NCBI GenBank assembly: GCA_963693315.1
Contig: CAVNZG010000001.1
Location: forward strand, 885,638 to 949,637
Source: Diogma glabrata
Lineage: Eukaryota > Arthropoda > Insecta > Diptera > Cylindrotomidae
Length of the DNA stretch: 64,000 bases
Reading direction: 5' to 3'
The notes beneath the pieces are model-generated. The model was given only the letters and a program-made list of their open reading frames with translations. It was not told where the DNA came from and ran no database searches. A program made the position numbers and the translations under genes. Below are positions 1-64,000 of this stretch, piece after piece. How positions within the stretch are numbered: position 1 is the first letter of the stretch; every line of letters begins with the position of its first letter.

Positions 1-585
1 TCCATGTCCTCTATACTTAGCATTCCAGCTGGGGTTCCTCAAGGTGCCGTATTGAGTCCTTTGCTTTTTTTGTTTATTCATCAATGATATTCCAAGAGAT
101 AGTGAATGTAAATTATCATTATTTGCTGATGACACTGCAATATTTGTGTCAGATGAGCTGGCGGTATCTATTATCAATAAGCTTCAATTGTACCTCACTA
201 AAATTCTCGAATTTTTTAAAAACTGGAAACTTAGTATTAACATATCAAAATGTGAAGCTATTTATTTTACTAGGTGCAGAGCATCCCGTAAACTTCCACA
301 ACAACCCTTTCTGATTCAAAACTCTTCTTTGGAATGGAAACCTTCAACTAAATATTTAGGAATTTATTTGGATAAATCATTAACATTTAAGACACACGTC
401 ACTCAAATACAACAAAAATGTAATGCACTGTTCAAAAGTCTATATCCTCTACTCAACAGAAATAGTAAACTGAATAGTCATAATAAGACACTAATTTACA
501 AGTGTGTGATTCTTAATATCATACTTTATGGTGCACCAATTTGGTGATATATTGCTTTGTGTCATAAAAAGAAATTTCAAATTAT
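1..585 (+). pseudogene. Jockey-like LINE, reverse transcriptase C-terminal part (5' fragment)
   Basis: Translating the plus strand gives the second half of a non-LTR reverse transcriptase: GVPQGAVLSPLLF at the start (motif 4 region), then LFADDTAIF, the catalytic A-D-D box at about 122-148, then the thumb region (KCEAIYFT, TKYLGIYLD) up to ILYGAPIW. A frameshift near 70-85 breaks the FINDIP segment. The TGG for the W of APIW is followed at once by TGA (545-547) where other elements read on, so the copy is dead. The reading frame continues as HKKKFQII up to the TTAT at 582-585, where element B has inserted; the missing end lies at 30048. Family assignment to the jockey clade is from motif style, not a search. 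Confidence 0.85.
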
Positions 586-1817
586 TGTAATGGATAGCCT
601 GGAAGAGTGCGTACACCCAGTGTATTATAGTCTCAGATTTATTAGATTTCATTTTGTCATCTGTTCCGCTCATAATGGTTTCTCATCCATTCACCTCCAA
701 TAGCCATATTCGTATAGTTCCCTTAACCCATGGTTTCCTTATTTTTCTTAAAATCTGACTAAATTTTCAATGGCTGGACAGACGTATGTGAAAAAGAATT
801 GAGCCAATTACACTGATTTCATTTATTAATCAATATAATATAATATTGGTTAAGTTGAATTAATTAATAATTTTCTTTAAAAAATTCATCCATATAACAT
901 TAAAATTTAATCTTACAACACCCTAAAATTGGCGCGCGTTACGTTTCCATTCGAGTATTTTCAATATACTGCTTGAATTTGAATTTTCTAAACACCAACC
1001 GTAATGAAACAACGAAGTCTTCAAACCTCATAACAGCTGTGCGTATTTTTTTTGTCCAATCGTCAACATACAAAGAATTATTATTTTGCTTTGTTAAACA
1101 TTTGATTTATCTTGGTATGAATGTTTTGCTTTAAACAATTCTTCCATTATTGAACTGATCTTCACTGTACCGATATAGTAGCTTGTAGTTTAATAAATGT
1201 CTAAACATCGTAACATTGATCGAACTTGCATTTGATTCATTTTAAATTCAATGAGTATGGATGTGTCGGAAATATTTTGTGTCACAACCTTATTTTTCTG
1301 CAATAACAGCAAACGGTTTCTTGTAACTATAAAAAGTTCCCAATAATTTGAAAATCTGATGGAAATTAATTATCTCTCATCTAAACACTGTATTCGAGTT
1401 ATTGCGAGACTAAAAATTTGGCTATATAATAAGCCACTGTTAATTGATTTGATCTCTTATGTCTTGTGAATCCGTCTCGTGTATTACAAAATCGAGTTCA
1501 ATTAGTTCCATTCATTTTATTAATACAATCGTCGTAGTTTAATTTGAAAAAAAAAAGTTTATATGTTTTGTGTTGTTTAAAACCAAATTTAAAACAAAAA
1601 AAAAAATTATTTATATGTTTTGTGCCGTAAAAACAACATTAGTTCAATTTTACGATTCACCTAGTACTCGCGCGGCTAGTACTCGTTCACTCTGTTTTTG
1701 ACATCGCGGAATCTAATTTACCAACGTGTCGGTCCATGTTGTACCTTAAAAAAATTAATTGGGATTTTAAAAGAAAATAGAAAATATCGTGAGTGAATTT
1801 TATTATGCGTATTAATA

Positions 1818-2246
1818 TAATGTTGGTTGAATGTGCAAAAAGTTAATTTATAGTTTAATGAAAATAAATAACAGGTACTGATTATATATATTTCTAAGTA
1901 AATTCATTGTTACTATGCAATTTTGGATGAAGCCATTTCATTATTATATACAAAAAAATTAATGTTGGTTGAATGTGCAAAAAGTTAATTTAAAGTTTAG
2001 TTGAAAATAAATAACAGATACTGTTTATATATATTTCTAAGTAAATTCATTGTTACTATGCAATTTCGGATAAAGCAATTTCATTATTATATATAAAAAA
2101 ATTAATGTCGGTTGAATGTGCAAAAGTTTATTTAAAGTTTAATTGAAAATAAATAACAGTTACTGTTTATATATATTTCTAATAAAATTCATTGTTACCA
2201 TGCAATTTGACTAAAGCAATTTCATTATTATACACCAAAAAAAAAT
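1818..2246 (+). repeat. Three tandem ~142 bp units in element B LTR
   Basis: Units begin near 1818, 1961 and 2102 with AATGTTGGTTGAATGTGC (third unit AATGTCGG), each running through AAATAAATAACAG and CATTGTTAC to TTCATTATTATA. The same array is in the right LTR (27582-28262), there broken by the MITE. No coding potential. Confidence 0.85.
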
Positions 2247-2894
2247 GATTGTTGGTTGATGGTGTTTGTGTGGAGTGAAACAATTTTGGTGCTTGTTCAT
2301 GTTACCTTCCAATGTTGCCGGGCTCAACATTTGGTGTGAAATTTACGGGAAGGATAGGATTGAAGGATAAGGAATCCAAGTATTAATTTGATAAATTACG
2401 GAACTTAATAGCGCAACGGTTATACCTAATTTTTGTCATTACGGCCGCATATTTTACATATTTTCAATTTTGTCCAACAATTCATTTAACTAGCAGTGGT
2501 ACAATTCATTGCATCTTCTGGATTTCAACGCATACGTCAACCATTACCTTTTACCGTATTGCTTCACCATCATTGATACAAAATTAGTACAGTTCTACAT
2601 CTACGAATAATTTAACTGGTATTGGTATCGTTTATTGCTTTTTTTCTGGATTTCATCGCATACGGCACCACTTACATTACAACGTATTGCTCCACAATCA
2701 TTGATACGAATTATTACCGTTCGATTTCAACAAGTGATTGGACTAGTATTGGCATAATTTATTACATTTTTTGTGGATGCAACGCAACCTGCCACCACTA
2801 CAGGTCAACGTATTCGGCTGTAATTGCTATAATTGTTATCATCCTTACCGGTGATTATACATCGATTCGGCGCTTATTTTCGCAACCAGATTCA

Positions 2895-3445
2895 ACGTTT
2901 CTACTTGTCATTTTTGATTCAACCAAAACTACCCATCGATTGCAAATTTATGTAACGTTTCTATATATCAATTTTGGTTCAACAAAATTACACAAGCTTA
3001 CATACCGTTTCTACTTATCATTTTGGACGCAACAAAACTACCCATCGATTGCAAATTTATATAACGTTTCTATATATCAATTTTGATTCAACAAAATTAT
3101 ACAAGTTCATATCCCGTTTCTACTTATCATTTTTGATGCAACAAAATTCTACAAGTTTATATAACGTGTCTACTTATCATTTGTGGATGCAACAAAACTA
3201 CCCATCGATTGTAAATTTATATAACGTTTCTATATATCAATTTTGACTCAACAAAATTATACAAGTTCATATACCGTTTCTACTTATCATTTTTGATGCA
3301 ACCAACTTCTACAAGTTTATATAACGTTGCTACTTATCATTTTGATTCATCAAAGTATACAGCGATTGCAAGTTCATATAACGTTTCTACTCAGCATTTT
3401 GATTCAACAAAATTATCCAACGATTGCAAGTTTATTGAACGTTTC
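2895..3445 (+). repeat. Imperfect minisatellite in element B LTR
   Basis: Alternating modules built on GTTTCTACTTATCATTTT, GATGCAACAAAA and TACAAGTTTATATAAC repeat about every 50-60 bp with substitutions and small length changes. The right LTR has the same array at about 28912-29465. The open frames here are by-products of the repeat. Confidence 0.75.
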
Positions 3446-3991
3446 TGCCTAACAGTTTGGTACAACGTTTGTATGTGCAACTTTGACCAACGTTCGTGTT
3501 ATACAAATTACTTTCGAGAGATTTCCAACGTGACCACCGTGCGGATGGAGGGCTGATCTAAACAGGATTTTGGAGGCTAGGAGGATATAACCATGGGTGA
3601 GTCGATTTGAATTTTTTTTCTTTTCGTTTTTTTTCATTATTCTTATGATTTAGGGGTGTGAATGTGTGTGAAAAGACATGCCAGTGACTGACTGGGGGCG
3701 TGGTAGTCGTCGAATGTGTGGGTGAATGTTAACATGGGTGAAGTGTGAGTGTGTGGGCATCTGAGAGTGATTGTGGGGGTTGGACGTGCTGATCGTGGGT
3801 CTTTCGCCAAAGGGGTCGCCAGAGTTTCATTTTTCACACTTGTATTTGTTTCCATTTCTGATATATTTTCGTTAGTAGCGTACATTTCTGTATTTGTGCT
3901 GAAGTAGCAGGGTTTCTTTATCGTTCCCATGGGCTGCAGCTAGCTTGGGGCAAGAAAATCAATCTCGCTAGGTACGCTTCCTGCTATGTCA

Positions 3992-4015
3992 TTCTCATTG
4001 ATTCGCCAATGAGAA
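3992..4015 (+). promoter_or_regulatory. Hairpin at the 3' end of element B LTR (U5)
   Basis: TTCTCATTG, loop ATTCGC, then CAATGAGAA: a perfect 9 bp stem ending 14 bases before the LTR end and 17 bases before the primer site. The right LTR has it at 30010-30033. B-family LTRs at 32759-32781, 36280-36302 and 59439-59462 have a stem at the same place, in B3 with different paired bases, so the pairing rather than the sequence is kept. It probably forms in the RNA near the primer site; the function is inferred. Confidence 0.6.
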
Positions 4016-4032
4016 AGCGCTTCATTACAAAT

Positions 4033-4050
4033 TGGCGCCCAACGTGGGGC
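4033..4050 (+). promoter_or_regulatory. Element B primer binding site, tRNA-Lys
   Basis: TGGCGCCCAACGTGGGGC lies three bases after the left LTR. It is the exact complement of the last 18 bases (with CCA) of animal tRNA-Lys(CUU) as I know it, so minus-strand DNA synthesis should be primed by this tRNA. A degenerate copy of the same tRNA is present at 19933-20003 in this element. Confidence 0.88.
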
Positions 4051-4655
4051 TTCTCTAAGGGTTCTACAGCAATGTAGGACTCTGGAGGAGTCCCTCCATA
4101 ATTTCAAAAAACTTAGAAAATTTTTTTTTAAAAAATTTTTTTCTTCTTAAAATTAACGTTCATTTTCCACCGAACCATAGTAAAAGACTCTGGCGGCGTA
4201 GAAGCAGTTCCCTGCTTCAAACGCGCAGGAGCAAAGGACGTCTGCGATCCCTCAGACTTTTCTTTGATGGGGAGTTGCGTCCCTACGCCTCCAGCATTGT
4301 TTCTCTTTTTGTTCTTTTTTGATAACGCAAGGGTGGGAATATTTCTTAGGAAGTATTCCCAATGGGCATTACAACCCCACGGACCCTAGTTACGGGCTGG
4401 GTTTCTGGCGATGGCACGAGGGCCGAAGGTGATTCAGGTGCCAGACCTAGACTGACGAGTATTGGTGTATACGCCAATTCTCGTCCGAGTCTGGTCACCT
4501 GGTCAGGCTTCGGGTTCGTGGTGTCCTCAGAGTCCAGTCCGAACTAATATTGTCTAATCGTTAGAGTCCCCTCCCGACAATATTGGTTTCCTATGGCCTG
4601 AGTGTTTCGGTTCCCCATGGATAATACTGAGGGACATTTTTCAAAGTAGCCCGAT
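4051..4655 (+). other. Element B leader, first part: structured, non-coding
   Basis: No convincing gene. This stretch is more GC-rich than its surroundings and full of short stems, for example GAAGCAG-TTCC-CTGCTTC near 4200, GTCTG/CAGAC near 4240-4258 and GGAATA/TATTCC at 4337-4361. The strongest stem-loop is at 4435-4501. The position just after the primer site is where gypsy elements and retroviruses keep packaging signals. The leader is interrupted at 4656-4659 (CAGC) by element A and resumes at 13028. Confidence 0.6.
4435..4501 (+). promoter_or_regulatory. Long stem-loop with palindromic loop in element B leader
   Basis: CAGGTG-CCAGAC pairs with GTCTGG-T-CACCTG; after an internal loop GACGAG-T-ATTGG pairs with CCAAT-T-CTCGTC. 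That is 23 base pairs in total, with an eight-base loop TGTATACG that contains the self-complementary hexamer GTATAC. A self-complementary loop on a long stem downstream of the primer site resembles a retroviral dimer-initiation hairpin. The structure is read from the sequence; the role is inferred. Confidence 0.55.
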
Positions 4656-4659
4656 CAGC

Positions 4660-5282
4660 TGTAATATTGGGGAAGGCCGGCGGTTTACAGTACCCGCGAT
4701 TTCTTATAATATATATAATAATACTTAACTTTGAACTAAAAAAATGAACACCGAAATTATATTTATTCCGTTTATTATATTTATTTTATGTTACTCTTTT
4801 AAACCCTTCCTCTCGTAACTAATCACTCACTAACTAAAAATTTAAACTTCCTCTTTATATATCTGAATCTATCAATAATCCTTATTTTTAATTATATTTA
4901 TTTTCAATCCATCTCTTTTCTACAATCATGGAATATTATTGTTTGTGATTTGTTTACTTATATTAAAGAAAAATTTAAAGGTTGTAACCGTAATAAAACA
5001 ATCCATGATTGTAGTTTTCTTATTATAAAATTATGTACAAAACGTTTCATCCTTTTTTACCCCATTTTATTATCTAATCCGTATTTTGTTTCTAAATGAA
5101 TTTTAATAAAATAAAAGGATAATAAATATCGGGCGACAAAGTGGCGGTGATCATATAATTTACATTTTTCAGTCGCCAGTTAGTCGATTGTAATATAAAA
5201 TAAAATAACAAAGATCCATAAAAGAGATCGATTGTTATGAAGCTATCAAACAGGAGGTGAATGCGAAATGTCGCTTGCAACA
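4660..5282 (-). repeat. Element A 3' LTR
   Basis: Read on the minus strand it starts TGTTGCAAGC and ends AATATTACA. It matches 12401-13027 almost base for base but lacks four bases (GATG) present there near 12956. Because the element is on the minus strand this is its 3' LTR. Confidence 0.93.
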
Positions 5283-5297
5283 GAGCTCCCCTTTTTG
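5283..5297 (-). promoter_or_regulatory. Element A polypurine tract
   Basis: On the minus strand CAAAAAGGGGAGCTC directly precedes the 3' LTR (TGTTGC...). A run of A then G touching the 3' LTR is the usual plus-strand primer site. Confidence 0.75.
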
Positions 5298-6323
5298 AGA
5301 ACTTCGCATTTGGTAATCATTTTTAGAGTAAATACTTTCAAAATGGTTACCAAATCGAACCTAAATCTAATATATTGAATTTTATTAAGTACATTTAAGC
5401 TATATTTAATTAAAAATAAAATATTATGAAAACTATGTTATATGTTGAATATGTTGATTGTAGAATATCGGTTGCTAATGTGATTTAGTACACGCCTTGA
5501 ATTGGTTCATTGTAATCTTAATGGTTAGTTGTTGTGGATTCGTACTATATGATTTTGTTAATATTGTTTATTTGGTTTTATTTTTATCCGTTTTCTGTAA
5601 TTTTCTCCAGTAAGTTTGGATTAATATAACAATGGTGATATTACATCAAATAAGTTGTAGTTGTATAATCTCAATTTAAATCTTATAAATATTATTTGCT
5701 TGCCGTCTATTGGTAAATTGAGTTTAACGGTTGGTATGTATGAGGTTTAACTTTTAACTAACTCATTTGTTAAGTCTTATTGTTAAATTTCATAATCAGT
5801 ATTTTATTGAACATCATTTGTTTAGTTGAGTTGAAATGAATATATTTTAGCACACATATATTGTTATTTTTACACTTGCACGTCTTCTTTCTTTGATGTT
5901 TAAATTAGGTTTTATTGTCCCACGTTGTTTTGTTAACATTAATTTTACACAGATTAATTCTTTAACGTTCCTTGCATCTTGTTCTTCGTATTTTGATTTA
6001 TTCGATTTTTTATGATGTACTTTCTGTTTACTAGCTCCATTTCTGCCTGATGTATATAACTTGATATTGAGACTAAACTTGAATTTTTTTTTTTTTTTTA
6101 ATTAATGTGCATGTATATAAAAAAAATTTTATTATTACTATAAATTATGTATTTGTTTTCCTTTTTTTTTATTTATTTTTTTTTTTTACATAATTTCTTT
6201 AATATTATTCTAATCTAGATATTCTTACATACTAAAAATTATTATTATAATATAAAATATTTGAATTATTGTTTTGAAGTTTAAAAATATATTCCAGTAC
6301 ATAATATGAGTTTTGGTTTTTTG
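5298..6323 (-). other. Element A 3' non-coding region
   Basis: About 1 kb, very AT-rich, between the integrase stop and the polypurine tract, with T runs near 6085 and 6165-6187. No long frame on either strand and no env-like protein. Nothing else recognisable. Confidence 0.6.
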
Positions 6324-7716
6324 TTAATTGAAAATATTTCTTAAGCATATTAAAATATCTGTGTTATCTTTTTTATTGTTATTGGAAATAAATTTTTTTA
6401 TTAAATTTTTATGAACTATTTTTTCTTTATTTTTAACCTTAATTTTTATATTTGTTTCAGAAGGAATTTCTATAATTTCATAAGGACCGTCATAGAGTTT
6501 CTGAAACTTAACGCCTTCTCCTTTTTTTGCATTGTTTAACACTAAAACTAAATCACCTACTTCAAATTGAATGTGTTTTACATTTTTATCATAATTATTT
6601 TTTGTTTTTAATTTTTGGATCAGTTGATTTTCCCTTGCATATTGGTATGCCTTTTGGAGCTTATATTTCAACTCGTAAAGGTAATTGTCATAATTATATC
6701 GAACAGATGGTTCGTTTTTTAAAGAATTAGGTATTGTTACTTTGTATCCATACAATAACTCAAATGCAGTGTAGCCCGTGGCTTTTGATTTGGTTGAGTT
6801 CATTGTAAATATACAAAACTCAATCAATTCATCCCAATCATTTAAATTTGCATTTACCACTCCTCTTAGATATTCCTTCATAGTTCTATGAGATCTTTCT
6901 AAAGATCCGTTAGTTTCGGGGTGCCAAGCTGATGCTCGAGTTTTTTTTATATTTAAAAGCTTGCACACGTTTTTGAACAGATCGCTCATAAAATTCGAGC
7001 CTTGATCTGTTAAAACAGTCATATTTTCTATCATACCAAAACGTAAAATTATAGATTTGACGAAAGCTTTTGCTACTGTTTCAGCTTCCTGATTTACAAT
7101 AGGAACTGCTCCGACTAGTTTAGTAAGGTCATCTTGGTATGTTAGAAGATATTTATTTCCGTTTTCAGTTAGTGGCAACGGGCCAACTATATCAAGTGCT
7201 AAACGTTCCATTGGTTTTTTAGCGGTTGTTGTAATTCTCAGGGGAGTTTTATGTTGCCTGCTATACTTACTTTTTTGGCAGTTACTACAATTTTCAACAT
7301 AACTTTTTATTTGTGATTTCATTCCTTTCCATTGATACTTTGCATTGATTCTTGAATACATTCGCTCGATTCCTTGATGTCCACCTGTGAGACAATTATG
7401 GTGGCTTTCGAGAATTGAGTTAATGTCATCTAAGTTCTTCAAAATTATCCTTTCGTCATAGAAAACTAAAATTTTAATATCTGTTTTTTCAAACCCTAAA
7501 TTTATCATATCTAACAATTCATCGAAATTTGATTGTGTAATTAAATTGTCATTCATGTTGATAACTAACTTTCTTATATTATTTTCCTTTAACTGCTGCG
7601 TCCAATCCTTAATATGTTTAATTATTAAATTTATGTCATGCAAATCATCTTTTTTATCTCTGGATATTAAATTTCTTCTAAGCTGAACACTAAGTCTCCT
7701 TTTGTATTCTTTTCCC
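6324..7716 (-). CDS. Element A integrase (pol C-terminal part, shifted frame)
   Basis: Integrase inserts the retrotransposon cDNA into host DNA. The frame is open from about 7716, just after an in-frame TAG, and overlaps the end of the RT/RNase H frame by about 50 bases; the first convenient start-like codon is at 7643. Seen: an HHCC zinc module (HHNCLTGGH then CSNCQ), the catalytic core with LALDIVGPLP (first Asp), LTDQGSNF (second Asp) and HPETNGSLERSH (Glu), and a C-terminal GPY/F-like module (YDGPYEII). Stop at 6324-6326. It is in the -1 frame relative to the upstream part. No canonical slippery heptamer is visible in the overlap, so this is either an inactivating frameshift near 7670-7716 or unusual recoding. 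Confidence 0.9.
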
Positions 7717-10700
7717 TAACCGCAACTTCTGTAGTTGTATCTAAAGCTACTAATTTCAAATAAGTCCTATAATCTTTAATTAAATTTGTATCGCTTGAAT
7801 GGATTATGGTAGGAACAAAATCAACATCTAATTCATTGTCATCTTTAGAGAGTTCTAGTTCTATTGCCCTACGCCTATTGGTTTTTGATCTGGTGACTAT
7901 TTTTATAGATTTCGTGATATCGTCTTGGTTAATATAATTCCTAGATAAGCAGTCTGCTACTACGTTACTTTTACCTTGAACATGTTTGATATCGAAGGAA
8001 TATGAAGATAGTTTCAATTTCCATCTCATCAATCTACTACTAGGATTTTTAATATTCATTAACCACATCAATGGTTTATGGTCTGTTAATATTTCAAAAT
8101 GTACTCCATACAAATACACTTTAAAATACTCAACAGCCCACACAATTGATAGCAATTCTTGTTCTGTAACAGAATAACGCGTTTCAGCGTCCAGAAGATT
8201 TCTACTAGCAAACCCAACTGGTAAATCATCGCCATTTTCATTTATTTGTGAAATAACAGCACCAATAGTTCGCATAGAAGCATCTGTTGTGAGTCTAAAT
8301 GTTTTCGAAAAATCCGGATATTGCAGAATTGGTGCTGATGTTAATTTTTCTTTTAACAACTCTACTGATTTTTCACATTCTTCTGACCATATAAATTTAA
8401 CATTTTTTCTTAGCAATCTGGTTAAACATTTTGTTATTTCTGCATATTTATCGATGTACCTTCTGTAATAGCCGGTCATACCTAAAAACGATTTTATGTT
8501 TTTTGCACTATTGGGAGCTGGAAAATTTAAAATAGATTTAATTTTTTCTGGGTCTGGTTTGATTCCATTTCCAGTTATTAGATGACCTAAATAAACAGTT
8601 TCTGTTTGAAAAAATTTACATTTCTCCGGTTGTAATTTTATGCTATATCTACGCAACCGTGAAAAAACCCTGTTTAGTTTTGCCACATGTTCTTCTACAT
8701 TTTTAGAATAAACAACTATATCGTCTAGATAAACAAAGCAATCGGTACCAGTTAATCCAGTCATTACAGAATTCATTAGCCTCTGAAATGTATGTGATGA
8801 AGATTTAAGCCCCATTGGCATCCTACACCACTCGAAATGTCCAAAATTTGTGGAAAAGGCAGTTTTTTCTCTATCTTTCTCATCTAAAACTATTTGGAAA
8901 TAGCCTGAGGATAAGTCCAATGTTGAAAATATTTGGGCTTTTCCAAGTTGGTCCAAAATGTCTGTTATGTTAGGCAGTGGGAAATTGTCTGAAATTGTTA
9001 TCTCGTTCAATTTCCTGTAGTCGACCACAATTCTCCATTTCTTTGTTCCATCCCTGTTTACCTTTTTCGGAACTAGAAGCAATGGTGAGTTCCAAGGGCT
9101 TTTGCTGTTTCGAATTAGACCGTTATTAAGAAGTTTTTTTATTTGACTTTCGATTTCTTCTCGTTGAGAAATGGGAAGTCTGTACGGTTTAACATTAATC
9201 GGAATACTATTTGGTTGTATCGGTATTTTATGAACTACTGCATCGCATGCTGATAGTATATCATTATCTAAGTAGAATATGTCTGTATATGTTTCCAATA
9301 GATTTCTCAAATTCTCGTTTTCTACTTGATCTGTCTTTAAATCATTAAAAATCTTGTTCTTAATATCTAACACTCTTTCATAATAATTAGTATTGCATTC
9401 GTTGGTTTTAGCTTGTCTCAAATTTGAAATAGAATTAAATGATTTCTTCGGATTATTTCCGTTGTTATTTGTCTCTAAACAATGTTTTATTTCTGTTCTA
9501 TTAAAAATTATATAAATTTGATCACCATATTTGTACTGATCTTGTATGGGTTTTACATTTTCGTCATCAATTTCGTAAATATATTTATCGCTAGCTAAAA
9601 CGCAGTTGTAATGACCTGTTTCGAGTGTTTCACCAAAATGATTTATGAATGAATCTAAATGTAGATTTTTAGCTATACCATTTACTTTTATGGAAATTTC
9701 TTTTGAATAATCAATACTTTTTATAATTTTTTTTCCTTCGCTATTAAATCTTTTTAAGTGAAAACATAAAATTTTTGGAGCTCTTTCAAATGTGTAATTG
9801 ACATATATTGTGTGGATTGCATTACAATTTGAACAAATGGACCCTTCAATTTTGGCTTTCTTAAAAAACTTATTTATGCTATCTTGAATTGATTGACAAT
9901 TATCTATGGACAATGAAATACTATTGAATTCTTCTGTCTGTTCGTTTGAATAGTCGCAGTTAGAGCACGTAATTTTCTTTTTTAGTTTCCCTATAAGATC
10001 GTTTATTTTAATATTTGTTTCGTCATTTAAATTTTGGGAAAAGTACTGAAATAGCTCATGTGTATCTTGTTGTTGACCATTGAATAGGAACGGGAATTTG
10101 TCTCTCATTGTATTGTATAATTCCAATGGTATGATATAACTATTTAGATTATTGAAACTATTTTGGGTTCTTTGCCAAACACATATCAAACACATGCAGT
10201 TACAATCATTTTTAAATTTGTGGGAATATGTTATTTTGATTATTTTTTCGACTTCTGGTAGTCTTAAAAGAATCTGGAATAATGCATTAAAAAAACAAGA
10301 GTTGCCTAAATTTTTAAAACCTTTGTATACACTTGATATGCTGTCGCTAGTAGGTAATTTGGAGGACATCAGTTTGTTTTCTACTTCTATATTATTGTAG
10401 TTACTTTCAGGGTCTTCTAACTTACTTTCCTTCTCCGTTAATTTGTCATCTTGTTTTGGTTTAGTCTTTAATGTACTTTTACTGTATTCTTTAACAAGAA
10501 TATTGTCTAAATCAAATTTAACTCTTTTTTTCTTGGTTTCCGATTTTAAATTATTTGGATTGATATTTATGTTTGAATTATTAAATTTTTCGTTTTTGGT
10601 AGTTTCTCTAAAGCATAAGTTAACATGGTTCTCTATTAAGAAATCTAAGCCTAATAAACCATCATAATCTATGAGAATGTCATCTGATACTATGTAAAAT

Positions 10701-10930
10701 TTCTGTCTAATAAATTTTGCATCTACATGAATATCACCAAAAATAGATCCTAAAGTATCCAGCTTTTGATTTGGTATAACCCCAACAATTGAAACTCTGT
10801 CTTTCTTATTTATCGCTACGTTTTTATTCAAGACTTTTGATTTAATTATACATATATCTGCTCCACTATCAACTAAAAAAACAAGTTTTTGACCAGATTT
10901 TGCTATTGAGCAGTGTGTTGCTAGTTCCAT
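7667..10930 (-). CDS. Element A Pol: aspartic protease - USP deubiquitinase - RT - RNase H
   Basis: 1087 residues from the ATG at 10930, but the frame is open further up to the slippery site at 11044-11050, so Pol is probably made as a Gag-Pol fusion. Domains: retropepsin (VFLVDSGAD, Asp21; GLLGLDF near 91); basic linker (110-200); complete USP/C19 fold (203-477); linker; reverse transcriptase (about 585-760, KWRIVVDYRKLN, FVYLDDIVVYS); RNase H (about 875-1000, LTTDASM, LTDHKPL). Ordinary gypsy Pol has about 100-200 residues between protease and RT; here there is an extra domain of roughly 275. Everything around it is typical Ty3/gypsy. The frame ends at 7667 just before integrase, which is in another frame. 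Frame integrity through USP and RT suggests both were recently functional. Confidence 0.95.
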   Translation of the reverse strand: MELATHCSIAKSGQKLVFLVDSGADICIIKSKVLNKNVAINKKDRVSIVGVIPNQKLDTLGSIFGDIHVDAKFIRQKFYIVSDDILIDYDGLLGLDFLIENHVNLCFRETTKNEKFNNSNININPNNLKSETKKKRVKFDLDNILVKEYSKSTLKTKPKQDDKLTEKESKLEDPESNYNNIEVENKLMSSKLPTSDSISSVYKGFKNLGNSCFFNALFQILLRLPEVEKIIKITYSHKFKNDCNCMCLICVWQRTQNSFNNLNSYIIPLELYNTMRDKFPFLFNGQQQDTHELFQYFSQNLNDETNIKINDLIGKLKKKITCSNCDYSNEQTEEFNSISLSIDNCQSIQDSINKFFKKAKIEGSICSNCNAIHTIYVNYTFERAPKILCFHLKRFNSEGKKIIKSIDYSKEISIKVNGIAKNLHLDSFINHFGETLETGHYNCVLASDKYIYEIDDENVKPIQDQYKYGDQIYIIFNRTEIKHCLETNNNGNNPKKSFNSISNLRQAKTNECNTNYYERVLDIKNKIFNDLKTDQVENENLRNLLETYTDIFYLDNDILSACDAVVHKIPIQPNSIPINVKPYRLPISQREEIESQIKKLLNNGLIRNSKSPWNSPLLLVPKKVNRDGTKKWRIVVDYRKLNEITISDNFPLPNITDILDQLGKAQIFSTLDLSSGYFQIVLDEKDREKTAFSTNFGHFEWCRMPMGLKSSSHTFQRLMNSVMTGLTGTDCFVYLDDIVVYSKNVEEHVAKLNRVFSRLRRYSIKLQPEKCKFFQTETVYLGHLITGNGIKPDPEKIKSILNFPAPNSAKNIKSFLGMTGYYRRYIDKYAEITKCLTRLLRKNVKFIWSEECEKSVELLKEKLTSAPILQYPDFSKTFRLTTDASMRTIGAVISQINENGDDLPVGFASRNLLDAETRYSVTEQELLSIVWAVEYFKVYLYGVHFEILTDHKPLMWLMNIKNPSSRLMRWKLKLSSYSFDIKHVQGKSNVVADCLSRNYINQDDITKSIKIVTRSKTNRRRAIELELSKDDNELDVDFVPTIIHSSDTNLIKDYRTYLKLVALDTTTEVAVREKNTKGDLVFSLEEI
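9500..10324 (-). other. USP (peptidase C19) deubiquitinase domain inside element A pol
   Basis: Residues 203-477 of Pol. Cys box GFKNLGNSCFFNALFQ with the catalytic Cys212 (family form GLxNLGNTCYMNSxLQ); QQQDTHELF matching the family QQDAxEF box; CSNC (322-325) and CSNC (366-369) forming the usual zinc-binding pairs of the fingers; APKILCFHLKRF matching the conserved strand before the His box; TGHYNCVL with catalytic His440; YEIDDENV with Asp455 as the third triad residue. All landmarks are in family order and the size is near the minimum for a USP core. USPs remove ubiquitin from proteins. Which ubiquitinated target matters to a retrotransposon (Gag, the integration complex or a host factor) is unknown. 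Confidence 0.94.
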
Positions 10931-10980
10931 TCCTCTTTGATTAGTGTTTTTAATTGATATATGTTTTATATTTGTTTTAT

Positions 10981-12111
10981 TTATAAGTTGTTTTCTGACA
11001 GTTTGCCTTTCAGGGCTGACCCAGCCAAACTGTCTTCTGTCAAGTTTTTTGATGAGTGGTTACTTACATATGTTCTATTGTATTCTTGTCTGGAGTTCTG
11101 TGGCACGTCTGGAAATCTGTTTTGAGTGTCGTTTGGTCTTCGTTGTCCCATATTTCGATTAAAAGTGGTCCTATTGTTTAGGTTGAAATTAGGGCTATAG
11201 TTACTATTGATGAGTTTATTGTTTTCGTTTGAGTATCTATTTGGACTTTCGTATCGAGGAACAAACGTGTTTGGACTAAATTGAGAGTTTTTGTATCTAT
11301 TTTGTCTAGAGAAACAATTGACATCTGTATGACCTGGTTTTCCACAAAATTTGCAAATGTTGATATTCTCATATCTATGTATGTTTGTGTTTGTCATTTG
11401 AGATGTTTTACTTGTAAAGTTATTAAGATCCTTGACAATTTCGATTGCCTCTGCGAAAGACGCTCTCAAACATGTTGTAATTGCTTGAGATTTTATAGGT
11501 TGATTTAAACCATTGACAAAATATTTCGTAGCTCTTTTACGAACCTCTTCTCTCAAATAACTTAATGTCTCTTTATTTAGTGTATTTGGAAAAGAATCTT
11601 CGATTGCTTTTACTAAAGTTTGGACCTGGTTGCTATACTCTGTAATTGAGGACTTGCCTTGGAAAATATTTTCTAATTCTCTTTCCAGTGTTTCCTTGGA
11701 TTTTGGTGGATTTACGATATTTTTAAGATCTTTCAAGAACTCTAGCCATTTTTCATCTTCTTTATTTTTAGTACTTTTAAACTGTTTATAAACTTCAGAA
11801 GCTTTGCCCGTAAGTTTAAAAATTATTTCACTAAAAAATTCTTTTTTACTGGCTTCGTCCAAGTCTGATCGAAATTTGTCACATCTTATTTCGAAACAGC
11901 ATATTTCGTTTGGATTGCCGTCGTACGAGGGTATTTTTTTATCAAAACTGTCAAAATCAAATTTCGCCATACTTATAGAGTCTACCGTCTTATGTTTTAC
12001 ACTAAAATTACGACCACTACGTGTTTGACTAGGGGATTCTGTATTTTTTTTTGCTTTAACCAACGTCATCAGTTTTTGACGATATTTATTTCTTTTAAAA
12101 ACTACTAGCAA
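10981..12111 (-). CDS. Element A Gag
   Basis: 376 residues. Gag forms the cytoplasmic particle that packages the RNA. The middle part looks like a gypsy capsid (FDSFDKKIPSYDGNPNEI, then an alpha-helical region with LERELENIFQGKSSITEY). One CCHC zinc knuckle, CKFCGKPGHTDVNC, lies near residue 255, followed by an Asn/Arg-rich tail suited to RNA binding. The first ATG is used here; the MAKFDFDSF at residue 48 is an alternative start. The last codons contain the slippery heptamer at 11044-11050, and pol overlaps in the -1 frame. No break in the frame. Confidence 0.9.
   Translation of the reverse strand: MLVVFKRNKYRQKLMTLVKAKKNTESPSQTRSGRNFSVKHKTVDSISMAKFDFDSFDKKIPSYDGNPNEICCFEIRCDKFRSDLDEASKKEFFSEIIFKLTGKASEVYKQFKSTKNKEDEKWLEFLKDLKNIVNPPKSKETLERELENIFQGKSSITEYSNQVQTLVKAIEDSFPNTLNKETLSYLREEVRKRATKYFVNGLNQPIKSQAITTCLRASFAEAIEIVKDLNNFTSKTSQMTNTNIHRYENINICKFCGKPGHTDVNCFSRQNRYKNSQFSPNTFVPRYESPNRYSNENNKLINSNYSPNFNLNNRTTFNRNMGQRRPNDTQNRFPDVPQNSRQEYNRTYVSNHSSKNLTEDSLAGSALKGKLSENNL
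11044..11050 (-). promoter_or_regulatory. -1 frameshift slippery site between element A gag and pol
   Basis: On the minus strand the heptamer A AAA AAC sits in the gag frame (TCA AAA AAC TTG) 21 codons before the gag stop. From it the -1 frame is open without a stop through 10931 into the protease. This is one of the classic X XXY YYZ heptamers. Downstream RNA structure was not assessed. Confidence 0.75.
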
Positions 12112-12400
12112 ACTATTAGGTTATTAGAAAATTTTAGAAACTTACCAATTTATTTTATTTTCCTTTGTGCCGCTTTTAAATTTTCACTCACAATATATTT
12201 TAATCTTCTGTTTTCTTTATTTTGGTCACGATCACATAATAATTACACTATTCAATTTTTATTTTATAAAAGGCACAAATAGTTACACAGAGTTAAGTTT
12301 TACACAAAAAATTTGTTTCATTTTTAGGAACTTCTGGACACCGTAGTAAAAATTTTTTTTTTACTTAATGTCAACAGAAGCCTTTACTTCTGACACCAAC
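12112..12400 (-). promoter_or_regulatory. Element A leader with primer binding site resembling tRNA-Leu
   Basis: On the minus strand, TGGTGTCAGAAGTAAAGG (12398-12381) follows two bases after the 5' LTR. Its first 13 bases fit the complement of an animal tRNA-Leu 3' end (ACTTCTGACACCA), as in the mdg3/micropia group from general knowledge. The remaining leader is AT-rich and non-coding. Confidence 0.7.
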
Positions 12401-13027
12401 TGTAATATTGGGGAAGGCCGGCGGTTTACAGTACCCGCGATTTCTTATAATATATATAATAATACTTAACTTTGAACTAAAAAAATGAACACCGAAATTA
12501 TATTTATTCCGTTTATTATATTTATTTTATGTTACTCTTTTAAACCCTTCCTCTCGTAACTAATCACTCACTAACTAAAAATTTACACTTCCTCTTTATA
12601 TATCTGAATCTATCAATAATCCTTATTTTTAATTATATTTATTTTCAATCCATCTCTTTTCTACAATCATGGAATATTATTGTTTGTGATTTGTTTACTT
12701 ATATTAAAGAAAAATTTAAAGGTTGTAACCGTAATAAAACAATCCATGATTGTAGTTTTCTTATTATAAAATTATGTACAAAACGTTTCATCCTTTTTTA
12801 CCCCATTTTATTATCTAATCCGTATTTTGTTTCTAAATGAATTTTAATAAAATAAAAGGATAATAAATATCGGGCGACAAAGTGGCGGTGATCATATAAT
12901 TTACATTTTTCAGTCGCCAGTTAGTCGATTGTAATATAAAATAAAATAACAAAGGATGATCCATAAAAGAGATCGATTGTTATGAAGCTATCAAACAGGA
13001 GGTGAATGCGAAATGTCGCTTGCAACA
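12401..13027 (-). repeat. Element A 5' LTR
   Basis: 627 bp, TGTTGCAAGC...AATATTACA on the minus strand, followed by the primer site at 12398. It is four bases longer than the other LTR. The right flank repeats the CAGC found at 4656-4659. Confidence 0.93.
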
Positions 13028-13460
13028 CAGCTACTGAGGGAAGATGTCCGCTCAGCTTTTATGCCGTGGTTGACTGGATCCACTCAGGTCATAGCACCTC
13101 GCCCGTATGTGTTGGTGGTGTGGATCGCAGTTGGCAGGTGTTGGTGATCGAATGGTGGTCCAGAGGATTTATCTTCTGGCCATCCCGTCAACACTTGTCA
13201 GCTGGGTGAGATCCCATCAGCACATACCCCACCTTATTCCTTTCCCACCCTACTTTTTCCCATCCTTTTACATCCCCTCTTCTTCCCTCTTCCTTTGCCT
13301 TTCCGATCCTTTTAACGTAGCTTATTTTCACTTTTCATTGGTCCCAAATAACAAAACAAAATTCCATATACAAACTAAATAGAAAGAACGGCGATCGGCA
13401 CCTCCAACCCTTGAGTGATGGACACCCCGTGGTTGGATCCGACTTTCCTCCACCCGCCAA

Positions 13461-13560
13461 AAAAATAAATAATAAATAAATAAATAAATAAATAATAAAT
13501 AAATAAATTGGTAAATGTTTATATATTTATACAAAAAATAAATAAATAAATAAATATTTA
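13461..13560 (+). repeat. AAAT-type microsatellite
   Basis: About 100 bp of AAATAAATAAATAA, with one interruption (13509-13535). The minus-strand frame over it encodes only low-complexity Ile/Tyr/Phe sequence and is not a gene. Confidence 0.85.
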
Positions 13561-14107
13561 ATTGCGAACTATAAATAAAACTGCTGGTATTACCAAATAC
13601 TAATCCGCTCTTTCTCCAACAATTTGTAGGTCCATCAAAATAATTAACTGACAAATCAATAAAAGGAAAATAATTAACATATAAATCAATAAATAAAAAA
13701 AAAGGGAAAATCAAGAATATGAAAATCAATACAAGGAAAATAAGAAGGATTTACAAACGAAAAAAAAAAACACATAACAACATTGAAGACACCAGCTAAT
13801 TTTAAGTATTTTAAGAAATCAAATTTAATTGAAAACTAATTTAATTTAAAAGAAAACAACGAAAAATTTGCCTACCCGAATTCGAAGGTTTTAATTTACT
13901 AATTTTGAACTCCGTGAGAGATTTGGCTTCAAGTTCGGGGAGAGGATTTTATCTTTTGGATTCAATTCAGTATTTCATTGGCAGGGTAGCATTAAGTTTT
14001 TTTGTTACACTTAAAATTTCTTAGTCTTGTCAAACCGGTAGGCTTGCCGCACTGTTTATTCGATCGCTCAAAATTTTTTTTTTTCGTATTTTGCGACTTT
14101 CGCGGCA

Positions 14108-14145
14108 CGGGAACCTCCAGATCTGCCCAGAATTGGGTCTGGAAA
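14108..14145 (+). repeat. 38 bp motif of element B, copy before gag
   Basis: CGGGAACCTCCAGATCTGCC onward to CTGGAAA; the copy after pol (20110-20147) differs at about five positions, all transitions. Both copies follow a T tract and GACTTT and can fold into CCAG.../CTGG with an inner CCC/GGG stem. Role unknown. Confidence 0.6.
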
Positions 14146-14664
14146 GTTCATATAATTGTCATCTTCTGCCATATTGTAGTATACTTATTTTTTTTTTTTT
14201 TCTTTTATAGTACAATTTTTACCCTGTTTGGTCAAAACAGATACAAGCATCCGCCAAGATAGTTTTTTTTTTGGTGTGTTACACACTCGGCTGTTGTCAG
14301 ATTAACATTTTTCTTTAAAGCAAAAAAATCATACTTGTGTCGAATTGGTCAGATCTCGCGCGGCTGTCCAAGGTTTGAATACTTATATCGTCTTAATAAT
14401 AACTATATCGACATACCACTCTTTAAACGCTACTCTAATTTCTTTGAACACAGCAGTATTTTCGTAATTGCCATCTTCTGCCATATTTGTAGTCTACTTA
14501 TTTTCTCTCGAATCTCACCGTTTATTTTTATTGTTTTGTTCACATATCAGCACCTTGGAAAACAATTGTAAATAGTAATAAAATAATATCAAGATAATAA
14601 TAAATTTTATTTAATATAATTGTCGAATTGCAAAAGGTATTGTGCGGCGGTTTGAGTTTTCGTA

Positions 14665-15390
14665 ATGTCTGCTGTTGATAAGATTGACGTTCTGGACAGG
14701 TCCAGCTCTTGTGCAGTCTGTCAACAAGAAATAGTGCCGGCCGACGTAAAACTTCTCACTCGGTGTAACCACCTCTTTCATGACATCTGCCTCAATGACT
14801 GGTTGTTGCAGAATAGCACCTACCCAATTTGTCGAGCCGCTTGTGAGCGTGCAGAATTACAAAGGTTACCCCGAGGGATGGATAAAACTAATGATACAGT
14901 GGTACCACCACCACCGCGACCGGTGACCCGCTCTATTACCGCAGGTTGGCAACGTCGTCCTAGTATCGGAAATCAACACTCTTCTACTCCCTTGGCAAAC
15001 CGCCTTCCACGATCTAGACTCGCCGATGAAGTGCGAGTGAATATAGCTCAACGATCTCCCATACATGGAGCCGCGGCAACGGAAGATCATGGTTTTCAGG
15101 AAGCTGTAAATGCTCATATCGATCAGGAAATTTCAAGGATTAATCACTCAATGATGCAATCACGTGCTCCGGCACCTGAAGTATTGTTACCCCTAGCACA
15201 TAATGCAGTATCACCCACCACACCGCGCCATCCGTCGGTTCATTCCGGAAATTATCCACCAGTAAATGCGTATGTACGGAATAACGTGCCGGTACCACCA
15301 ATGTTTGCTGAACCTCCTCCTGCTCTTGCTCCGGCTAGAATACGAACACATCTCGATCAGCACTCCACAACGTTAGAAATTGGAACGTAA
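14665..15390 (+). pseudogene. Element B gag, N-terminal part with RING-H2 finger
   Basis: 241 residues from ATG to a premature TAA. Residues 16-56 have the C3H2C3 spacing of a RING-H2 finger: C16-x2-C19-x14-C34-x-H36-x2-H39-x2-C42 with a Trp at 46, then YPIC where the family has CPxC. So the seventh zinc ligand is Tyr53 instead of Cys, a TGC/TGT to TAC change. RING fingers of this type recruit ubiquitin-conjugating enzymes. The rest is Pro-rich and disordered. The following frame (NVTFSGRPDGLDVEAFIFRI) is the start of a Gag capsid and joins this protein if a frameshift near 15360-15385 is allowed, so the RING is very likely the N-terminus of Gag rather than a separate protein. Confidence 0.8.
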
Positions 15391-16223
15391 CGTTCTCAGG
15401 CAGACCCGATGGTCTGGATGTTGAAGCGTTCATCTTCAGAATAGAGCGGCTGACAGAGATGTGCTTAAATAGCGATTTTACTATTGTCACTCGTTGTCTG
15501 TACCTGTTGTTCACAGATCAAGCGGCTGATTGGTTCTGGAGATATTTTCGCCAGAACCGACAGCTTATTTGGACTGACTTGTGTCATGCTCTGCGAATAG
15601 AATTTCAGGACAGGCAGACGGACGAAGAGGTAAAGGAGCGGATGAGGGCCAGGAAACAACGGCCCAATGAATTGTTTGACGAATTCTTACAATCAATTTA
15701 TCGACTAGGCGATAAACTACGAGTACCGATGCTGGATGTGGAGTTGTTCTCCTTAATTCGCAACAACTTACGATTGGAAATTAGAAGGGAGCTGCTATAT
15801 GTTACCATTTATGGACTGGAACATCTGCGCCAGCTCTGCCGAGACCGCGAGAAGCTATGGGCCGAGTCTATAACCAGACCACGCGATTATAACATTAGAC
15901 CTTCTAGACCGGTGTCAGAAGTAGACTTGGTTAGTGAATTCTCACAAATTCAAATTAGCGAAATGCCAACGGAATCGTTACCAATCACATCCAACGAACT
16001 CGCGGCAATACAGCCCGCCCCTAACATGAGACGAATAACCAGTTCAACTATTTGTTGGAACTGCAAACGACCTGGACATCGTTGGCACGATTGTCGTGAA
16101 TCACAGCGTTTGTTTTGTTGGGGATGTGGGAAGGACGATGTGTTATGTCCTAATTGGACGATGTGTTATGCCAGAATCCCACCACCTTTTCTCGCTCCCA
16201 GGACCTGTCTTAGATTCATCTAA
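15382..16223 (+). pseudogene. Element B gag, capsid and nucleocapsid part
   Basis: The frame opens with NVTFSGRPDGLDVEAFIF, the usual N-terminal signature of Ty3/gypsy capsid domains; the first ATG in this frame is at 15459 but cannot be the true start. Capsid features continue (DQAADWFWRY, RKQRPNELFDEFLQSI). Near the end there is a CCHC knuckle, CWNCKRPGHRWHDC, and a second Cys-rich stretch, CWGCGKDDVLC, that looks like a damaged second knuckle. It overlaps pol, which is in the +1 frame relative to this one; with the upstream frameshift as well, the ancestral gag-pol arrangement cannot be read from this copy. Confidence 0.85.
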
Positions 16224-19200
16224 GACCAAATTTAATTTGTCTCCTGATCCTACGAATATTTCATCTACCAATAACTTACCAGTTCATGATACACCGTTGA
16301 ACCGAGCTTCAACATCCACTTTCGTAGAACGCCCGTCGAACACCGCTTTTGGTACCATGGTACCCACTCATGATCCTAAGGTGAACTTATGGAAACGTAC
16401 ACTTGCTCAGGCGGAACCACCACCATTATGTACGCAACTCAAAACATTCCAACAAAGATTGAAAGAATACTTGAAAATACGCTCAAACATATTTGTCGAT
16501 TCATTGTCATCTTTGAAACCGCCATCGCGCTCTGCGCTCCGTTCTCGTATTTATTGGCAACAACGACATTTGTTTAAAACTAAAACCATTTCTTCTATTG
16601 TGAAATTGGCCAACGATGTGAGATCTTATGCCACCGTGGCAATATTGGGTAAACAACATACTGGACTGTTGGATAGTGGAGCGTCTTTGACTGTAATTGG
16701 TGGTGATTTTGCTAAAGAGATCGTGCAAACTCCAGACCTTTTGACTTACTCATCTGCAGTAGTTCGTACCGCCGATGGCCAAAGACAGAAGATTTTGGGA
16801 TTTGTAAAAACAAAGATTTCATTTATGAACCAAGTCAGAACCCTGGACGTCTTCATTATCCCGTCTTTAACTCAAAATCTATATCTAGGTATAGATTTCT
16901 TTAACGCTTTTGGTTTGTTTAACCCGATATTTAACTTACCTACATTTTCGACTACGGAGTCAGGTATTTCAGAATTGTCTATGGACGATCAAGCACGTCT
17001 ACAAAACACTATTCAGCTTCTACCATCATTTTCAAAAATGGGTCTGGGCCGAACGCATTTGATAGAACATGTTATTGATGTGGGGACGGCCGCTCCCATC
17101 AAACAACGTCACTACCCGATTTCGCCCGCCATTGAGAGACTGATGGGAGAAGAACTGGATAGAATGTTATCTCTGGGTATTATAGAGGTTTCAAACAGTC
17201 CATGGTCAAGTCCTGTGGTCTTAATTCGCAAACCTGGGAAGAATCGTCTTTGTTTGGATAGTAGAAAGGTCAATACAGTTACTAAAAAGGATGCTTACCC
17301 CCTTCCACAGATAGATGGAATCTTGAGTCGTCTGCCACAGAGTAATTTCATTTCCAGTTTGGATCTGAAAGACGCTTTCTGGCAGATACCTCTAGAAAAA
17401 CACTCCCGAGAGAAAACTGCTTTTACGGTCCCTGGGCGGCCATTGTATCAGTTCGTAAGAATGCCTTTCGGACTGTGCAATGCGCCGCAAACAATGACCA
17501 AATTGATGGACCAAGTAATTCCCCCACATCTCAAGTCGTGCGTCTTCGTATACTTGGATGATCTTCTAATAGTTACAGATACCTTTGAGGCCCATCTGAA
17601 ACTGTTAGAAGATATCTCCCAGTGTCTTAGACGTGCGAACTTGACGATAAACGTGGAAAAAAGTAAGTTTCTCTTGCCGGATGTAAAATATTTGGGATAT
17701 GTAGTGGGAGGTGGTACGTTGAAAATCGATCCTGATAAAACTCAAGCTATTTCTGAATTTCCTACACCGCGTACGTCCAAACAGATTCGACGATTCCTGG
17801 GTATGGCGGGTTATTATCGCCGTTTTATATCTGATTTCTCTGCTATGTCCTCTCCAATATCAGATTTGTTGAAGAAAAATTCTAATAAATTCGTATGGAC
17901 ACCCGAAGCTGAAATAGCATTTATAAATCTCAAAAATGCTCTCATATCAGCACCAGTCCTCATAAACCCCGACTATACTAAACCTTTTACTCTCCAGTGC
18001 GACGCTAGTAATGACGGTATAGGCTGTGTATTACTTCAGTGTGACATGGACGGTATGGAACATCCCATAGCGTACATGTCCAAGAAACTAAATTCTGCGC
18101 AACGCAATTACTCCACTAGTGAGAAAGAGTGTCTAGCCGTCGTACTGGGAGTAAAAAAATTTAGAGCGTATGTCGAGGGTCAGGCCTTTAAGATCATAAC
18201 TGACCATGCTTCAATAAAATGGTTAATGCAACAAAAAGACCTTTCTGGTCGATTGGCTCGTTGGAGCTTGAAATTGCAGGGTTATGTCTTTGATATTGAG
18301 TACCGGAAAGGAAATTTAAACATAGTTCCAGACACTCTATCAAGACGTGACTCTGTTGACGTCATATCTGAATTATGTCCAGTGCCTGAATTAGATCTTA
18401 ATTCCCCTTTCTTCAACACTTCTCGATATTTGGAGTTGGTAAATCTGGTTACCGAAGCAGACGGTACATTGCCTGATCTGAAAGTAATTTCTGGTCGGGT
18501 TTATAAACGGTTGACTTGTCTGGATCTTGATATTCCTTCAGAGGGTGAGGTTTGGAAATTGTGGTTACCTGAGGAATACACTGACGAGTGTATTGCAAGG
18601 GCCCACAATCCTCCTACCTCATCTCATGGAGGTCTAGCAAGAACCCTGTATAATATTCGTAAATTTTACTATTGGCCTCGTATGTATACCCAGGTTAAAT
18701 CGTACCTAGGAAATTGTAAGACCTGCAAAGAAATTAAAGCAACTAATGTTCCACTTCGTGCTCTCATGGTGTCTCAGATGAAAACAGAACGAATCGGTCA
18801 GCGATTGTATATCGATATTCTTGGCCCTTATCCTCGTTCAAAGGCCGGGAATATCGCTATTCTTGTAGTATTAGACCATGTTACGAAATATCCATTTTTG
18901 TTTCCTTTACGGAAGCTAACTGCTGAACCAATTTGTCATCTGTTGGCTACCAATGTCTTTCACATATTTGGTTGTCCCGAAGTTATTGTGTCCGATAATG
19001 GGACCCAATTCAAATCAAAACAGTTTGCAGATTTCTTGGCGAAGCACGGAGTGAAACACACATTACTGGCCTTATATTCACCTCAAGCTAATGCTTCTGA
19101 ACGAGTAAATAGGAGTGTTTTATCTGGTATTCGAGCCTATTTAAAGGAGGAGCATTCTAAATGGGATCTGCACTTGAGCGAGATCGCTTGTGCACTACGT

Positions 19201-19629
19201 TGTTCCCTGCACCAAACACTTAAATGTTCCCCATATTACGCAATGTTTGGAATACCTATGGTGACTCATGGTTCGTCATATGAATTGCTGAGACGACTGA
19301 ATAGTCTTCATGAACCAGGTGAAACGATTCTGCGACCTGATTATCTTAACAAGATTCGATTACGAATTCTAGATCTAACTGCCGAAGCATTTGTCAAGAG
19401 TGCTGAAAGATACAATTTACGAGCTCGAGTAACCTTGTTTAAACCAGGTGATACGGTGTTCCGAAGGAACTTTATTTTGAGTGATGCCGGTAAGAAATTG
19501 TCTGCTAAACTTGCACAGAAGTTTATTGAGACCAGAGTAATAAGGTTGGTAGGTAGCGCTGCCTACGAACTGGAAGACCTGGTTTCTAAACGTAGAGGTG
19601 TTTATCATTCCAAGGACATTCGCGCCTAA
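16096..19629 (+). CDS. Element B Pol: protease, RT, RNase H, integrase
   Basis: 1177 residues, one open frame. The first roughly 30 residues overlap gag in another frame; protein-like sequence begins near residue 33. Seen in order: retropepsin GLLDSGASLTVIG (Asp193) and LYLGIDFF; RT with RLCLDSRKVNTVT, LDLKDAFWQIP and the catalytic FVYLDDLLIV; RNase H with LQCDASNDGIG and ITDHASIKWL; integrase with an HHCC-like module (HGG then CKTCKE), LYIDILGPYP, VSDNGTQF and PQANASERVNR. It ends with a short GD-VFRR C-terminal domain at a TAA (19627-19629). Catalytic residues are all present, so Pol may still be functional although gag is broken. B2 (61495-64000) is a close relative. Confidence 0.93.
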   Translation: MNHSVCFVGDVGRTMCYVLIGRCVMPESHHLFSLPGPVLDSSKTKFNLSPDPTNISSTNNLPVHDTPLNRASTSTFVERPSNTAFGTMVPTHDPKVNLWKRTLAQAEPPPLCTQLKTFQQRLKEYLKIRSNIFVDSLSSLKPPSRSALRSRIYWQQRHLFKTKTISSIVKLANDVRSYATVAILGKQHTGLLDSGASLTVIGGDFAKEIVQTPDLLTYSSAVVRTADGQRQKILGFVKTKISFMNQVRTLDVFIIPSLTQNLYLGIDFFNAFGLFNPIFNLPTFSTTESGISELSMDDQARLQNTIQLLPSFSKMGLGRTHLIEHVIDVGTAAPIKQRHYPISPAIERLMGEELDRMLSLGIIEVSNSPWSSPVVLIRKPGKNRLCLDSRKVNTVTKKDAYPLPQIDGILSRLPQSNFISSLDLKDAFWQIPLEKHSREKTAFTVPGRPLYQFVRMPFGLCNAPQTMTKLMDQVIPPHLKSCVFVYLDDLLIVTDTFEAHLKLLEDISQCLRRANLTINVEKSKFLLPDVKYLGYVVGGGTLKIDPDKTQAISEFPTPRTSKQIRRFLGMAGYYRRFISDFSAMSSPISDLLKKNSNKFVWTPEAEIAFINLKNALISAPVLINPDYTKPFTLQCDASNDGIGCVLLQCDMDGMEHPIAYMSKKLNSAQRNYSTSEKECLAVVLGVKKFRAYVEGQAFKIITDHASIKWLMQQKDLSGRLARWSLKLQGYVFDIEYRKGNLNIVPDTLSRRDSVDVISELCPVPELDLNSPFFNTSRYLELVNLVTEADGTLPDLKVISGRVYKRLTCLDLDIPSEGEVWKLWLPEEYTDECIARAHNPPTSSHGGLARTLYNIRKFYYWPRMYTQVKSYLGNCKTCKEIKATNVPLRALMVSQMKTERIGQRLYIDILGPYPRSKAGNIAILVVLDHVTKYPFLFPLRKLTAEPICHLLATNVFHIFGCPEVIVSDNGTQFKSKQFADFLAKHGVKHTLLALYSPQANASERVNRSVLSGIRAYLKEEHSKWDLHLSEIACALRCSLHQTLKCSPYYAMFGIPMVTHGSSYELLRRLNSLHEPGETILRPDYLNKIRLRILDLTAEAFVKSAERYNLRARVTLFKPGDTVFRRNFILSDAGKKLSAKLAQKFIETRVIRLVGSAAYELEDLVSKRRGVYHSKDIRA

Positions 19630-19932
19630 CATCGGTAATAATTGTTCTTTGTTTGTCAGTATGATAATAACTTCCGCTTGTGTTTCACAGCCCTTGCAAG
19701 TCAAGGATTATCGACGCCCATGAAGTATGAGGGTGGTTTCGTCTTGAATTCACAGTTCAGTGAGTGTGTATCAACTTTGGTGTTCAGGTCTTGTTTCAAA
19801 ATTTTTTTTGTGTGTTGACTGTTTACAAGCGAAAATTCCGAGATTGAATGTATTGAATTTGATTCAATTAGTTGCTTTGAAACTATGTGAACAGCCTGCA
19901 GAATCACTTGGACGGAAGCGTACAACAGTGTG

Positions 19933-20003
19933 GCCCGACTAGCGTAGTCGGAGGAGCCTGAGACTCGTGGTAGGTCAGGCGTGGGTTTCGAGCCTGCATA
20001 ACG
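19933..20003 (+). other. tRNA-Lys-like sequence in element B 3' region
   Basis: Begins GCCCGACTAGCGTAGTCGG and continues AGGAGCCTGAGACTC. By hand, 28 of the first 34 bases equal animal tRNA-Lys(CUU), covering acceptor strand, A box and anticodon stem; GTGGGTTTCGAGCC matches the T arm/B box with one extra T. The anticodon loop is not preserved. B2 has the same at 61113-61181. It is the same tRNA that primes the element (4033-4050). Not a functional tRNA gene: acceptor pairing and anticodon are lost. Confidence 0.7.
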
Positions 20004-20109
20004 TAAACACGGAGTTGTGTCGGGTATTTTATTGATGGAGTCAGTCCAATGATGTTTTGCTTTTCGATCTTGTAGCCGATTGAATAATTTTTTTTTGACT
20101 TTAGAGTCT

Positions 20110-20147
20110 CGGGAACCCCCAGATCTGCCCGAAATTGGGCCTGGAAG
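20110..20147 (+). repeat. 38 bp motif of element B, copy after pol
   Basis: CGGGAACCCCCAGATCTGCC onward; pairs with 14108-14145 as described there. Preceded, like the first copy, by a T tract and GACTTT. Confidence 0.6.
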
Positions 20148-20970
20148 ATTTTAGTTATCCATCGCTTGCAATAGAGTAGAATACCGTTTTTATCGTTACC
20201 CCTCCAAAAATTTTTTTTTGTATAATGATAGATACTTTGTTTCTGCTAAGACTGGGCTATGTAATACCGTTCGATTTGATTGCTAATTTGTAGAACATTG
20301 AAGTGCCTCACCATACTAATATGGATATGCAAGGTCTATTTGCGACCAGTCTATGCTTTTTTCAACTTCTTTTTGGACGGAAATTTCCTTCCAAAAAGTA
20401 CTTGTTCTGTAATGGATAGCCTGGAAGAGTGCGTACACCCAGTGTATTATAGTCTCAGATTTATTAGATTTCATTTTGTCATCTGTTCCGCTCATATTGG
20501 TTTCTCATCCATTCACCTCCAATAGCCATATTCGTATAGTTCCCTTAACCCATGGTTTCCTTATTTTTCTTAAAATCTGACTAAATTTTCAATGGCTGGA
20601 CAGACGTATGTGAAAAAGAATTGAGCCAATTACACTGATTTCATTTATTAATCAATATAATATAATATTGGTTAAGTTGAATTAATTAATAATTTTCTTT
20701 AAAAAATTCATCCATATAACATTAAAATTTAATCTTACAACACCCTAAAATTGGCGCGCGTTACGTTTCCATTCGAGTATTTTCAATATACTGCTTGAAT
20801 TTGAATTTTCTAAACACCAACCGTAATGAAACAACGAAGTCTTCAAACCTCATAACAGCTGTGCGTATTTTTTTTGTCCAATCGTCAACATACAAAGAAT
20901 TATTATTTTGCTTTGTTAAACATTTGATTTATCTTGGTATGAATGTTTTGCTTTAAACAATTCTTCCGTT

Positions 20971-21597
20971 TGTAATGACCCGTTATCATACATATTGTAT
21001 CCATTACAAAAATCTATACCAAATTTCACAATTTCTTAACGAAATAATGAAGGGTGAATAAACTTATACGTTTAGTGCTGTTTATTTAATATTTCGAAAT
21101 AGAAATATTAATTAAATAGCAACATTACGATTGTTCAACAATTATGCAAAATCGCATAATTGCTGTACATTGAAAATGTAAATGAACGATGGGTTTTTCA
21201 CCTTTGATTGTTTTGTAGGGGAATTGATTTGTACTTTAAATTAATATGATTGGCTTAACGAATTTTAAAACAAAATTATTTTAATAACGGTTCATTACGC
21301 TCCCTTCCAAAAAAATAATGAAAACTTAACTTATTGTCTGTTAGTTAAAATTGAGTTGTGTAAAAGACTTTACAGAGAAAGGTTTTACAAATTGAAAATA
21401 AATCCAGGATTCAGAAATCAATCCGTAACCGTCAAACTTTATTAAATTTAACCAATAAATAAAATTAATTAAAATTGAAGTTGTCAAATGTTATTGTGTT
21501 TTATTAAATAAAAGGTGCCGTGATATTGAAATTAAAAGTTGTCGTGCGTAGTTCAATTATATTTGTTTGTGGACTCCTACAGTAGTTAGGTACCACA
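20971..21597 (+). repeat. Element C 5' LTR
   Basis: Starts TGTAATGACCCG and ends GTACCACA; repeated at 26283-26909 with one visible difference (AAATCCAGG here, AAATTCAGG there). Confidence 0.93.
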
Positions 21598-21599
21598 TT

Positions 21600-21617
21600 T
21601 GGCGCAGCCGGAAACAG
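21600..21617 (+). promoter_or_regulatory. Element C primer binding site resembling tRNA-Ser
   Basis: TGGCGCAGCCGG follows two bases after the 5' LTR. It matches the TGGCGCAGTCGG type used by 17.6/297-like gypsy elements (tRNA-Ser) with one mismatch. The assignment rests on memory of those elements. Confidence 0.65.
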
Positions 21618-21898
21618 CCACGACTGGCTTGTTTGTTTAAATAAAACAGTGCAAAAACAATCAAAAAAAGTGCAAACACAGTGAACGAATACATTGAACA
21701 ATTTTTGAAATTTTCGATAAATCATTAAGCAATCGAAATTTAAACACAGTGATCAATGTTGGCAATTTTCGATATCTAAAAATTCTCAAACACAATTTAA
21801 ACAAATCAAATATATCAAATATATCAAATATATCAAACATAAAGAAATAGAGTTATACATATGTCAACCAGCTGCCTGCAAATTCACAAATCAAGAAA

Positions 21899-22105
21899 GT
21901 GAAACAAACATCGAATACAACTAATGATCAAGAGCCCACCAGTGGAGAAAAACAGACCATTAATACATCCACACCAACATTAACAACATTATCAGCAGTA
22001 AAAACATTTAGTAGACAGAAGTCATCAAAAGCAACATCAACGGAATCTTCAACAATTAAAGTAGATGTTAAACTGGAAGTTAAACGAAGGGTGAGTCACA
22101 TTTAA
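21899..22105 (+). CDS. Small Thr/Ser-rich ORF upstream of element C gag
   Basis: 68 residues, rich in Thr and Ser, basic at the end, no recognised domain. It is in the same frame as the downstream gag-like ORF (22154). Its end contains AAGG|GTGAGTCAC, a good splice donor, and AG acceptors occur at 22138 and 22149, so it might be spliced to the larger ORF; the implied intron (about 49-60 bases) would be near the fly minimum. Equally it could be untranslated leader. Confidence 0.35.
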   Translation: MKQTSNTTNDQEPTSGEKQTINTSTPTLTTLSAVKTFSRQKSSKATSTESSTIKVDVKLEVKRRVSHI

Positions 22106-22153
22106 ATAATTTTAGTTTTAGAAATTGTTAAGGTTTAGCTAATATTAAGAAAA

Positions 22154-24193
22154 ATGGAAAACTGTTTAATAAATAATGATGATTTTTTTTTGATTACGGA
22201 TACTTTAAACAGTATCCCAATAATTTCGAGCAATAATGCTAACCAACGCGAATTAGAATACTTTTTAGAAACGTGTGAAAAAGCATATGTCAATTTACCA
22301 CCAAATTTAAAAACGAATTTACTATCGCGAATTTGGTCTCGTGTAAGAGGAGACGCATATTATCGAATAAAAAATCAAAAATTCAATTCATTTAACGAGC
22401 TAACAGAATTTTTTAAAAAAACATTTGGATTTTTGGAAGAAACTTTTGAGCCAATTGATAATTTAAAATCAAACTCGCAAACCGATCTCTTTGTTAAACG
22501 ATTAAACGAAATTTCTCAAAATTTTTCAATAAAAAATAAAAAATCACCCTCAGAGGAACAACTTATTATAGATCCGTTGTTCCAAGCAGATTTAACAATA
22601 AAAGAGCTTACACAGGAAAACGATAGGTTGCTTAGATTGAACTCTACCTTTATAGCAGAGAAAATTAAGGATAAACAAGAGATTTGTTTCCTTACTCAAG
22701 ACAATAATAAACATAAAAATGAGCTTAGTATTTTATCATATTCTAAAGAGAAATTACAACACTCTACCGAAGAGTTAATAAACAGCTTGGCGGTTGCAAA
22801 TTTAGAATTAAAAAACGCTAAAACCATTAACAAAGCACTCCGCCAAAAAATCGAACAACTTAATACAGAAAAACTAATTCTAGCAATAGATCTAGACAGA
22901 ACAACAAAAAACTTGTCAAACCAAAGTGTATTATACACAAAATTAGAAACAGAATTCATTGAATTACAGAATAGAAATAAAATTCTCGGCAAAGATTTGG
23001 TTGAAACCATTCAAAACCATCCCAATCCGTCTGAAAAAGATAATGTGTACGAAAATGTTTTACCGAATAACTTTAGCTTAAATCAAAATATCGAAGATCA
23101 AGCACTTACTTTTCAACTGCATACTCTAGCAGATAACATACCACCGAGAGATTTATATTCCGAAGTCTTAAAAGTAAGTATAGCCAAGAACGAAGATAGT
23201 GCAATAATAACAAATTACTGCGATAGCAAACAAACAAAACATGTTAATATAATCAAAAAATCCACCAATTCTAAGCCGCTGTTTTCTAGTATAAAATCAA
23301 ATAACAATTTCTATGATAAAAAATTGTGCAAAACAAACATTATTGCAAAACAAAATAATGCTTTATCGTCAAAATTAGGATCTCCAGTGAACTCACACAT
23401 TAATATTATTAGCTCACCTAATTTAATACTTTACTCAAATATCAAACACAATCAAAAACAAATATTTTCAAGGTCGAGATCTAAAGAAAATAACAATAGA
23501 ATTCTGGTTACTGAAAACAAAACAGTCAAAAATAAGACAAACATTCGTCATAACAAGAAGAAACGAGTAGCACCAACAAAAATAAAAAAATGCATTAAAC
23601 CGATTGAAACCTCCCAAAAACAGAACGCTAAGACCGAACCACTTAAAATTCCAACCAATAGAAATTATAAAAAGAACAAACTATACCCAAAAAACTATCG
23701 CAACCTCACAAAAACCAAGACATGGATTGAGAATGGCCGAATTAGGAAAACTAAGCAAACAAAACAACTTTCATCTCGTTTAAATAGCAAAACGATAATA
23801 AATGGTCAAAAATTGTTAATGTTCTTTATTACTTTTATTTGCAACAATATTTCACAAAATTTTAATAGCGGTAATCGGATAAACAACACAAATCAATTTG
23901 GAATTAGACAATCATTACGTTCGCTCTACAAAAATTTAAATAAACAAGAATATATATTCTCATCCGAAACCGTGAAACCAAGCTTTAGTCAAATTTTTCG
24001 TTTAACATTTAAAGGAAGTTTGATATTAATTGGCCAACACATTAGTAGACTCAAAAAATTTGTCCAATCGAAATTCAATACAACAAAAATCCTATCACGC
24101 ACCAGTAATGTTATTTTCTTATTGAAATATTGCAAAGATAATCTAGAAAGAAAATTCGGAAACATACAGTTCATTTTCAAATTTCCTAATTAA
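22154..24193 (+). CDS. Element C Gag-like protein with coiled coil and basic tail
   Basis: 679 residues. Residues 1-110 look like the capsid start of 17.6/gypsy-type Gag: a helical region with LEYFLETCEKAYVNLPP, then LLSRIWSRVRGDAYYRI and a stretch ending in FNELTEFFKKTFGF. Residues about 150-300 are rich in Leu, Glu, Lys and Asn with heptad character (ELTQENDRLLRLNSTF, LRQKIEQLNTEKLIL), a likely coiled coil. From about 400 on the protein is strongly basic (RHNKKKRVAPTKIKKC). No zinc knuckle, no protease. Some Gags of errantivirus type also lack knuckles and use basic regions for RNA. The frame is intact over 2 kb, which argues that it is or was translated. Confidence 0.75.
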   Translation: MENCLINNDDFFLITDTLNSIPIISSNNANQRELEYFLETCEKAYVNLPPNLKTNLLSRIWSRVRGDAYYRIKNQKFNSFNELTEFFKKTFGFLEETFEPIDNLKSNSQTDLFVKRLNEISQNFSIKNKKSPSEEQLIIDPLFQADLTIKELTQENDRLLRLNSTFIAEKIKDKQEICFLTQDNNKHKNELSILSYSKEKLQHSTEELINSLAVANLELKNAKTINKALRQKIEQLNTEKLILAIDLDRTTKNLSNQSVLYTKLETEFIELQNRNKILGKDLVETIQNHPNPSEKDNVYENVLPNNFSLNQNIEDQALTFQLHTLADNIPPRDLYSEVLKVSIAKNEDSAIITNYCDSKQTKHVNIIKKSTNSKPLFSSIKSNNNFYDKKLCKTNIIAKQNNALSSKLGSPVNSHINIISSPNLILYSNIKHNQKQIFSRSRSKENNNRILVTENKTVKNKTNIRHNKKKRVAPTKIKKCIKPIETSQKQNAKTEPLKIPTNRNYKKNKLYPKNYRNLTKTKTWIENGRIRKTKQTKQLSSRLNSKTIINGQKLLMFFITFICNNISQNFNSGNRINNTNQFGIRQSLRSLYKNLNKQEYIFSSETVKPSFSQIFRLTFKGSLILIGQHISRLKKFVQSKFNTTKILSRTSNVIFLLKYCKDNLERKFGNIQFIFKFPN

Positions 24194-26282
<2,089 letters not shown>

Positions 26283-26909
26283 TGTAATGACCCGTTATCA
26301 TACATATTGTATCCATTACAAAAATCTATACCAAATTTCACAATTTCTTAACGAAATAATGAAGGGTGAATAAACTTATACGTTTAGTGCTGTTTATTTA
26401 ATATTTCGAAATAGAAATATTAATTAAATAGCAACATTACGATTGTTCAACAATTATGCAAAATCGCATAATTGCTGTACATTGAAAATGTAAATGAACG
26501 ATGGGTTTTTCACCTTTGATTGTTTTGTAGGGGAATTGATTTGTACTTTAAATTAATATGATTGGCTTAACGAATTTTAAAACAAAATTATTTTAATAAC
26601 GGTTCATTACGCTCCCTTCCAAAAAAATAATGAAAACTTAACTTATTGTCTGTTAGTTAAAATTGAGTTGTGTAAAAGACTTTACAGAGAAAGGTTTTAC
26701 AAATTGAAAATAAATTCAGGATTCAGAAATCAATCCGTAACCGTCAAACTTTATTAAATTTAACCAATAAATAAAATTAATTAAAATTGAAGTTGTCAAA
26801 TGTTATTGTGTTTTATTAAATAAAAGGTGCCGTGATATTGAAATTAAAAGTTGTCGTGCGTAGTTCAATTATATTTGTTTGTGGACTCCTACAGTAGTTA
26901 GGTACCACA
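26283..26909 (+). repeat. Element C 3' LTR
   Basis: 627 bp copy of 20971-21597; followed by CGTT, the second half of the target duplication, and then the resumed B LTR (ATTGAACTGATC). Confidence 0.93.
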
Positions 26910-27654
26910 CGTTATTGAACTGATCTTCACTGTACTGATATAGTAGCTTGTAGTTTAATAAATGTCTAAACATCGTAACATTGATCGAACTTGCATTTGA
27001 TTCATTTTAAATTCAATGAGTATGGATGTGTCGGAAATATTTTGTGTCACAACCTTATTTTTCTGCAATAACAGCAAACGGTTTCTTGTAACTATAAAAA
27101 GTTCCCAATAATTTGAAAATCTGATGGAAATTAATTATCTCTCATCTAAACACTGTATTCGAGTTATTGCGAGACTAAAAATTTGGCTATATAATAAGCC
27201 ACTGTTAATTGATTTGATCTCTTATGTCTTGTGAATCCGTCTCGTGTATTACAAAATCGAGTTCAATTAGTTCAATTCATTTTATTAATACAATCGTCGT
27301 AGTTTAATTTGAAAAAAAAAAGTTTATATGTTTTGTGTTGTTTAAAACCAAATTTAAAACAAAAAAAAAAATTATTTATATGTTTTGTGCCGTAAAAACA
27401 ACATTAGTTCAATTTTACGATTCACCTAGTACTCGCGCGGCTAGTACTCGTTCACTCTGTTTTTGACATCGCGGAATCTAATTTACCAACGTGTCGGTCC
27501 ATGTTGTACCTTAAAAAAATTAATTGGGATTTTAAAAGAAAATAGAAAATATCGTGAGTGAATTTTATTATGCGTATTAATATAATGTTGGTTGAATGTG
27601 CAAAAAGTTAATTTATAGTTTAATGAAAATAAATAACAGGTACTGATTATATAT

Positions 27655-27901
27655 CTGTAGGTGGGAGGTAAACTACACCAAGTCCAATTTTTTCAAAATA
27701 CGTTTTTTTACACTGTTAGAATCAGGATTTTGTTCTCTACCGAGAGGTTAAGAGCACTGAGTCCTAACTAGTGTAGTTTTCGAGATAGAACAATTTTAAA
27801 TAGTCCAAGTCCATAGTTAATAGTCCATTTTCAAACAGTTTTTTGGCTTTCCTGTAAAATTTTAAAAATGTGACTTGGTGTAGTTTACCTCCCACCTACA
27901 G
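27655..27901. mobile_element. 247 bp MITE with ~30 bp terminal inverted repeats
   Basis: CTGTAGGTGGGAGGTAAACT... at the left end is mirrored by ...AGTTTACCTCCCACCTACAG at the right; the first 30 bases of the repeat are perfect. The insertion is absent from the left LTR (about 1885), which reads straight through TATATATATT, so the element added itself plus a 4 bp duplication (ATAT or TATA; the flank is too repetitive to say). No coding capacity. Superfamily not assigned. Confidence 0.85.
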
Positions 27902-30047
27902 ATATATTTCTAAGTAAATTCATTGTTACTATGCAATTTTGGATGAAGCCATTTCATTATTATATACAAAAAAATTAATGTTGGTTGAATGTGCAAAAAG
28001 ATAATTTAAAGTTTAGTTGAAAATAAATAACAGATACTGTTTATATATATTTCTAAGTAAATTCATTGTTACTATGCAATTTCGGATAAAGCAATTTCAT
28101 TATTATATATAAAAAAATTAATGTCGGTTGAATGTGCAAAAGTTTATTTAAAGTTTAATTGAAAATAAATAACAGTTACTGTTTATATATATTTCTAATA
28201 AAATTCATTGTTACCATGCAATTTGACTAAAGCAATTTCATTATTATACACCAAAAAAAAAATGATTGTTGGTTGATGGTGTTTGTGTGGAGTGAAACAA
28301 TTTTGGTGCTTGTTCATGTTACCTTCCAATGTTGCCGGGCTCAACATTTGGTGTGAAATTTACGGGAAGGATAGGATTGAAGGATAAGGAATCCAAGTAT
28401 TAATTTGATAAATTACGGAACTTAATAGCGCAACGGTTATACCTAATTTTTGTCATTACGGCCGCATATTTTACATATTTTCAATTTTGTCCAACAATTC
28501 ATTTAACTAGCAGTGGTACAATTCATTGCATCTTCTGGATTTCAACGCATACGTCAACCATTACCTTTTACCGTATTGCTTCACCATCATTGATACAAAA
28601 TTAGTACAGTTCTACATCTACGAATAATTTAACTGGTATTGGTATCGTTTATTGCTTTTTTTCTGGATTTCATCGCATACGGCACCACTTACATTACAAC
28701 GTATTGCTCCACAATCATTGATACGAATTATTACCGTTCGATTTCAACAAGTGATTGGACTAGTATTGGCATAATTTATTACATTTTTTGTGGATTGCAA
28801 CGCAACCTGCCACCACTACAGGTCAACGTATTCGGCTGTAATTGCTATAATTGTTATCATCCTTACCGGTGATTATACATCGATTCGGCGCTTATGTTCG
28901 CAACCAGATTCAACGTTTCTACTTGTCATTTTTGATTCAACCAAAACTTCCCATCGATTGCAAATTTATGTAACGTTTCTATATATCAATTTTGATTCAA
29001 CAAAATTACACAAGCTTACATACCGTTTCTACTTATCATTTTGGACGCAACAAAACTACCCATCGATTGCAAATTTATATAACGTTTCTATATATCAATT
29101 TTGATTCAACAAAATTATACAAGTTCATATCCCGTTTCTACTTATCATTTTTGATGCAACAAAATTCTACAAGTTTATATAACGTGTCTACTTATCATTT
29201 GTGGATGCAACAAAACTACCCATCGATTGTAAATTTATATAACGTTTCTATATATCAATTTTGACTCAACAAAATTATACAAGTTCATATACCGTTTCTA
29301 CTTATCATTTTTGATGCAACCAACTTCTACAAGTTTATATAACGTTGCTACTTATCATTTTGATTCATCAAAGTATACAGCGATTGCAAGTTCATATAAC
29401 GTTTCTACTCAGCATTTTGATTCAACAAAATTATCCAACGATTGCAAGTTTATTGAACGTTTCTGCCTAACAGTTTGGTACAACGTTTGTATGTGCAACT
29501 TTGACCAACGTTCGTGTTATACAAATTACTTTCGAGAGATTTCCAACGTGACAACCGTGCGGATGGAGGGCTGATCTAAACAGGATTTTGGAGGCTAGGA
29601 GGATATAACCATGGGTGAGTCGATTTGAATTTTTTTTCTTTTCGTTTTTTTTCATTATTCTTATGATTTAGGGGTGTGAATGTGTGTGAAAAGACATGCC
29701 AGTGACTGACTGGGGGCGTGGTAGTCGTCGAATGTGTGGGTGAATGTTAACATGGGTGAAGTGTGAGTGTGTGGGCATCTGAGAGTGATTGTGGGGGTTG
29801 GACGTGCTGATCGTGGGTCTTTCGCCAAAGGGGTCGCCAGAGTTTCATTTTTCACACTTGTATTTGTTTCCATTTCTGATATATTTTCGTTAGTAGCGTA
29901 CATTTCTGTATTTGTGCTGAAGTAGCAGGGTTTCTTTATCGTTCCCATGGGCTGCAGCTAGCTTGGGGCAAAAAAATCAATCTCGCTAGGTACGCTTCCT
30001 GCTATGTCATTCTCATTGATTCGCCAATGAGAAAGCGCTTCATTACA

Positions 30048-30480
30048 TTATTCAAAACAAATTTCTAAAAACTATATATAAACGCCCTAGACGTTATAGC
30101 ACTTTAAGACTGCACAACGAATTAAATATAAAGCTTGTCAATGTAGTTGCTAGAGAAGCTAATGATAGATACATAAATAAATTAAATCATATTGAAAATG
30201 AATTGATAAACGCCATTAGCTTTACCACCGCTTAATTTTTGCAACGTAGCTTTTAAGTTTAGATTTAAGTAGGTTAGGTAAATATAAGTTTTTTATTAGT
30301 TACTAAGCAGACTGAACTGCATTTGAAAATATAAACATTCTTTTTCACTTATTTTTCGCAATACTCATACTAATTAATTTCATCTGTTGTAAAGCTTACT
30401 ATTAAAAGCTGATCTCAGTAAACTATTAAATGTATACAACTGTATTATAAAATTTAAAGTCAATAAAGGATTATTATTAT
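30048..30480 (+). pseudogene. Jockey-like LINE, 3' end (continuation after element B)
   Basis: This is the rest of the LINE broken at 585. Joined across the TTAT duplication, the frame reads QII|QNKFLKTIYKRPR and continues to a stop at 30233-30235 (NAISFTTA*). A 3' UTR of about 240 bp follows. It ends with AATAAAGG and a short ATT repeat near 30462-30478, which is a plausible LINE 3' tail. The 3' boundary is approximate because I cannot see a second copy of the target duplication. Confidence 0.8.
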
Positions 30481-31595
30481 ATTCTATGTTATAAATTAGT
30501 GAAACAAGCAGATCATGATAAAAAATTTTATGTCTTGTGGATATGATCTGAAAGAAAAATAAAAATTAACGGGGTAAGACTAGTTAAGTTAGTAAAATAT
30601 TATATATCATTAGTATCCAGTGCTAGTAGATTGATTTAAATAAACCGCAATTACAACTGTAATTATTAAAGATTCATGGTCAAAATTTTATAATTATATG
30701 CAGTCAAACCAACCAATCGATTTTTTTTGTTTAAACTTGTGCATTAATATAACCTTGGTTTGTCATTGAGTTATGCAGCGAAACCTATGTAGTGAATTGC
30801 AATTTTTTTTGGGTGTGACCAGAATGTAATTAAAGGTTATAGAACAGAGGAACAAATAACCGGTAAATATTTTAAAATTGTGCGCCGATTGAAAGGTGTT
30901 ATCAGCCGCGGAGCAGCCACCTAAATAGATATTTCGAGGACATTCCTTATCACCGAGTGTAAGAATAGCAACTAGGAGGTTACGGTCGTACGTCTCAAGC
31001 ACGATAACGTTAACTTGCGACATCAACTGTGCATATTATCAGCATAGACACCACAAAGTGCGGTCTACTGAATACGACCTTCACATGTCTAGGATCACCG
31101 TTAATATTTGTGTTGCAGTCTCATAACTGCCTTATTGGATCTTAGACTCACGGTCGTACACACAGAGGCAACCTCATTACTTAAATGAAAATCCAACGTT
31201 CATTGTGACACTGCCACCCATTATACAAATTGAATGTAACATTGATTCGAGCTACGACCTTAGAACTGCTTTTTTGTTCATGGAAACACATTCATTCATA
31301 CTAGATCGGCATTATTATTCAAATTTAACACAAAGTTTATGCGATCTACCACCTAGCGGCCTGTTGTTGTGTGGAATTACAAACGTTCATACTCATCGCA
31401 GTTTTACATTGAAATACAACCATCACCTGTGTTGACATCTAATTATTCGTTAAAGTTAAAACCACAGTTATCCGGGCTGCGGCTACATTACCGATTTGTA
31501 TTACAACTGATCATATTTCGTGGTTATACATCTATATATACTTATATCACTGCATTTGTCAAGACCTCCAGCTGTATGTTGGGCTTATACATCCC
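30481..31595. other. Unassigned AT-rich DNA
   Basis: Between the LINE tail and the recognisable part of LTR B3. No gene and no match to other parts of the window that I could see. It may be the diverged 5' part of the B3 LTR, but no TGTAATG start with a matching target duplication was found. Confidence 0.4.
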
Positions 31596-32796
31596 AGCGA
31601 GCATCACCATGAGAGACTAGAGGCAGGATAAGGGGACGAAGGATTGAGTTCTGGACTAACCATGGGGTGATTGATCTATTAATTTTGTAGTATTTTTAGG
31701 TATGATTGATTATGTATATGTATGTAGTTGTATGAGTGTCTATACCTGGATATGTGGCTGTGGGGGTGTATGAGCGAGGGTAAGTGGTGCATGCGCGTAT
31801 GAGTCAGATGAGAATGTTTTAGATTAAATGAGTTTTTATCCACACCAAAATGATGTTTACAGTTATCATAGGTAGCAAAGACTACCGTCATTTTATTTTA
31901 TTTTAGAAGTCAAACCAGTTTTTTTTTATTCGATTATTTCCATCGCATCAAACCAAGTTCTACCGTTATTTATGGATTCTGGTATCATAATTCAATTTAA
32001 ATTTGGAAAGTGGTTAATCATAATTACTGCAAATGATATATTTGCCTAATTCAGTGTGTGTATTCCCAAATTTTTATTGCGCGAGTTTTTTTATTTGTAG
32101 AAATCTTGCCATATTTACTACCATTTTTTTCAGGAATTGATATATGAAATGTAACTTATTAAAACCATAATCGAATAACTAATTTAATCACAAACTGGAA
32201 CTTTTTACCATAATTGCAAATCAATTTATCATTCTGTTACGGTTATATGGGCTTAAAATTTTACCCTCAAGTACCGCCATGTTTTTTTTTGGTTCAAACA
32301 TAAAAAGCACCACAAGGAAAGCTCTACGTGATCGGATGTTAAAATGGAAGTGAAGGAGGAACATTTTGGTATATTAAACTTATGGGCATGGATGTAGATA
32401 TGAGTGATAGTGTGCATGTGGGAGAGACTGCGTGTGTGTATGTGGGTGAGTGTGTGTGGGTGTGTTTGAGAGTGTGAGGTGTGAGAGCGTATGAACGGGT
32501 GAGTGTATCATGTGCGAGAGCGTATGAATGTGTAATTGAATGTGGGGTTGGACATGCTGATCGCAGTTCTTTCGTATCTGGGGGTCGCCAGAGTCTAGGT
32601 ATTTCACTTGCTTTTGCTCATATCCGTTATTATTTCATGTTACGCGTACATTACAGTTATTTGTGCTGGAGTAGCAGGTATTCTTCTCTCGATCCCATGG
32701 GCAGCAACTAGTCAGGGGCAAAAAAATAATCTCGCTAGGTACGCGACCTGCTATGCCACTTCGTTAATTTGTTCAACGAAGCAGCACTTCATTACA
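31596..32796 (+). repeat. B3: 3' part of a diverged element-B-family LTR
   Basis: Shares landmarks in order with the end of the B LTR: an AACCATGGGGTGA segment near 31660, a GT-rich stretch (32390-32530), GGACATGCTGATCGCAGTTCT, GGGTCGCCAGAGT, the GTAGCAGGTATTC and CCCATGGGCAGCA blocks, TCTCGCTAGGTACGC, a U5 hairpin (32759-32781) and the end CTTCATTACA (32790-32796). Sequence between landmarks is diverged. Next to it begins BEL pol, so this is a solo or truncated LTR inserted in E0. Left boundary uncertain. Confidence 0.7.
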
Positions 32797-35325
32797 TTGT
32801 TTAAGACTTGCGGGGGCGTTAAAATGGAATTTGATGCCGTCATTGTTAATATTATTTAATATTCCCGGCATGCATTCTTTATTGAATTTTTTGAAATCAT
32901 CTCTAAATACCTTATTGGCTCTTTTAAAATTGGTGCCACAATCGCTGTAAATGTGACGACAGCACCATCTTCAGGCCGTGAAACGCTTTAATGCTGCTAT
33001 GAATGTTTGCGTTGTTAGATCACTAACTCCTTCTATGTGAATAGCTTTTGTGGCCAGACAAACAAATAGCGCTATATATCCCTTATGCGTTTTTTGCCTC
33101 GTCCTCTCGATGTTCTTAAGTGAATGGGTCCTGCGTAGTCAACTCCTGTGTGTGTAAATGGACGTGATGGTTGCACTCTTGCTGTTGGCAGATTTCCCAT
33201 CAATTGTTCTGATTTCTTGGCTTTGTACCGGAAACATCGTATACATTTGTGGATTACTTGTCGCGTGATGTCCTTTGCGTTTATAGTCCAGTAGTTTCTT
33301 CTGATGAAGCTAAGTGTCAGTTGTGTTCCTCCATGTAGGCTTTTACAATGCGCATCTTTGATTATTAGTTTTGTCACATAATGATGTTCTGGTAGTATGA
33401 TTGGATGTTTTGTTTCATACATTAATAGTGAATGCGTTAATCTTTATCCAACTCTCATAAGCCCATCTTCGTCAATAAACGGATTTAGTTGGAGAAGAGA
33501 TTTTCGTGTTGGTAACGTTTACCTTATCCTTAAGATCTTCAGCTCATCAGGAAAACTGACTTCTTGAAGAGTTTTTACAATAGTTTTTCTACTATCCCAT
33601 AGTTCAAATGTTTTCAACGAACCTGTTAATTTTTCATCTTTTTTCGTGCAGTTGTTTACAAAACGCTTTACATAAGCTATTATTCTTAATAGCTTATTTA
33701 GAGATGAATATTTATTCAAAAAATCCTTTTCGTATGATGTTGTTAAAAAGGCTGCTAAGTGCTAATTTCATTTTCTTCAAAACTTGTTCGGTCTCAAATT
33801 GTTTGAGGGGTGTGTTCTTCGTACCTGTAGTTTTTAGCCAAACTGGTGCTGACCACCCTAGTTGAGGTTGTTGTATTTCTTCTGGACTTACGCCTCGTGA
33901 TGCGCAATCTGCAGAATTATCTTCAGATTTTATATGAGACCAACATTTTGCTGGTATGACATTTTGTATTTCTGTGACTCGATTCCCGACGAATGTTTTC
34001 CATTTATTCGGATGGCCTTGTATCCTTGCAAGTGAAATAGTGGAGTCGGTATAGACAAAAATTGTACTATCGATCATTAATGCTTGTTGAACGTATTTGA
34101 TTAATTTGGCAAGAAGTGTAGCTCTGCATAGCTCTAAACGTGGTAAACTGAATTTTTTAGCGGCGCTTCTTTTGTTTTGGTTGTAAGTAGCGTGATGTGA
34201 ATGGTACCATTTACAGCTATAACTTTGCTGTATATAACAGCAGAATATGCATCCTCAGATGCATCACAGAATCCGTGTAATTCCAATCTTCCGGATCCAT
34301 CGAAATTTATCCATCGTGGAATTTTAATATTTTGTATAGATGGAAGTTGTTGTTCAAATTTTTCCCGAAAACTGTACCAAATTTTTTGGGATTCCTTCAT
34401 CCCAATCAATTCCTGTCACCCATATTTTTTGCATGAAAATTTTTGCAGATACGGTTACTGGTGCTAGCCACCCTAGTAGGTCAAAAATGTTTGCGATGTT
34501 TGAGAGCACTCTCCGCTTGGTGTTAGGTTTTCTGAAGTCTGGAGTTTCCGTTGTCTTAAAACTCAATGTATCTGATAAAGGACTCCAATATATGCCTAAT
34601 GTTTTTATAGTGGCACTATCCTTTATTTCTAAGTTTTTTATTTCTCTGCAGTCATTTGGAATTTTTTCCAAAATTTCATTGTGGTTGCTGGACCATTTTC
34701 TGAGGTTGAATCCCCCGCGTTTTAATAGTTCTATCAGTTCAGTTTCAGACAAGACGTCATCTATGTAAAACTGTTCCATGAGAACTTCAATTGTTTTTGG
34801 TTGGAATGAATCTTTTGCATCGTTAGCTAATTGTTGTAACGTTTTTGTGGGTAAATATGGTGCCGATGCGGTCCCGTATGTGATTGTTGTTAATTTATAA
34901 TCTTTTACTGGCTTACTCGGTTCATCTCTCCACAATATTCTCTGCAAATCCTGATGTTCTTCTGCTACTTTGATTTGACGATACATTTTCTCAATATCGG
35001 CAGTGAAAACGTATTTGTAAATTCTCCATCTCAACACAATTGAGATTAAGTCTTGTTGTAAGGTCGGGCCGATCAGTTGTAGATCGTTAAAGCTAAATCC
35101 TTATGTAGTCTTCATCGACGCGTCGAAGGCCACACGTACCTTTGTTGTTGAACTGGATGCTTTTAAGACGGCATGGTGTGGTAAATAATTTTTTTCTAGT
35201 TGATTTTCTGATGTTTTTGCAGGTACCATGTGTCCTAATTGTATATATTTGTTCATAAATGCGTGATAGTCCGGATTTAGCTTTAGGTTTCGTTCCAACC
35301 GTTTTTCAACTTGTATCAACCTCGC
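32797..35325 (-). pseudogene. BEL/Pao pol of element E0 (duplication unit 1), broken
   Basis: Read on the minus strand: RT start IQVEKRLERNLKLNPDYHAF and LGHMVPAK (35319-35101); RT core with FTADIEKMYRQIK and the catalytic FYIDDVLS (35037-34354); RNase H region (34409-34134 and 34077-33712, VYTDSTISLARIQ); linker (33719-33519); integrase start HYVTKLIIKDAHCKSLHGG, CIRCFRY, GVDYAGPI (33422-33072), then GYIALFVCLATKAIHIEG and IYSDCGTNF down to about 32900. Motif style is BEL/Pao. Damage: a 39-base deletion after VLS compared with unit 2, a one-base insertion near 34376 shifting the frame, and several stops. It is cut at 32796 by the B3 LTR before the end of integrase. Confidence 0.9.
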
Positions 35326-36046
35326 TGATAATGGATATCACTGAAAATATCAAATCCTAAATCTTGAAAATAAAAGAGAACTTCAATTAAATTTCGTTTA
35401 ATAATTTATTGTAACATAGTAGATAGTGGACTGTATTTGGATAACAAAAGAAACTTGGGATCATGTTGAGGACACTTGACATCATATTGAAGACTGCGCT
35501 TGGTAGTATTTGGAAGTAGGGAAATATTTTTAACATCATCATGAAAACTGCATTTGGAACCACTTGACGGCTGGTAAATATTTTGACATCAGAATGAAGG
35601 CTGCATTTAATAATACTTGAGGGGTGGAACATCTAACATCATAACGAAGACTGCATTTGAATATGTTGGCATCATAATGAAGACTGCATCATAACGAAGG
35701 CTGCGGTTAATAATACTTGAAGGGTGGAACATTTAACATCATAACGAAGACTGCATTTAACGGTTGATGAATATTTGACATCATAATGAAGGCGACATTT
35801 AATAATACTTGAGGGGAAGAACATCTAACATCATAACGAAGACTGCCTTTAACGGTTGGTAAATCTTTGACATCAAAATGACGACTGGATATAACATAAT
35901 ATGTTTTTGAAGATTATCATTAAAGTATGTCCAACATCATATTGAAGACTGGATGTGGCATACTGTATCTTGAAGACGATTATTCTCAACATCAGTAATG
36001 ACGACTAGATATGACATAATATCTACGACTAGATATGACATAATAT
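35326..36046 (-). repeat. Truncated element E LTR (end segment) in duplication unit 1
   Basis: Starts TGATAATGGATATCACTG exactly as 38892 and 54781, and runs for 0.7 kb through GAAGACTG-type satellite units until it is cut at the duplication junction. The preceding CTCGC is the target duplication of element E, which shows that the tandem duplication happened after E inserted. Confidence 0.85.
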
Positions 36047-36317
36047 GAATGTGTAATTGAATGTGGGGTTGGACATGCTGATCGCAGTTCTTTCGTATCT
36101 GGGGGTCGCCAGAGTCTAGGTATTTCACTTGCTTTTGCTCATATCCGTTATTATTTCATGTTACGCGTACATTACAGTTATTTGTGCTGGAGTAGCAGGT
36201 ATTCTTCTCTCGATCCCATGGGCAGCAACTAGTCAGGGGCAAAAAAATAATCTCGCTAGGTACGCGACCTGCTATGCCACTTCGTTAATTTGTTCAACGA
36301 AGCAGCACTTCATTACA
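36047..36317 (+). repeat. B3 LTR end in duplication unit 2
   Basis: Near-identical copy of 32526-32796, including the U5 hairpin (36280-36302) and the CATTACA end (36311-36317). Confidence 0.85.
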
Positions 36318-38891
36318 TTGTTTAAGACTTGCGGGGGCGTTAAAATGGAATTTGATGCCGTCATTGTTAATATTATTTAATATTCCCGGCATGCATTCTT
36401 TATTGAATTTTTTGAAATCATCTCTAAATACCTTATTGGCTCTTTTAAAATTGGTGCCACAATCGCTGTAAATGTGACGACAGCACCATCTTCAGGCCGT
36501 GAAACGCTTTAATGCTGCTATGAATGTTTGCGTTGTTAGATCACTAACTACTTCTATGTGAATAGCTTTTGTGGCCAGACAAACAAATAGCGCTATATAT
36601 CCCTTATGCGTTTTTTGCCTCGTCCTCTCGATGTTCTTAAGTGAATGGGTCCTGCGTAGTCAACTCCTGTGTGTGTAAATGGACGTGATGGTTGCACTCT
36701 TGCTGTTGGCAGATTTCCCATCAATTGTTCTGATTTCTTGGCTTTGTAGAAACATCGTATGGCGGAAACATCGTATACATTTGTGGATTACTTGTCGCGT
36801 GATGTCCTTTGCGTTTATAGTCCAGTAGTTTCTTCTGATGAAGCTAAGTGTCAGTTGTGTTCCTCCATGTAGGCTTTTACAATGCGCATCTTTGATTATT
36901 AGTTTTGTCACATAATGATGTTCTGGTAGTATGATTGGATGTTTTGTTTCATACATTAATAGTGAATGCGTTAATCTTTATCCAACTCTCATAAGCCCAT
37001 CTTCGTCAATAAACGGATTTAGTTGGAGAAGAGATTTTCGTGTTGGTAACGTTTACCTTATCCTTAAGATCTTCAGCTCATCAGGAAAACTGACTTCTTG
37101 AAGAGTTTTTACAATAGTTTTTCTACTATCCCATAGTTCAAATGTTTTCAACGAACCTGTTAATTTTTCATCTTTTTTCGTGCAGTTGTTTACAAAACGC
37201 TTTACATAAGCTATTATTCTTAATAGCTTATTTAGAGATGAATATTTATTCAAAAAATCCTTTTCGTATGATGTTGTTAAAAAGGCTGCTAAGTGCTAAT
37301 TTCATTTTCTTCAAAACTTGTTCGGTCTCAAATTGTTTGAGGGGTGTGTTCTTCGTACCTGTAGTTTTTAGCCAAACTGGTGCTGACCACCCTAGTTGAG
37401 GTTGTTGTATTTCTTCTGGACTTACGCCTCGTGATGCGCAATCTGCAGAATTATCTTCAGATTTTATATGAGACCAACATTTTGCTGGTATGACATTTTG
37501 TATTTCTGTGACTCGATTCCCGACGAATGTTTTCCATTTATTCGGATGGCCTTGTATCCTTGCAAGTGAAATAGTGGAGTCGGTATAGACAAAAATTGTA
37601 CTATCGATCATTAATGCTTGTTGAACGTATTTGATTAATTTGGCAAGAAGTGTAGCTCTGCATAGCTCTAAACGTGGTAAACTGAATTTTTTAGCGGCGC
37701 TTCTTTTGTTTTGGTTGTAAGTAGCGTGATGTGAATGGTACCATTTACATCTATAACTTTGCTGTATATAACAGCAGAATATGCATCCTCAGATGCATCA
37801 CAGAATCCGTGTAATTCCAATCTTCCGGATCCATCGAAATTTATCCATCGTGGAATTTTAATATTTTGTATAGATGGAAGTTGTTGTTCAAATTTTTCCC
37901 GAAAACTGTTCAAATTTTTTGGGATTCCTTCATCCCAATCAATTCCTGTCACCCATATTTTTTGCATGAAAATTTTTGCAGATACGGTTACTGGTGCTAG
38001 CCACCCTAGTGGGTCAAACATGTTTGCGATGTTTGAGAGCACTCTCCGCTTGGTGTTAGGTTTTCTGAAGTCTGGAGTTTCCGTTGTCTTAAAACTCAAT
38101 GTATCTGATAAAGGACTCCAATATATGCCTAATGTTTTTATAGTGGCACTATCCTTTATTTCTAAGTTTTTTATTTCTCTGCAGTCATTTGGAATTTTTT
38201 CCAAAATTTCATTGTGGTTGCTGGACCATTTTCTGAGGTTGAATCCCCCGCGTTTTAATAGTTCTATCAGTTCTTGTTGTAATTTTACAGCATCCTTTAT
38301 GCTATCTGATCCTGACAAGACGTCATCTATGTAAAACTGTTCCTTGAGAACTTCAATTGTTTTTGGTTGGAATGAATCTTTTGCATCGTTAGCTAATTGT
38401 TGTAACGTTTTTGTGGGTAAATATGGTGCCGATGCGGTCCCGTATGTGATTGTTGTTAATTTATAATCTTTTACTGGCTTACTCGGTTCATCTCTCCACA
38501 ATATTCTCTGCAAATCCTGATGTTCTTCTGCTACTTTGATTTGACGATACATTTTCTCAATATCGGCAGTGAAAACGTATTTGTAAATTCTCCATCTCAA
38601 CACAATTGAGATTAAATCTTGTTGTAAGGTCGGGCCGATCAGTTGTAGATCGTTAAAGCTAAATCCTTATGTAGTCTTCATCGACGCGTCGAAGGCCACA
38701 CGTACCTTTGTTGTTGAACTGGATGCTTTTAAGACGGCATGGTGTGGTAAATAATTTTTTTCTAGTTGATTTTCTGATGTTTTTGCAGGTACCATGTGTC
38801 CTAATTGTATATATTTGTTCATAAATGCGTGATAGTCCGGATTTAGCTTTAGGTTTCGTTCCAACCGTTCTTCAACTTGTATCAACCTCGC
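36318..38891 (-). pseudogene. BEL/Pao pol of element E0 (duplication unit 2), broken
   Basis: Same content as unit 1 but longer where unit 1 is deleted: RT start (38885-38667), RT core plus RNase H in one frame of 311 residues (38603-37668) with FYIDDVLSGSDSIKDAV, RNase H (37611-37246), linker (37253-37053), integrase start (36956-36660) and core down to about 36420. A 14-base local duplication near 36750-36773 (AAACATCGTATGGCGG) breaks the integrase zinc module. Its upstream part continues at 58718, on the far side of element E: the minus-strand frame reads AMAR|LIQVEERLERN across the CTCGC duplication. Confidence 0.9.
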
Positions 38892-38949
38892 TGATAATGG
38901 ATATCACTGAAAATATCAAATCCTAAATCTTGAAAAAGAGAACTTCAAT

Positions 38950-41740
38950 TAAATTTCGTTTAATAATTTATTGTAACATAGTAGATAGTGGACTGTATTT
39001 GGATAACAAAAGAAACTTGGGATCATGTTGAGGACACTTGACATCATATTGAAGACTGCGCTTGGTAGTATTTGGAAGTAGGGAAATATTTTTAACATCA
39101 TCATGAAAACTGCATTTGGAACCACTTGACGGCTGGTAAATATTTTGACATCAGAATGAAGGCTGCATTTAATAATACTTGAGGGGTGGAACATCTAACA
39201 TCATAACGAAGACTGCATTTGAATATGTTGGCATCATAATGAAGACTGCATCATAACGAAGGCTGCGGTTAATAATACTTGAAGGGTGGAACATTTAACA
39301 TCATAACGAAGACTGCATTTAACGGTTGGTGAATATTTGACATCATAATGAAGGCGACATTTAATAATACTTGAGGGGAAGAACATCTAACATCATAACG
39401 AAGACTGCCTTTAACGGTTGGTAAATCTTTGACATCAAAATGACGACTGGATATAACATAATATGTTTTTGAAGATTATCATTAAAGTATGTCCAACATC
39501 ATATTGAAGACTGGATGTGGCATACTGTATCTTGAAGACGATTATTCTCAACATCAGTAATGACGACTAGATATGACATAATATACTTTTGAAAACTGTA
39601 CTTAAAATATGTCCGACATCATTTTGACTGGATGCGGCATACTGTATTTTGAAGACTAAAAATATGTCTGACATCATTATGAAGACTGGATGCGGCATAC
39701 TATATTTGAAGACGATTAATATACATCAATATGAAGACTGGATGTAACACACTATATTTTGAAGACTCAATAAAAGTATGTCCAACATCATTATGAAGAC
39801 TGGATGTGGCATACTATATCATGTTCGATTATGTTCAACATCTATATGAAGACTGGATGTGACATAATATATTTTGAAGACTGTAAATATGTCCAACATC
39901 ATTATGAAGACTGGATGTGGCATACTGTATTTTGAAGACTATAAATATGTCCGACATCATTATGAAGACTGGATACGATGCGGCATACTGTATTTTGAAG
40001 ACTATAAATATGTCCGACATCATTATGAAGACTGGATGCGGCATACTATATTTGAAGACGATTAATATACATCAATATGAAGACTGGATGTAACACACTA
40101 TATTTTGAAGACTTAATAAAAGTATGTCCAACATCATTATGAAGACTGGATGTGGCATACTATATCATGTTCGATTATGTTCAACATCATTATGAAGACT
40201 GGATGTGACATAATATATTTTGAAGACTGTAAATATGTCCAACATCATTATGAAGACTTGATGTGGCATAATGTATTTTGAAGACTATAAATATGTCCGA
40301 CATCATTATGAAGACTGGATGCGGCATACTGTATTTTGAAGACTATAAATATGTCCGACATCATTATGAAGACTGGATGCGGCATACTATATTTGAAGAC
40401 GATTAATATACATCAATATGAAGACTGGATGTAACACACTATATTTTGAAGACTTAATAAAAGTATGTCCAACATCATTATGAAGACTGGATGTGGCATA
40501 CTATATCATGTTCGATTATGTTCAACATCATTATGAAGACTGGATGTGACATAACATATTGTGAAGACTATAAATATGTCCAACATCATTATGAAGACTG
40601 GATGTGGCATGTTATATTTTGAAGACGATTATGTTCAACATCATTATGAAGACTGGATGTAACATAATATATTTTGAAGACTATAAATATGTCCAACATC
40701 ATTATGAAGACTGGATGCGGCATACTATATTTGAAGACGATTAATATACATCATTATGAAGACTGGATGCAACACACTATATTTTTAAGACTTAATAAAA
40801 GTATGTCCAACATCATTATGAAGACTGGATGTGGCATACTATATCATGTTCGATTATGTTCAACATCATTATGAAGACTGGATGTGACATAATGTATTTT
40901 GAAGACTATAAATATGTCCAACATCATTATGATGACTGGATGTGGCATACTGTATTTTGAAGACTATAAATATGTCCGACATCATTTTGAAGACTGGATG
41001 CGGCATACTGTATTTTGAAGACTATAAATATGTCCGACATCATTATGAAGACTGGATGCGGCATACTATATTTGAAGACGATTAATATACATCATTATGA
41101 AGACTGGATGTAACACACTATATTTTGAAGACTTAATAAAAGTATGTCCAACATCATTATGAAGACTGGATGTGGCATACTATATCATGTTCGATTATGT
41201 TCAACATCATTATGAAGACTGGATGTGACATAATATATTTTGAAGACTATAAATATGTCCAACATCATTATGAAGACTGGATGTGGCATACTGTATTTTG
41301 AAGACTATAAATATGTCCGACATCATTATGAAGACTGGATGCGGCATACTATATTTGAAGACGATTAATATACATCAATATGAAGACTGGATGTAACACA
41401 CTATATTTTGAAGACTTAATAAAAGTATGTCCAACATCATTATGAAGACTGGATGTGGCATACTATATCATGTTCGATTATGTTCAACATCATTATGAAG
41501 ACTGGATGTGACATAACATATTGTGAAGACTATAAATATGTCCAACATCATTATGAAGACTGGATGTGGCATATTATATTTTGAGGACGATTATGTTCAA
41601 CATCATTATGAAGACTGGATGTGACATAACATATTTTGAAGAATATAAATATGTCCAACATCATTATGAAGACTGGATGTGGCATATTATATTTTGAAGA
41701 CGATTGTGCTCAATATCATCATAAGATATATTTTTGAAGA
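38950..41740. repeat. Satellite array in element E left LTR, ~58 bp units in ~340 bp higher-order repeats
   Basis: Basic unit TATGTCCAACATCATTATGA + AGACTGGATGTGGCATACTG + TATTTTGAAGACTATAAA, about 58 bp. The variant with TATATCATGTTCGATTATG recurs at 39815, 40161, 40502, 40840, 41181 and 41463, giving steps of 346, 341, 338, 341 and 282 bp. Open frames here are repeat artefacts. Confidence 0.9.
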
Positions 41741-42416
41741 CTGCATTTCTGATGACGACGTAATATTATTTTTAACCTTACTTTTGAAAACTTTATGGTA
41801 CTTATTTTCTCATCAAAACATGACGACACAGGATTTTTGCCTTTCATTGTTGTTCACTATCACATATATATTTATTAAAACAAAAACCATCTTACCCACG
41901 TTGGTTTGGCACCAACTCCTGAATATTCCGTGTTGAGTTGAGCAGCTCCAATAAATCTTTACGTTGTGTTGATGAACGATGAAAGAACAGGTCTACCACG
42001 TTGTCATCCTAGCAAGTGATAAGCAAAAAATGCTCTACCAACTTGTCCCCTTGAAGTTGTGATGATGAAAGAGGTGTTGTCGCTTCAACTTGATGAAAAT
42101 GCAAGAGCAGGTGTTGTTGCTTCAACTTGAAGATGATGAAAGAGGTCGATTCATACAAAACCATCTGTTTATATAGCAATATCAATCACCATAGTTGCTA
42201 TATTGTACGCATTATTCAATTTGGCGTGATGTGAGAAACCTGCTTTATCTTAGAAAAATGTGTATTGAATTTGTCAATAGATGGATTTTTTGAGGCCAAC
42301 AACTTTACAACCCATCATTGTTATTTGTTTTGACGTTTGTTTGTTGATGTAATTATTTTTAGGTTTTTGTTTACAAAAAGTAATGTTGGTTTGTTATTGA
42401 GTTTTTTTTAAATGTT

Positions 42417-42996
42417 TGTGGCGAACATTTTAATTAAATTTTAAAAAATCAAAATTGAGTTGGCGATGTTTTTTATGTAACTGATTATAAAAAAGAAAAA
42501 CAAAAAATTTATTCATGCTAATTTTTCCATAAATAATAAAACTATTAAAAGTTCTCTAAATATTTTTATTCACTAATTAAAATGTTTTTGTTTTAAAAAA
42601 AAGTAATCTACATTTTCTCTTCAAAACTAACTCTAAACTGATGGATAATTAGTGTAACTTTTTATGCAAATAAATTATTATAATTAGTGTTATTATGTTA
42701 ATAAAAAGAATTACAGAAATAATTTATGTATATACATAATTTGATTATTGATTTTTGAAAAATGAAAAATGCATAAACATTTATGAAGTTGATTACAGAA
42801 AAACAATCAAAAATATTTCTATTATAATCATCATCCAATCTCATCTATACTGTTTAACTCAAAGCAAGACTTTTATTTCTGGATAACAATTCAACTTAGT
42901 CAACTCAGCTTCGGTGTCAGCATGCAAGCCTCCAGTTGTTAACTACTCTGTTCTACACTGTTCTGCTCCACAAGAAGTTCCACAAGAACAGCTATA
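42417..42996 (+). repeat. Element D 5' LTR
   Basis: TGTGGCGAACATTTT... to GAACAGCTATA; repeated at 47682-48261 with very few differences (CACAAGAAG here, CACAAAAAG there). Because of shared flanking bases the end could be one base earlier on either side. Confidence 0.9.
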
Positions 42997-42999
42997 AAT

Positions 43000-43019
43000 T
43001 GGTGACCATCCGACTAAGG
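43000..43019 (+). promoter_or_regulatory. Element D probable primer binding site
   Basis: TGGTGACCATCCGACTAAGG starts three bases after the LTR. Its first eight bases fit the tRNA-Trp type TGGTGACCCCGACGT known for CsRn1-like elements; the rest diverges. Confidence 0.5.
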
Positions 43020-43278
43020 ACAACGTACAGAAGATTCAACTTTATCAAGTATCGAATTTATTATTTAAATAATTTTTTCTCTAAATTTAAAGTAGTTGCT
43101 TAATTGATTTTGTTTTAAAATTTTTAAAAATTGTGCATATTAAGGGAAATTTTTGTTGTATTATTAACGTTGTTGGTTGCAATCTGCGCATTTGTGATTG
43201 CCAACCCACACGCACTAGAATTTTTATTGGCTGCAACATTCTTCAACCTTGTTGTCGTCCTCCTTGCCCACTTCAGTA

Positions 43279-44355
43279 ATGTCTGCGAGCGACCCACCCA
43301 ATTTAATCGAACTTGATCAGGAAAAAGCTGCTCATACCTTCACGGTAACACAAGAGCAGCTTGACAAGATGTTAGATGAACGGATGGAAGCTGCATTTGC
43401 CAGAATTCAGCTCCATCAACCATCTGCTTCTTCTTCTACACCTTCCTCTTCAAAACCGCCACCTGCAAGTTCGGTTGAAATACTTTCTCCAACATCCACT
43501 CCCCAAATTAACGCCATTACCCCAAAAGTCCCTCCCATTTGGTCTGATAAACCAGAACTTTGGTTTATCATGCTTGAGGGCCAATTCTCTCTGGGCAACA
43601 TTAAGTCCCAGCAAGCCAAGTACGGTTATGTACTTGGTGTCTTAACGCCGTGTCTTGCTACGCTGGTAAGAGACATTATTTCTCAACCAGACACGGTTAA
43701 TCCTTATGATAAGCTAAAAGAGGCTCTTCTAGACCGCTTATCAAGCAGCCCTTCTGATCGCTTGCGCAATGTGCTCCGCGGTATGGAACTTGGGGATAAA
43801 AAGCCCTCACAATTTCTTCGGGATTTAACTGCTGAATCCCAAGGTCTCGTTTCAGAGAAAATGTTAAAAATTATTTGGGAAGATAAACTTCCACAGGCTG
43901 TGCGTACAGCTATCGCGGTAGTCAAGGCTGACTTGCCAAAGACTGCTGAGATAGCCGACAGAATTTTTGCCACATTAGTTGGTCCTAATCTAAGTGCGGT
44001 AGATTCTCCTGCCGCTCCTTCTTCTTCCTCCAGTGAGGACAAGGTCTGGGCTCTGCGATATCAAGAATTGCAGACCCAACACGCACAGCTGCTGAATGCT
44101 TTGCAGCAAAAATCTTCTTCTCGACCCTTTCCTCGTAGTCGTAGTAGATCCAAGGATCGAAACGACTACAACAATTTTCGGCATAATCGCTCCAATTGCC
44201 CTAATCAATCTTCCGCGCGACCTCGTTCCAAGTCGCGCACTCAAATGTTCGATGGTATATGTTATTACCATCACACTTACGGGAATAACGCACGCAAATG
44301 TGACCCCGATTGCAAATTATATTGCCCAAAATTTACATCTCCAAAAAACTTCTAA
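43279..44355 (+). CDS. Element D Gag (CsRn1 type)
   Basis: 358 residues from [14 protein letters not shown]; an ATG 30 bases upstream (43249) is in frame but less likely. A Ser/Pro-rich N-terminal third is followed by a capsid with the CsRn1/kabuki look: [48 protein letters not shown]. The C-terminal end is Arg/Ser-rich, then [15 protein letters not shown], a Cys-His motif (C-x2-H-x9-C-x3-C) typical of this clade in place of the CCHC knuckle. The last codons carry a slippery heptamer. Frame intact. Confidence 0.9.
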
Positions 44356-47300
44356 GCTCATCACATGAGGCGGCGTGTGATGATAGCTTCTCCAAACTAC
44401 CTCTCTTGATATTCGATATCAACTCCCGTCGACAATTCTTGGTTGACACAGGTGCTGAAGTGTCAGTTCTCCCCGCAACTACAGAGGAAAAACTCTCGAA
44501 GAAATCAGCTTTCACTCTCTACGCTGCTAACGCCACTCCTGTTAGTACATATGGTAACAAAACTCTAACTCTAAACATTGGTCTCAGACGTGTGTTCTGT
44601 CAGACCTTTGTTATCGCCAATGTTACCATCCCTATTCTTGGAGCTGATTTCTTGAACAAGTATGGTCTCCTAGTGGACATTAAAAATCGACGCCTCGTCG
44701 ATCCACTAACATCCTTGTTCACTCTCGCCAAAATCTCCACTTCTCCAACGCTCTCGCTAACAACCATCAACAATGATACGGTTGATATACATATTCGAAA
44801 TATCCTTAATGATTTTAAGGGTATCACTTCTCCACATGACCTAGCTAAGCCGGTCAAACATAACGTGACTCATGTCATTGAGACTCACGGTCCTCCCGTC
44901 GCTTGTAAGTACCGACGATTAGCTCCTGACAAATTGGCCATCGCAAAGACGGAATTCGACATTATGTTGTCGCAAGGCATTTGCCGACCGTCAAAAAGCC
45001 CTTGGTCCTCTCCTCTCCACCTCGCTAAAAAGAAGAACGGCGAGTGGAGACCTTGCGGTGACTACCGCTCTCTTAACAATGTCACTATTCCTGATAATTA
45101 TCCTATTCCACATATTCAGGATTTTTCGCATCAGCTTCATGGATGCAAATTTTTCTCCACTATCGATCTCGTCCGCGCATATCATCAAATTCCTATTAAT
45201 GAGCGCGATATTGCAAAAACTGCAATTTCAACTCCGTTCGGACTCTTCGAATTCGTTCGAATGACTTTCGGATTGCGAAACTCTGCGCAATCATTCCAAC
45301 GGTTTATGCATTCTCTTCTCCGAGACCTAAATTTCTGTTTCATCTACATAGATGACCTCCTTATTGCTTCTGAAACCTTTGAGGAACACCTCAAACATCT
45401 TAGGACTGTTTTTGAGCGTCTTTCCGACGCTGGTCTCATTATCAACGTTGATAAATGCAACTTTGCTAAAACCAACGTTGACTTTCTCGGACATTCTATT
45501 GATTCAAATGGAATCAAACCTACTCCTGAACGTGTTGATGCTATCAATCGTTTTGAACGTCCTGAAACAGTTATGCAACTCCGTCGTTTTCTCGGAATGA
45601 TTAACTTCTACCGCCGATTCATTCCTCACGCTGGTGGCAATCAAGCTATCCTCAATGATTTCCTTAAAGGTTCCAAAAAGAATGACAAACGTGTCATTCA
45701 ATGGTCCGAAGACGCCATTCAAGCCTTCGACTTATGCAAGCGGCAACTCAGTGAGGCAACAATTCTTTCTCACCCCTTACACTCTGCCCAACTTGCCGTA
45801 ATGGTCGACGCTTCCGATAAGGCAATTGGCGCTGTTGTCCAACAAAAAATTAACGACTGCTGGACACCACTTAGTTTCTTCTCTGTGCGACTCGATGAAA
45901 CGCAACAGAAATACAGCGCTTATGATCGCGAACTCCTTGCAGCTTACTCTACAATTAAACACTTTCGGTATCTCCTTGAAGGTAGAACCTTCACGCTCTT
46001 TACCGATCATAAGCCACTCATTTACGCTTTGTCGCAGAACCCTGCCAAAGCTAGTCCTCGCCAATTCCGCCATTTAGATTTTATCAGTCAATTCACGACT
46101 GATATTCGCCACATTTCTGGAATTGATAATGTAGTTGCCGATACACTTTCTCGTGTCGAGCAAATATCGATTCCAGAAAACATTAATTACGACGAAATTG
46201 CTGACGCTCAGTTCAACGATAACGAACTAAAGGAATTAGTGGACACTAGTCTCACACTTCAATTCCGATCCTTTCCAGTATCGTTTGGTAATTTGAATGC
46301 CAAAACTATTTTATGTGATACCTCTTCTGGTAATCCACGATCTTTTATTCCAAAGCAATTTCGTCAATCCGTTTTCAATAGTCTCCATAATTTATCTCAC
46401 CCAGGAGTCCACAGTTCTGTCAAACTCCTTACTGAAAAAGTCATTTGGCCATCCATTAAAAAGGATGTACGACAAATGGCTCAGAACTGCCTGGCTTGCC
46501 AAAAGGCAAAAGTTTCTCGCCATGCTCAATCTCCTTTAGGTAACTATCCCTCCACTTCTCAAAGATTTTCCGAGATTCACATGGACATTATTGGTCCACT
46601 TCCTACCTCTGAGGACAAACGCTATTGTGTCACTATTATTGACCGCTATACTCGATGGCCTGAAGCCATTCCTATCTCGGATATCACAGCTGAAACGGTA
46701 GCATCAGCTCCCCATCAGCTACTCCAATTGGATTTCTCGTTTCGGAGTACCTTCAGTAATCGTCACTGATCAGGGCTCCCAATTCGAATCCAATCTCTTC
46801 AGCGAGTTGTCAAAACTAATCGGTTTCGAACGCAAACGAACTACATGTTACAATCCTAAATGTAACGGCCTCATCGAACGTTGGCACCGAACTTTAAAAT
46901 CTGCGATAATGGCCTACGACAGGACGGACTGGACGCGAATATTACCATCAATACTATTCGGTTTACGAACCACTTTCCGTGAAGACTTCCAATCTTCATC
47001 GGCAGAGCTCGTCTATGGTACTAACATTCGTCTTCCTGGTGAATTCTTTACCGAAAACTCCACTTCTACTCCTCAATCTGACTTCGTTTCTCAATTGAAA
47101 CAACATTTCAACCACCTTCGTCCCTCAATTGCATCAAGACACACTTCTCCTAATGTTTTCCAAAGATCTCCAGTCTTGTTCGCATGTCTTCTTACGTACT
47201 GACTTAGTACGTAAATCTCTTCAACCTCCTTACAAAGGTCCTTTCCAAGTCATCAGTCGCGATGATAAAAATTTCGTCATTGACCGTAAAGGTCAACACA

Positions 47301-47638
47301 TTCGAGTTTCCATCGACAGATTAAAACCTTGCTTTAGGGAACAATCTGAAGATGACTTAACTCAAAACTCATCTACTTTGAGAACTGATCTCAGTCGCGC
47401 AGACGAAACTTCGTCTTCTACAGATAAAGTCCATTCTACTCTTCCGGACACATCTTCGTCTTTCCCTTCTACCTCTGAAGATGCGAGGAAACGCGACGCT
47501 AAAGCAAATGTTTCAACTAAGAAGGTCAGATTTAATCTTATTCCTCAAACACAACTATTCCACCCTGCATCTACAATTACGCGAGCAGGTAGAACCACTC
47601 GTACCCCTGTTCGTTTCCTTCGTGCCGTAGCACAATAA
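44310..47638 (+). pseudogene. Element D Pol: protease, RT, RNase H, integrase (two frameshifts)
   Basis: First frame 44310-46769: retropepsin [17 protein letters not shown] with [11 protein letters not shown] and [13 protein letters not shown], RNase H with [13 protein letters not shown] and [12 protein letters not shown], integrase zinc region ([19 protein letters not shown]) and MDIIGPLP (first Asp). A frameshift near 46715-46730 moves [20 protein letters not shown] (second Asp) and LIERWHRTLK (Glu) to another frame (to 47202). A second one near 47120-47170 moves the C-terminal domain (PPYKGPFQVISRDD) to a third frame ending at 47638. All catalytic residues are present, so the damage is recent. 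Confidence 0.92.
44343..44349 (+). promoter_or_regulatory. -1 frameshift slippery site between element D gag and pol
   Basis: A AAA AAC in the gag frame (CCA AAA AAC TTC TAA), two codons before the gag stop. Slipping back one base gives AAA AAA CTT CTA AGC, which is exactly the pol frame ([11 protein letters not shown]). Confidence 0.85.
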
Positions 47639-47665
47639 TTTCTATATCGTCCCATCTTCGATGGC

Positions 47666-47681
47666 ACTAGGGGGGGAGTGT
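47666..47681 (+). promoter_or_regulatory. Element D polypurine tract
   Basis: CTAGGGGGGGAGTGT directly precedes the 3' LTR (TGTGGCG). Confidence 0.75.
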
Positions 47682-48261
47682 TGTGGCGAACATTTTAATT
47701 AAATTTTAAAAAATCAAAATTGAGTTGGCGATGTTTTTTATGTAACTGATTATAAAAAAGAAAAACAAAAAATTTATTCATGCTAATTTTTCCATAAATA
47801 ATAAAACTATTAAAAGTTCTCTAAATATTTTTATTCACTAATTAAAATGTTTTTGTTTTAAAAAAAAGTAATCTACATTTTCTCTTCAAAACTAACTCTA
47901 AACTGATGGATAATTAGTGTAACTTTTTATGCAAATAAATTATTATAATTAGTGTTATTATGTTAATAAAAAGAATTACAGAAATAATTTATGTATATAT
48001 ATAATTTGATTATTGATTTTTGAAAAATGAAAAATGCATAAACATTTATGAAGTTGATTACAGAAAAACAATCAAAAATATTTCTATTATAATCATCATC
48101 CAATCTCATCTATACTGTTTAACTCAAAGCAAGACTTTTATTTCTGGATAACAATTCAACTTAGTCAACTCAGCTTCGGTGTCAGCATGCAAGCCTCCAG
48201 TTGTTAACTACTCTGTTCTACACTGTTCTGCTCCACAAAAAGTTCCACAAGAACAGCTATA
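47682..48261 (+). repeat. Element D 3' LTR
   Basis: 580 bp copy of 42417-42996, followed by TGTT and the resumed E LTR (TAATAAATGTTTTATATTAT), which is also found uninterrupted at 58307. Confidence 0.9.
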
Positions 48262-48673
48262 TGTTTAATAAATGTTTTATATTATAGTGGATAATAGTGG
48301 TTTAAATGTTAATAAGTGTATGGCTGATGATTGTGATTTAAATGTTAACAATAACAAATGTGTTGTTGATGATTGTGTTGTTCAAATATTAATAACTGTA
48401 TTGTTGATAATAGTGTCGGTTAAATGTTAATAAAAATATTGTTCATTTTAGTGGTTTAAATGTTAGTACGTGTATGGTTGATGTTTGTGGTTTAGATGTT
48501 AGCAAATATATTGTTGACTGATTTGTTAAATGTTAATGTTAATGGTATGTTTAATGTAAAATAACTGTGTTGTTGATGATTGTATAGTTTAATTATGTGT
48601 TGTTTAAATGTTCTGTTGATTATGGTGTCGTCTTAAATATTATGTTGAGTAAGGTGTCGTTTTGGCTTTAACA

Positions 48674-49268
48674 TTCCCGCCACCTTAAAGTAACCACTTT
48701 AACAAGAGGTTTCAACGCGTATTTAATAATCAAATTTGTTGAGATTCATGTAAAACAAAAACCTTTTCATTCAACATTCACTGCTAAGATTCTGACAACA
48801 ATCAGAGAAGCTATTTTGAGGGCACCAACCATGTAAACATCGATGGAAAGGGACCTAAATTGATGTTAAACTAAAACTAGTAGTTTGAACTTGAATTTTT
48901 ATTGAACAAAATTAGAGTAAAAAATTTGAACATGGACCAAATTGAGAAGCAGGGAGTGACCACTATTGAAAATTGTAAGTCGTGTAAGAAAACCCGTTTA
49001 ATTATTATTATTGATTGGCAAGACACTGATACAATTGACGATTATGCAGTACTTCAGCCGAATGTTGTACGAAAGTGCCTGGGAACCCATGTGCAATAAT
49101 CTCACATGTTCATGTTGAATAATTAAAATACTCAAGGTGTGGTTTCGCGGAAGAAAAATTGGATGTTTTTGTTCTTAGCTTCGACCTCCTACTCGTATAA
49201 TGCCATTGACATCCAAATGCGGGAAAAGGGATCGGGATGAAGTTCGGGTGGACACTGATGACGTCTTG
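48674..49268 (-). other. Element E 3' non-coding region with polypurine tract
   Basis: On the minus strand ACTTTAAGGTGGCGGGAA (48691-48674) directly precedes the LTR start TGTTAAAG, a purine-rich tract. The remaining 0.6 kb has no protein-like frame; integrase is missing here. Confidence 0.6.
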
Positions 49269-50757
49269 CTAAGAGTTGCAATTTCGTCGGAGAAGTGATG
49301 TTGTAGCACTAACTTGATTAACGATTAGTGCATAGTCAATTTCACGAGGTTGAAGTTCCAAATCTTTGTGTTGATATCGAATTATATGAGCGCGAGCATT
49401 TCGAACAAAGCGCAGCATGAATACAAACACACGTACTAAAGTCACGAAAGAATGATATCGAGAGTTAACTTTTTCAAGGCAGCCACTCTTGACTTGGCAC
49501 ATAAGAATCTTGTGTCTAATACATTGGAATTATCAATCAACCGTGTATAAAGCATACAGAAATATGCTTTTCCAGATGCGTTGCTGAAAACATGTACCTC
49601 TAGACGTTTTGTGTGTGGTACTAGTATACACCTGGGCAAAGATGCATGGACTAACAGAGGGAGTTCACTCCTAAATGACCACCAAGTTATCGCCAACAAC
49701 CTACAATGTGTTGTTAAAACCGAATAGTAACCAAACAGATCAGATTGCACGATAGTTAAAAAACATCAAACAGTCATTGTTAAACCCACACGCAGTTTGT
49801 AGTGTAATTATATTTCTCTAGAACGAATTAGTAAGGAGAAACAAACATGCGATCCTTCGAATGGGAGTTGAAACGGGCACCATGTGACCTAAATTAATGG
49901 TTTCGGTCAGAACTCTTTGTACTGATTATAAACTTCTGGTCTGCTAGTCAGACGTCTTTCTAATGACAGAAATTGACGGTGAGCAGAATGATAGGAATTT
50001 CGTAAGTTTACAATATTTGGCTTAACTGGCAAGAAAAAACACAAAAAATGTCCACTAGTTATACGTTTAACGTTTGCTCAGAAATGTTGTTCACAAAGAG
50101 TTTCTTCCAAAGAACGTATTGAGTTTTCGGTTATTGTTTCCACTTCCTAAACCTGTTTCAATTGCTTCCTCAAAGACTGAATACTGCGGAAGACAGGATA
50201 GGATTGTTGCTTGATCTTGGATGCTTTAAAGTGAGTTTTTTCACTATAGACATATCCCAATTTCGGTGAGCAAAAACGGAGGGAGTTCATCACTAAGTTT
50301 GACCGAAGACCCAAAAAATAATTCCTAGTAACTTTCAGCTCCTTGCTGTTATTTCAGCTCCCTGCTGATCAATCCGATCTGGGAGTTAAAGAAACATGGA
50401 TCTGCTAACTTAACAATGCGTGGAAACAACATGTATTGCACACAAGTGAAATTGCAGGAATGTGATTGGTTATGTTTGGCACGACATAGACTTTCAACTT
50501 AATCATACAATCAGAAACTCTCGATGCAATGGTCAAGTTTACCTTATTGCGGATGCAAAATTCTATGACTCCAATTCCCTCAATTGATTTAGTAGTCGGA
50601 GTCTTAATTGCAATAATTGTGATGCAATTTAATGACAGAAAACTCACCAATAAAAATCTACAGATTACAATGGAGTCATTGATTGTGGTATTCGTCAAAG
50701 CAGTGCCAATAAGTACCTGATTGATCCTGGAGATATTCTGAAGTGACGGTAAATTAT
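49269..50757 (-). pseudogene. Element E decayed pol: protease, RT start and RNase H fragments
   Basis: Minus strand, badly broken. 50757-50405: BEL protease region (VLIGTALTNTTINDS, LKVYVVPNITNHIPAI) with the catalytic Asp region degraded to FLLVSFLS. About 50000-49860: RT N-terminal pieces (LERRLTSRPEVYNQYKEF, stop, then LGHMVPVSTP after small repairs by eye). 49750-49269: RNase H region (RLEVHVFSNASGKAYF, FLCAKSRVAALKKLTL). The RT catalytic core and integrase are absent. The hAT element is inserted just upstream at 50758-50765. Confidence 0.75.
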
Positions 50758-50765
50758 CAGTCACA

Positions 50766-53294
50766 CAGTGGCGGATTACCATAGAGGCGGAAGAGGCGGC
50801 CGCCTCGGGCCCCACATGCACAGGGGCCCCCTCGCTACAAATAGTATTGATATTTTATAGGTATTCAAATATCAGATGACTGCGTTCATTCAACCAAAGT
50901 TTTTAAACCTAAAGATTTTTTTAATATTATCCCACATGTAAAAGTTTTAGGTTGTCAATTTGTATTACTTTTTTTCATGTATGTATTTATTTTAATAATT
51001 CTAATTTGATAGTTTTATAATTTTTCAATGTACAAATTCGTTTTCCAATTTGTATAGTAAAAAAACATTTTGTTTTGAAAAGTTCCACTGTTACGAATGA
51101 ATATTAATACTAAAACTTTATTTGCAATGGGCTGTTATTATATTAATCGCAAAATTATTGATAAAAACAAAATCCAGATAAGTATTTTTTGGATATTTGA
51201 AGTATATTTGAGTTTTATGTTTTCATCAATGATTTTGGATTTCTTTTAAGACCTACAATTTATTGAAAGCATTAAACTGAAAACCTCAATTTTAAGCATA
51301 TAATTGTACATATTTTAGATTAATTTCATATATAACTAAATAAATGAAAACTTTTTAACGTGTAGAATTGAAATCTATTATTGTATGCCTAAAATCCATG
51401 TATTGAAAAGGGTTTCCATATGATATGATTGATATAGTATAGGTGTTTTAGCTTTAGTTGTATATTTCGTTTTATCAACGTTGATTGGAAAAAAGATTGT
51501 CTAAAAAATTTGTTTTAAAAATTTGAAAAAAAGATTGTTTGTAACTGAACGTATTGATACTCAAATAGCTCGTGAAATTGAAGTACAACAAAAATGCTGG
51601 CGGGAAGTTTTAAAAAGAGTTGCAGCTACAGTAAAGCTATTAGCTACTTTGGGTTTAGCATTTCGTGGTCATCGAGAAGATATTGATTCGAACATAAAAG
51701 GAAATTTTATGACATGCATTGAGTACCTATCCCAATTTGATGATTTTCTTAAAAATCATTTGGAGAGGTACAGCCATCCAGGAAAAGGTAATGTAAGTTA
51801 TTTATCACATACCACATGCGATGAATTTATAAATTTAATGGGAACTGAAGTAAAAGAACACCTAATTCAAGAAATTCAGGACTCTTTATATTATTCAATT
51901 ATTGTTGATTCTACGCCAGACGTGAACCACACTGACCAAGTAAGTTTTACATTAAGGTACATTGATAAAGTGGGCGATGCAAGAGAACGATTTTTGGATT
52001 TTTACAAATTAAAAATCACAATTCAGAATATCTAGCACAACTTATTTTGAAAACTTTAAACAATTTGTGTTTGGATATTAAAAATTGTCGCGGTCAAACA
52101 TATATGGCCGGAAAATATAATGGTTTACAAGCCAGAATTAAAACTCTAAGTGAGACCGCCATTTTTATTCCTTGTACAAGTCATACGCTTAATTTAATTG
52201 GAAATTATGCTGCAGATGCCTATTCTACTGCGGTGTATTATTTTAACTTTATCCAAAATATATATGTATTCTTTTCTTCATCTACTCACAGATGGAAGTT
52301 GCTTATTGATAATTTTTCCGATCCTAATTCCAAACATATTAAAAAATTAAGTGACACAAGCGACAAGATGGTCTGCAAAAGCTGATGCAGTATCCGCCTT
52401 GCGGTTTAATTACAAAAATATCAAAAGCGTTCTTATCCAAATTAGCGAAAATGAAGACGAAAAACCGATTACCAAAGTTGAGGTTAAAAAATTAGCTAGC
52501 ACTTTCGATAAATATGAATTGCCTTATTAACCGTTCTATGGGATATTTTATTGCAAAGAATCAATAGTACTAGAAAATCATTTCAAAATATTCAAACGAA
52601 CTTATTACAAGGAGTAAAACTGTTTAATTCTTTGTCACAATTTATAAGGGATGTTCGGAATGATTTTGAGAGCATAGAAAAGCAAGCAAACTTATTAACA
52701 GACAATATTAGCTACAAAGAAGGACGAGAAAGAAAACGCAAAATTATGTATGATGAATCATCTGCAAATGATACACAGCTAGTAGGACGAGAATTGTTTA
52801 TTATAAGTACTCACAATATGATCTGTGATAGACTTGCCACTGAAATGTCTACCAGAACGTCTATATATGAAACTGTTTTAAATAATTTTAAATTATTTTT
52901 TGATCAAAATATATCCAGTGATGAAGTTGACAAGTGTATTTTAGAATTGTCAAATACATATGCGAGGGATATAGAAGTACAATATTTTAAAGACGAAGTA
53001 CACCATTTTTTAAAATATATAAAAGAAGAGAACATCACTTGTCCATTTAAGATGTACAAGGTAATCATTGATGGCCTGCAATCTTCATTTCCCAATGTGG
53101 AAACTATTTTAAAAATATTTCTTACATTGCCGATATGCAACGCAAGTGGGGAACGATCTTTCTCCGTTCTGAAGCGGATAAAAAATTATTTAAGAAATAG
53201 TCTTAATCAAACTCATTTGCAAAATTTTTGCTAAAATCTTAGGCCCCAAAATTTTGTTCCGCCTCAGGCCCCTTAAAGGCATAATCCGCCACTG
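50766..53294 (+). mobile_element. hAT DNA transposon, 2529 bp
   Basis: Terminal inverted repeats CAGTGGCGGATTA / TAATCCGCCACTG (13 bp) and a perfect 8 bp target duplication CAGTCACA (50758-50765 and 53295-53302), the hAT size. It encodes one transposase on the plus strand, broken by several frameshifts. 5' and 3' flanks of the transposase (50780-51522 and 53238-53280) are AT-rich and non-coding, apart from GC-rich sub-terminal bases. Confidence 0.93.
51523..53234 (+). pseudogene. hAT transposase (DUF4371/ZMYM-type), frameshifted
   Basis: Three pieces: 51523-52035 (AREIEVQQKCWREVLKRV, LAFRGHRED, YYSIIVDSTPDVNHTDQ with a catalytic-type Asp), 52047-52385 (NCRGQTYMAGKYNGLQARI, FIPCTSHTLNL) and 52551-53234, which ends in the hAT dimerisation motif LPICNASGERSFSVLKRIK. 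Frameshifts lie near 52036-52046 and 52365 (where TRWSAKADAVSAL appears in another frame), and a break before 52551. The block order matches the DUF4371-containing hAT transposases also seen in animal ZMYM-like proteins. A start codon upstream of 51523 is not clear. Inactive. Confidence 0.88.
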
Positions 53295-53643
53295 CAGTCA
53301 CAGCAAAGGTAACGTGTTTTACAAATGAAAGTTCAAGTCCAAAAGCGATGGAGGAATGATCTGATGTTGGTTGGACAATTTGTTATAATTAGATTGAACG
53401 TGCAACACGATACGGCGTTTATGGAAATGCTTCGAACAAATTTGGGCATTGAAGTTAAATGAAGTCTGTTTTTTCTCCAAAACAGTTCTAACATAACCAA
53501 TTCTCTATGACCAATTTAAGTCTCCTAGAAGTTGAAAAGTTAACATTTGTAAATGATGGGCAGTCAGACAAATATTGTGACTTTGAATAATACTTGTATG
53601 GAGAAACATGCAAAACCAATACACTAGATATGGAATTATGGTT

Positions 53644-54588
53644 TTATTTATTGTGGGCTTTGTGAAAACGCAGTGGGGCAACTGAAGAAGATGCTGATAT
53701 AGACTCGATGATCGTGATTCTCATTCGCAAGGTTTTAATTAAATCATGAACAGTCAAAACTTCAGAGGGTTTAGAAGCTTTGATAACTGCAATCCGAGAT
53801 GAATTATCCAGTTTTTGCAGTAAGTGATGAGTCAGAATAAGGTGCCAATCTTCAATCTTAACTTTTAGTGTTTTTAATGCATTGAAATGCTTTGAGACAG
53901 AATTAACAAAAGATTGGAGTGATTTATGCGAGTGCTCAACGGTGGGTTTCACATTGTAGAGTTCGCGCATATGGAACTTCTGGATTATCACCTCATTGTC
54001 GTACCGATCACACAAAATTTTCCACGCGATTTCATAGTTTTGACCCGTAACTGGAAGATTTTCAATCAGCCCGTACGCAGAGCCTGCACGAATATTTGAC
54101 ACCAGATACAAAAATTTGACAGTTGGTTCAATATTTTTGTTATGTATTAAATCACGAAAGATATCACGGAAAGCAAGCCACTCTGCTTCAGCTCCGCTGA
54201 ATGATGGTAAGACAAGCTCAGGTAGTCTAATGCCCATGGAAAATGACGTATTCAGACCAACATCTAGTGTGGATGCGTCATGAAAGGTAAGTGAACTAGC
54301 TGAATCATCTAGCCGCTTGAAATCATGGATTTTATTCATTAAGGCCGCCTCAAGTGCGCCATAGTCGTCCTCGAATAACCCTCTATCGGTTGCTGAAGTG
54401 TCATCAATGGCCTCAAGTTTGGTCTGGACACCATCATATTTGTCGTAAGCCAATTGAATGCGACGCAGTAGTGATTCACAGACTCCGACAGACAAAGCAG
54501 TTGTAATCTGAGTCTTGAAACTGGCTATTTGACCTTTATAGGCCGAGCGTTGTTTTTTTAAAAGATCAATTTTAGGTTGGTCTGCCAT
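53644..54588 (-). CDS. Element E Gag (BEL/Pao, DUF1759 type)
   Basis: 314 residues from MADQPKIDLLKKQ; an ATG seven codons upstream (54609) is in frame. N-terminal helical part, then the Pao Gag core LPELVLPSFSGAEAEWLAFRDIF, KFLYLVSNIRAGSAYGLI, AWKILCDRYDN, HLLQKLDNSSR. It stops at 53644, shorter than usual: the zinc-knuckle part and the fusion to protease that BEL polyproteins have would lie beyond, at 53303-53643, where no clear frame remains. The start is 170 bases downstream of the primer site. Confidence 0.88.
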   Translation of the reverse strand: MADQPKIDLLKKQRSAYKGQIASFKTQITTALSVGVCESLLRRIQLAYDKYDGVQTKLEAIDDTSATDRGLFEDDYGALEAALMNKIHDFKRLDDSASSLTFHDASTLDVGLNTSFSMGIRLPELVLPSFSGAEAEWLAFRDIFRDLIHNKNIEPTVKFLYLVSNIRAGSAYGLIENLPVTGQNYEIAWKILCDRYDNEVIIQKFHMRELYNVKPTVEHSHKSLQSFVNSVSKHFNALKTLKVKIEDWHLILTHHLLQKLDNSSRIAVIKASKPSEVLTVHDLIKTLRMRITIIESISASSSVAPLRFHKAHNK

Positions 54589-54759
54589 TGTGAAGCAATG
54601 GGAAAGCAATACTCAATAATCTCAACACTCACACACAGACACACTCACAATTAACATTATTATTATTTTTGAAAAAATATATGTTTAAAATAATGGTACC
54701 TGTGATCCCCTCCAATAATCCTTAATCCAATGGTAGTTGAGTGGTCGCAAGGTGAGCAT

Positions 54760-54777
54760 ATCCGGCTCGAAGGACCA
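54760..54777 (-). promoter_or_regulatory. Element E primer binding site, tRNA-Tyr
   Basis: On the minus strand TGGTCCTTCGAGCCGGAT, three bases after the 5' LTR. It complements the 3' end of animal tRNA-Tyr (ATCCGGCTCGAAGGACCA) over all 18 bases, from memory of that tRNA. Confidence 0.82.
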
Positions 54778-54780
54778 AAA

Positions 54781-57700
54781 TGATAATGGATATCACTGAA
54801 AATATCAAATCCCAAATCTTGAAAATAAAAGAAAACTTCAATTAAATTTCGTTTAATAATTTATTGTAGATAGTATAGTAGATAGTGGACTGTATTTGGA
54901 TAACAAAAGAAACTTGGGATCATGTTGAGGACACTTGACATCATATTGAAGACTGCGCTTGGTAGTATTTGGAAGTAGGGAAATATTTTTAACATCATCA
55001 TGAAAACTGCATTTGGAACCACTTGACGGCTGGTAAATATTTTGACATCAGAATGAAGGCTGCATTTAATAATACTTGAGGGGTGGAACATCTAACATCA
55101 TAACGAAGACTGCATTTGAATATGTTGGCATCATAATGAAGACTGCATCATAACGAAGGCTGCGGTTAATAATACTTGAAGGGTGGAACATTTAACATCA
55201 TAACGAAGACTGCATTTAACGGTTGGTGAATATTTGACATCATAATGAAGGCGACATTTAATAATACTTGAGGGGAAGAACATCTAACATCATAACGAAG
55301 ACTGCCTTTGACGGTTGGTAAATCTTTGACATCAAAATGACGACTGGATATAACATAATATGTTTTTGAAGATTATCATTAAAGTATGTCCAACATCATA
55401 TTGAAGACTGGATGTGGCATACTGTATCTTGAAGACGATTATTCTCAACATCAGTAATGACGACTAGATATGACATAATATACTTTTGAAAACTGTACTT
55501 AAAATATGTCCGACATCATATTGACTGGATGCGGCATACTGTATTTTGAAGACTAAAAATATGTCTGACATCATTATGAAGACTGGATGCGGCATACTAT
55601 ATTTGAAGACGATTAATATACATCAATATGAAGACTGGATGTAACACACTATATTTTGAAGACTCAATAAAAGTATTTCCAACATCATTATGAAGACTGG
55701 ATGTGGCATACTATATCATGTTCGATTATGTTCAACATCATTATGAAGACTGGATGTGACATAATATATTTTGAAGACTGTAAATATGTCCAACATCATT
55801 ATGAAGACTGGATGTGGCATACTGTATTTTGAAGACTATAAATATGTCCGACATCATTATGAAGACTGGATACGATGCGGCATACTGTATTTTGAAGACT
55901 ATGAATATGTCCGACATCATTATGAAGACTGGATGCGGCATACTATATTTGAAGACGATTAATATACATCAATATGAAGACTGGATGTAACACAATATTT
56001 TGAAGACTTAATAAAAGTATGTCCAACATCATTATGAAGACTGGATGTGGCATACTATATCATGTTCGATTATGTTCAACATCATTATGAAGACTGGATG
56101 TGACATAACATATTGTGAAGACTATAAATATGTCCAACATCATTATGAAGACTGGATGTAGCATACTGTATTTTGAAGACTATAAATATGTCCGACATCA
56201 TTATGAAGACTGGATGCGGCATACTGTATTTTGAAGACTATAAATATGTCCGACATCATTATGAAGACTGGATGCGGCATACTATATTTGAAGACGATTA
56301 ATATACATCAATATGAAGACTGGATGTAATACACTATATTTTGAAGACTTAATAAAAGTATGTCCAACATCATTATGAAGACTGGATGTGGCATACTATA
56401 TCATGTTCGATTATGTTCAACATCATTATGAAGACTGGATGTGACATAACATATTGTGAAGACTATAAATATGTCCAACATCATTATGAAGACTGGATGT
56501 GGCATGTTATATTTTGAAGACGATTATGTTCAACATCATTATGAAGACTGGATGTAACATAATATATTTTGAAGACTATAAATATGTCCAACATCATTAT
56601 GAAGACTGGATGCGGCATACTATATTTGAAGACGATTAATATACATCATTATGAAGACTGGATGCAACACACTATATTTTGAAGACTTAATAAAAGTATG
56701 TCCAACATCATTATGAAGACTGGATGTGGCATACTATATCATGTTCGATTATGTTCAACATCATTATGAAGACTGGATGTAACATAATGTATTTTGAAGA
56801 CTATAAATATGTCCAACATCATTATGAAGACTGGATGTGGCATACTGTATTTTGAAGACTATAAATATGTCCGACATCATTATGAAGACTGGATGCGGCA
56901 TACTGTATTTTGAAGACTATAAATATGTCCGACATCATTATGAAGACTGGATGCGGCATACTATATTTGAAGACGATTAATATACATCATTATGAAGACT
57001 GGATGTAACACACTATATCTTGAAGACTTAATAAAAGTATGTCCAACATCATTATGAAGACTGGATGTGGCATACTATATCATGTTCGATTATGTTCAAC
57101 ATCATTATGAAGACTGGATGTGACATAATATATTTGAAGACTATAAATATGTCCAACATCATTATGAAGACTGGATGTGGCATACTGTATTTTGAAGACT
57201 ATAAATATGTCCGACATCATTATGAAGACTGGATGCGGCATACTATATTTGAAGACGATTAATATACATCAATATGAAGACTGGATGTAACACACTATAT
57301 TTTGAAGACTTAATAAAAGTATGTCCAACATCATTATGAAGACTGGATGTGGCATACTATATCATGTTCGATTATGTTCAACATCATTATGAAGACTGGA
57401 TGTGACATAACATATTGTGAAGACTATAAATATGTCCAACATCATTATGAAGACTGGATGTGGCATATTATATTTTGAAGACGATTATGTTCAACATCAT
57501 TATGAAGACTGGATGTGACATAACATATTTTGAAGAATATAAATATGTCCAACATCATTATGAAGACTGGATGTGGCATATTATATTTTGAAGACAATTG
57601 TGCTCAATATCATCATAAGATATATTTTTGAAGACTGCATTTCTGATGACGACGTAATATTAGTTTTAACCTTACTTTTGAAAACTTTATGGTACTTATT

Positions 57701-58717
57701 TTCTCATCAAAACATGACGACACAGGATTTTTGCCTTTCATTGTTGTTCACTATCACATATATATTTATTAAAACAAAAACCATCTTACCCACGTTGGTT
57801 TGGCACCAACTCCTGAATATTCCGTGTTGAGTTGAGCAGCTCCAATAAATCTTTACGTTGTGTTGATGAACGATGAAAGAACAGCTCTACCACGTTGTCA
57901 TCCTAGCAAGTGATAAGCAAAAAATGCTCTACCAACTTGTCCCCTTGAAGTTGTGATGATGAAAGAGGTGTTGTCGCTTCAACTTGATGATGATGAAAGA
58001 GCAGGTGTTGTTGCTTCAACTTGAAGATGATGAAAGAGGTCGATTCATACAAAACCATCTGTTTATATAGCAATATCAATCACCATAGTTGCTATATTGT
58101 ACGCATTATTCAATTTGGCGTGATGTGAGAAACCTGCTTTATCTTAGAAAAATGTGTATTGAATTTGTCAATAGATGGATTTTTTGAGGCCAACAACTTT
58201 ACAACCCATCATTGTTATTTGTTTTGACGTTTGTTTGTTGATGTAATTATTTTTAGGTTTTTGTTTACAAAAAGTAATGTTGGTTTGTTATTGAGTTTTT
58301 TTAAATGTTTAATAAATGTTTTATATTATAGTGGATAATAGTGGTTTAAATGTTAATAAGTGTATGGCTGATGATTGTGATTTAAATGTTAACAATAACA
58401 AATGTGTTGTTGATGATTGTGTTGTTCAAATATTAATAACTGTATTGTTGATAATAGTGTCGGTTAAATGTTAATAAAAATATTGTTCATTTTAGTGGTT
58501 TAAATGTTAGTACGTGTATGGTTGATGTTTGTGGTTTAGATGTTAGCAAATATATTGTTGACTGATTTGTTAAATGTTAATGTTAATGGTATGTTTAATG
58601 TAAAATAACTGTGTTGTTGATGATTGTATAGTTTAATTATGTGTTGTTTAAATGTTCTGTTGATTATGGTGTCGTCTTAAATATTATGTTGAGTAAGGTG
58701 TCGTTTTGGCTTTAACA
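54781..58717 (-). repeat. Element E 5' LTR (right copy), intact
   Basis: 3937 bp; TGTTAAAGCC...CCATTATCA on the minus strand. Satellite at about 54840-57640, then the non-repetitive parts. Without element D it shows the empty insertion site near 58307. The satellite has the same order of variants as the left LTR. Confidence 0.9.
54840..57640. repeat. Satellite array in element E right LTR
   Basis: Same units as 38950-41740. The TATATCATG variant is at 55712, 56056, 56397, 56735, 57076 and 57358, steps 344, 341, 338, 341, 282: almost the same as on the left, so the arrays are copies made by reverse transcription with only small later changes. Confidence 0.9.
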
Positions 58718-59424
58718 CTCGCCATGGCTTGCTTTTTTTAATCACCCAGTGTTCCTTCTTCCTTTAGAGGTAGTTTTACTTCATAACATCCATCGACTAA
58801 TTTTTTCTTAGAATTCTCGTACATTTCTTCACATATTTTTGGAATGAAATTTTTTCTAATGAAAATTGTGTTTTGGGATCTATTTCTTCAATTTCCCAAA
58901 ATCGATCTAATTCTTCGCTGCAATCTAAATGAATAATCATATTTATGGTCTCATGTGATTTAGATGTTGATTGTTGATGATGGCACACTGATGGTCTACG
59001 CTAAATTCGTCTGTTGAGCGAATCATTTATTTTTATTTGTCACAATCCCAGAAAGAATAATTTCTCCGTAATAATTTGCTCCAATCAATATATCGATTGG
59101 TCCAGAGTTATAATATGTTGGGTCTGCCAATATTTTGTTGTTGTTGAATTCCAGTTCTTGTATTGATGTTTGTGGCATACCGGCCGATGTTACGGTCATT
59201 ACTTGCGCATCTGCATTTAAAATGAATGTTGAAGTGTACCGAGGTTTAATCGTCAGATAAGCCTTGTGATGTGACTGTCCTGACTTGGCATTTGCTATGC
59301 CAGATACAGACACGTTACTTTTGTATTTTTGTGGCCTAAGTTGTTGTACAGCTGCTTCCGTTATAAATGTCCCTTAGGCACAATGGCCAATTAAAGCTCT
59401 AAAAAATTCAAAATGTCCATCGCT
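58718..59424 (-). pseudogene. Element E0 pol, protease to RT linker (upstream of the element E insertion)
   Basis: Minus strand. 59313-59023: KPRYTSTFILNADAQV and SGPIDILIGANYYGEII, the end of a BEL protease domain. 58988-58797: CSEELDRFWEIEEIDP, the hallmark BEL/Pao segment before RT. Then VDGCYEVKLPLKEEG and, after a stop, KKQAMAR at the CTCGC duplication; it joins LIQVEERLERN at 38891. Stops and frame changes make it inactive. The element is cut at 59424 by the LTR of B2. Confidence 0.88.
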
Positions 59425-60800
59425 TGTAATGAAGAGCTTTCTCATTGGCGGACCAATGAGAATGGCCTAGAGTAATTTAACGCCTTAACGACTAAAGCTC
59501 AGTTATCGTGGATTTGAAAGATTGTTATCTGCTGCTTCAACACAAATGCAGAAATGTACGCAATTTACGAAAATATACAAAAATGGAAAAAAAATACAAG
59601 TGAAAAAAGGAGACTCTGGCGACCCCTTTTGCGAAAGAACCACGATCAGCGCGTCCAACCCCCACAATCATTCACATACGCCCACTCACTCACGCTTCAT
59701 ACATGCTAACATTCACCCACACACTCAGACTGCGAGGCAAGACAATCAAGCTCCAAGACCCACCGCAAGTACCGCAACTGGTAGTAATCAAACATAAGTT
59801 ATATTACTGATATCTGATCAATATGATACAGCTTGTACACCGCTGCCATTTCTTGGTAACCCGTGAATCAACTCTTAGAGCACGGGAGAGCGTCACACGC
59901 TATATTGAAAGTCTTTATTATTTATTTCCCTTTTTCTTTATTAATAACTTTTTCAAAATTTATAAAACCAAACGTAATTCCCAAAAAAAATATTTACAGC
60001 TCAAAAAGAAGTCATAATTTTATTTGTAAGTTAAATAAACATTTCCAAACCAGTTTGTTTCAATACCTGTAGTTTACAGTTGGTTAATGTATAATATGGT
60101 TAATAAACATAAAACATGACAAGGATTTGTTCTTTTTTTTTGTTTTTATTACAGGTTATTTGAGAATGATTTTTGATTTACTTAAAAATATAAATTCATA
60201 AATTTAGGTAATATAATAAAAGAAAAGGTATTTGGAATATTAAGTATTACCTCGGAGCAAAAATATTTTGATTAGAATCATTTCCAATTTACACTAAATG
60301 TGTCTTGCTACACGCATCGCCAGTACACACACACGCATCGGCAAGCAAGCCCCATTCAATCACGGGTACACCCTTTCACACACATTCACACCTCTACGTT
60401 AGAATAAAATAAAATAAAATAACCACAATTCACTCACCCCATGACTAATCCTCCAGGCTTCAAAGTCTTACGGCCTTAGCCCTCCATCAGCGATGAATAA
60501 TCCAACAGGTAAAGTATTACGGATGAAATTGTATAAATAATACTCAAATGTTGTGTTGGAATATGTTCGACATACGAAAGTAACAGCAAAAATTTTTATT
60601 GAAATGTTGCGTAGAAATACGGTTGAATCAAATACTGGTGGATGACGGTATAATAACCCACAATGAATCTGGATCTCACCTCCCCATCGTTCAGTGATAT
60701 CTTATAACATCGTGTCTTCCCGCCCGTTTGATAATTCAGTAATAGTAAAGTGTTTTGTTTAGACTGGTTTCTGCTAATAATCTATTCAATCCTCACTTAG
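59425..60800 (-). repeat. B2 3' LTR (inner boundary uncertain)
   Basis: Minus-strand landmarks shared with the B LTR: GATGGAGGGCTAAG and TAGTCATGGGGTGAGTG (60490-60430), the GTGTGTG-rich stretch (60400-60300), GGGTTGGACGCGCTGATCGT and GGGGTCGCCAGAGT (59675-59605), hairpin and CATTACA end. Between landmarks it is diverged, and an AT-rich insert or diverged part fills 59800-60300. I could not find the LTR start, so 60800 is only a guess. Confidence 0.6.
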
Positions 60801-61494
60801 AATCAATTTTACGCCCCGACAGAGGTGAATAATTAGTTAAAATATTGGTTGGAGAATAGAATTTTGTTTCGTGTCCCAGTTCAATCAATAATTTAGTTTT
60901 TGGAATTTAATACAAGTTGTTACGAAGTCCACTCCTTGTTGATAGGAAGTACAGGAAATTCAGCAATCAAATATGATCATCACAGCGTTGATTATGGTGG
61001 TTCTTGTCTTCTCTCGTAGATCCCTCTACCAAGACCACAGTACACTACAGCAAAAGTTACTTGGATTGAGTCGTAGTTTGCTCGATATTCTATTTACCCG
61101 ATATGTAACTTCACAATGGATAATGTCGAACCCGACACCTGAGCAATGAGTCTCATGCTCTACTGACTACGTCAGCCGGGCTACACTGTGGTACGCATCC
61201 GAATTGGTGAGTTGGAAACTTTTTCAGCTGGTTTCTAAACAATCACCTAAAACAAGAACATAGTACATTCAATCCTTGAATCGACAAGCCGCAATCATGC
61301 CGGGAAAGAACTTCTGAAACTGCCCTCAGTCGATGAATACACTCTGAAGTCGAGACACACCCGCCATGCTATTATTTTGAAACGGAACTACCCTCATACT
61401 TTCAGGACCATAACATCGCTAACCACAAATGGATGTGAAACATAATTTTTAAACGAAATATACTACCATACCGCTAAAGAAAATTTTACATATT
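60801..61494 (-). other. B2 3' region between pol and LTR
   Basis: No gene. Mostly diverged from 19630-20407 with islands of similarity (TGTTTCACA, GTATGAGGGTAGTT). Holds the tRNA-Lys-like sequence at 61113-61181. Confidence 0.5.
61113..61181 (-). other. tRNA-Lys-like sequence in B2 3' region
   Basis: Minus strand from 61181: GCCCGGCTGACGTAGTCAGT then AGAGCATGAGACTC; 29 of the first 34 bases agree with tRNA-Lys(CUU) by hand, followed by GGGTTCGA of the T arm. It lies 314 bases after the pol stop, as in B (304). It shares CGTAGTC with the B copy where the tRNA has CTCAGTC, so it descends from one ancestral acquisition. Confidence 0.7.
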
Positions 61495-64000
61495 TCAGGC
61501 GCGAATATCCTTAGAATGATAAACACCTCTACGTTTGGAAACCAGGTCTTCCAGTTCGTAGGCAGCGCTACCTACCAACCTTATTACTCTGGTTTCAACA
61601 AACTTTTGTGTAAGTTTAGCAGACAATTTCTTGCCGCCATCACTCAATATAAAGTTCCTTCGGAACACCGTATCACCTGGTTTAAACAAAGTTACTCGAG
61701 CTCGGAAATTGTATCTTTCAGCACTTTTGACAAATGCTTCGGTAGTTAAATCAAGAATTCGAGTCCGAATCTTATTAAGGTAGTCAGGACGCAGAATCGT
61801 TTCACCTGGTTCATGAAAACTATTCAGTCGTCTCAGCAATTCATATGACGAACCATGAGTCACCATAGGTATTCCAAACATTGCGAAATAGGGGGAGTAT
61901 TTAAGAGTTTGGTGGAGAGAACAACGAAGTGCACAAGCAATCTCGCTCAAGTGCAGATCCCATTTAGAATGCTCCTCTTTTAAGTAAACTCGAATACCTG
62001 GTAAAACACTTCTATTCACCCGTTCAGAAGCGTTAGCTTGAGGTGAATATAAAGCTAGTAATGTATGTTTCACTCCGTGCTTCGCCAAGAAATCTTCAAA
62101 TAGTTTAGATTTGAATTGAGTCCCATTATCGGACACAATTACTTCTGGACAACCAAATACGTGAAAGACATTGGTAGCCAATAGTTGACAAATTGGTTCA
62201 ACCGTCAATTTCCGTAAAGGAAAGAGAAATGGGTACTTTGTGATATGATCTAATATCACGAGAATAGCAATATTCCCGGCCTTTGAAGGAGGGTAAGGGC
62301 CAAGAATATCGATGTATAGTCGCTGACCAATTCGTTCGGTTTTCATAGGTGACACCATGGGAGCACTGATTGGAACATTTGGTGCTTTGATTTCTTTACA
62401 AGTTTTACAATTCCTTATGAACGTTTTAACCTGGGTATAATCCGAGGCCAATAGTAAAATCTACGGATATTGTACAAGGTTTTTGCCAAACCTCCATGAG
62501 ATGAGGTAGGAGGATTGAGGGCCCTTGCAATATACTCGTCAGTGTATTCCTCAGGTAACCACAATTTCCAAACCCCACTTTCTGAAGGAATATCGTGATC
62601 CAGACAAGCCAATCGTTTATATACCCGACCAGAAATTACTTTCAGATCAGGCAGTGTACCGTCTGCTTCGGTAACTAAACTTACCAACTCCAAATATCGA
62701 GAAGTGTTGAAGAAAGGTGACTTAAGATCTATATCAGGCACTGACATAGTTCAGAAATGTCATCGACAGAGTCACGTCTTGATAGAGTGTCAGGAACTGT
62801 GTTTAATTTTCCTTTTCTGTACTCTATATTAAAGACATAACCCTGCAATTTCAAGCTCCAACGAGCCAATCGACCAGAAAGGTCTTTCTGTTGCATTAAC
62901 CATTTCAATGAAGCATGGTCAGTTACGATCTTAAAGGCCTGACCCTCGACATACGCTCTAAATTTCTTTACTCCCAGTACGGCGGCTAGACACTCTTTCT
63001 CACTCGTTGAGTAATTGCGCTGCGCAGAATTTAGTTTTTTGGACATGTACGCTATGGGATGTTCCATACCGTCCATGTTACACTGAAGTAGTACACAACC
63101 TATACCGTCGTTGCTAGCGTCGCACTGGAGAGTAAAGAGTTTGGTATAGTCGGGGTTTATGAGGACTGGTGCTGATATGAGAGCATTTTTGAGATTGATA
63201 AATGCTGTTTCAGCTTCTTGTGTCCATATGAATTTAGTAGAATTTTTCTTCAACAAATCTGATATTGGAAAGGACATAGCAGAGAAATCAGATATGAAAC
63301 GGCGATAATAACCCGCCATACCTAGGAATCGTCGGATCTGTTTGGACGTACGCGGTGTAGGAAATTCAGAGATGGCCTGAGTTTTATCAGGATCGATTTT
63401 TAACTTACCACCTTCCACGACATATCCCAAATATTTTACATCCGGCAAGAGAAACTTACTTTTTTCCACATTAATCGTCAAGTTCGCACGTTTAAGACAC
63501 TGGGAGATATCTTCTAACAGTTTCAGATGGGCCTCAAAGGTATCTGTAACCAGTAAAAGATCATCCAAGTATACGAAGACGCACGACTTGAGATGTGGAG
63601 GAATTACTTGGTCCATAAGTTTTGTCATTGTTTGCGGTGCATTGCACAGTCCAAAAGGCATTCTTACGAACTAATACAATGGCCGCCCTGGGACCGTAAA
63701 AGCAGTTTTCTCTTGGGAGTGTTTTTCTAGAGGTATCTGCTAAAAAGCGTCTTTCAGATCCAAACTGGAAATGAAATTACTTTGTGGCAGACGACTCAAA
63801 ATTCCATCTATCTGTGGAAGGGGGTACGCATACTTTTTCGTAACAGTATTTACCTTTCTGCTGTCCAAACAAAGACGATTTTTCTCAGGTTTGCGAATTA
63901 AGACCACAGGACTCGACCAAGGACTGTTTGAGACCTCTATAATACCCAGAGATAACATTCTATCCAGTTCTTCTCCCATCAGTCTCTCAATGGCGGGCGA
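61495..64000 (-). pseudogene. B2 Pol, RT to integrase, broken
   Basis: Minus strand, four open pieces: 63979-63740 (RT start, SPWSSPVVLIRKP, LCLDSRKVN), 63661-62729 (RT with FVYLDDLLLVTD, RNase H LQCDASNDGIG), 62747-62415 (linker and integrase zinc region) and 62451-61495 (integrase LYIDILGPYP, VSDNGTQF, PQANASERVNR, C-terminal domain). Stops replace Trp in LKDAFWQIP (TAG near 63740) and Gln in LYQFVRMPF (TAG near 63670); frame changes lie near 62740 and 62430. Protein identity to element B pol is high by eye. Confidence 0.9.

What the first reader, a model, noticed from the sequence alone, without database searches (positions are those of the whole stretch)
9500..10324. A Ty3/gypsy retrotransposon whose Pol contains a complete ubiquitin-specific protease
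Seen: in one uninterrupted 1087-codon frame, a retropepsin, then a USP core with Cys box (Cys212), QQxDxHE box, two CxxC zinc pairs, the FHLKRF strand, His box (His440) and Asp455, then RT and RNase H. Known: USPs (peptidase C19) cleave ubiquitin; other selfish elements and viruses have taken up OTU or ULP proteases, but I know of no gypsy element with a C19 domain between protease and RT. Inference: a captured host deubiquitinase that may protect Gag/Pol or the integration complex from ubiquitin-mediated degradation, or act as an extra polyprotein-processing protease. Full-length LTRs, intact triad and open frame suggest selection.
Basis: partly seen in the sequence, partly recalled or inferred. 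Interest (0 to 1): 0.95.

Follow-up and report, generated by a model that had tools for sequence, protein, structure and literature searches.

The report
Jumping gene carrying a deubiquitinase enzyme
A retrovirus-like jumping gene in this genome carries, inside its polymerase protein, an apparently intact enzyme of the kind that strips ubiquitin tags, and the same arrangement recurs in several divergent families, so it looks like a lasting tool rather than an accident.

Summary
Window 9533-10321 (minus strand) encodes a C19/USP domain (Pfam UCH, E 2.7e-31) between the retropepsin and reverse transcriptase of a Ty3/gypsy element with near-identical LTRs and a 4-bp target-site duplication. A predicted structure (pLDDT 87) matches USP crystal structures.

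It is not private. The genome holds 18 copies with USP beside RT, in four families. Seven copies of the window's family have different target-site duplications and 0-3 LTR mismatches. Six database proteins of unnamed source share the order. Ten representative USPs are 20-39% identical, yet all keep Cys, His, Asp/Asn and both zinc pairs. By RT they form one clade with two USP-less members.

An A-AAA-AAC frameshift site and predicted stem-loop place the USP in the Gag-Pol fusion, so it should ride in the particle. Best mechanism, inferred: it strips ubiquitin from the element's own proteins. Activity is untested. No paper listed in ten searches reports such an LTR element. The window copy has its integrase in another frame.

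The parts
12401..13027 (-). 5' LTR (627 nt)
   Evidence: pair with 4660-5282, 1 mismatch and one 4-nt gap
4660..5282 (-). 3' LTR (623 nt)
4656..4659 (.). target-site duplication CAGC, left
   Evidence: flanks
13028..13031 (.). target-site duplication CAGC, right
   Evidence: flanks
12384..12400 (-). putative primer-binding site directly after the 5' LTR (tRNA-Leu-like by recall, not tested)
   Evidence: sequence
5283..5296 (-). putative polypurine tract next to the 3' LTR, by eye
   Evidence: sequence
10981..12111 (-). gag ORF (376 aa)
   Evidence: PF03732 E 7.7e-10; ORF
11044..11050 (-). slippery heptamer A AAA AAC in gag frame (-1 shift into pol)
   Evidence: identical in 6 of 6 other copies looked at
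10997..11034 (-). predicted stem-loop 9 nt downstream of the heptamer, -18.8 kcal/mol, z -2.63 (4 of 200 shuffles fold as well)
10616..10903 (-). retropepsin with DSG active site
   Evidence: PF00077 E 2e-6; translation
9533..10321 (-). ubiquitin-specific protease (C19/UCH) domain; Cys212 codon at 10295-10297, His440 codon at 9611-9613
8582..9070 (-). reverse transcriptase
   Evidence: PF00078 E 1.1e-38
8000..8314 (-). RNase H
   Evidence: PF17917 E 6.3e-37
6326..7718 (-). integrase (H2C2 and rve), in a different frame from pol in this copy
   Evidence: PF17921 E 2.8e-18, PF00665 E 4.1e-10; frames

Best explanation
A lineage of Ty3/gypsy LTR retrotransposons took a cellular USP catalytic domain (nearest in profile and fold to USP36; source not resolved) into Pol between protease and RT, most simply once before the families split, and most families have kept it. 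The domain is made as part of the Gag-Pol fusion through a -1 frameshift, so it should be packaged with RT and integrase and probably cut free by the retropepsin in the variable linkers on either side. Most likely it is a particle-borne deubiquitinase that takes ubiquitin off Gag/Pol, or off the pre-integration complex, and so avoids proteasomal clearance. Shown: architecture, recurrence, conservation of catalytic and zinc residues, predicted fold, recent mobility. Inferred: catalysis, packaging, release, substrate. I hold the anatomy and recurrence at about 0.97, active deubiquitinase at about 0.85, and self-protection as the main use at about 0.45.
For: UCH hit and order. Ten representatives, 20-39% identical pairwise, with invariant Asn, Cys, Asp, Glu, four zinc Cys, His and Asp; third catalytic position Asp in 8 and Asn in 2 of 10. 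Fold model pLDDT 87.2, best PDB match USP36 E 1.4e-25. In the own genome 18 of 18 USP-bearing element copies have RT of the clade beside the USP and 17 of 18 a recognised retropepsin upstream. Distinct 4-bp duplications and 0-3 LTR mismatches (window: 1, plus a 4-nt gap) in 7 of 7 family-A copies. dN/dS among the 7 copies 0.26 for USP, 0.24 RT-RH, 0.22 gag, against 0.68 and 0.96 for the two linkers. RT tree of 60 rows: a 12-row clade, SH-aLRT 99, holds all 10 USP rows; sub-groups P0008+P0014 and P0010+P0016+P0017 appear in both the RT and the USP tree. A AAA AAC in gag frame plus a predicted stem-loop in one or more copies of all four own-genome families. A ubiquitin-dependent block of Ty3 particle formation is the title of Menees and Sandmeyer 1996, seen only as a reference entry.
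Against: P0011 and P0012, inside or at the edge of the clade, have no USP and little room for one (PR-to-RT 354 and 318 residues against 584-797 with USP), so the domain is dispensable in some lineages. One copy with family-A RT and IN (C4:8297806) lacks gag, PR and USP between its repeats. The within-family dN/dS rests on few changes (USP: 5 silent-only and 9 amino-acid-changing codons of 287) and alone does not prove selection. The USP tree sets elements apart from hosts only weakly (70/51), so several captures are not excluded. Only the window's stem-loop was compared with shuffles. Substrate and ubiquitin binding are untested.
Confidence: 0.5

Rival explanations
1. The USP acts on host proteins rather than on the element: for example ubiquitin on histones at the integration site, or on a host factor that restricts retroelements.
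For: Between the window's family and the other families the USP diverges about as fast as Gag (USP 25-33% over full-length matches, PR 32-42%, Gag 26-27% in families C and D, against RT 60-69% and IN 51-72% over matches of 180 residues or more), as expected if its surface follows a changing partner. Best profile and fold match is USP36; its fly orthologue is recalled as a histone H2B deubiquitinase.
Against: Fast divergence is shared by Gag and PR, so it needs no host partner. USP12/46, Ubp8 and USP2 match almost as well. I ran no search for nuclear or chromatin-binding motifs.
Confidence: 0.25
2. The USP is a second polyprotein-processing protease of Pol.
Against: The retropepsin is present with its DSG. 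USPs cut after the ubiquitin tail (recalled), and no ubiquitin-like domain was hit in the five gag and pol pieces. Relatives P0011 and P0012 do without it.
Confidence: 0.08
3. The domain removes another ubiquitin-like modifier, not ubiquitin.
For: The best structural match is USP36 solved with Fubi, and USP18 with ISG15 is also matched.
Against: Most of the 50 listed matches with a named ligand are ubiquitin complexes; ubiquitin is the usual substrate of the family (recalled).
Confidence: 0.12
4. Passenger or artefact: a private insertion, contamination or a decaying host fragment.
For: The window copy itself has integrase out of frame.
Against: 18 copies in four families on large and small contigs, six database proteins, open frames, intact triads.
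Confidence: 0.02

Closest known systems
Ty3/gypsy LTR retrotransposons (Metaviridae) without accessory enzyme
   Same: LTRs, 4-bp duplication, gag, -1 frame for pol, PR-RT-RNaseH-IN order; many in the same genome at 54-59% RT identity
   Different: No USP hit; PR-to-RT distance 263-302 residues in 48 of 64 measured against 584-797 in the 5 USP-bearing ones measured, 590 in the window
Ginger1 DNA transposons and OTU-bearing Helitrons (passages of PMC2836005, and PMC6431247)
   Same: Mobile elements that carry a deubiquitinase or Ulp1-type cysteine protease beside a recombinase or replication protein
   Different: DNA transposons, other peptidase families (OTU, Ulp1); in Ginger1 the domain is at the C-terminus of the transposase
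Trichomonas transposase_11 protein with a C19 domain (named in a passage of PMC2836005)
   Same: C19 peptidase fused to a mobile-element enzyme
   Different: A DNA transposase; no RT or LTRs (recalled for that type)
Burro giant gypsy elements of planarians (passages of PMC6431247)
   Same: Gypsy elements with domains linked to ubiquitination
   Different: MATH/TRAF, BIR and RING-like motifs are named, not a USP
Cellular USP36, USP12/46 and Ubp8-type deubiquitinases
   Same: Fold, triad, zinc fingers
   Different: About 20-23% identity in the structural matches; here embedded in Pol
USPs of giant DNA viruses (BFVD matches)
   Same: Viral replicons with a USP of similar fold
   Different: Proteins of DNA viruses, not part of a retroelement polyprotein; no retroelement is named among the 50 listed

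Membership tests
Ty3/gypsy LTR retrotransposon | Two LTRs and a 4-6 bp target-site duplication | tested here: met
   7 of 7 copies, distinct 4-bp duplications
Ty3/gypsy LTR retrotransposon | Domain order PR-RT-RNaseH-IN with rve integrase last | tested here: met
Ty3/gypsy LTR retrotransposon | RT nearest to gypsy-type RTs | tested here: met
   the few hits with element names are Gypsy, 412 or 17.6-type Pol; most hits are unnamed and no clade name was assigned
Ty3/gypsy LTR retrotransposon | Integrase in frame with RT in this copy | tested here: not met
   met in L039-L043. This concerns the copy, not the family
Peptidase C19 (USP) | Match to the UCH model above the curated cut-off | tested here: met
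   109.5 bits against 23.9
Peptidase C19 (USP) | Catalytic Cys, His and Asp/Asn; oxyanion Asn five before Cys | tested here: met
   10 of 10 representatives; residue roles recalled from USP7 and USP2
Peptidase C19 (USP) | USP fold | tested here: met
   predicted model only, pLDDT 87.2; 330 PDB matches at E <= 0.001, all 50 listed being USP or Ubp8 entries
Peptidase C19 (USP) | Hydrolysis of ubiquitin conjugates | not testable with these tools
   needs an enzyme assay
USP36 subfamily as source | Branches with USP36 in a tree | tested here: inconclusive
   a host exon that I take for USP36 by eye is nearest by path but unsupported; only its C-terminal part was available

The most novel reading that the evidence does not exclude
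An old and still mobile lineage of Ty3/gypsy elements carries its own virion-type deubiquitinase as a standing Pol subunit, kept through the divergence of its families to counter a ubiquitin-based host block on retrotransposon particles or pre-integration complexes; its fast sequence change would then record an arms race with host ubiquitin ligases or the proteasome route.
Probability: 0.4. Interest if true: 0.9.

Novelty: new variant of a known kind. Interest (0 to 1): 0.82.

Why it matters
A ubiquitin-dependent block of retrotransposon particles is reported for yeast Ty3 (seen as a reference title); whether animal-type retrotransposons answer such a block with an enzyme of their own is, to my knowledge, open. 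A Pol-embedded USP in a recently active element makes it testable, because one residue decides whether the enzyme works. It also adds C19 to the ubiquitin-pathway proteases taken up by mobile elements (OTU and Ulp1 in DNA transposons); none of the papers listed in my searches reports it in an LTR element. Automatic annotation may misread such genes as host USPs.

Tried and rejected
Artefact or private insertion: rejected by 18 genomic copies and six database proteins. Phage, plasmid and viral-contig collections: no match to P0001. Independent capture in families with only 33-38% RT identity: I first believed this, but the RT query there was out of frame through my own coordinate slip; the RT rows are void, and searches give 60-69%. 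The Gag, PR and USP rows were in frame. Degenerate USP in P0011 or P0012: a profile of the ten USPs found only the same 6 of 120 proteins. PR-to-RT distance is not a clean marker: P0020 (602) and P0006 (942) are long without a UCH hit. N-terminal exon of the host USP36-like gene: not found in the 8 kb before L046. Census of host USPs in the genome (family PF00443): not completed. LTRs of the RING-bearing neighbour: only a 56-nt, 82% pair. A search with the window's USP against full-length proteins found three plant USPs and none of the six elements; its word filter is strict for 25% identity.

Papers: ten searches (one search was about Ty3 and ubiquitin). I saw listings with titles and starts of abstracts only, and in most searches only the top 8-25 of many papers. 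Beyond that I read passages of PMC2836005 and PMC6431247, reference entries in PMC7175516 and PMC10998562, and a term search of PMC6338049 that had no hit for ubiquitin, OTU, USP, C19 or Ulp1. None of these reports a USP in an LTR retrotransposon. Repbase was not searchable.

Full report
What is there. The minus strand of window 4660-13027 is one LTR retrotransposon. Its LTRs are 623 and 627 nt and differ by one mismatch and one 4-nt gap; the flanks carry CAGC on both sides. Gag lies at 10981-12111 (PF03732, E 7.7e-10), retropepsin at 10616-10903 (PF00077, E 2e-6), a USP at 9533-10321 (PF00443, E 2.7e-31), RT at 8582-9070 and RNase H at 8000-8314. Integrase is open at 7718-6326, in another frame. 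No ORF of 150 codons or more lies between integrase and the 3' LTR, so no envelope gene is evident.

The USP. The best sequence match in the PDB is USP36 (E 4.6e-18). AlphaFold2 on an alignment of ten USPs gives pLDDT 87.2 and pTM 0.86; Foldseek finds 330 PDB chains at E <= 0.001, USP36 first (E 1.4e-25, query TM 0.86), then USP12, USP1, USP21, USP2 and USP46.

Copies in the same genome. The genome is 1.33 Gb in 1788 contigs, unnamed. The USP piece gave 27 rows. Counting three split rows once, these are 24 places: 18 element copies with the domain (family A, the window's, 7 at 97-100%; B 5; C 5, two of them 7.6 kb apart in tandem; D 1), one family-A place that matches only the last 28 residues of the query, beyond the USP, and five places with no PR or RT hit in the fetched flanks, which I take for host USP genes by eye. 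RT of this clade lies beside the USP in 18 of 18 (for 17 including the window's own, for the last) and a recognised retropepsin before it in 17 of 18 (not seen for L017). The C1068 copy is counted as one although another element splits it. Decayed copies exist: L031 and L034 have one stop each in the USP match, L044 a one-base gap in it. Family D (L035) has a 1373-codon pol frame and LTR pieces 98.98% alike. An RT search lists 15 places at 62% identity or more: 14 are USP-bearing copies and one (C4:8297806) is the family-A copy without USP; the remaining 89 are at 59% or less, and none of their places is in the USP search. Only 104 of 29646 candidates were scored there, so counts are lower bounds, and four family-B copies with broken RT are not in that list.

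Recent mobility. Six further copies of family A have different 4-bp duplications and LTR mismatches of 0, 1, 3, 3, 0 and 0 over 622-629 nt (L039, L040, L043, L044, L042, L041). Five of them have pol frames of 1572-1581 codons (L039-L043). The USP triad is intact in 7 of 7.

Relatives elsewhere. Of the 120 proteins listed for the RT, six carry PF00443: P0008, P0009, P0010, P0014, P0016, P0017, with order UCH-RT-RNaseH-IN in all six. A protease model is met at E <= 0.01 before the UCH in P0009, P0014 and P0017, a DTG motif alone in P0010 and P0016, neither in P0008. A second RT search from P0009 listed the same six among 120. All six come from an unnamed source, so their hosts are unknown.

Selection and origin. 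Ten representatives (four own-genome families, six database proteins) share 20-39% identity in the USP but have invariant Asn, Cys, Asp, Glu, four zinc Cys, His and Asp; the third catalytic position is Asp in 8 and Asn in 2. They were picked because they match a USP, so unrecognisable ones would be missed. Among the seven family-A copies dN/dS is 0.26 (USP), 0.24 (RT-RH), 0.22 (gag), 0.13 (PR), 0.68 and 0.96 (linkers), from few changes. The RT tree of 60 rows, a quick method, has a 12-row clade at SH-aLRT 99 with all ten USP rows plus P0011 and P0012; the label needs two changes. One gain and one or two losses would fit; the tree cannot tell gain from loss. The USP tree of 18 rows sets elements apart from hosts at 70/51 only, with many long branches.

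Expression. Pol is in the -1 frame to gag. A AAA AAC sits in gag frame at 11050-11044, followed after 9 nt by a predicted stem-loop of -18.8 kcal/mol (z -2.63; 4 of 200 shuffles fold as well); the stretch is the same in 6 of 6 other family-A copies. One copy each of families B, C and D also has A AAA AAC in gag frame followed by a predicted stem-loop, not compared with shuffles. So the USP is expected as part of Gag-Pol and inside the particle. This is inference from sequence.

Mechanism. I favour a particle-borne deubiquitinase that protects the element's own proteins. Rivals are action on host proteins, on another modifier, or extra processing. The data do not choose with force between the first two.

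Novelty. Known mobile elements carry OTU or Ulp1 proteases, and one Trichomonas transposase is cited with C19 (passage of PMC2836005). No paper listed in ten searches of the open-access library reports a USP in an LTR element, by title, start of abstract, or the passages read. I call it a new variant of a known kind.

Noticed in passing
window 14665-15390 +: 241-aa ORF with a RING-H2 finger (PF13639, E 2.8e-9) directly before the gag and pol of another gypsy element (15459-19629); only a 56-nt, 82% repeat pair (14089 and 20091) was found around them, so whether the RING belongs to the element is open.
   Followed up: partly
window 20971-26909: 5.9-kb stretch between 627-nt direct repeats 99.8% alike, holding a 679-aa ORF (22154-24193) with no Pfam hit at 0.01; looks like a young LTR element of unknown coding content.
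   Followed up: no
L045 377-5181 (G000:C4:8295000-8304500): RT and integrase of the window's family (99%) in a 1064-codon frame between roughly 780-nt repeats, 97% alike, that do not match the family's LTRs; no gag, PR or USP between the repeats.
   Followed up: partly
P0008 residues 1591-1615, P0014 residues 1687-1710: Two USP-bearing Pol proteins end in a G-patch domain after integrase.
   Followed up: no
P0168, P0179: Gypsy-type Pol proteins listed with a Macro domain (PF01661).
   Followed up: no
window 3021-3340 and 28930-29358: Tandem repeats of a 160-nt unit at both places; the two arrays were not compared with each other.
   Followed up: no
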